28,730 bases of DNA from a virus (IMGVR_UViG_3300032307_000722:1-28730), one strand, 5' to 3'; counted from the first letter of the stretch, positions 1-28,730 are shown. The notes: generated by a model from the sequence alone, not told the origin. A program made the numbers and translations.

Positions 1-8
1 CAATAATT

Positions 9-92
9 GGGAGAGTAATCACAGCGGCCTGTGACCCCGTCTTGAAAACGGGCGGTACTGAAAGGTATGGGGATCGACACCTCACTCTTCCG
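9..92 (+). tRNA. tRNA-Ser(TGA)
   Basis: Seven-pair acceptor GGGAGAG/CTCTTCC, anticodon stem CCCGT/ACGGG with loop CTTGAAA, long class II variable arm, T stem TGGGG/CCTCA with an ATCGACA loop instead of TTCGANN. Discriminator G fits serine. No CCA is encoded here or in any other tRNA of the array. Confidence 0.93.
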
Positions 93-101
93 CAACAATA
101 A

Positions 102-174
102 CTAGGTGTAGCTCAGATGGTAGAGCGGGTGGTTTGGGACCATCAGGCCGCAGGTTCGATCCCTGTCACTTAGA
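102..174 (+). tRNA. tRNA-Pro(TGG)
   Basis: Cloverleaf with acceptor CTAGGTG/CACTTAG, D stem GCTC/GAGC, anticodon loop TTTGGGA (anticodon TGG) and a standard TTCGATC T loop. Discriminator A. Confidence 0.95.
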
Positions 175-178
175 CAAA

Positions 179-254
179 GTCTTCGTAGCTCAGCTGGTTT
201 TAGAGCACCTCACTTTTAATGAGGGGGTCACAGGTTCGAACCCTGTCGGGGACA
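179..254 (+). tRNA. tRNA-Lys(TTT)
   Basis: Acceptor GTCTTCG/CGGGGAC, anticodon stem CCTCA/TGAGG with loop CTTTTAA (TTT), T arm ACAGG/CCTGT. Discriminator A. Confidence 0.95.
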
Positions 255-323
255 CAAAAATTTAGTAAAACTGAGCGATTGTTACCAAAAAATGGTTACT
301 TTTGTTCTGTAAAACTAAAACAA
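255..323 (+). other. structured spacer between tRNA genes
   Basis: This gap is not random: TTTAGT (262-267) can pair with ACTAAA (313-318), enclosing a second inverted repeat around a run of six A. It may be an RNA-processing or protective hairpin. No gene is seen. Confidence 0.35.
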
Positions 324-397
324 GCACTCTTAGCTCAGATGGTAGTAGCGGTTGTCTTACATACAACAGGTCACAGGTTCGATCCCTGTAGAGTGTA
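324..397 (+). tRNA. tRNA-Val(TAC)
   Basis: Acceptor GCACTCT/AGAGTGT, anticodon stem GTTGT/ACAAC with loop CTTACAT (TAC), T arm ACAGG/CCTGT, discriminator A. Confidence 0.93.
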
Positions 398-402
398 CAA
401 AA

Positions 403-483
403 GGGAGAGTTGAGCAATTGGTTGGCTCAGCAGACTGTAAATCTGTCGCGAAAGCCTTGGGGGTTCGAGTCCCTCCTCTCCCA
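403..483 (+). tRNA. tRNA-Tyr(GTA)
   Basis: Acceptor GGGAGAG/CTCTCCC, anticodon stem GCAGA/TCTGT with loop CTGTAAA (GTA), long variable arm as expected for bacterial tRNA-Tyr, discriminator A. Confidence 0.95.
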
Positions 484-488
484 CAAAA

Positions 489-560
489 GGATCAGTAGCT
501 TAATGGTGAAGCACTTGACTGTTAATCAAGGGATTGTAGGTTCGAGTCCTGCCTGATCCG
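489..560 (+). tRNA. tRNA-Asn(GTT)
   Basis: Acceptor GGATCAG/CTGATCC, anticodon stem CTTGA/TCAAG with loop CTGTTAA (GTT), discriminator G as usual for Asn. Confidence 0.95.
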
Positions 561-565
561 CAACC

Positions 566-638
566 GCTCATGTAGCTCAATTGGTAGAGCACTTGTCTGA
601 TACACAAGAGGTAATGGGATCGTAACCCGTCATGAGCA
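566..638 (+). tRNA. tRNA-Ile(GAT)
   Basis: Acceptor GCTCATG/CATGAGC, anticodon stem CTTGT/ACAAG with loop CTGATAC (GAT). The T loop is ATCGTAA rather than TTCGANN. Discriminator A. Confidence 0.93.
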
Positions 639-642
639 CAAT

Positions 643-726
643 GGAAAGTAAACCTTGATGGCGATAGGGTCCGCCTGCTAAGCGAGATGTACCTTCGGGT
701 ATTTGGTTCGATTCCAATGTCTTCCG
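643..726 (+). tRNA. tRNA-Ser(GCT)
   Basis: Class II tRNA: anticodon loop CTGCTAA (GCT), variable arm closed by a TTCG tetraloop (GTACC-TTCG-GGTAT), T loop TTCGATT, discriminator G. The acceptor GGAAAGT/GTCTTCC and the anticodon stem each carry one mismatch, so it is somewhat degenerate. Confidence 0.85.
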
Positions 727-732
727 CAAAAA

Positions 733-800
733 CCCGTGTGATCAGGGATCAAAGTTGGCTCATATCCGACTTTAGAGTGGTTCGATACCACTACACGGGA
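733..800 (+). tRNA. tRNA-Met/Ile2(CAT)
   Basis: Acceptor CCCGTGT/ACACGGG, anticodon stem GTTGG/CCGAC with loop CTCATAT (CAT), T arm AGTGG/CCACT, discriminator A. Only 68 nt, with a short D arm. It lacks the three G-C pairs of an initiator anticodon stem, so it is elongator Met or an AUA-reading Ile2; sequence alone does not decide. Confidence 0.85.
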
Positions 801-970
801 CAAAAAAGATTGGTGTAATCGTTAGTTAGGGTGAACAGTTCATTACTTTGAAACTACTATGTAACATACTCTAAAAATAGTGTTTAATTACGTAAACGGA
901 CATGAAGATATGGGTATGGGTCAACAACACACCTCACGTGGAGTGGGGAGTTCCGAAATCGTGGGTCTTT
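801..970 (+). other. candidate structured RNA, copy 1 of a repeated 3' module
   Basis: Not a recognisable tRNA. AAAGA (806-810) can pair with TCTTT (965-969). The 3' part holds CGTGGAG (937-943) followed by TCCGAAATCGTGGGTC (952-967), which recurs with one gap at 8212-8237 in another inter-tRNA gap. GTTTA/TAAAC and AGTT/AACT hairpins are possible in the 5' part. Function unknown. Confidence 0.4.
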
Positions 971-985
971 GATATTAAAAATTAA

Positions 986-1191
986 AAATTAGAAACCTTC
1001 GAAAAAGAAACATTTATTAAATTTGATAACCTTGATGGTCATTGGTTATCACCAGTTCCCTCCGAGAGAGAATGGCAAAAAGAAAAATTACTTGAGATAT
1101 TCGGACATGAAAATGCGGGTCCAAGATGGCAGTATCTCAACGGATTAATTCATATGGCATTACAATACATTGAATTAACCAAAGAAGAATA
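986..1191 (+). pseudogene. small ORF lacking a start codon (likely damaged)
   Basis: An open frame after a stop at 983-985 encodes about 67 residues beginning KLETFEKETFIKFDNL and ending IELTKEE, but there is no ATG, GTG or TTG near its 5' end; the first in-frame Met lies only 13 residues from the stop. The upstream bases ATTAAAAATTAGAAACC resemble the start of the gene at 2361 (ATTAAAAATTATGAAC), so loss of TG from ATGGAAACC would explain the missing start. The composition looks coding. Protein family not recognised. A sequencing error is equally possible. Confidence 0.55.
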
Positions 1192-1201
1192 AAATTACAT
1201 G

Positions 1202-1274
1202 GTGTATGTAGCTCAGTTGGCAGAGTGCTTGATTGTGGTTCAAGAGGTCATGGGTTCGACCCCCATCATACACA
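1202..1274 (+). tRNA. tRNA-His(GTG)
   Basis: Acceptor GTGTATG/CATACAC, anticodon loop TTGTGGT (GTG), T arm ATGGG/CCCAT. A G at 1201 could serve as G-1, but position 73 is A where bacterial tRNA-His usually has C. Confidence 0.93.
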
Positions 1275-1280
1275 CAACAT

Positions 1281-1352
1281 ACCTTCGTAGCTTAATGGAA
1301 AAGCCTCAGAATACGAATCTGAAGATCGGGAGTTCGACCCTCTCCGAAGGTA
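1281..1352 (+). tRNA. tRNA-Arg(ACG)
   Basis: Acceptor ACCTTCG/CGAAGGT, anticodon stem TCAGA/TCTGA with loop ATACGAA (ACG, presumably deaminated to inosine), discriminator A. Confidence 0.95.
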
Positions 1353-1353
1353 C

Positions 1354-1508
1354 AAAAGATGATACAAAGCGTAGAATGACAGACGTGGAGAGACGTGTCG
1401 CAAGGGTACACACTAAGGATAAGTAATAATGCTCAACTCTCTTATGGTGTGTGAAGCGTCGTAGAAATACGAATCCCAGATTCCTGATAAAGTCATTCAT
1501 CATCTTTT
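1354..1508 (+). ncRNA. compact structured RNA of unknown class
   Basis: The ends form a perfect 10-pair helix, AAAAGATGAT (1354-1363) with ATCATCTTTT (1499-1508), stacked on a perfect 7-pair helix GAATGAC (1374-1380) with GTCATTC (1492-1498). Inside are a hairpin built from ACACAC-TAAG (1408-1417) and CTTA-GTGTGT (1441-1452) and a GNRA hairpin CGTA-GAAA-TACG (1460-1471). There is no T loop or anticodon arm, so it is not a tRNA. It lies between tRNA-Arg(ACG) and tRNA-Arg(TCT) and is probably co-transcribed and released by tRNA processing. Family not recognised. Confidence 0.7.
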
Positions 1509-1512
1509 ACTT

Positions 1513-1584
1513 GCCCCTTTCGTATAACGGAAGTACAACGCTCTTCTAAGGCGTCAGGTCGGAGTTCGAATCTCTGAGGGGGTA
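1513..1584 (+). tRNA. tRNA-Arg(TCT)
   Basis: Acceptor GCCCCTT/AGGGGGT (two G-T pairs), anticodon stem ACGCT/GGCGT with loop CTTCTAA (TCT), T stem CGGAG/CTCTG, discriminator A. Confidence 0.93.
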
Positions 1585-1586
1585 CA

Positions 1587-1625
1587 ATAAACTAAAAATT
1601 GCCACACTAAACTTGGTTAGTTTAT
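1587..1625 (+). other. inter-tRNA hairpin
   Basis: ATAAACTAA (1587-1595) is perfectly complementary to TTAGTTTAT (1617-1625), closing a loop that can itself form CTAA/TTAG. There is no T-tract, so it is more likely a processing or spacer hairpin than a terminator. Confidence 0.45.
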
Positions 1626-1650
1626 CGTAGCAAAAATAGGTTTACTATAC

Positions 1651-1722
1651 ACGTCTATGGTGTTAACGGTAGCATGGAGGTCTCCAAAACCTAAGGTCTG
1701 AGTTCGAATCTTAGTAGGCGTG
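1651..1722 (+). tRNA. tRNA-Trp(CCA)
   Basis: Acceptor ACGTCTA/TAGGCGT, anticodon loop CTCCAAA (CCA) on an AGGT/ACCT stem, T stem CTGAG/CTTAG, discriminator G as usual for Trp. Confidence 0.95.
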
Positions 1723-1755
1723 CAAATTTGATTTGGTGAATTAAAAATAAATTCG

Positions 1756-1763
1756 TATCTTTG
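1756..1763 (+). promoter_or_regulatory. TAnnTTTG promoter (-7 element)
   Basis: TATCTTTG, the Bacteroidota -7 consensus, lies 4 nt before the ATG at 1768. Transcription should start at or next to the start codon, giving a leaderless mRNA. Confidence 0.75.
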
Positions 1764-1767
1764 TCTT

Positions 1768-2271
1768 ATGAAAACAAACTTACCATACTGTTCAAATAAT
1801 GTTGGGATCATTGGTTATCAGGATTCCGAAATTGCGAAAAAAGAAAATAACGATTGTGTTGTTAGAGCATTTGCATCGGCGTTTGAAATCTCTTACGATA
1901 AGGCTCACAAATACGTTAAAGAAAAATTTGGAAGAAAAGATCGTTGTGGTACTTATGGTACCGTTTTTAAAATGGTTGAGTTGGCAAAAAAACAAACTCA
2001 AATAAACCATAAGAAGATTAAACCAATTGGTGTAAGAAAACCTATGGGTAATTCGGTGGTTTATTCCTTAGATTATACGGTTAAAGTAAAAAATAAAAAA
2101 GTTAAAAGACAAATGACCGTTGGGACATTTATAAAAGAAAATCCAATTGGGACATTTTTCGTATTAGTTAGTCGACACGCCTTTACTATTAAAGATGGGA
2201 TCGTACACGGTAATTACGAAGATTCAACCAAAAAAAGAAAAATTATGAAACACGCATTTCAAATTAAATAA
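1768..2271 (+). CDS. putative papain-like cysteine peptidase fold protein
   Basis: A 167-residue protein. An N-terminal NDCVVRAFASAF motif is followed by SYDKAHKYV, a GTYGT turn, and near the end FFVLVSRHAFTIKDGIVHGNYED. A Cys in NDC(V/T)VRA, a later His in a GxxxVxxxxHA strand and an acidic residue in DG is the arrangement seen in papain/C39-like proteins common in phages, so these may be a Cys-His-Asp set. This is inferred from motif order; activity and substrate are unknown. The gene has its own TAnnTTTG promoter with almost no leader, and its stop codon abuts tRNA-Phe, so the two are probably one transcript. Confidence 0.7.
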   Translation: MKTNLPYCSNNVGIIGYQDSEIAKKENNDCVVRAFASAFEISYDKAHKYVKEKFGRKDRCGTYGTVFKMVELAKKQTQINHKKIKPIGVRKPMGNSVVYSLDYTVKVKNKKVKRQMTVGTFIKENPIGTFFVLVSRHAFTIKDGIVHGNYEDSTKKRKIMKHAFQIK

Positions 2272-2344
2272 GGATCGGTAGCTCAGTTGGTAGAGCGTTG
2301 GATTGAAGATCCAAGCGTCGGGGGTTCGACTCCCTCCCGGTCCA
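2272..2344 (+). tRNA. tRNA-Phe(GAA)
   Basis: Acceptor GGATCGG/CCGGTCC, anticodon stem TTGGA/TCCAA with loop TTGAAGA (GAA), T arm GGGGG/CCCTC, discriminator A. Begins at the base after the preceding stop codon. Confidence 0.95.
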
Positions 2345-2360
2345 CAAAAAATTAAAAATT

Positions 2361-2813
2361 ATGAACAGAGTATTTAGAACGGTACAGGGCGAATCAGTGG
2401 ATGTGGTATCTCACACCTTGGATGTTTTAAAAGAATGTCCATATGTTGAGGTTCATATTGGTACTGATTCTCAGAACCACAGGAGAAGTACGGTATATGT
2501 GACCGTAATTGCTTACCGATATGGTAACAGAGGTGTTCATTACATCTTACATAAACAAAAAATGAAAAAAATTAAGGATAAGTGGACTAGATTGTGGAAT
2601 GAAGCGGATTATTCAATTGAGGTTGCGGAATGGTTAACCAAAAAAGTGAAAGTCCAAGTTGAAATTGATTTGGATTACAATAGTCAAGAAAAACATTTTA
2701 GTTCAAAACTTGTTCAACCGGTTGTTGGATGGGCAATGTCTCTTGGATACAAGACAAACATTAAACCTAACAATCAAATAGCAACTAAAGCGGCAGATCA
2801 TCACTGCCGTTAA
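2361..2813 (+). CDS. DUF458/YkuK-family RNase H-like protein
   Basis: A 150-residue protein matching the YkuK (DUF458) family: an early VHIGTDSQN strand with an Asp typical of RNase H-fold active sites, a central VQVEIDLDYN strand giving a second acidic cluster, and a C-terminal IATKAADHHC segment with a late acidic/His pair. Length is close to the family norm. The family is predicted to be a nuclease of the RNase H superfamily, with no assigned role that I know. Its position between tRNA-Phe and tRNA-Cys would suit a role in RNA maturation or decay, but that is a guess. Translation starts at ATG after ATTAAAAATT, with no Shine-Dalgarno. Confidence 0.8.
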   Translation: MNRVFRTVQGESVDVVSHTLDVLKECPYVEVHIGTDSQNHRRSTVYVTVIAYRYGNRGVHYILHKQKMKKIKDKWTRLWNEADYSIEVAEWLTKKVKVQVEIDLDYNSQEKHFSSKLVQPVVGWAMSLGYKTNIKPNNQIATKAADHHCR

Positions 2814-2815
2814 TT

Positions 2816-2886
2816 GGTCCTGTGTCCGAGTGGTTAGGAGGCGGTCTGCAAAACCGTTTACGTTGGTTCAAATCCAATCGGGACCT
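2816..2886 (+). tRNA. tRNA-Cys(GCA)
   Basis: Acceptor GGTCCTG/CGGGACC, anticodon stem GCGGT/ACCGT with loop CTGCAAA (GCA), discriminator T, the Cys identity base. Confidence 0.95.
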
Positions 2887-2893
2887 CAAATAA

Positions 2894-2967
2894 GCCTCCA
2901 TGGCGGAATTGGTATACGCGTGTGATTTAGGATCACAATTTTACAGGTTCGAGTCCTGTTGGGGGTA
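2894..2967 (+). tRNA. tRNA-Leu(TAG)
   Basis: Leu-type D arm (GCGGAATTGGTATACGC), anticodon stem TGTGA/TCACA with loop TTTAGGA (TAG), T arm ACAGG/CCTGT, acceptor GCCTCCA/TGGGGGT, discriminator A. The variable region is unusually short for Leu (about 5 nt). Confidence 0.9.
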
Positions 2968-2981
2968 CAAATAAGGTCAAT

Positions 2982-3320
2982 ATGTTAAGACAATTTAAAT
3001 TTTATAAAGACGAGGGGACGTGGTATGTCGATCTACCCGAATGGGAAGGTAGTCGGGCAGATCTGGCAATGGTCTCAGGTGCCGATACAATGTTAGACAT
3101 TGTTTCTCAGGGTGAGAATGATATAAAGGTATTACTATCAACCGAAGAATTTAACGGATCCAATGAATTAAAGTTCCTACGTGAATCACCCGAAGTTGGT
3201 GAGGGATCTTGGTACCTAATGAAAACATATAAAGGGATTGAATATGATCTTGAATTATGGTTATGTGATGTCACCAAGTTTGTTTTCGGTAATTTCCCTA
3301 AAAACATTTACATATCATAA
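2982..3320 (+). CDS. conserved hypothetical protein (possibly DUF6717-like)
   Basis: A 112-residue soluble protein rich in acidic and aromatic residues. It opens MLRQFKFYKDEGTWYVDLPEW; a WYVDLPEW-type start is what I recall of DUF6717, but I cannot confirm the match. No catalytic motif, signal peptide or membrane segment. It directly follows tRNA-Leu, probably in the same transcript. Function unknown. Confidence 0.7.
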   Translation: MLRQFKFYKDEGTWYVDLPEWEGSRADLAMVSGADTMLDIVSQGENDIKVLLSTEEFNGSNELKFLRESPEVGEGSWYLMKTYKGIEYDLELWLCDVTKFVFGNFPKNIYIS

Positions 3321-3330
3321 TATATTTACA
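3321..3330 (+). promoter_or_regulatory. putative phage promoter (ATATTTATA class)
   Basis: TATATTTACA, 13 nt before the ATG at 3344. It sits in a longer block (CATTTACATATCATA upstream) repeated before the gene at 3829. Confidence 0.55.
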
Positions 3331-3343
3331 ATAAAGAATTGAT

Positions 3344-3787
3344 ATGAAAAAAGTCATTAGATTAACAGAATCGGATTTAACAGGGATTGTTAAACGAGTT
3401 ATTAAAGAAACAAAATCAAATAAAGACGATAGTTCAATACAGGATAAGATTAAAATGAAAAAGATATCAACAGAAGAAGAGTTTAGATTATTATATGGTG
3501 GTAATAATAAACAAAACCCACCATTTAATGTAGGTGATAAACTGAAACAAATATGGAGAGTTGATAATAATAATCTCATAAAAGATGGTAGAGAAGAATT
3601 TGAATTTGTTGGTATGAAAGATGATTTGATGTTATTGAAGACATTAAACATTTATGCGGCATATTCGGAAGATACTATCAATCCGTTGGTGCTTAAACAA
3701 GTTAAAAAAGCGGGGTTTAAACCTATAATTGGTGACATTAAACAATTACATTATATGTATGCTGATAGATATGATGTAGTTGGGTAA
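3344..3787 (+). CDS. hypothetical protein with N-terminal LTES tag
   Basis: A 147-residue protein. The first 22 residues, MKKVIRLTESDL then GIVKRVIKE, form a basic amphipathic helix shared almost exactly by the proteins at 3829 and 4423 and in shorter form by the lysozyme at 9181. The rest (middle NPPFNVGDKLKQIW, end YADRYDVVG) is unlike the other tagged proteins. The tag ends in I-K-E, which fits the (L/I)-x-E site of T4-type prohead proteases, so it may be a removable capsid-targeting peptide. That is inference by analogy with T4 internal proteins. The body is not recognised. Confidence 0.7.
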   Translation: MKKVIRLTESDLTGIVKRVIKETKSNKDDSSIQDKIKMKKISTEEEFRLLYGGNNKQNPPFNVGDKLKQIWRVDNNNLIKDGREEFEFVGMKDDLMLLKTLNIYAAYSEDTINPLVLKQVKKAGFKPIIGDIKQLHYMYADRYDVVG

Positions 3788-3806
3788 AAACATTTACATA
3801 TCATAG

Positions 3807-3817
3807 TATATTTATAA
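3807..3817 (+). promoter_or_regulatory. putative phage promoter (ATATTTATA class)
   Basis: TATATTTATAA, 12 nt before the ATG at 3829, preceded by CATTTACATATCATA as in the copy before 3344. Confidence 0.6.
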
Positions 3818-3828
3818 TAAAAAACATT

Positions 3829-4416
3829 ATGAAAAAAGTTATAAGATTAACAGAATCTGAATTATCAAATCTTGTTAAACGAGTAATTAAGGAATCCTCT
3901 GATTTCACAAAAGAAATTGCAAAAGATCTATTCAAAAGATTACCAAAAAATGAGTTAACCGTAGATGAATTTCATGAATACATGAAAGAAAAAAATGCTC
4001 CGGACTCAATTATTCATGAAGTTCTTAATCATTTGGAGATGATGGGTTTCCCATTCAAAATGAAAACACATAGAGAACCTGACTTTACACATGATGACGA
4101 TTCTGAGGAATATGAAATGCTTTCAGATGATCCAACCGATTGGTATTTTGAGGTTTACGTTGGAAATGACCCAAGTGATTATTGGGACCGTACAAGAGTA
4201 TTTATGACTTTAGATCCGGATTATGTTGATACTGAAGTTGGTTCACATAATGTCCCAGTAAATATATTAAGTATTCTTGATGAATGTGGGTTTGATTACG
4301 ATGATACTGAAGACGGACACTGGTATTTAAAATCTGAATTTAACCATTTGACTAAAGAAGAATTAACGGATTGTTTATTATCTAAAGGATTAAATCTTAC
4401 TGACTTTGATTTGTAA
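3829..4416 (+). CDS. hypothetical acidic protein with N-terminal LTES tag
   Basis: A 195-residue protein. It starts MKKVIRLTESELSNLVKRV and the tag ends V-I-K-E as in its neighbour. A helical segment follows (about residues 24-65, TKEIAKDLFKRLPKNEL), then a strongly acidic, aromatic region (DDDSEEYEMLSDDPTDWYFEVYVG) and a C-terminal VNILSILDECGFDYDD part. No known enzyme motif. It is the second of three consecutive tagged genes and has its own ATATTTATA promoter; the next gene begins 6 nt after its stop. Function unknown; packaging into the capsid or export is possible. Confidence 0.7.
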   Translation: MKKVIRLTESELSNLVKRVIKESSDFTKEIAKDLFKRLPKNELTVDEFHEYMKEKNAPDSIIHEVLNHLEMMGFPFKMKTHREPDFTHDDDSEEYEMLSDDPTDWYFEVYVGNDPSDYWDRTRVFMTLDPDYVDTEVGSHNVPVNILSILDECGFDYDDTEDGHWYLKSEFNHLTKEELTDCLLSKGLNLTDFDL

Positions 4417-4422
4417 AATAAT

Positions 4423-4803
4423 ATGAAAAAGGTAATCAAACTTACAGAATCCGATCTAACCAACATTATAAAGAGGGTTATTGAGGAATCTAAATCACTT
4501 GAAAAAGACAGGACAATACAGGACAAAATTAAATTCGTTAGAGGTATATCCAATGAAATGAAAGATATAGCATTAGATCACCTTAAACAATACACAAAGG
4601 CAAGTAAAGGTAAAATTACAGGGTTAGAATTACACTCTGATTTAAAGAAGAAACTTAAAGAAAATAATTTACCTGATGGGTTTGATATGGGCATTGACAA
4701 AGATGGTTATTTTATTCATACACATAGAGGTAGATCTAAATCTTACCAATCACCGGAAAAAATATCAATCAAAGACATTAAGTTTATAGATTCAACGGGA
4801 TAA
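4423..4803 (+). CDS. hypothetical protein with N-terminal LTES tag
   Basis: A 126-residue lysine-rich protein starting MKKVIKLTESDLTNIIKRVI, with tag end I-E-E. The body carries QDKIKFVRGISNEMKD, related in wording to IQDKIKMKK in the protein at 3344, and ends DIKFIDSTG. It follows the previous gene by 6 nt with no promoter motif of its own, so it is likely cotranscribed with it. Function unknown. Confidence 0.7.
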   Translation: MKKVIKLTESDLTNIIKRVIEESKSLEKDRTIQDKIKFVRGISNEMKDIALDHLKQYTKASKGKITGLELHSDLKKKLKENNLPDGFDMGIDKDGYFIHTHRGRSKSYQSPEKISIKDIKFIDSTG

Positions 4804-4840
4804 AAAAAATTTAAAAACTTGACACTTTTAAAAAGTATCA

Positions 4841-4850
4841 TATATTTATA
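4841..4850 (+). promoter_or_regulatory. putative phage promoter (ATATTTATA class) with TTGACA
   Basis: TATATTTATA preceded by TTGACA at 4819-4824 with a 16-nt gap; 22 nt before the micro-ORF ATG at 4873. The only copy here with a sigma70-like -35 match. Confidence 0.55.
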
Positions 4851-4872
4851 ACAAAACATTAAAAAAACGCAA

Positions 4873-4941
4873 ATGAAAAATTTACACATATTATTGATAG
4901 GGGCGGATTTAGCTGAGACAACCTTCAAGGAGATGGTGTAA
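4873..4941 (+). CDS. 22-residue micro-ORF between promoter and terminator
   Basis: ATG to TAA encodes MKNLHILLIGADLAETTFKEMV. The unit is minimal but complete: an ATATTTATA promoter upstream and an intrinsic terminator at 4964-4992, so it makes a separate short transcript. The peptide is hydrophobic at the N-terminus (HILLIGA) with a charged end, too short for a firm membrane call. The alternative is that the transcript is a small RNA and the frame is incidental. Confidence 0.4.
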   Translation: MKNLHILLIGADLAETTFKEMV

Positions 4942-4963
4942 TATTTCTATATATTAAAATTGA

Positions 4964-4992
4964 AACCCATCTCCAAAAGAGGTGGGTTTTTT
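4964..4992 (+). terminator. intrinsic terminator
   Basis: Ten-pair stem AACCCATCTC/GAGGTGGGTT with loop CAAAA, then a T-tract. Ends the transcript of the tagged genes and micro-ORF and separates it from the next tRNA promoter. Confidence 0.85.
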
Positions 4993-5029
4993 GATTTTAT
5001 AAGTTTTTTTAAAAAAAAATAAAAAAAGA

Positions 5030-5061
5030 TTTGGCAGTTTGGAAAAAACTATCTATCTTTG
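5030..5061 (+). promoter_or_regulatory. TAnnTTTG promoter of tRNA operon
   Basis: TTTG at 5030 and TATCTTTG at 5054-5061, spacing 20 nt. The sequence GATTTGGCAG around the -33 box is repeated at the 7111 promoter. Confidence 0.8.
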
Positions 5062-5077
5062 TGGAACAAAAGAAAAA

Positions 5078-5090
5078 GGTTCTTTGACAT
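5078..5090 (+). promoter_or_regulatory. boxA-like antitermination leader
   Basis: GGTTCTTTGACAT between the promoter and tRNA-Leu. Resembles the E. coli rrn boxA core CTCTTTAACA and recurs after other stable-RNA promoters in the window. Confidence 0.55.
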
Positions 5091-5101
5091 ATTGGTAAAA
5101 T

Positions 5102-5181
5102 GGTTCGGTGGTGAAATTGGTATACACGCTGCGTTTAAGCCGCAGTCCATATGGTTGTGGGTTCGAGTCCCACCCGGACTA
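5102..5181 (+). tRNA. tRNA-Leu(TAA)
   Basis: Acceptor GGTTCGG/CCGGACT, anticodon stem CTGCG/CGCAG with loop TTTAAGC (TAA), class II variable arm TCCATATGGT, T arm GTGGG/CCCAC, discriminator A. Confidence 0.94.
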
Positions 5182-5214
5182 CAAAAAAAGTTTGTTATAA
5201 TAAAATTAAATTAT

Positions 5215-5247
5215 TATCTTTGTTAAACAAAAGAAAAGTTCTTTGAA
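5215..5247 (+). promoter_or_regulatory. TAnnTTTG promoter with boxA-like leader
   Basis: TATCTTTG at 5215-5222 followed by GTTCTTTGAA at 5238-5247, upstream of the initiator-like tRNA-Met. Confidence 0.75.
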
Positions 5248-5259
5248 TTAATAACATAT

Positions 5260-5332
5260 TGCGGGATGTGGAAGATGGTTATCCGCTCGGTCTCATAAGC
5301 CGAGATCGCAGGTTCGAGTCCTGCTCCCGCTA
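5260..5332 (+). tRNA. tRNA-Met(CAT), initiator-like
   Basis: Anticodon stem TCGGT/GCCGA with loop CTCATAA (CAT). With the T stem GCAGG/CCTGC fixed, the acceptor is TGCGGGA/TCCCGCT: position 1-72 is an unpaired T-T and the other six pairs form. A 1-72 mismatch is the formylation hallmark of initiator tRNA. The body resembles bacterial fMet, but the anticodon stem lacks three consecutive G-C pairs, so initiator identity is likely, not certain. Confidence 0.85.
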
Positions 5333-5338
5333 CTAAAT

Positions 5339-5419
5339 GCTGACGTACCAGTGGATGCTTATATCATCTATGCCTGTAGCGGTAAGTTTAAAACGTTGGT
5401 TCGAATCCAACCGTCAGTA
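5339..5419 (+). tRNA. atypical tRNA-like gene, no clear D arm (possible TAT anticodon)
   Basis: Acceptor GCTGACG/CGTCAGT and T arm GTTGG-TTCGAAT-CCAAC are perfect. The 47 nt between do not fold as D plus anticodon arms. GGATG-CTTATAT-CATCT would be an anticodon-type hairpin with TAT (reading AUA), but it follows the acceptor almost directly, leaving no D arm and an over-long 3' side. CTTA in that loop can pair with TAAG downstream, a pseudoknot alternative. Confidence 0.6.
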
Positions 5420-5425
5420 CAATAA

Positions 5426-5497
5426 GCGGGTGTCGTATAATGGCTATTACTCCAGACTTCCAATCTGGCGATGAGGTTTCGACTACCTCCACCCGCT
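5426..5497 (+). tRNA. tRNA-Gly(TCC)
   Basis: Acceptor GCGGGTG/CACCCGC, anticodon stem CCAGA/TCTGG with loop CTTCCAA (TCC), T stem GAGGT/ACCTC, discriminator T as in bacterial Gly. Confidence 0.94.
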
Positions 5498-5502
5498 CAA
5501 AT

Positions 5503-5572
5503 GGGCCTGATGCCGACGGCAGGTCGACTGATTTGCAATCAGATCGTTTGGGTTCGATTCCCACAGTGTCCA
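5503..5572 (+). tRNA. tRNA-Ala(TGC), slightly irregular
   Basis: Anticodon stem CTGA/TCAG with loop TTTGCAA (TGC). The acceptor includes a G3-T70 wobble, the AlaRS identity element, but 3' CAGTGTCC needs one bulged T to pair with GGGCCTG, and the T stem is 4 bp. Probably functional, with a small insertion. Confidence 0.8.
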
Positions 5573-5604
5573 CAAAAGAGAAAAGCGGAAGGTAATAATA
5601 TTCG

Positions 5605-5676
5605 CGGCGGTTAGCTCAGTTGGTTAGAGCATCGGCGTAGAGCCGAGGGTCACAGGTTCGAGTCCTGTACTGTCGT
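5605..5676 (+). tRNA. atypical tRNA with 5-nt anticodon loop
   Basis: Acceptor CGGCGGT/ACTGTCG, D arm GCTC/GAGC and T arm ACAGG-TTCGAGT-CCTGT are all normal. The anticodon arm is TCGGC-GTAGA-GCCGA: a perfect stem with only five loop bases, two short of the required seven, so no anticodon can be read. Discriminator T. The loop GTAGA resembles GTTGA in the element at 7345. Confidence 0.75.
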
Positions 5677-5694
5677 GGTAAAATACTGAAAGCA

Positions 5695-5807
5695 GTAAAA
5701 GGTTCTGTAAAAGTAGTAACCTGACAATCCGATGAGTTGCAAATCGTCCGATTGGTAAAGTTAGGTCTTACAAGGATTCGCGGTCTTAGGTAAGATGTTC
5801 CTTTTAC
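5695..5807 (+). ncRNA. cloverleaf-like structured RNA, not a tRNA
   Basis: Closing helix GTAAAA (5695-5700)/TTTTAC (5802-5807) surrounds three arms: GGTT/AACC (5701-5721), CAATC+CGAT/ATCG+GATTG (5725-5754) and TCTTAC/GTAAGA (5766-5795). This is a four-way junction like a tRNA, but no TTCGA T loop, no 7-nt anticodon loop and no tRNA consensus is present. A TACTG-AAAG-CAGTA hairpin at the 5' edge is an alternative. It lies between an atypical tRNA and tRNA-Asp. Confidence 0.55.
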
Positions 5808-5818
5808 ACTCTTTAATT

Positions 5819-5891
5819 GGTCTCGTGGTTGAATGGTCACAATTCCACCCTGTCACGGTGCGAGGTACGGGTTCGAATCCCGTCGGGACCG
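5819..5891 (+). tRNA. tRNA-Asp(GTC) copy 1
   Basis: Acceptor GGTCTCG/CGGGACC, anticodon loop CTGTCAC (GTC) on a four-pair stem, T loop TTCGAAT, discriminator G as usual for Asp. Confidence 0.92.
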
Positions 5892-5897
5892 CCAAAT

Positions 5898-6046
5898 GGC
5901 TCTATAGTAAGCACGGTAACGCAGCTACGAGTGGGTAAATGATGGTAATATGTCTATGGCACTCCTTAATACTAGGATCGGAGTTACTTAAGTCCAAGGC
6001 ATATTACAAGTAATTTATAAGGTGGGTTCGATTCCCACTGGAGTCA
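5898..6046 (+). tRNA. 149-nt tRNA-like RNA with greatly extended anticodon domain
   Basis: Acceptor GGCTCTA/TGGAGTC and T arm GTGGG-TTCGATT-CCCAC are intact, and a D-like GTA/TAC arm follows the acceptor. In place of an anticodon arm is a long helix: TAAAT/ATTTA plus perfect GTAATATG/CATATTAC, capped by ACTCC-GGAGT. The insertion is too small for a usual group I intron. It may be a tRNA with a small insertion, or a tRNA-like RNA resembling the tRNA-plus-long-helix plan of tmRNA, though no tag frame is evident. Confidence 0.6.
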
Positions 6047-6092
6047 CAAAAAAAAGTTTAAAAAAGATGATGTGGAATAAAATAAAAATGCA

Positions 6093-6100
6093 TATCTTTG
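6093..6100 (+). promoter_or_regulatory. TAnnTTTG promoter
   Basis: TATCTTTG 12 nt before tRNA-Glu. No boxA-like leader follows, unlike the other tRNA promoters. Confidence 0.7.
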
Positions 6101-6112
6101 TTAAACATTAAT

Positions 6113-6186
6113 CGCCCGTTGGACAAGCGGTTTAAGTCGTCTCCCTTTCACGGAGAAGAGCATGGGTTCGAATCCCATACGGGTGA
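6113..6186 (+). tRNA. tRNA-Glu(TTC)
   Basis: Acceptor CGCCCGT/ACGGGTG, anticodon stem TCTCC/GGAGA with loop CTTTCAC (TTC), T arm ATGGG/CCCAT, discriminator A. Confidence 0.93.
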
Positions 6187-6191
6187 CAAAC

Positions 6192-6235
6192 CTCAGGAGT
6201 AATTAACCTGAGACTGACAGGTTCGAAACTGTCGA
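6192..6235 (+). other. two-hairpin element with T-arm-like loop (tRNA remnant?)
   Basis: CTCAGG/CCTGAG (6192-6212) is followed by GACAG-GTTCGAAA-CTGTC (6216-6233), which looks like a T arm with an 8-nt loop. No D or anticodon arm fits. TAATTAA in the first loop can pair with TTGATTA just downstream, but that segment is also the acceptor strand of the next tRNA. Either a decayed tRNA or a minimal tRNA-like helix. Confidence 0.35.
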
Positions 6236-6236
6236 T

Positions 6237-6308
6237 TGATTATGGTGTAAAGGCGCACAGAGACCGTAACTGGATCTCAGGATTAAGGTTCGAATCCTTT
6301 TTAGTCAA
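6237..6308 (+). tRNA. atypical Gln-type tRNA with 11-nt anticodon loop
   Basis: Acceptor TGATTAT/TTAGTCA, D arm GTGTAAAGGCGCAC (Gln-like) and T arm AAGG-TTCGAAT-CCTT are recognisable. The anticodon arm is GAGA/TCTC closing eleven bases (CCGTAACTGGA), where CC/GG could pair inside. No anticodon can be assigned with confidence. As no other Gln tRNA is present, this may be its damaged or modified form. Confidence 0.6.
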
Positions 6309-6311
6309 CAT

Positions 6312-6423
6312 AGTCAGGTGTCGGAATGGCGCTAAATATTTAATCACGGAAAAAGCTGGTCTTATAGGCTTACGAGTCGTGTCAACAGCTAAAATATTAC
6401 AGGTTCGAGTCCTGTCCTGACTA
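6312..6423 (+). tRNA. 112-nt Leu-type tRNA-like RNA with rearranged middle
   Basis: Shares acceptor AGTCAGG/CCTGACT and T arm ACAGG-TTCGAGT-CCTGT with the elements at 8034, 8284 and 8492. The middle forms AATATTT (6335-6341)/AAATATT (6392-6398), then AGCTG (6354-6358)/CAGCT (6386-6390), while CACG/CGTG could add a pseudoknot. There is no standard anticodon arm. Confidence 0.55.
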
Positions 6424-6424
6424 C

Positions 6425-6612
6425 GATGATCAACACGGTGGCTTCGTGTTAAAAAGATGAATAACGTGCCGGTGATTACCAATGGAATTGTTTGAAATAG
6501 TAACAATGTACGTGTCACGAAAAGAGACCTCATCAGGAAGGAGACCTATAGACGTATAGGTCGTGAAAGTCCGCAACTAAACCTACTTAGACTTTGAAAG
6601 GTAAAGTCAAAT
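6425..6612 (+). ncRNA. structured RNA of unknown class between tRNA genes
   Basis: GATGA (6425-6429)/TCATC (6530-6534) encloses AACACG/CGTGTT and ATTGTT/AACAAT hairpins. Downstream stand a perfect eight-pair GACCTATA-GACG-TATAGGTC hairpin (6543-6562) and GACTTT/AAAGTC (6590-6608). There is no T loop and no reading frame of note. It ends two bases before tRNA-Asp, so tRNA processing would define its 3' end. Not a family I recognise. Confidence 0.6.
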
Positions 6613-6614
6613 TT

Positions 6615-6686
6615 GGTCCATTGGTGTAGTGGCTAACATACATCCCTGTCACGGATGTGCCGAGAGTTCGATTCTCTCATGGACCG
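6615..6686 (+). tRNA. tRNA-Asp(GTC) copy 2
   Basis: Acceptor GGTCCAT/ATGGACC, anticodon stem CATCC/GGATG with loop CTGTCAC (GTC), discriminator G. A better-formed Asp than the copy at 5819. Confidence 0.94.
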
Positions 6687-6700
6687 CTAAAATTACTATT

Positions 6701-7096
6701 ATGACACTAAAAGAAAAAATTAATGCGGATTTTATGATCGCATTTAAAAGTAAGGAAATGGATAAGAAAAACTTCCTTGGGGTTGTTAAAGGTGAGATCC
6801 AAAATGAAAAAGGTCGTTCAGGTAATGTTAATGATGAGGTTGTCCTTGGGATCCTTCGTAAAATGGAGAAATCATTAAAACAAACAAACACAGAAGAATC
6901 TCTTATAGAATTGGAATATATTAAACCATATTTACCACAACTTATGTCACGAGATGAGATCATTTCAGTTATTAAAGAAATGTCTCAAAATGGTCACGAT
7001 AATGTGAGTAAAATTATGAAACAATTCAATACTGTTTATAAAGGAAAGGCAGATAATTCAATTGTTTCTGAAGTAGCGAAAGAAATTTTTTATTAA
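6701..7096 (+). CDS. yqeY: GatB/YqeY-domain protein
   Basis: A 131-residue protein matching the YqeY family end to end: MTLKEKINADFMIAFKSKE at the start, ELEYIKPYLPQLMSRDEI in the middle and YKGKADNSIVSEVAKEIF at the end. YqeY is the stand-alone form of the tail domain of GatB, the tRNA-binding part of Glu/Asp-tRNA amidotransferase; its own role is poorly defined. A longer frame running back through tRNA-Asp exists, but the ATG at 6701, 14 nt after the tRNA, restores the normal family N-terminus. Lying in a tRNA array beside Asp tRNAs, it may act on tRNA charging or amidation, which is inference. Confidence 0.88.
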   Translation: MTLKEKINADFMIAFKSKEMDKKNFLGVVKGEIQNEKGRSGNVNDEVVLGILRKMEKSLKQTNTEESLIELEYIKPYLPQLMSRDEIISVIKEMSQNGHDNVSKIMKQFNTVYKGKADNSIVSEVAKEIFY

Positions 7097-7110
7097 AATT
7101 TAAAAAAAGA

Positions 7111-7170
7111 TTTGGCAGATTAAAAAATTCTACTTATCTTTGTAAAACAAAAGAGAAAACGTTCTTTGAA
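7111..7170 (+). promoter_or_regulatory. TAnnTTTG promoter plus boxA-like leader of large RNA B
   Basis: TTTG at 7111, 20-nt gap, TATCTTTG at 7135-7142, then GTTCTTTGAA at 7161-7170. The -33 region GATTTGGCAG is identical to that at 5029. Confidence 0.8.
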
Positions 7171-7344
7171 TTATTGTGTTGTTCCCTTGAGAAAGGAATT
7201 AGGATGAAGTGTCCGAGAATTCTAGACACACAACACAGAGGAGTTCTCGACCTCAAATCACAGTTGTAATGTAACTTCACACGGATGGAGTATTTAAAAT
7301 TGTAAATCCTTAAATGGATAAATGCAAACTAAAACAACTGTAGG

Positions 7345-7428
7345 GATCAGGAGTGTAATTAGACATTGGTGTCGATCCCTTCCGTTGAGGAAGGTTTCTC
7401 ATTGTAGGTTCGAATCCTATCCTGATTA
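7345..7428 (+). tRNA. atypical tRNA-like unit inside large RNA B
   Basis: Acceptor GATCAGG/CCTGATT and T arm GTAGG-TTCGAAT-CCTAT are normal. A GACA-TTGG-TGTC hairpin stands where a D arm should be. The anticodon arm is CCTTCC-GTTGA-GGAAGG, a six-pair stem on a five-base loop (or five pairs on CGTTGAG, lacking T33). No anticodon assigned. Confidence 0.6.
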
Positions 7429-7986
7429 CAAAATAGAGAGAACCGTGAGTCTGCGGATGGAAACAACTACAGGACGAGCATACGTCATACTCTATTTAAG
7501 ACCCCACGATTGGCAGACGTATCCGACTGTCATGGTGTGTGATCCTGACTTGAAGGCTTCAAGGCTATGGGGGAGGCTACACGAATGGTACTATCAAGAT
7601 TCCGAAAGGACTCGTTCTTAACCGATCGAATCGAGATTTGGGAGAAGACCATGTATCAAGATAGTATTAGGATTCCCCATTATGGATGGAGGGGGTTAGG
7701 GATCTTAAATGATCGTAATACAATCCACAAGTTGTAGAAACACTGGACAATTCTACAATATACACTCTGATTCCGAGTGAGACCCGCCACGTAACTTTGG
7801 GGGTAAGGGAAAACCGTCCTGAGGATAGCACTGAACGATTAACAGTAAAAACTATGACACTCATGATTAGTAGAATAGGTTAAGACGAAGTGTGAAAGTA
7901 GAAACCCACCGTGGATGGTTACTATGGTCTAACGAATCTTAGACATATCGGTGAGGGATATATATAGATACCAATATAGAAAATTT

Positions 7987-8031
7987 AAAGGTTCTCCTGG
8001 TTAGGTACAGGGACGATTCAGAACCTTTTTT
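7987..8031 (+). terminator. intrinsic terminator of large RNA B
   Basis: AAAGGTTC (7987-7994) pairs perfectly with GAACCTTT (8021-8028), followed by T residues. Confidence 0.75.
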
Positions 8032-8033
8032 AT

Positions 8034-8114
8034 AGTCAGGTGGCGGAATGGTAGACGCTGTTTTTGGTTATCTTCAAACCATATAATTTACAGGTTCGAG
8101 TCCTGTTCTGACTA
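8034..8114 (+). tRNA. atypical Leu-type tRNA, anticodon unclear
   Basis: Leu-type start AGTCAGGTGGCGGAATGG with GACGC, acceptor partner TCTGACT and T arm ACAGG-TTCGAGT-CCTGT. The best anticodon hairpin is TGGTT-ATCTTCA-AACCA, but it is displaced about five bases 3' of its expected place and would read CTT, which conflicts with the Leu body. A GTTT/AAAC pairing is an alternative. Confidence 0.6.
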
Positions 8115-8260
8115 CAAAAAAAGCCCTCTGCCAAGCGCTTGGTAAGGAACGAAGATAGAGATTACAGATATGGATTGAAATAAAAAATACCTTCGGGTAC
8201 ATCCATATTGGCGTGGAGGCTCTCCGAATCGTGGGTCGGCATTGTTTGTGTGTTCAAGGG
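8115..8260 (+). other. candidate structured RNA, copy 2 of a repeated 3' module
   Basis: ATATGGAT (8168-8175)/ATCCATAT (8201-8208) closes an inner TACC-TTCG-GGTA hairpin. Next come CGTGGAG (8212-8218), a GGAG/CTCC hairpin and TCCGAATCGTGGGTC (8223-8237), the last shared with the element at 801-970. An inverted CCAAG/CTTGG lies near its 5' end. Function unknown. Confidence 0.45.
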
Positions 8261-8283
8261 ATATTTTAAAAACACACATTTTT

Positions 8284-8393
8284 AGTTAGGTGGGCGGAAT
8301 GGTGTCCGTAATGCGGGGTGTTGACTGAAAACGCGGAGTACGATGAGATATTCGTAACAACGTCAACCACAGGTTCAAATCCTGTCCTAACTA
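8284..8393 (+). tRNA. 110-nt Leu-type tRNA-like RNA with rearranged middle
   Basis: Acceptor AGTTAGG/CCTAACT and T arm ACAGG-TTCAAAT-CCTGT. The middle folds as GTTGAC (8320-8325)/GTCAAC (8362-8367) enclosing TACGA/TCGTA (8339-8356); GTGTT-GACTGAA-AACGC is a competing anticodon-type hairpin lacking T33. Confidence 0.55.
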
Positions 8394-8395
8394 CT

Positions 8396-8487
8396 AAGTT
8401 GTGAAAAAATGGATGCATCTGGACCGTTTACTCAGGTAATTTGATTGTCCTTCGGCGGATTGGTGATTGACTACCATTCACAACTTT
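8396..8487 (+). ncRNA. small structured RNA closed by a long helix
   Basis: AAGTTGTG (8396-8403) pairs with CACAACTT (8479-8486), continued by AATGG (8408-8412)/CCATT (8474-8478) across an A-rich bulge. Inside are ACC/GGT and TCC-TTCGGC-GGA hairpins. T residues follow, so it could act as a terminator for the upstream unit or as a stable RNA. Confidence 0.5.
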
Positions 8488-8491
8488 TTAT

Positions 8492-8592
8492 AGTCAAGTG
8501 GCGAAATTGGCAGACGAGCCTCATCACCCTGGGGTAGTATCAAATGAGGGTTAACAATGGATACTGTACAGGTTCGAATCCTGTCTTGACTA
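8492..8592 (+). tRNA. 101-nt Leu-type tRNA-like RNA
   Basis: Acceptor AGTCAAG/CTTGACT, Leu-type D arm GCGAAATTGGCAGACG and T arm ACAGG-TTCGAAT-CCTGT. One nested fold has anticodon stem CCTCA (8519-8523)/TGGGG with a six-base loop TCACCC and a variable arm AGTATC (8536-8541)/GATACT (8560-8565) with an 18-nt loop. CCTCAT/ATGAGG is a competing pairing. No certain anticodon. Confidence 0.6.
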
Positions 8593-8596
8593 CAAC

Positions 8597-8670
8597 GGTC
8601 CTTTAGCTCAGTAGGTTAGAGCAACTGACTCATAATCAGTAGGTCCACGGTTCGAGCCCGTGAGGGACCA
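8597..8670 (+). tRNA. tRNA-Met/Ile2(CAT)
   Basis: Acceptor GGTCCTT/AGGGACC, anticodon stem ACTGA/TCAGT with loop CTCATAA (CAT), T arm CACGG/CCGTG, discriminator A. Fully paired 1-72, so elongator Met or Ile2. Last gene of the array. Confidence 0.94.
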
Positions 8671-8785
8671 CAATAAGATAATAATTTATAATTATCTAAT
8701 GCTAATAAAGAATAAGTAATTGCTAATTATTTAATTTTCAACCACCTAAAAACGTATTTTTTACGTTATTATAAAAAAAAATATT

Positions 8786-8875
8786 ATGAATTTAGAGGAA
8801 GTATTGGCAATTTCAGTTCCCCTTTGTATAGTGGTTTATGTGATCTACAGTTACATAACATACAAAGAAAAATAA
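8786..8875 (+). CDS. 29-residue single-pass membrane protein
   Basis: Encodes a short acidic start (MNLEEVLAIS), one hydrophobic segment of about 17 residues (VPLCIVVYVIYSYI) and a charged end (TYKEK). It sits just before the holin-like gene and the lysozyme, so a role in lysis is plausible, such as a holin partner or regulator, but nothing in the sequence proves it. Confidence 0.6.
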   Translation: MNLEEVLAISVPLCIVVYVIYSYITYKEK

Positions 8876-8894
8876 GTGTTTGATGATTTTTGTA

Positions 8895-8903
8895 ATATTT
8901 ATA
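8895..8903 (+). promoter_or_regulatory. putative phage promoter (ATATTTATA class)
   Basis: ATATTTATA, 30 nt before the holin-like gene. Confidence 0.55.
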
Positions 8904-8933
8904 GATAATAATAAACTATAAAAAACAAAAATT

Positions 8934-9107
8934 ATGAAACTTACTAAAGATCAAATTTTAGGAATAACAAGACACGCATTAACATTTATTGGTGGTCTTT
9001 TAATTATGAAAGGTCTTGTTGATGAAGCTTTATTTACTGAGATCTCAGGTGGTATAATGACATTGGTTGGTGCCGTTTGGTCGATCATAAATAAAAAAGA
9101 AGCTTAA
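8934..9107 (+). CDS. holin-like small membrane protein
   Basis: A 57-residue protein: a basic N-terminus (MKLTKDQILGITRHALT), a first hydrophobic segment about residues 16-30 (FIGGLLIMKGLV), a short acidic turn (DEALFTE) and a second hydrophobic segment about 38-52 (GGIMTLVGAVWSII) ending NKKEA. The RHALTFIGG and VWSIINKK patterns and the size match the small two-segment phage holins of the Pam3-gp28 type. It directly precedes the lysozyme gene and ends in its own terminator, which supports a holin that opens the inner membrane for the endolysin. Confidence 0.75.
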   Translation: MKLTKDQILGITRHALTFIGGLLIMKGLVDEALFTEISGGIMTLVGAVWSIINKKEA

Positions 9108-9128
9108 TTATTTATTCATTTTTATCTA

Positions 9129-9157
9129 AACCTACTCCAAAAGAGTGGGTTTTTTTA
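9129..9157 (+). terminator. intrinsic terminator after holin-like gene
   Basis: Nine-pair stem AACCTACTC/GAGTGGGTT with loop CAAAA, then a long T-tract. The loop and stem closely resemble the terminator at 4964. Confidence 0.85.
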
Positions 9158-9165
9158 TTTAAGTG

Positions 9166-9174
9166 ATATTTATA
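9166..9174 (+). promoter_or_regulatory. putative phage promoter (ATATTTATA class)
   Basis: ATATTTATA followed by AATTAT and the ATG at 9181; the same arrangement precedes 10127. Start-codon spacing of 6 nt implies a leaderless mRNA. Confidence 0.65.
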
Positions 9175-9180
9175 AATTAT

Positions 9181-10068
9181 ATGAAAATTATTATAACAGA
9201 ATCTCAGTTAAAAAACTTACTAACGGAATCAATGGCCGATGATGCCGTATTAAGGGATTCCATAAAAAGTTTTGAATCTACTGTTATTGATTCGGCGGGG
9301 AGACATTATGTGTTTGACGATAAGGATCCTAAAAAACCAAAAACTTTTGTGACAAGTCCGAATCAAAAAGCCGGTGGAAAATTAACGATCGGTTGGGGAC
9401 ATACAGGAGAACAAGCAAAAATAGGAAATAGGATCTCAAATGCTAAAGCGGAACAATTATTAACTTTAGATATTAAAAGAGAAGAGAACAAAGCAAAATC
9501 AATTTTCCCAAAATACAGTAATTACCCAATATATGTTCAAAGAGCATTAGTTAATGCCACATTTAGAGGTGAAGCTAAAACTTCATACCAATGGGTAAAG
9601 GCAATAAATTCAGGTAATTGGGATTTGGCTGCAAAAAAATATTTAGAAGGATGGGACATTGATTTCTCACAAGCGAATGATCCAAAGTACGAAGGTGGAA
9701 TTGCCGATAGAATGGTTGAGAACCAAAAAGTATTTTTAAGATATGCAAATGAATTAAAAGGAAAAAAACCACAATCAAAAACACCTAACAAATCCACAGA
9801 AACGGAAAAACAAATGTGTCAAAGATTGGCAAAAAAAGCACCAATAGAAGTGGCAAGAAGACCTGAATGTGACAAATACTTCAAAAGTAACTATCACAGA
9901 GATTATGGGTATGATTTTTCCAAATATTATTATACAGTTAAACCAGGTGATACCCTTTCAGGTATTGCGGCAAAATACGGTAAATCTGTTACGGTAGAGA
10001 AATTGAAAAAAATGAATAATTTAAAATCAGACAACATCCAACCAGGACAAAAATTAAAAGTAAGATAA
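9181..10068 (+). CDS. GH24 lysozyme/endolysin with LysM domain and N-terminal tag
   Basis: A 295-residue protein. Residues 1-16 (MKIIITESQLKNLLTE) are a shorter form of the LTES tag. Residues about 25-200 are a T4-lysozyme-type (GH24) domain: candidate catalytic Glu32 in SFES, the conserved LTIGWGHT at 68-75, then AEQLLTLDI and a helical C-lobe. The last 45 residues are a LysM peptidoglycan-binding module (YTVKPGDTLSGIAAKYG to IQPGQKLKVR). It should cleave the glycan strand of the host wall during lysis or entry. A GTG 18 nt upstream is in frame but lies inside the promoter motif, so the ATG at 9181 is chosen. The tag is unusual for an endolysin. Confidence 0.88.
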   Translation: MKIIITESQLKNLLTESMADDAVLRDSIKSFESTVIDSAGRHYVFDDKDPKKPKTFVTSPNQKAGGKLTIGWGHTGEQAKIGNRISNAKAEQLLTLDIKREENKAKSIFPKYSNYPIYVQRALVNATFRGEAKTSYQWVKAINSGNWDLAAKKYLEGWDIDFSQANDPKYEGGIADRMVENQKVFLRYANELKGKKPQSKTPNKSTETEKQMCQRLAKKAPIEVARRPECDKYFKSNYHRDYGYDFSKYYYTVKPGDTLSGIAAKYGKSVTVEKLKKMNNLKSDNIQPGQKLKVR

Positions 10069-10111
10069 CTATAAACTCTATATATTTAAAATAAAAGTTT
10101 TATAATATACT

Positions 10112-10120
10112 ATATTTATA
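10112..10120 (+). promoter_or_regulatory. putative phage promoter (ATATTTATA class)
   Basis: ATATTTATA then AATTAT and the ATG at 10127, the same 18-base arrangement as before the lysozyme. Confidence 0.65.
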
Positions 10121-10126
10121 AATTAT

Positions 10127-10741
10127 ATGTTTGAAAATTTAACAGGTATTATAGTAGCGTTCATCACAGGTGTTGTGGGTCCGATTGTTGTTCTTTACAT
10201 TAAGAGCAAATTAGAGGGTAAAAAAGAAAAACCCGATATGGTGAAAGAAACACTCAGAGTAAGTGAATTAGTAACCTCAAAAATAGAACATATCAAAGAA
10301 GAATTTGATGCCGATAGAGTTTGGGTAACTCAATTCCATAATGGAGGTAATTTTTATCCGACAGGTAAGTCAATGGCGAAATTCTCAATTATGTATGAAA
10401 CAGTTAACCCTGGCGTTGGGTCGGTACAAAGTAATTTCCACAATATTCCAGTTAATTTATTTTCAAAATCAATTAATGAATTACTAAATAATGATGTAAT
10501 TGAGATCCCTGACTTTAAAGATGAAACGATCTCAACATTTGGATTAAAATATATTGCGGAAGATACGGGATGTAAATCGGAATATTTATTTGCTATTAAA
10601 ACGATTGACGATAAATTCATTGGGTCTTTGGGTGTGGAATACACAAAAAGAAAAAAGAAATTAGATATTGAATCAATCAATCATCTACAAATACACGCAT
10701 CTTCTCTTGGTGGTGTATTAATGACCCATTTAGAACAATAA
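10127..10741 (+). CDS. membrane-anchored GAF-like domain protein
   Basis: A 204-residue protein: one N-terminal membrane segment (about 4-26, LTGIIVAFITGVVGPIVVLYI), a basic stretch, a short helix (about 40-62) and a soluble domain with DRVWVTQFHNGG, YPTGKSMAKFSIMYE and LFAIKTIDDKFIGSLGVEY, which has the strand and helix order of a GAF-type sensor. The soluble part should face the cytoplasm. GAF domains bind small ligands or mediate dimerisation; the ligand here is unknown. Between two cell-wall lytic enzymes, a role in lysis timing is possible but unproven. Confidence 0.65.
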   Translation: MFENLTGIIVAFITGVVGPIVVLYIKSKLEGKKEKPDMVKETLRVSELVTSKIEHIKEEFDADRVWVTQFHNGGNFYPTGKSMAKFSIMYETVNPGVGSVQSNFHNIPVNLFSKSINELLNNDVIEIPDFKDETISTFGLKYIAEDTGCKSEYLFAIKTIDDKFIGSLGVEYTKRKKKLDIESINHLQIHASSLGGVLMTHLEQ

Positions 10742-10764
10742 TTTTGTAAGTAAAAAAATATTTA

Positions 10765-10772
10765 TATCTTTG
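10765..10772 (+). promoter_or_regulatory. TAnnTTTG promoter
   Basis: TATCTTTG exactly 4 nt before the ATG at 10777; leaderless arrangement. Confidence 0.75.
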
Positions 10773-10776
10773 TGGT

Positions 10777-11262
10777 ATGAATATATTTTTTTTAGATTAC
10801 GACACGAAGAAATGTGCTGAATATCACTGTGATAAGCACGTAGTAAAAATGATCCTTGAGACCGCACAATTATTGTGTGGGACACACTGGATAATAGGAT
10901 CTGAAGCCCCTTATAAATTATCCCATAAAAATCACCCATGTGCAATATGGACTCGTGAGAGTTTATCTAACTATCTATATCTGTGTGATCTTGGTTTGGA
11001 GTTATGTAAGGAGTACACTTATCGTTACGGTAAAAGACATAAATCCCAAGATATAATTGAGTGGTGTTTAATACATAAACCAAATATTAGTGATCTTGGT
11101 TTTACAACCCCACCAACAGCAATGCCTGATGAATATAAAGTTGAAAGTGTTGTTGAATCATATAGAAATTACTATGTGGGAGCCAAAAAAGATTTTTGTG
11201 TTTGGAAAAATAGGGATATTCCCGAATGGTTTTCAAATAACGAAGTATTTATTGAAATATGA
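10777..11262 (+). CDS. conserved phage protein with CDKHVVKM motif
   Basis: A 161-residue soluble protein opening MNIFFLDYDTKKCAEYHCDKHVVKMI. I recall the same opening (LD.D...A...CDKHVVKM.LE..Q) in proteins from many large phages, where no function is established. Conserved Cys and His residues in the first 30 positions and a later HPCAIW could bind metal, but this is speculation. It ends overlapping the M23 gene by 4 nt (ATGA), so the two are translationally coupled. Confidence 0.75.
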   Translation: MNIFFLDYDTKKCAEYHCDKHVVKMILETAQLLCGTHWIIGSEAPYKLSHKNHPCAIWTRESLSNYLYLCDLGLELCKEYTYRYGKRHKSQDIIEWCLIHKPNISDLGFTTPPTAMPDEYKVESVVESYRNYYVGAKKDFCVWKNRDIPEWFSNNEVFIEI

Positions 11263-11924
11263 CATTATCTTATCCATTACCAACTAAAGGTACCACAACT
11301 TCCGGGTTTGGGTATAGAACACATCCAATTAAAGGAGGTAAGAAACACCATAACGGTATTGATATTGGGATACCTGATGGAACTAAAGTATATTCTGTTG
11401 CCGATGGTGAAGTGGTTAGATCTGATATGAAAGATCGTGATGGTTATGGTAATTATATTATCATTAAACATAATGAAAATGGTGAAACATTTTACTCAGC
11501 ATACGCACATTTAACCAAAAGATTGGTTGATGTTGGGGATAAAGTTAATAAAGGAGATAATATTGCTTTATCCGGTGGAGGTCAAGGTATGTCAGGCGGG
11601 GGTGGTTTATCTACAGGTCCTCATTTACATTTTGGGATAAGCAAATCAAAAGATGATGATTGGGTAAATCCCGAACCATATCTTAATAAGGGTGAGATCG
11701 TTACAGATACGGATCTAAAAGTTGACGTAAAAAAAGATGAAGATCTGACTAAGGATTTAAATCTTACTAACCTATCCGATGAAAAAATTAAAGAATTACT
11801 CGCTTCTCTTATGAAGATTCCTGAATTAGGGGCAAAGATCAGAAAAGAAAGAGGTCTTGACGAAAATGACCAATTAAATGAGGAAATTAATAGAATGAAA
11901 AATTTAATTAAAAAAATTTTATAA
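11259..11924 (+). CDS. M23-family metallopeptidase (LytM-type)
   Basis: A 221-residue protein. Residues about 12-145 are a LytM/M23 zinc peptidase domain: SGFGYRTHP, the HxxxD zinc motif in HHNGID, NYIIIKH, YAHL, and the HxH motif in GPHLHFG. Enzymes of this family cut peptide cross-links in peptidoglycan. The C-terminal 70 residues are charged and helical, ending NEEINRMKNLIKKIL, an amphipathic helix that may dock it to a virion part or partner. No signal peptide, so it needs the holin or virion delivery to reach the wall. Coupled to the preceding gene by an ATGA overlap. Confidence 0.9.
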   Translation: MTLSYPLPTKGTTTSGFGYRTHPIKGGKKHHNGIDIGIPDGTKVYSVADGEVVRSDMKDRDGYGNYIIIKHNENGETFYSAYAHLTKRLVDVGDKVNKGDNIALSGGGQGMSGGGGLSTGPHLHFGISKSKDDDWVNPEPYLNKGEIVTDTDLKVDVKKDEDLTKDLNLTNLSDEKIKELLASLMKIPELGAKIRKERGLDENDQLNEEINRMKNLIKKIL

Positions 11925-11952
11925 CTTTCTTGTTTTATCCATATATTTATAT

Positions 11953-11960
11953 TATCTTTG
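11953..11960 (+). promoter_or_regulatory. TAnnTTTG promoter overlapping an ATATTTATA motif
   Basis: TATCTTTG directly follows ATATTTATAT (11943-11952), so both promoter types overlap before the small gene at 12010; the leader would be about 45 nt. Confidence 0.6.
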
Positions 11961-12009
11961 TATCATAATTAACAGTTCATTTATTTATTAACCTTTAAAA
12001 CTCTTTTTT

Positions 12010-12156
12010 ATGAGTGAAGAAACAGTAGTTATTGAAAATTTAATATTTTCATACATTGGACCTGATGGTAAAACGTATCATACTCCAAACCCCGAATTTG
12101 CTTCGGCTCAAGCGAGAAAATACGGTACCGAAGATGTATTTGTAGAAAAATATTAA
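12010..12156 (+). CDS. 48-residue hypothetical protein
   Basis: Acidic small protein starting MSEETVVIENLIFSYIGPDG and ending GTEDVFVEKY, with TYHTPNPEFASAQARKYG between. Codon use looks like the neighbours and it has a promoter, so it is probably real. No family recognised. It lies between the lysis module and large RNA A. Confidence 0.6.
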   Translation: MSEETVVIENLIFSYIGPDGKTYHTPNPEFASAQARKYGTEDVFVEKY

Positions 12157-12197
12157 AAAAAGTTCACAAAGTACTTGACAAAACAAAATAAATGTCT

Positions 12198-12243
12198 TAA
12201 CTTTGTACAACAAATCAGGAAAAGTCCTGAAAAGTTCTTTGAA
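12198..12243 (+). promoter_or_regulatory. TAnnTTTG promoter plus boxA-like leader of large RNA A
   Basis: TAACTTTG at 12198-12205 (with TTGACA at 12176), a TCAGGA-AAAG-TCCTGA hairpin at 12215-12230, then GTTCTTTGAA at 12234-12243. A second boxA-like ATTCTTTGACAA lies at 12279-12290. Confidence 0.75.
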
Positions 12244-13127
12244 AAATTAAATTATCCGTTCAGGAAAAGTTTTGTCAGATTCTTTGACAAGTAATTGAGA
12301 TGGTATTCTCTTCTTAGAATGATAAAGATATTGGGCCGTGTATAGTCCATGAAATAAACTACGAAAGTAGGATAAAGTGAGTCAGAAGTGTAACTGATTT
12401 GCGGTTTGAAAACCTGAAAGGGGATTTGAACTTGAGTACACAAGCGGGATACCGCTTAACCTTGAGTACCGAGGGCAACGCTGTAGGGAAACTGGTTAAG
12501 TGATTTGGCGATGTGGGTCGTCCGATTGAGGTGGGAACACCAATAGGAATAACCCGTAGGGATATTGCAAAACATAGGATTATCCAATTCTATTATTGCG
12601 TGTTCCAATATGAGAGGGTACTTAAAACCGAAAGGTATGATAACAAACAGGTGGTGCTGAAATTATCCTTGATGAATCTCTACCAAGGGATTAATCTCGA
12701 AGTAATCTTAAAATATGGAAATGGGGACATTTCAGAGAGTAGTTGAGTATTTCGTTGTTCAAAAGATAACGAAGCCCGTGACGGACCACTACTTTCAAAA
12801 TCCACGACACAAAAACTTTATTTTACATTTAGGAAGTAAAATTCATGATATAACATAAAGCAAAAGTGTCCGTCAGGTGTCAATGAAAGGTGACTACATA
12901 GTAACGAGCTGTTCGTTGCGTAGTGAGACCGCAAGTTGAACTACATTCTTACCAAAAACCTCTATTCCCGCAAGGAAGAGTTGGGGAGGCATCCTCGAAG
13001 AGAGTTAAGTAATGAGAGAGTAATTGATACCTTAAGAAGTGATTGGTCTAACCAATCGTCACTGAGGAATACCATTCAAAAGATGGTGGATAAGTAGGGA
13101 AACAATAATACTACTAAAGGTTCTCAC
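12212..13127 (+). ncRNA. large structured RNA A
   Basis: About 0.92 kb with its own promoter and terminator, no convincing protein and dense local pairing. Hairpins include CTAC-GAAA-GTAG, GGTT-TGAA-AACC, AAGCGG-GATA-CCGCTT, GGTG-GGAA-CACC, ACC-GAAA-GGT, TTCGTT/AACGAA, ATTTTAC/GTAAAAT, AACGA/TCGTT, GATTGGT-CTA-ACCAATC and ACCAT/ATGGT. GACGGAC near 12780 pairs at long range with GTCCGTC near 12868. Many GNRA-type loops suggest tertiary docking, as in GOLLD/ROOL-type giant phage RNAs. It stands directly upstream of SmpB and tmRNA. Class unverified; RNA B looks like a relative by its leader and 3' TAAAGGTTCTC. Confidence 0.68.
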
Positions 13128-13158
13128 AAAAAACTGTAATCTCAGGTTTTTATTTTAA
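13128..13158 (+). terminator. probable terminator of large RNA A
   Basis: AAAACTG/CAGGTTTT stem with one bulged G and a short loop, followed by a T-rich tract. Confidence 0.5.
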
Positions 13159-13184
13159 AATCAAAACGTTAAGAAAAAATTTAT

Positions 13185-13213
13185 AAGGAATAGATCAATC
13201 TATTCCTTTTTTT
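13185..13213 (+). terminator. intrinsic terminator upstream of SmpB
   Basis: Perfect ten-pair stem AAGGAATAGA-TCAA-TCTATTCCTT then T-tract. Insulates the SmpB promoter from large RNA A. Confidence 0.85.
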
Positions 13214-13216
13214 GTT

Positions 13217-13224
13217 TATATTTG
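13217..13224 (+). promoter_or_regulatory. TAnnTTTG promoter
   Basis: TATATTTG, 4 nt before the SmpB ATG; leaderless arrangement. The -33 region is taken up by the preceding terminator. Confidence 0.65.
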
Positions 13225-13228
13225 TACC

Positions 13229-13663
13229 ATGAAAAATTCTGTGAACATAATCAACAAGAAATCAAAATTTGAATATGAGTTTATTCAGGTAGAAATTGCT
13301 GGCATAAAATTATCAGGATCTGAAGTTAAATCTATTAGAATGGGTAAAGCTTCTATTTCTGAAGGGTATTGTTATTTCAATGGGGGTGAATTATTCATCA
13401 AAGGTATGAACATATCGGATTACGGATATGGATCATTCCATGAAACAGTAAGAGATCGTAAACTACTCCTTAAGAAACGACAGTTAAATAATTTGGAGAA
13501 TCAATTAATAAATGGGTTAACGATCATACCTTATCGTCTATTCCTGAATGATAAAGGTTTAATAAAAATTGAGATCGCACTGGCTCGTGGTAAGAAACTT
13601 TACGATAAAAGACAATCAATAAAAGAACGAGACATTGATCGTGATATGAAAAGAGGTAATTAA
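13229..13663 (+). CDS. smpB: SmpB, tmRNA-binding protein
   Basis: A 144-residue protein covering the whole SmpB fold: ISGSEVKSIR-type core seen as KLSGSEVKSIRMGKASISEG (about 29-48), IKGMNISDY, and the C-terminal ARGKKLYDKRQSIKERDI with DMKRGN, the basic tail that enters the decoding site. SmpB binds the tRNA-like end of tmRNA and delivers it to stalled ribosomes. A tmRNA gene lies 0.7 kb away on the other strand, so both partners of trans-translation are present. Own promoter and own terminator, so expressed separately from tmRNA. Slightly shorter than the usual 150-160 residues, with the key tail retained. Confidence 0.95.
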   Translation: MKNSVNIINKKSKFEYEFIQVEIAGIKLSGSEVKSIRMGKASISEGYCYFNGGELFIKGMNISDYGYGSFHETVRDRKLLLKKRQLNNLENQLINGLTIIPYRLFLNDKGLIKIEIALARGKKLYDKRQSIKERDIDRDMKRGN

Positions 13664-13675
13664 ACCTCTTTTTTT
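13651..13675 (+). terminator. intrinsic terminator of smpB
   Basis: AAGAGGT/ACCTCTT stem followed by a T-tract; the smpB stop codon is in the loop. Confidence 0.85.
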
Positions 13676-13709
13676 ATGCACTAAAATATAATATCCATAC
13701 AACACTAAT

Positions 13710-14249
13710 CTATAATTTTAACGCGTTCCACTTATCTGCAATTATTTTACAAAAATCAATCATTTCATCATGAGTCATGATTCCTTTACCATGATTTGCG
13801 GCAACGCTTAAAAATTGAATATTACCTTTAACATATCCTTTTGATGAGTCAATCCTATCTAATGATGCTTTATATATCATAGATTCATTTTTACCATCTT
13901 TGGGGTGAATAAGGGTTACCCCTGTGTATGGGCAAATCCCATTTTGATTTTCCCAAACTTCAAGTAAGTCATCTAAAGTTAGATTAACTTCTTTGTTTCT
14001 TATTTTAAGTCTACGATAATGTTCTCTTAATCCCGTATACTTATCTGTACGATTATTAGATTTTAAATTTTTAGGATTCCCTAATGGGTTGGTAACTTGA
14101 CCGATTCTAACACAAGATAAAGAACAGTAATGATTTTTACCTAGTTTGTTATTTCTTCTTATCTCACTGCAGTCTTTCTTAAAGATAATACCGCAACGAT
14201 CACATATTATTTCTTCCTGAGGTCTATGATATTTAGTGGTTTTTTCCAT
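13710..14249 (-). CDS. HNH endonuclease (probable free-standing homing type)
   Basis: A 179-residue protein from the ATG at 14249. N-terminal zinc-finger-like CDRCG and a second YCSLSC pair (about 16-46), then a basic region (LREHYRRLKIRNKE) and a C-terminal HNH-like domain: ICPYTGVTL, ASLDRIDSSKGYVKGNIQFLS and NHGKG. The DRIDS...GYV..N pattern is typical of phage HNH homing enzymes. A start 33 nt further upstream exists, but an ATATTTATT promoter motif ends 3 nt before the chosen ATG. It sits just downstream of tmRNA on the same strand; tmRNA or smpB may be the target it spreads with, which is inference. Confidence 0.85.
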   Translation of the reverse strand: MEKTTKYHRPQEEIICDRCGIIFKKDCSEIRRNNKLGKNHYCSLSCVRIGQVTNPLGNPKNLKSNNRTDKYTGLREHYRRLKIRNKEVNLTLDDLLEVWENQNGICPYTGVTLIHPKDGKNESMIYKASLDRIDSSKGYVKGNIQFLSVAANHGKGIMTHDEMIDFCKIIADKWNALKL

Positions 14250-14252
14250 ATA

Positions 14253-14261
14253 AATAAATAT
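14253..14261 (-). promoter_or_regulatory. putative phage promoter (ATATTTATA class)
   Basis: ATATTTATT on the minus strand, 3 nt before the HNH ATG. Confidence 0.5.
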
Positions 14262-14367
14262 TATATTATACAGAAAAAACACAATATCTCCACAATTTTT
14301 TAACTACTTAGCCAGCATTACCTGTTTCCGATTATTACCACGTGGAGGTGAGTTAAAATTAATAATC

Positions 14368-14762
14368 TGGAGGTAGAGGGAGTCGAACCCTCGTGTTGCC
14401 CATCTTGACTACTAAGGACTACACGCTTAGGACATTGTTTATTCTAACAATCCGAAATTTCACAATTCCCTTATTTTTAAAGTGGTTCGTTTTACTGAGA
14501 ACTAATCCTCCACTCGTACCTTTTTGGGTAGGTACCACACCTTTGTAAAGACTTCTGTTCCTGGGTTATATGTCCACCGACCCGTATGGTGTTTCCTAAC
14601 TGTTAGGCTACAACCGCAGCGTCTTCACGGATAAGACCGATAGCCGCCATTTTGTCTAAAACGTTTCCGTTTACTATTCACATCCGTAGATTTAAGTGAT
14701 AGGATATATCTCACTGCGTGCCCCGAATAACCAACTATGTCAGTCAATTCCAAGTTACCCCC
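14368..14762 (-). ncRNA. ssrA: tmRNA (transfer-messenger RNA)
   Basis: On the minus strand the 5' end GGGGGTA pairs with 3' TACCTCC, leaving a G3-T70 wobble, the alanine identity element, and discriminator A; CCA is not encoded. The 3' T arm is GAGGG-TTCGACT-CCCTC. The 5' region GGGGGTAACTTGGAATTGAC matches the tmRNA start pattern. Upstream of the tag, ATCC/GGAT and TCAC/GTGA form an H-type pseudoknot (pk1); after it, CACC/GGTG with GGGT/ACCC forms another. The tag frame ends at 14603-14605 (TAA) and follows TAGAC, reading (KM)AAIGLIREDAAVVA. The tag ends AVVA, not the usual ALAA. Length 395 nt is normal. Confidence 0.93.
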
Positions 14763-14797
14763 ATATGTTAAAGAACTAATTTATAAATACAAAGATA
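14763..14797 (-). promoter_or_regulatory. tmRNA promoter and boxA-like leader
   Basis: TATCTTTG at 14790-14797 (minus), then GTTCTTTAACATAT at 14763-14776 directly abutting the mature 5' end. CTCTTTAACA is the E. coli boxA core, differing here at one base. Confidence 0.8.
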
Positions 14798-14828
14798 ATA
14801 CAAAAAAACAATATTCCAAGCATTTAGG

Positions 14829-14837
14829 ATATTTATT
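14829..14837 (+). promoter_or_regulatory. putative phage promoter (ATATTTATA class)
   Basis: ATATTTATT, 4 nt before the ATG at 14842, divergent from the tmRNA promoter. Confidence 0.55.
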
Positions 14838-14841
14838 TTAT

Positions 14842-16230
14842 ATGAATTACGGAAAATATAATCCATACGAATCAGGAGAGGTAGAAATAGTTAGTGAAGA
14901 CGATAAATTAAAGATAGTTAAGATATTAACTAAAGACGCCGCACATTATTTTGGTGGTGATTTATATAGTCAAAATTGGGATAATAATTTTTCCGATGGT
15001 GATTTATATTTTCTAATTAGTTCTGATCCTGATATTCAGGAGTTCTCAATCCACAATCGTGATAATAATGATCCAAGTGTTATCAGATATGGTTACGATA
15101 GAAATTCACTTAAAAACACCGACGATTTAAAATCAAGATTTCCAAATTCTGTAAAACTTTTGGGTCCATTAATTAGATATGGGGAAACATTTGAATTTTT
15201 AAAAAGTATATATAATGGTTATGAACCGAGATGGAATGAAAATGGTGGGGATGATCTAATCTATAATGTTGATTTCAACAGGACCAATCCGGGACAATCT
15301 GTAGTTGAAATTGTTATTGATGATGAGTCCACATTTTTAAATATTTTTGATATTGAATCCGATGATATATATGAGTGGAGATACTATATGAGTGACTATG
15401 GTGGGATTAATTATGAATATGATGGGTATTATGATTCTTGGAAGGATGGTGACTTTATGGGGTGGTATTTTAATGAAGAAAATAAACAACGAATTATAAA
15501 CATTGTTAGATCTTATTACCCAACAACATCACCGGATGATAATCGTACAATACACACCTTACTAAACGATAAAATTGATGAAAATTTTGTTAGTAGTGTA
15601 ATTGATGAATATGTTCAAGAATATGAAGATTGTGTGTATAACGAAATAAGAAGTATCATAAATTCTGAATTCCAAAACCCATTTATAAAATTTGGAATGA
15701 AAGAAAAAAGTAGGAATTATAAATACACTGCAACTGTTGGGGTATTATTAAATTGGTATAAGCAATTAAAAGTTGAGGATTTGAAAATTGAAGGATTATT
15801 ACAAAATTTGATTTGGAAATTTGATAAAATTGAAAGAGGTAATTGGTCTGAGTTACGGTACGATACATCTTGTAAAGATTGGGACGATGAAAAGTACCAA
15901 CAATATGTATCTGATCAGATTGAAAAACTTGAAGAAAAATTATCCGATGACGAGAGATTTATTAATTATGAGGAATACAAAGAAATTGTTAGTACCGTAG
16001 ATCAAGAGTATGGTTTTGAAAAATGGATACCGGTTAAAACGGATGAGAACACGTATTTCAAAATAGATAAAGTAGATCCTGCAACAAATAAGATCATTAT
16101 TACTTTTAGAAATAATACAAGTGACGAAAGGGAACAAAAAAGATCCGTTGATTTTGAAGATCTGAAAAGAATTGAAACCCAATACGAATTATTTGAACAA
16201 ATCAAAAGAATAGTTGGTATATTGAAATAA
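14842..16230 (+). CDS. large acidic hypothetical protein
   Basis: A 462-residue protein. The frame is open from 14737, but that start would lie inside tmRNA; the ATG at 14842 follows an ATATTTATT motif and starts MNYGKYNPYESGEVEI. It is rich in Asp, Glu, Tyr and Asn with no membrane segment. Features seen: KILTKDAAHYFGGDLYSQNW near the start, DDIYEWRYYMSDYGGINYEYDGYYDSWKDGD-type aromatic/acidic stretch in the middle and a helical C-terminal third. No family recognised. It is cotranscribed at most with the peptidase downstream, which has its own promoter. Confidence 0.7.
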   Translation: MNYGKYNPYESGEVEIVSEDDKLKIVKILTKDAAHYFGGDLYSQNWDNNFSDGDLYFLISSDPDIQEFSIHNRDNNDPSVIRYGYDRNSLKNTDDLKSRFPNSVKLLGPLIRYGETFEFLKSIYNGYEPRWNENGGDDLIYNVDFNRTNPGQSVVEIVIDDESTFLNIFDIESDDIYEWRYYMSDYGGINYEYDGYYDSWKDGDFMGWYFNEENKQRIINIVRSYYPTTSPDDNRTIHTLLNDKIDENFVSSVIDEYVQEYEDCVYNEIRSIINSEFQNPFIKFGMKEKSRNYKYTATVGVLLNWYKQLKVEDLKIEGLLQNLIWKFDKIERGNWSELRYDTSCKDWDDEKYQQYVSDQIEKLEEKLSDDERFINYEEYKEIVSTVDQEYGFEKWIPVKTDENTYFKIDKVDPATNKIIITFRNNTSDEREQKRSVDFEDLKRIETQYELFEQIKRIVGILK

Positions 16231-16236
16231 TTTCCG

Positions 16237-16244
16237 TACATTTG
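16237..16244 (+). promoter_or_regulatory. TAnnTTTG promoter
   Basis: TACATTTG, 4 nt before the ATG at 16249; leaderless arrangement. Confidence 0.7.
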
Positions 16245-16248
16245 TGCT

Positions 16249-17034
16249 ATGGAAAGAAACTATGAATTATTAAAACAAGTATTGTCCGTACCAACAAAGA
16301 CATATAAAGAGGATTTGATGATCCAATTTATTGCCGATTGGTTAACTGAGAACAATATTCCGTTTTATGTTGATGAGATGTATAACATCTACGCAACAAA
16401 ACAAACCGATGAAAATATTGAATACTTCCCGTGTGTGATCTCTCACACCGATACGGTTCATACAATCGACACAATTAACGTTGTTGAGGAAATGTTACCT
16501 AATGCTCAGGGAGAGATCAAATTATCACTTAAAGCGTATAATAACGAAGGAAACCCAACAGGTATTGGTGGTGATGACAAATGTGGTGTATACGGTTGTT
16601 TGGAATTATTAAAAGAATTACCAAACCTTAAGGCAGCATTTTTCGTATCTGAAGAAACTGGTTGTCACGGATCAAGAAAGGCGGATCCTGAGTTCTTTAA
16701 AAATGTAGGTTATGGTATTCAGTTTGATGCCCCTGAGAACAATATGATCTCTGAGTTCCTTATGAATAGAAAGATGTTTGATCGTGAAAGTGAGTTCTTT
16801 AAAGTAGGTGGTGACCTTATTACAGAACATTTTCCGGCGGACACAAAATACCATAAACATCCATTTACGGACATTTATATGGTAAATCAATTATTTAATA
16901 TTCAGTGTTTTAATATATCAATAGGGTATTATCGTTATCACACACCTAATGAATACGTTGTGGTTGAGGATACGTATAATGGTATTAAGGTCGGTAAACT
17001 AATGATTGAGGGTCTTGGTTATACTAAACATTAA
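16249..17034 (+). CDS. M20-type zinc metallopeptidase (PepT-like)
   Basis: A 261-residue protein with the metal-binding pattern of the M20/M28 exopeptidases: SHTDTVH (His66, Asp68), GGDDKCG (bridging Asp109/110), SEETGCHGS (catalytic Glu135 and metal Glu136), FDAPENN (a later Asp) and YHTPNEYV (a late metal-binding His). This resembles PepT-like aminopeptidases but is shorter than the 350-410 residues usual for M20, and the inserted dimerisation domain looks reduced or absent. It would hydrolyse small peptides in the cytoplasm. Beside SmpB, tmRNA and ClpC it may recycle peptides from degraded tagged proteins, which is inference. Confidence 0.85.
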   Translation: MERNYELLKQVLSVPTKTYKEDLMIQFIADWLTENNIPFYVDEMYNIYATKQTDENIEYFPCVISHTDTVHTIDTINVVEEMLPNAQGEIKLSLKAYNNEGNPTGIGGDDKCGVYGCLELLKELPNLKAAFFVSEETGCHGSRKADPEFFKNVGYGIQFDAPENNMISEFLMNRKMFDRESEFFKVGGDLITEHFPADTKYHKHPFTDIYMVNQLFNIQCFNISIGYYRYHTPNEYVVVEDTYNGIKVGKLMIEGLGYTKH

Positions 17035-17063
17035 TTGTTGTTTTCATTTTCTATTTTTAATTT

Positions 17064-17087
17064 GGGGGTCATTGACCCCCTTTTTTT
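17064..17087 (+). terminator. intrinsic terminator of the peptidase gene
   Basis: GGGGGTC-ATT-GACCCCC followed by seven T. Confidence 0.9.
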
Positions 17088-17106
17088 ATGACCTGATTTA
17101 TGGGCA

Positions 17107-17134
17107 CAAAAAAAGGAAGATTTCTCTTCCTTTT
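17107..17134 (-). terminator. intrinsic terminator of the Clp gene (usable both ways)
   Basis: AAAAGGAAGA/TCTTCCTTTT stem with a 4-nt loop. On the minus strand a long T-tract follows, ending the Clp transcript. Confidence 0.8.
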
Positions 17135-17138
17135 AATG

Positions 17139-19202
17139 TTAAACTGAGGGTTGATCCTCTTTCTTCTTTCTACCTCGTTTCTTTGGTTCTTCACCTGTAA
17201 GTACTTCAATTACAATCTCATCGTTCTCCTTCACTAATAAGGTGTAATTAATAGTTTCAACAACTTCATTAAGAAGTATTTTCTCTGAGATAAGGTCTTC
17301 AATTTTGTCTTGGATTGCTCTTTTCAATGGACGAGCCCCGAATGTTTCATCAAATCCAACTTTGGAGATTAAATCAATAACCGTTGGTTCATATGTGAAG
17401 TTGTATTTCATTTTAGTTAATCGTTTCATTAAACGGTCAACCTCCAATTTAACAATCTTATCAATATTTTCTTTTTTCAAAGAGTTAAAGATAATTACAT
17501 CATCAATACGGTTAAGGAATTCAGGTGCGAAGAATTTACCCAATTCTTTTTTAAGGATATCTCGTTTGTGTTCTTCCTTAACAATCTCACTGTTACTTTT
17601 GAATCCAACACCAGCTCCGAAGTCCTGTAGTTTTTTAACCCCAATATTAGATGTCATAATAATCAAACAATTTTTGAAGTTAATCTTTCTACCCAATCCG
17701 TCAGTTAAGTGTCCATCATCCAACATCTGTAATAATGTTGAGAAAATATCTTTGTTTGCTTTTTCAATCTCATCAAACAAGATAACAGAATATGGTTTGT
17801 TTTTTACTTGTTCAGTAAGTTGCCCACCTTCTTCGTGACCAACGTATCCTGGAGGTGACCCAATCAAACGAGAGATTGTGTGTTTCTCTTGATATTCAGA
17901 CATATCCACACGGATTAAGTTTTCTTCACTACCAAAGATTTCTTTTGCCAATTGTTTTGCCAAGAATGTTTTACCAACACCTGTTGATCCCAAGAAGATA
18001 AATGATCCGATTGGACGATTTGGGTCCTTAATACCTACACGATTTCTACGGATAGATTTTGAGATTTTCGCAACAGCTTCTTCCTGACCAATTACCGTAG
18101 AAGATAAAGATGACTCCAAATTAACCAAAGTATTCTTTTCATCTAAATTTAATTTAGATACGGGAATTTTAGTCATGTTAGAAACAACCTCGTAAATCAA
18201 TTCCTCAGGAATAGCACGTTTACTAACTCTAAGGTGGTCCTCAAATTTTTTCTTTTCCAATTCAAGGTTTGATAATACGGTACGTTCTTTATCACGTAAC
18301 TCAGCTGCTTGCTCGTAGTTTTGTTTTTTAATGACCTCAAGTTTTTCTTTCTTGATTTCTTGAGCCTCAGATTTAAGTTGTTCAATTACTTCAGGTAATT
18401 TGATGTCAATTTGCATTCTTGCTCCGACCTCATCTAAAATATCAAACGCTTTGTCAGGAAACTCACGATCGGTAATATAACGATCCGCCAACTCCACACA
18501 AACCCAAAGAGATTCATCGGTATAGTTAACTTTGTGATGTTCTTCATATTTGGATTTACTTTGTTTAAGGATTTCAAAAGTTTCTTCCTTACTTGAAGGA
18601 TCAACTACTACTTTTTGGAAACGTCGTTCCAATGCCCCATCTTTTTCAAAATGTCTTCGGTATTCATCTAATGTTGTTGCTCCAATACATTGGATCTCAC
18701 CACGAGATAATGCCGGTTTGAAGATGTTTGAAGCATCTAAAGATCCTGAACTATTACCGGCTCCGACCATTGTATGAATTTCATCAATAAAGATGACAAT
18801 ATTTGGATTTGCCTGTAATTCCTCAATAATGACTTTCATTCGTTCTTCAAATTGTCCGCGATATTTGGTTCCCGCAACAATTGAATTAATATCCAAAGAT
18901 ACAATTCGTTTATCAACCAAATTTTTGGGACATTCTCCGTTATAAATCATCATTGCTAACCCTTCAACAATGGCTGTTTTACCAGCTCCTGGTTCACCAA
19001 TAATAATAGGGTTGTTTTTCTTACGTCTTGATAGAACTTGAGCAATTCTAAGGATTTCTTTCTCACGACCAATTACAGGATCTAATTTTCCCTCCTCAGC
19101 CATTTTTATCAAATCCTTACTAAAGTTATCCAAAACTGGAGTTCCCCCACTACTTTCTGGTTTCTTTTTTCCTTTTTCGTTTTCGTCTTGAAATTCAATC
19201 AT
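17139..19202 (-). CDS. clpC: ClpC-like double AAA+ unfoldase, no N-domain
   Basis: A 687-residue Hsp100 protein. First AAA+ module: Walker A GEPGAGKT (69-76), Walker [10 protein letters not shown] middle helical hairpin carries a UVR-like [11 protein letters not shown], marking it as ClpC rather than ClpB. Second module: Walker [19 protein letters not shown], and GVGFKS with VGF, the [LIV]-G-[FL] tripeptide that docks on ClpP. Host ClpC proteins are about 800-850 residues; this one lacks the two Clp-N repeats that bind adaptors and has a charged tail ([14 protein letters not shown]). It should unfold proteins for host (or phage) ClpP. No clear promoter was identified. Confidence 0.93.
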
Positions 19203-19296
19203 AATTTATATTTTTTTGTAAAGGTAGTAATTTTTTTGAATAAAGTATATAACCTGTATTTTTATTTTTTTGAAAATATATTTAAAAGAAAAGATT

Positions 19297-19542
19297 ATGG
19301 CAATTATTAAAGAAGAAATCAAAGGAACAAAAATCTTGAATGAGATTGAATCAAGTAATATCGTTAGAACGGAATACGATACTGAAACTAAAAAAATGCT
19401 TGTGGAATTTAAACATGGGTTGAAGTACGAATATGATGAGGTACCTCACCTTATATACACACAGTTTAGATCTGCAAAATCACAAGGTAGTTTTTTCACA
19501 AAAGAAATATCAAAAACGTTTAAATACAGAAAATTGTCGTAA
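19297..19542 (+). CDS. KTSC-domain protein
   Basis: An 81-residue protein with the KTSC domain pattern: VRTEYDTETKKMLVEFKHG, LKYEYDEVPHLIYTQFRSAKSQGSFFTKEI and a final FKYRKLS. KTSC domains are small, found alone or fused to nucleases and lysyl-tRNA-synthetase-like proteins, and may bind nucleic acid; no role is set. An in-frame TTG at 19270 is possible, but the ATG at 19297 gives the normal domain length. A weak ATATTTAAA motif lies before it. Confidence 0.82.
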   Translation: MAIIKEEIKGTKILNEIESSNIVRTEYDTETKKMLVEFKHGLKYEYDEVPHLIYTQFRSAKSQGSFFTKEISKTFKYRKLS

Positions 19543-19555
19543 TTTAAAAACCATT

Positions 19556-19564
19556 ATATTTATA
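19556..19564 (+). promoter_or_regulatory. putative phage promoter (ATATTTATA class)
   Basis: ATATTTATA, 4 nt before the ATG at 19569; leaderless arrangement. Confidence 0.6.
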
Positions 19565-19568
19565 GGTA

Positions 19569-20303
19569 ATGGATAATAACGAGATAATAAAAAGTTTTGA
19601 ACCAAAAAAAGAATTAAATCCTAAAGTATGGGATTTAAATGATGGTGATGTAACCATGAAACCTGAAGTTAGAGAAAGGTTATTAGAGATTGCATATGAG
19701 TTCATAGATTTTTTAGATATTGATATTGTCGTAACCGACATTATATTAACGGGATCATTATCCAACTATAATTGGTCAAAATATTCTGATTTTGATTTAC
19801 ACATTGTGGCGAATTTCTCACAGTATCCTGAAAACCAAATGGAGTTATATGAGAAATTGTTTAATCTAAAAAAAATAATTTTTAATAAAAATCACGACAT
19901 TACTATATTTGGTTATGAGGTTGAATTATATGTTCAAAATGAAGTTGAAACTCACTTCAGTAGTGGAGTATATTCGGTCCTTTTTGATGAATGGTCAAAT
20001 GAACCTGAAAAAGAAGATTTCGTTGTTGATAAAGATTTATTAAAAGAAAAATCCAAACAGTGGATGAATATAATTGATGGTGTTATTGAAAATATCGAAG
20101 ATGAGGATATGGACACCGCAAAAGAGTTGGTTGATAAATATAAGAAAAAACTTAAAAAGTATAGAACCTGTGGTTTGGAGAAAGACGGGGAATACTCAAC
20201 TGAAAATTTGGTGTTTAAGATTTTAAGACGTAATGGTTATATTGAAAAATTACACAACTTATCTACAGAAATATTAGATAAAAACCTCACAATGAAGCAA
20301 TAA
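19569..20303 (+). CDS. nucleotidyltransferase-fold protein (pol-beta superfamily)
   Basis: A 244-residue protein with the NTase signature LTGSLSNYNWSKYSDFDLHIV at about 60-80: Gly62-Ser63 of the GS motif and Asp74/Asp76 as metal ligands. A strand carrying YEVELYVQNE could give the third acidic residue. The C-terminal half is helical and charged (about 150-244). Family members transfer nucleotides to proteins, RNA or small molecules; the substrate here is unknown. It stands at the left edge of the structural-gene block, so a nucleotide-modifying or tRNA-related task cannot be told apart. Confidence 0.78.
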   Translation: MDNNEIIKSFEPKKELNPKVWDLNDGDVTMKPEVRERLLEIAYEFIDFLDIDIVVTDIILTGSLSNYNWSKYSDFDLHIVANFSQYPENQMELYEKLFNLKKIIFNKNHDITIFGYEVELYVQNEVETHFSSGVYSVLFDEWSNEPEKEDFVVDKDLLKEKSKQWMNIIDGVIENIEDEDMDTAKELVDKYKKKLKKYRTCGLEKDGEYSTENLVFKILRRNGYIEKLHNLSTEILDKNLTMKQ

Positions 20304-20337
20304 TTTAATAAAACAACAAATAAACATAAGTATTAAT

Positions 20338-20346
20338 ATATTTATA
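20338..20346 (+). promoter_or_regulatory. putative phage promoter (ATATTTATA class)
   Basis: ATATTTATA, 31 nt before the ATG at 20378; first promoter of the four-gene block 20378-24678. Confidence 0.6.
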
Positions 20347-20377
20347 ATAAAAATAATATTTTTAAAAAAACAAAAAA

Positions 20378-21745
20378 ATGGGAAACTTAAGACCAATTGG
20401 TAGTGAAAAACTACAGGGAATGGATAAAATTAGAAGAATTATTGAAATTTCTCGTTACAACGAAAATACACCAAATCCTGTTAATGAATCTAAATCAACT
20501 GAATATTCTATTGATTTAGCGGATGGTAATAGATATCAAATTGTCAAAGAAAAGGCGGGTTACATTATAAAGAAAACTATTAATGAATCTGAAAGTGATT
20601 ATATTGCGCCTATGAAAAATAGACAATATTTTTCATCTTATTCTCAAGCATTTAAAAGAATGAATTTAATGGCAAAAGAATTAAATTCATTACACGAAAA
20701 TGTTGAAGGTACTTCATTATTTAATGAGAGTAAAAAATACATCCTTAAAAGAAAACCTACGAATGAGGAAATGACGGATGATATTGAACTTGATGAACAA
20801 GCAACTGCGGCTCCCGCTCCGGCACCTGCACCGTCACCTGCACCGGCTCCCGCACCTGCACCGGCTCCCGCACCTGAAGCATTACCTGAACCGGCACCTG
20901 AAGAAGAAGAACCTAATTTTGATGAAATGGGATCTGAAGATGAGGAGGACGATGACGAACCTGTAACTATGAAAGTAATTCAAAAATTAACAGGTAAATT
21001 GGCACAAAAAATCAGAAATTTTAATAATAGTGAAGAAGAAGATATGATTGGTGATGACGTTAAATACGTTATTAATTCAATTTTATCGGCTTTAGATTTG
21101 ACAACATTAAGTGATGATGACATTGAAGAAATTATGAATCGTCTAGAAGGGTCTGAAGAAGATCAAGTTATGGGTGAAGAACCACCAATGGGTGACGAAG
21201 AACCACAAATGGGTGACGAATCTGAAATGGGTGGTGAAGAATTATCATTACCTGGTGAAGATGGTGAAATGAAAGAAGTTATGAGTTTAGAAGATGCTCT
21301 TAATGAAAAAATCCCATCGGCTTTCGCTTCAAATATGAAAAAAGAATTAAACATGGGATATGATTTAATGGGTGACGATGACTTTGATTTTGAAGAAGAA
21401 TATCCAAGACACGGATCTAAATTAAAACAAAGATCATACCCACATTTAAGTCACGGTACTTTTGGTGAGTCAAAAATTGATAAGATCATCTCAAAGTATT
21501 TTAACATTAATGAAGAAGATGAGATTAGAAAAGAAAACCGTAAAAAAACGTTAAAAGAAATGGTCGAATTTGATAAATCAGAAGTTAAAAGATTATCTGA
21601 AACAATCAAACAAGAAAGAATGGCGTTAAAATTTATGGAAAATAATCCCAACACATCTTTAGTGGGTATTACCAACAAAAAGAATTTAATTTTTAAAGAT
21701 GGAATTACCGAAACTAAAATAACACCAAACGGACAAATTTTGTGA
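20378..21745 (+). CDS. acidic structural-type protein with Ala-Pro linker
   Basis: A 455-residue protein. An N-terminal domain (about 1-130) leads into a pure Ala-Pro run (about 142-172, APAPAP repeats), a strongly acidic zone (EEEEPNFDEMGSEDEEDDDE), a helical part, a run of MGDEE/MGGEE repeats (about 268-290) and a C-terminal helical domain with KIDKIISKYFNINEEDE. Such acidic, helical, low-complexity proteins near the terminase are often scaffold or prohead core proteins, but no family match is seen. The next gene starts with GTG overlapping its stop. Confidence 0.65.
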   Translation: MGNLRPIGSEKLQGMDKIRRIIEISRYNENTPNPVNESKSTEYSIDLADGNRYQIVKEKAGYIIKKTINESESDYIAPMKNRQYFSSYSQAFKRMNLMAKELNSLHENVEGTSLFNESKKYILKRKPTNEEMTDDIELDEQATAAPAPAPAPSPAPAPAPAPAPAPEALPEPAPEEEEPNFDEMGSEDEEDDDEPVTMKVIQKLTGKLAQKIRNFNNSEEEDMIGDDVKYVINSILSALDLTTLSDDDIEEIMNRLEGSEEDQVMGEEPPMGDEEPQMGDESEMGGEELSLPGEDGEMKEVMSLEDALNEKIPSAFASNMKKELNMGYDLMGDDDFDFEEEYPRHGSKLKQRSYPHLSHGTFGESKIDKIISKYFNINEEDEIRKENRKKTLKEMVEFDKSEVKRLSETIKQERMALKFMENNPNTSLVGITNKKNLIFKDGITETKITPNGQIL

Positions 21746-22149
21746 ATAAATTAATATACATAAATGGAATGGGTCCCAACTATAAGGGAGACAACATTTA
21801 TGAATTTATTTTCTCAGACACATTAGAAGTTTGGGGAGATAATTGGGAATCAAAACCAGCAAATGGATATCCAACACCACCCGATGTTGAATACATCAAA
21901 AAAGTTGGAATATTAACGAATGGCGAAATAAGTTTAGATTTAGTTCAAGATTCGGATGTGTTCTCAATGTTAGATTCAATGGATGGTGTTCTATCTTTAG
22001 GTTGGGAAAAAGAAAATGATGAAATTGATTTTTCTGTTACAAAACGACTTGTTTTTAGATTCGGTGAAACTGAGCAGGAAGTAAAAGATAAATTATATGA
22101 ACGAGACATTGTTCTTGAGTTTGAAAAAAAAGTAGTATATGAGAACTAA
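21742..22149 (+). CDS. hypothetical protein in structural block
   Basis: A 135-residue soluble protein starting at a GTG that overlaps the upstream stop (GTGA); an internal ATG at 21769 is the other option. Sequence begins MNKLIYINGMGPNYKG, with IYEFIFSDTLEVWGDNWES and a C-terminal EQEVKDKLYERDIV helix. The following gene overlaps its end by 11 nt. Tight overlaps show translational coupling in one operon. Family not recognised. Confidence 0.7.
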   Translation: MNKLIYINGMGPNYKGDNIYEFIFSDTLEVWGDNWESKPANGYPTPPDVEYIKKVGILTNGEISLDLVQDSDVFSMLDSMDGVLSLGWEKENDEIDFSVTKRLVFRFGETEQEVKDKLYERDIVLEFEKKVVYEN

Positions 22150-23314
22150 GAAAGACATACAAATGTTATTAGAAAGCGGACTATCATCCGCTTTTGTTGC
22201 TAATTTAAATGGTGCACAAATAAAGTCATTGGTGGAAAGATTTGGTAGAGATAAAAAAATTACCGTAATAAAAAACTCCGAATTAAAAGATAAAGTAAAA
22301 AACTTTATTAAAACTTATTCAAAAATTAAGGATATTGAAAAAAATATTGATGACTGGTCGGATGAAAAATTGGCGAATCAAATGAAAAATTACGCAAAAC
22401 ACGCAAACCGAACTGAAGCAAATAAAAAAGCCGACGACTTATACAAACAAATTGAAAAAAGTTTAAAAGACGGTAAAAAAGAGGAAACCAAAGAACAGTC
22501 AACCGTACCTCAAAACACAACTCCAGTTACAACATCAAGCACAAAATACATTGTTAAACCAAATTCTAAAACAATGGTTAACAATCTTGAGATTGATACT
22601 ACTGGTGGTAAAACAGTTGTAACCCCATTAAAAGAATTAGGTGAAGAAGAGACGTTAGATGTGGTTAATGATCCTGATGCAACCGCAGATGGAATGCCAA
22701 CAACGGAAGGTGTTATTAGGGAAAAATTTGAATCAAAGGCTCAACAAGGATTCTTTTGGGCAAAATGTAATACAAGTAAAGGTGTTAAAAAGAAAAAATG
22801 GTGTGAATTAGCGAGAGAATTTTCGGACTCAACATCAAAAAAACAATACAAAACAATGCCTGAGAAAAAACATCCTGAAAAAATGGATGAAGAGTATGAA
22901 AAATTTTTAGAGGATAGAATTGTTGAAATGATTGAAAATAGAATTCAACCAAGGATGACCAAAGGTGACATTTTAAAAACAATTTCAGAAAAAATGGAAA
23001 AAAATAACTCAATGATTTTGAAAAATCCAAAAAAAATGAGTATGTTTGCCCATGAATCAGGAATTGAAAGTAAAAAAATGAAAAAACCAACTCAAATGAT
23101 GCCAGTTATGGGAACAATGGAAGAAAACGAAACAAAAGAAAAAGAAAGAACTAAAGAAAAAGATGCACCTACAAAACCAGGTACGACACCTAAAAGAAGA
23201 GGTAACCCTTTTAAAAATCCTAATCCCGGTGTTAAGGAAGACCCAAGAGGTCAAAAAAAAAGTAAGGAAGATATGAAAAAAGATTTCATTGGATTGATTA
23301 ACCAAGCATTATAA
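22139..23314 (+). CDS. basic, low-complexity structural-type protein
   Basis: A 391-residue lysine-rich protein. An N-terminal helical domain (MRTKKDIQMLLESGLSSAFV, to about 120) is followed by a Thr/Pro-rich linker, a short conserved-looking core (EKFESKAQQGFFWAKCNTSKG with KKKWCELAREFSDS) and a long charged tail (KEKERTKEKD, KRRGNPFKNPNPG). The composition suggests a DNA-contacting or scaffold-like role inside the head, which is inference only. It overlaps the preceding gene and is followed after 5 nt by the next, so all belong to one operon. Confidence 0.65.
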   Translation: MRTKKDIQMLLESGLSSAFVANLNGAQIKSLVERFGRDKKITVIKNSELKDKVKNFIKTYSKIKDIEKNIDDWSDEKLANQMKNYAKHANRTEANKKADDLYKQIEKSLKDGKKEETKEQSTVPQNTTPVTTSSTKYIVKPNSKTMVNNLEIDTTGGKTVVTPLKELGEEETLDVVNDPDATADGMPTTEGVIREKFESKAQQGFFWAKCNTSKGVKKKKWCELAREFSDSTSKKQYKTMPEKKHPEKMDEEYEKFLEDRIVEMIENRIQPRMTKGDILKTISEKMEKNNSMILKNPKKMSMFAHESGIESKKMKKPTQMMPVMGTMEENETKEKERTKEKDAPTKPGTTPKRRGNPFKNPNPGVKEDPRGQKKSKEDMKKDFIGLINQAL

Positions 23315-23319
23315 TAACG

Positions 23320-24678
23320 ATGGGAAATAAAGATTTAGAAGATTTAATTAGAAAAATTGTTAAGGAAGCACCGGTTGATTATGGTGATTATCCCGAAAGA
23401 ATGGACCCAAGATCTCAATCAAAAATTGAGGATCCTGAAGGGATATATGCAAAAAATAGAGCATTTAGAAAAGGTGCAAGTGATGTTGAGAGAATTGCGG
23501 GAAAACGTTTTAAAGAAATCGTTGATTATGTAAAAAGATATTACGGTACCGAAGAAAATGTGACTGACCCATCAGTTAAAAGAGCTATTCAAATGGAACA
23601 AATGAATTCTGTTAGACAAGCAATGATGATTGAACCATCACACAGGGAATCATTAAGAAATTTAGCGGTAGAAATTGCTTCTAAAGAATCTGGATGGATG
23701 TCACCCAATATTACAATGGAAGAGGCATTAGAACAAGGTTTGATAACTAAAAGAGTAAGTGAAGAAGGTGGGGCAATATATGAATATGACTTTTTTAACC
23801 TTCTTACATTTTTAGGAGAACAAAGAGTGGATCCATCAAAATTCCAAATGGAAAAAAAAGAAAAGAGGAAATTAGAGTTACCTCCAAATTTTTCATTTGA
23901 TGTTGATGAGTTAACTCCGGATGAGATTAGACAACTTGAAATTGAGAAACGTAATGTTATTAATGCGATAATCCAAGGTACGGGTAAAAGAATACAATTT
24001 GCATACCAAGCATATAAAGATAGATTAGATGAAATTGACCCAAGATTGTATTCTATCTACAATAAAATAATGTCGGCAAATGATTTAATGTATTTTACCG
24101 ATGAACAACTTATTGAAATGTTAGGTGGAAATGCTGCGGGATCATCAGGTCAAGCCGAAGAAGAAGATGACGAAGAAGGTGGAAGTGAAGAAAATCAAGA
24201 AGATGATGGTGTTGAAACTTTCTACGGAAACGGTTTAATATTTCCAATTTTACTACATGAATTAGGTAAAACATTTGAAATGATCCCATCAAGAGAGCAG
24301 TGGAGGGATATGGATCCGTCAATGGCTCAAGATGTTATGGGTCAAACCGATGTTTTCTCAAATGAACCTATGCAATTTAGAGTTGGGGGTGAGTTGGTAA
24401 GAAAATTAAGAACTCTATTACCTGATGAAATTACAGTTGACGAAGAAGGTAGAAAATACAAACCTTATTTTTCAAAAATCCTTTATGGTATTCCTGCGGA
24501 AGAATTTTTAAGAGATATTATGGCAAATGTTGTTTCTGACGATAATGCCGATAATGATAAAGCAAGACGTAAATTTGAAGAAATTTTACAAAAAGCAAAA
24601 AGAGAATACGATAGATACAATAATGGTGATGACGAGGAAGAAGAAGATGATGATATCCTTTCACAATTAGGACTCTAA
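23320..24678 (+). CDS. acidic structural-type protein upstream of terminase
   Basis: A 452-residue mostly helical protein starting MGNKDLEDLIRKIVKEAPVDYG, a helix of the same flavour as the LTES tags. A long helical core (FKEIVDYVKRYYG; PPNFSFDVDELTPDEIRQLEIEKRN) leads to an acidic low-complexity stretch (about 280-305, EEEDDEEGGSEENQEDD), an ordered C-terminal domain (FPILLHELGKTFEM, FRVGGELVRKLRTLLPDE, YGIPAEEFLRDIMANV) and an acidic tail. Position just before TerL suggests a head or packaging component, but I find no portal or protease signature. Confidence 0.65.
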   Translation: MGNKDLEDLIRKIVKEAPVDYGDYPERMDPRSQSKIEDPEGIYAKNRAFRKGASDVERIAGKRFKEIVDYVKRYYGTEENVTDPSVKRAIQMEQMNSVRQAMMIEPSHRESLRNLAVEIASKESGWMSPNITMEEALEQGLITKRVSEEGGAIYEYDFFNLLTFLGEQRVDPSKFQMEKKEKRKLELPPNFSFDVDELTPDEIRQLEIEKRNVINAIIQGTGKRIQFAYQAYKDRLDEIDPRLYSIYNKIMSANDLMYFTDEQLIEMLGGNAAGSSGQAEEEDDEEGGSEENQEDDGVETFYGNGLIFPILLHELGKTFEMIPSREQWRDMDPSMAQDVMGQTDVFSNEPMQFRVGGELVRKLRTLLPDEITVDEEGRKYKPYFSKILYGIPAEEFLRDIMANVVSDDNADNDKARRKFEEILQKAKREYDRYNNGDDEEEEDDDILSQLGL

Positions 24679-24695
24679 AAACAATTAAAATAACT

Positions 24696-24730
24696 AAAAA
24701 CCCCCTTTTATGAAAATAACTGGGGGTTTT
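24696..24730 (+). terminator. intrinsic terminator
   Basis: AAAACCCCC (ending 24705)/GGGGGTTTT (24722-24730) closing the 20378-24678 operon just before the terminase promoter. Confidence 0.85.
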
Positions 24731-24731
24731 G

Positions 24732-24740
24732 ATATTTATA
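24732..24740 (+). promoter_or_regulatory. putative phage promoter (ATATTTATA class)
   Basis: ATATTTATA, 13 nt before the terminase ATG and directly after a terminator. Confidence 0.65.
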
Positions 24741-24753
24741 GATAAATACTTTT

Positions 24754-26517
24754 ATGGGTTTATCTAAAGAACAAGTAATGCTTGAGTATGTGAAGTGTAT
24801 GAAGGACACAACTTACGCATTAAAAACTTACTTACAGACATATGATAACACGGTTTCACAATATGTGCCGTTAGAGTTATTTCCCGATCAAATATCGCTT
24901 TTACAGGATTACGAAAATTTTAATGAGAACATTGCGTTAAAATATCGTCAGGCGGGTGTATCTACGGTTACCGCGGCTTGGGCATCAAAACGATTGGCAT
25001 TTGCGAAGAAAAACAAACCTGAAAAAATTCTTATTATTGCCAACAAACTTGATACATCTTTAGAGATGGCAAATAAAGTTAGGGCATTTATTGGTCAATG
25101 GCCAAAATGGGTTGGTGTTGATTTTTCACCCGAAAAAAACTCACAAAAACATTACAAATTAAATAATGGATCTGAGGTTAAAGCGGTGGCAACATCAAAA
25201 GATGCCTTACGTGGATTTACTCCCACGATACTTGTATTTGACGAGGCGGCGTTTATTGAAGCTGACAGTGATTTTTGGGCGGCTTGTATGGCATCCTTAT
25301 CCACAGGGGGTAAGGTAATTGTGGTCTCAACACCGAATGGTTATGATCCAATTTATTATGAGATATACGATCAGGCATTAAGAAATATGAATGACTTCAA
25401 AATTTCTGAAATGTATTGGTTTAGAGATCCAAGATATACCAAAGATTTATACTTAGTTAAGACACAGGATATTATTCACTATTTGTTAAATAAAGAAGAA
25501 TATACCGATGACGATATTATTAGTTGGGAAAATATCCCGTTCGCAGAAAGAAATTATGATGACCTAAAAGCAATTATGGATACGGGATACAAACCTTGTT
25601 CTATTTGGTTTGAAGGGATGGTAAAAAAACTTAAATACGATAAGAGAAAAGTATCACAGGAGTTGGAATGTAACTTCTTAGGATCGGGGGATAATGTCTT
25701 TGATTCTAATATGTTACAGAGAATTCGTGAAAATATGTTAAAAGAACCTCAAAATAAAATGATGGGTAATTCTCTATGGATTTGGAAAGAACCTGAAGTG
25801 GGTCACAAATACATTATGGGGATTGACGTTTCTCGTGGGGATAGTGAGGACTTTAGTACAATTCAAGTTATTGATTTTGATACGAGAGAACAAGTAATGG
25901 AATATATTGGAAAAATTCCACCCGATACATTGGCTGAGGTTGCTTTTAAATGGGCAAATATGTATTCAGCGTTTGTGGTGGTGGATATCACCGGTGGTAT
26001 GGGTATTACAACCGTACGTAAATTACAAGAATTTGACTATAAGAATCTTTATATTGACGGTGTTGATCAAAATAACATATGGAGATCGGCATCAAGAACG
26101 GTAGATAAAATACCGGGTATTAACTTTAATGCTAAACGTGTTCAGATCATTGCGGCATTTGAGGAAGGAATGAGACACGGATTTAGAATGTATAGTTCGA
26201 GGTTATATAACGAGATGAATACGTTCGTTTATATAAACGGTAGACCAGATCACCAAAAAGGTCATCACGATGATTTAATCATGTCTATTGCTATGGCATT
26301 ATACGTGGGGGAATCATCTTTTTCAAGTTTGGAGAAGGTTACGGAACACACTAAATCAATGATTGAATCTTGGACGGTTACAAGTAACGAATCTGTAAAA
26401 GATATAATTAGTTTTAATCCTGTTATGCCAAATCTTAGTTATGATTCAAGAAGAGATAGTAGTGCACCAAGTAGAGGTGATTATGCAAAATACGGATGGT
26501 TATTTGGTGGGAGATAA
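24754..26517 (+). CDS. terminase large subunit (TerL, T4 gp17-like)
   Basis: A 587-residue packaging motor. ATPase part: variant Walker A KYRQAGVST (about 63-71), Walker B ILVFDEAAFIE with catalytic Glu164, and the coupling motif VSTPNGYDP. Nuclease part, RNase H fold: MGIDVSRGDSEDFS with the first Asp, VVVDITGGMG with the second, and KGHHDDLIMSIAMAL with the last acidic pair. Length is normal for T4-type TerL. It translocates DNA into the prohead and cuts the concatemer. It has its own ATATTTATA promoter after a terminator; the Thr/Pro-repeat gene follows 19 nt later. Confidence 0.95.
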   Translation: MGLSKEQVMLEYVKCMKDTTYALKTYLQTYDNTVSQYVPLELFPDQISLLQDYENFNENIALKYRQAGVSTVTAAWASKRLAFAKKNKPEKILIIANKLDTSLEMANKVRAFIGQWPKWVGVDFSPEKNSQKHYKLNNGSEVKAVATSKDALRGFTPTILVFDEAAFIEADSDFWAACMASLSTGGKVIVVSTPNGYDPIYYEIYDQALRNMNDFKISEMYWFRDPRYTKDLYLVKTQDIIHYLLNKEEYTDDDIISWENIPFAERNYDDLKAIMDTGYKPCSIWFEGMVKKLKYDKRKVSQELECNFLGSGDNVFDSNMLQRIRENMLKEPQNKMMGNSLWIWKEPEVGHKYIMGIDVSRGDSEDFSTIQVIDFDTREQVMEYIGKIPPDTLAEVAFKWANMYSAFVVVDITGGMGITTVRKLQEFDYKNLYIDGVDQNNIWRSASRTVDKIPGINFNAKRVQIIAAFEEGMRHGFRMYSSRLYNEMNTFVYINGRPDHQKGHHDDLIMSIAMALYVGESSFSSLEKVTEHTKSMIESWTVTSNESVKDIISFNPVMPNLSYDSRRDSSAPSRGDYAKYGWLFGGR

Positions 26518-26525
26518 TATTTATG
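26517..26525 (+). promoter_or_regulatory. putative phage promoter (ATATTTATA class)
   Basis: ATATTTATG overlapping the end of TerL, 11 nt before the ATG at 26537. Confidence 0.45.
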
Positions 26526-26536
26526 ATTAAAATATA

Positions 26537-26974
26537 ATGGGTTTAAGTTTAAGAAAAAGGTCGGGAAGTATAATAGCTGGGTCAAGATTGATCGTTGAGG
26601 GTCAACCTATACTTACATCTAAAGTTTTTGAGGTCGGATTTTCGGGAAAAAAAGGTTCATTACCAAATGAACATAGAGAATCCCCAACCACAACTACAAC
26701 AACCACAATTGATCCAACACCAACAAACACCCCAACTCCAAGTATCACACCAACAATCACCGTTACGCCTACATCTACGAAAACACCCACTCCAACGGTA
26801 ACGCCTACAATAACAAAAACTGTAACCCCAACACTAACAGTTACACCAACTAATACCTTAACTCCAACACCATCCACACAGGTTGAGTTTCTTATTAACC
26901 CAATTATATCTGGAACCGATGAATATATTGAGACAGGAAATAACGAATACCTTAAATTCGTTGACCCAAGATAA
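26537..26974 (+). CDS. Thr/Pro-repeat surface-type protein
   Basis: A 145-residue protein: a 45-residue start (MGLSLRKRSGSIIAGSRLIV, then KVFEVGFSGKKG), a block of about 70 residues of Thr-Pro repeats (TPTPTVTP, TPTITVTP and similar) and a short end (YIETGNNEYLKFVDPR). The basic SLRKRSGSIIAG start resembles the N-termini of small phage tail or virion-associated proteins, which I cannot confirm. The repeat would form a stiff, extended stalk and could be O-glycosylated by a Bacteroidota host. Placed before a fibre-like protein, it may be part of a tail or decoration structure. Confidence 0.65.
   Translation: MGLSLRKRSGSIIAGSRLIVEGQPILTSKVFEVGFSGKKGSLPNEHRESPTTTTTTTIDPTPTNTPTPSITPTITVTPTSTKTPTPTVTPTITKTVTPTLTVTPTNTLTPTPSTQVEFLINPIISGTDEYIETGNNEYLKFVDPR
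26537..26974 (+). repeat. degenerate Thr/Pro codon repeat
   Basis: About 26685-26880 within the gene is an imperfect tandem array of ACA/ACC/ACT and CCA/CCC codons in 6- to 12-base steps, typical of slippage-prone DNA. Confidence 0.7.
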
Positions 26975-26984
26975 AAAATTAAAA

Positions 26985-26993
26985 CTATTTATA
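26985..26993 (+). promoter_or_regulatory. putative phage promoter (ATATTTATA class)
   Basis: CTATTTATA, 13 nt before the ATG at 27007. Confidence 0.5.
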
Positions 26994-27006
26994 GAATAAA
27001 AAAACT

Positions 27007-28730
27007 ATGGCACTAACAGGAAAAACAATCGGTGAATTAACCTCATTAAATTATACAACAAATAATCTTTTAATTCCGGTGGAAGAGTCGGGGACGACTT
27101 ATCACATCGCATTTTCAGGTATTAACTATACTGAGACAACTTATTCAGGTTTAACTATCGCATCAAGTACTGGTGGGTTAGTTCCCGGACAGTTTTACCT
27201 AATGACAGATTTCCAAACTTGTTATGATCAACCAAATTATACAAATGAGGGTGTTGCAATAACAACAGGTAACTATAAAACAGGTAGTACCGAACCAATC
27301 TTGTTATTGGCAATATCAACAACAGGGTTTTCACCAACGGTATATTCTACGATATATACTAACGATAAAATTACTTATGATTTTACATGGAGTACAACTG
27401 AAGTAACAAATTCACCCGCAAAAGGTAGAATAACAGAAAGAATTGATAGGTTTAATAACAGAGCCGATTATGATTTTAGATCTGTTCAGTTTATTAGATA
27501 TCAGGCATTTTTATCTGAAAACTATCATACCGGTACTGTATCAATAGATGGTTCAGGTAATGTTGTTGGGGTCGGTACAACATTTGATAATGATTTTAGT
27601 GTTGGAAATATTTTGGGTATATTCAGTCCTAACTATAGTAACCTTATTGGTGGTTTTGCATATTATGAAATTTTAACCATTACGGATGCAACAAATATGA
27701 CAGTAACAGGAACAACCTTCTACACCGAAAGTAACAAATTTTATTCACGAGGCACTGGAGGGGGTATAAGGTCACCATTCAAATGTAACGTACCTACACC
27801 ATCATATACAGGATTCTCAGAATATTACACATTTAATAGTAACCAAAACTCCAACACATATTTGGGAGATAATCAAAATTATAATGATTTCATTTTGTCC
27901 AATAACGTGTTTTTAAATGGTGACTATGAAGATATGACATTTGGAGGTAATGTTGTCGGTAACACGTTTGATAATTTTATGACTAGTACTACCTGTGGAC
28001 CATTTTTCCAATTTAATATCATAACAAATAATTTTGATAGAAATACTATTGGTCCTGATTTTACCTATAATTTTATAGAGTGTGATATGCAAGGGAATAC
28101 TGTTGTTGGTAATTTTGACTATAATATGCTTGGAGATAACGACGGGTTTGATTTTGATTTTAATCAAATAGGTTGGGGATTCCGATACAACTTTTTAACA
28201 ATGTATGATGATGATTTTATTTACAATATAATCGGTGCTGATTTTAATTCAAACCTAATTGATTATGGTTTTTCTCGTAACGTAATTGGTAATAATTTTA
28301 ATAATAACATCCTTAGAAATACTTTTGACGAAAATGAGATTGGACCGTCATTTTATGGTAATACTATAAGAGCAAGTTTTAATACTAATAAAATAGGTAG
28401 TTTATTTAATAGTAACATTTTTTATAGTGTCATCACCGGTAATGTTTTTGGTAATAATTCATTTGGAAATACTTTTGGAGACCCAAACAGTATAGGTGGT
28501 TATACTTTTCAAAATAACCAAGTGGGTAGTGATATGACTAATAATTATTTTTCAGGTGCAACTTTAAGTAATGTTATAGGAGATGCTTGTCAAAGTAATA
28601 ATATTGATACAAACTTTTCCTATAACCAAATTGGTAGTAATTTCCAATCAAACACAATTGCAAATGATTTTGGGTTCGGTGGAGGAACTACAAGAGGTAA
28701 TATCATAGGAAATCAATTTTCCAATAATAC
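27007..28730 (+). CDS. beta-solenoid fibre-like protein, 3' end beyond window
   Basis: At least 574 residues, open to the window end. The start MALTGKTIGELTSLNYTTNN is followed by a domain of about 280 residues with VPGQFYLMTDF and DFRSVQFIRYQAF. From about residue 285 on come repeating units of the pattern NxIGxxFxxNxI (for example NTIGPDFTYNFI, NVIGNNFNNNIL, NQIGSNFQSNTI), about 10-12 residues each. Regular Ile/Val, Phe and Asn positions predict a parallel beta-solenoid with Asn ladders, common in phage tail fibres and tailspikes. It likely contributes to receptor binding. Its early part opens like a trimer-forming attachment segment; the C-terminal tip lies outside. Confidence 0.8.
   Translation, partial: MALTGKTIGELTSLNYTTNNLLIPVEESGTTYHIAFSGINYTETTYSGLTIASSTGGLVPGQFYLMTDFQTCYDQPNYTNEGVAITTGNYKTGSTEPILLLAISTTGFSPTVYSTIYTNDKITYDFTWSTTEVTNSPAKGRITERIDRFNNRADYDFRSVQFIRYQAFLSENYHTGTVSIDGSGNVVGVGTTFDNDFSVGNILGIFSPNYSNLIGGFAYYEILTITDATNMTVTGTTFYTESNKFYSRGTGGGIRSPFKCNVPTPSYTGFSEYYTFNSNQNSNTYLGDNQNYNDFILSNNVFLNGDYEDMTFGGNVVGNTFDNFMTSTTCGPFFQFNIITNNFDRNTIGPDFTYNFIECDMQGNTVVGNFDYNMLGDNDGFDFDFNQIGWGFRYNFLTMYDDDFIYNIIGADFNSNLIDYGFSRNVIGNNFNNNILRNTFDENEIGPSFYGNTIRASFNTNKIGSLFNSNIFYSVITGNVFGNNSFGNTFGDPNSIGGYTFQNNQVGSDMTNNYFSGATLSNVIGDACQSNNIDTNFSYNQIGSNFQSNTIANDFGFGGGTTRGNIIGNQFSNN

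Follow-up and report, generated by a model that had tools for sequence, protein, structure and literature searches.

Viral tRNA-like elements in which variable, often pseudoknotted modules replace the anticodon arm

Engineered tRNA scaffolds, in which foreign RNA is put into the anticodon stem of a tRNA for stability, are man-made. Phages carry tRNAs with mutations in the anticodon loop (PMC10264068), as well as GOLLD and ROOL, structured RNAs of unknown function found near tRNA islands (PMC12286853). The type III toxin-antitoxin RNAs ToxI and CptI are short pseudoknotted inhibitors of proteins (PMC5086642). Here we describe a family of viral elements that resemble class II tRNAs (the tRNA-Leu/Ser type) in their acceptor, 3-bp D stem, A14, G18G19, TTCRA T loop, 15-48 pair and C74 but, unlike them, have no anticodon arm, carry an insert of 20–200 nt that is often pseudoknotted, and do not decode. 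Like tmRNA (SsrA), they have tRNA-like ends with pseudoknots at the place of the anticodon arm; however, they are about 100 nt long as against about 360 for tmRNA, their D stem is intact and their inserts fall into hundreds of unrelated kinds. The anticodon-loop-mutated tRNAs of PMC10264068 are likewise phage-borne, but they are decoding tRNAs with point changes, whereas in the main family the arm is absent and decoding with it. The likeness to type III RNAs is a functional analogy only: a subset of the inserts are pseudoknotted, while neither a toxin gene nor an array of tandem repeats was seen, the neighbouring genes considered being those of the window. GOLLD and ROOL share the setting of the family, but GOLLD has a single conserved fold and is at least about 400 nt long, the family is unrelated to it in sequence, and no element gave a GOLLD or ROOL match in Rfam. 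Compared with the engineered scaffolds, the family appears natural and diverse. No such family was found in Rfam, in isolate phages or in the searchable literature, the coverage of which was incomplete, especially for subscription papers and bioRxiv; the nearest papers, on GOLLD/ROOL (PMC12286853) and on phage anticodon-loop mutations (PMC10264068), describe nothing like it. What appears to be new is how these RNAs are built and how they vary in the manner of a library, with no proven function implied.

The window, that is, the whole virus record analysed (28.7 kb; 28,730 nt), holds a tRNA island at positions 1–8671, in which normal tRNAs surround the odd elements and a YqeY gene is embedded (Table 1). 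Close relatives of its terminase occur in many metagenomic viruses; those in isolate phages are distant (about 29% identity), Flavobacterium phages being among the nearest. A TAnnTTTG box followed by a boxA-like TTCTTTGA occurs three times in the window, with none expected from shuffles, and all three sites lie upstream of odd tRNA-like elements. Because of these boxes and leaders, the host is probably a member of the Bacteroidota.

Table 1. Positions of the tRNA-like elements and other features in the window (elements are named in the text by their first position)
Feature	Position	Strand	Remark
Bacteroidota-type promoter -7 box TATCTTTG with boxA-like GTTCTTTGA leader	5054..5087	+	motif search
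Promoter -7 box with boxA-like leader, same type	5215..5246	+	motif search
tRNA-like element GCTGACG/CGTCAGT, without clear D arm	5339..5419	+	copy in L116 99% identical
tRNA-Ala(TGC), G3:U70 pair, rudimentary D arm	5503..5572	+	absent from the list of the sequence-only reading
tRNA-Ala-like gene, 5-nt anticodon loop	5604..5677	+	listed there as 5605; C74 absent downstream
Related tRNA-like element, acceptor GGCTCTA/TGGAGTC	5898..6046	+	structured insert replaces anticodon arm
Second scaffold type TGATTATGGTGTAAAGGCGCAC..AGGATTAAGGTTCGAATCC..TTAGTCA	6237..6308	+	variable insert
tRNA-like scaffold, acceptor AGTCAGG/CCTGACT	6312..6423	+	insert with crossing helices CACG..AGCTG..CGTG..CAGCT
Promoter -7 box with boxA-like leader, same type	7135..7169	+	motif search
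tRNA-like element, hairpin CTTCC GTTGA GGAAG (5-nt loop) at the anticodon-arm place	7345..7428	+	
Shortest family member in the window, 81 nt	8034..8114	+	
tRNA-like scaffold, compensated acceptor AGTTAGG/CCTAACT, long insert	8284..8393	+	homologue in L290
tRNA-like scaffold, compensated acceptor AGTCAAG/CTTGACT	8492..8592	+	predicted pseudoknot insert
GOLLD RNA	12735-13148		
SmpB gene	13229-13663		
tmRNA	14365-14762	-	real tmRNA, separate from the family elements
ClpA-type ATPase gene	17139-19202		

A cluster of odd tRNA-like genes had been proposed here by a sequence-only reading, and it is real: each element listed was re-read and compared with its homologues, and at least eight keep the acceptor, T arm and elbow and have lost the decoding anticodon arm. 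Four of them (6312, 8034, 8284 and 8492) have both ends in common and unrelated middles, and form one phage family; none matched RF00023 or the ARAGORN tmRNA model. In 6312, 8284 and 8492, whose 7-bp acceptors pair perfectly and whose T arms are good, some 45–65 nt of other structure replace the anticodon and variable arms. The insert of 6312 has a homologue in L087, a module that stands free there and in which CTCG..CGAG stands for the CACG..CGTG of the window, a compensatory change; in that of 8284, GTTGAC..GTCAAC encloses TACGA..TCGTA, and that of 8492 is predicted to form a pseudoknot, CCTCAT..AGTATC..ATGAGG..GATACT (individual p 0.06). In 8034, labelled 'tRNA-???' by ARAGORN, 31 nt containing a displaced 5-bp/7-nt hairpin separate the D and T arms. 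Elements 5898 and 6237 represent further scaffold types with variable middles. The former has an insert of about 95 nt, and homologues with a compensated acceptor in L108, L139, L156 and L193; the latter has relatives in L087, L089 and L208 with the same ends and different inserts, 20–40 nt being variable between constant D and T arms in the window and these three. The stem of 7345 is re-formed with different bases in L139 (CCTTCC..GGAAGG against CCATTTT..AAAATGG), and again in L192 and L199. The short loop attributed to 5605 was correctly read (5 nt; 6 nt in the L139 homologue and 7 nt in that of L160), while the element is otherwise a near-normal tRNA-Ala, the loop being its main difference; in both 5605 and 7345, a shortened anticodon loop is the only alteration. 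Element 5503 was missed by ARAGORN and Rfam, and in its L198 homologue the TGC loop is complete, with 7 nt. Two genes annotated as 'tRNA-Undet' in a cultured phage, Tenacibaculum phage pT24, have 5-nt loops; hence, short-loop variants exist in isolate phages.

Members of the main family are built from a 5' half AGTCAGGTGGCGGAATGGTAGACGC and a 3' half ACAGGTTCGAATCCTGTCCTGACTA, both near-constant, with the variable insert between them. A scan with TAGTCAGGTGNCGGAATGG matched at least 120 viral stretches, and the 3' half likewise at least 120. From 205 viral loci we extracted 350 distinct elements (median length 104 nt, range 67–241), a scale well beyond the cluster first noticed; the same search gave zero matches in shuffled DNA, which excludes chance. 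The loci were fetched by their constant ends, so that the 350 elements are no estimate of prevalence and the dominance of the acceptor AGTCAGG is in part a selection effect. A search of 84,980 species genomes of bacteria and archaea found the 5' half in four MAG contigs, and in 50,697 isolate phage records no complete element was found, only T-arm/acceptor or D-arm fragments; the family is thus essentially a virus feature. Scaffold-bearing records span at least two deep terminase lineages, with 67–78% identity to the terminase of the window in 12 records and about 30% in 7. The elements agree in strand with tRNAs in 967 of 967 comparisons, and with each other in 405 of 405.

Judging by the pattern of its changes, the tRNA core is under selection. 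Compensated acceptors outside the window include GGTGAGA/TCTCACC, GGTTGGG/CCCAACC, CGAGATA/TATCTCG, AACCAGA/TCTGGTT and AACAAGG/CCTTGTT, the first of these in L165, which shares its insert with L157 on a quite different acceptor. The D-loop GG is present in 327 of the 350 elements and N73 is A in 318, while T54T55C56-R57A58, found in all 350, was required by the search. The Levitt tertiary pair 15-48 covaries: it is A-T in 216 insert groups and G-C in 9 of the 12 groups having G15 and C/T48 (p 4e-10). C74 is encoded after N73 in 349/350 elements, as in 270/270 ordinary tRNA matches, which suggests the same 3' maturation. The family therefore has the 7-bp acceptor, T arm and elbow bases of a canonical tRNA. 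By one definition for both sets (5-bp stem, 7-nt loop, U33), just 7 out of 251 family members have a normal anticodon arm, while 219 of the 296 other tRNA-scaffold matches in the same loci have one: decoding is lost in the main family.

The alteration is specific to the anticodon domain. The sequence-only reading had argued that acceptor stems should not be spared by random decay, and this was borne out, acceptor changes being compensated. That the elements are intron-containing or neutrally decaying tRNA genes is scarcely tenable, even with normal tRNAs all around them: the insert is not flanked by a split anticodon arm, its first helix (helix A) begins right after the D arm, the acceptors are compensated and orthologous inserts are kept across phages. 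Decay is rejected by the compensated acceptors and helices, and introns by inserts that replace everything between the D and T arms and leave no recoverable anticodon arm; decay, introns and decoding are all excluded or unlikely. The earlier terms 'tRNA-like regulators' and 'tRNAs with insertions' apply in a broad sense only. The elements had also been proposed as baits or cleavage-resistant substitutes against host anticodon nucleases (compare van den Berg 2023, PMC10264068), and the anticodon loop is indeed the only part lost, while the contracted loops of 5605 and 7345 could resist cleavage. However, a resistant substitute must still decode, the inserts have no common anticodon-like sequence, and in the main family they are long, mutually unrelated, often pseudoknotted and also found outside the scaffold. 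Most elements offer no anticodon loop for binding, cleavage or decoding (7/251 with a normal arm); the proposal is not supported for the main family, and we give it very little credence.

The inserts are highly diverse: 369 elements, variants included, fall into 274 unrelated insert groups, 213 of which have a single member. Their common plan is an H-type pseudoknot, in which helix A follows the D arm directly and helix B has a 3' strand that stops about 2 nt short of the T stem. An undirected pseudoknot scan gave a weak signal and a test constrained to the A-B-A'-B' topology a clearer one: 44 of 249 group representatives reached p<=0.05 (12 expected from dinucleotide shuffles) and 21 reached p<=0.01 (2.5 expected), side-by-side helix arrangements being less enriched. 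Only about a fifth of the inserts are individually significant as pseudoknots. When one member of a group was used to predict the helices and the others to test their pairing, double changes in helices A and B kept and broke pairing in a ratio of 37:12, versus 50:84 for slid partners. A crossing helix reads GAACAC/GTGTTC, GGGTAC/GTACTC and GGTAAC/GTTATC in L280, L185 and L203, and the formal covariation count finds two pairs with changes on both sides in a single crossing helix. In the A2 family (seven members), 8 of 28 pairs are changed on both sides, which 0 of 500 shuffles reach, and half of these pairs are in the arm replacing the anticodon stem. The crossing helix B predicted for A2 is not conserved (34 broken cells), and A2 is therefore described without a pseudoknot and appears better drawn as an extended arm; like those of 7345 and 8034, its inserts are simple or branched helices.

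No strong motif is shared by the inserts, the best, GTAAGTCC, occurring in 6 of 197. Rfam searches of the window and twelve related loci returned only tRNA, tmRNA and GOLLD at gathering scores and nothing convincing below them. Small regulatory (antisense) RNAs with stable tRNA ends would agree with operon-like promoters and free-standing copies of modules; we regard them as distinctly unlikely, compensatory evolution preserving structure and not sequence, unlike antisense seeds, and the inserts lacking a shared loop motif.

Inserts recur on other acceptors, on other tRNA-like scaffolds or free-standing: the module of L173 stands free in L249 and L223, and that of L208 is on a different scaffold in L134. 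In 12 elements the D loop has an extra insertion of at least 14 nt (for example, L197 compared with L186, and L263 with L136). Near-identical inserts in different loci are flanked on both sides by unrelated DNA in 39 of 92 pairs. Such mobility of elements and inserts, and variable DNA between constant 25-nt halves, would be expected of selfish cassettes, whose scaffold would be targeted by recombination and whose inserts would ride along without benefiting the phage. This explanation is very unlikely, given that tertiary and secondary pairs of the tRNA and insert helices are kept by compensatory change and that acceptors differ yet remain paired.

The strongest rival is a translation mimic charged independently of the anticodon: aminoacylated elements, perhaps with the phage tmRNA, would act on EF-Tu, the ribosome or a synthetase and divert host translation. 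Charging by LeuRS, SerRS and AlaRS is independent of the anticodon. The retained tRNA core and C74, the class II (Leu/Ser-like) D arm and the A73 of 318/350 elements all suit this possibility, as do the SmpB encoded by the window and the tmRNA found above cut-off in 23 of 50 scaffold-bearing records, a frequency without a control set, as is that of GOLLD (8 of 26 tested records). We nevertheless consider it unlikely: hundreds of unrelated inserts are left unexplained, the acceptor sequence and N73 vary, SmpB is found in only 3 of 50 records, and the elements, unlike tmRNA, have an intact D stem and no obvious tag frame (none was noticed by eye in the elements, and the inserts are often far too short). 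Phage-encoded SmpB as a partner of the elements was rejected on the same 3/50.

With the anatomy, compensatory conservation, loss of the decoding arm, swapping of modules and co-orientation with tRNAs observed here, the elements are tentatively read as tRNA-scaffolded RNAs that present exchangeable folded modules, probably ligands or inhibitors of host factors, a reading we find slightly easier to doubt than to believe. The phage would keep the tRNA body (acceptor, D/T elbow, T arm and maturation signals) as a chassis, in which the anticodon and variable arms give way to a folded module that can be exchanged and is often an H-type pseudoknot. Transcription would start from the boxA-type promoters, together with tRNAs, and, by what is known of tRNA biology, trimming by RNases P and Z and CCA addition would yield stable, abundant RNAs. 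Each module would then bind a particular protein or RNA of the host or of a rival phage, probably as a decoy or inhibitor in defence or counter-defence, and cassette exchange would swap modules when targets change. The view of each module as the ligand of a particular host factor, with inhibitor or decoy the likeliest role, is a guess, more apt to fail than to hold, drawn from hypervariability with structure kept and from analogy to the pseudoknotted antitoxin RNAs (PMC5086642); as no RNA family in Rfam, antitoxin or other, was matched by the inserts, the inhibitor role is argued from that analogy and hypervariability. Possible, though doubtful, is an RNA 'display' system, in which a mobile tRNA chassis and a rapidly diversifying pseudoknot library would inhibit host defence proteins, forming a general RNA-based counter-defence arsenal on a universally processed chassis. 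The viruses carrying hundreds of such genes are large and probably infect Bacteroidota.

If confirmed, these elements would show the tRNA body to be used naturally and widely as a scaffold for delivery and stability, with hundreds of ready-made variants, and would provide a new class of RNAs that are candidates for inhibiting bacterial proteins. They would also be relevant to the question of why 'odd' tRNA genes and GOLLD-type RNAs are so numerous in big phages, and would mean that automated counts of phage tRNAs mix decoding with non-decoding ones.

Besides the tRNA-like genes, the window encodes a phage-borne trans-translation set, in which the neighbours SmpB and tmRNA lie on opposite strands; a ClpA-type ATPase is encoded a short distance away. 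Among 50 virus records bearing the scaffold (a tRNA-like body whose anticodon arm is replaced by a variable insert), tmRNA is common (23 records) and SmpB is rare (3).

A tRNA with a CAT anticodon in the window has a minimal D arm (GATC AGG GATC); it is kept in the compared locus L116, where changes in the acceptor and T stems are compensated. The isolate Tenacibaculum phage pT24 (L209) carries two near-identical genes annotated 'tRNA-Undet', in which the anticodon stem is lengthened and the loop has 5 nt.

Elements and regions (L208, a compared locus)
Feature	Window	Elsewhere
CAT tRNA	736-802	L116
Non-coding, between tRNAs, GTGGAGAGACGTG..CGCAAGGGTACACAC	1360-1510	L208 4266-4433; L173, L188, L249, L252
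Constant ends, variable middle, TGTTGTTCCCTTGAGAAAGGAA .. AACACAGAGGAGTTCTC	7167-7260	L208 1962, 2226, 2412, 3640
Non-coding stretch	7430-8030	L208 4583-5144; L249, L276, L139
Between tRNA-likes, GCCCTCTGCCAAGCGCTTGGTAAGGAACGAAGATAGAG .. GGCGTGGAGGCTCTCCGAATCGTG	8120-8245	L208 928-1055
SmpB/tmRNA set	13229-14762	
'tRNA-Undet' genes		L209 2790-2868, 3157-3235

One of the L208 copies of the element with constant ends is housed within a tRNA-like scaffold, and a recurrent hairpin, GACAGCTCGGAAAGACGAGCAACA, lies immediately upstream of the acceptors of many scaffolds (for example in L110, L171 and L172). The conserved non-coding stretch of ∼600 nt (78% identity with L208) had no Rfam match; since its minimum free energy was no better than that of shuffled sequences, it may be multi-part or pseudoknotted.
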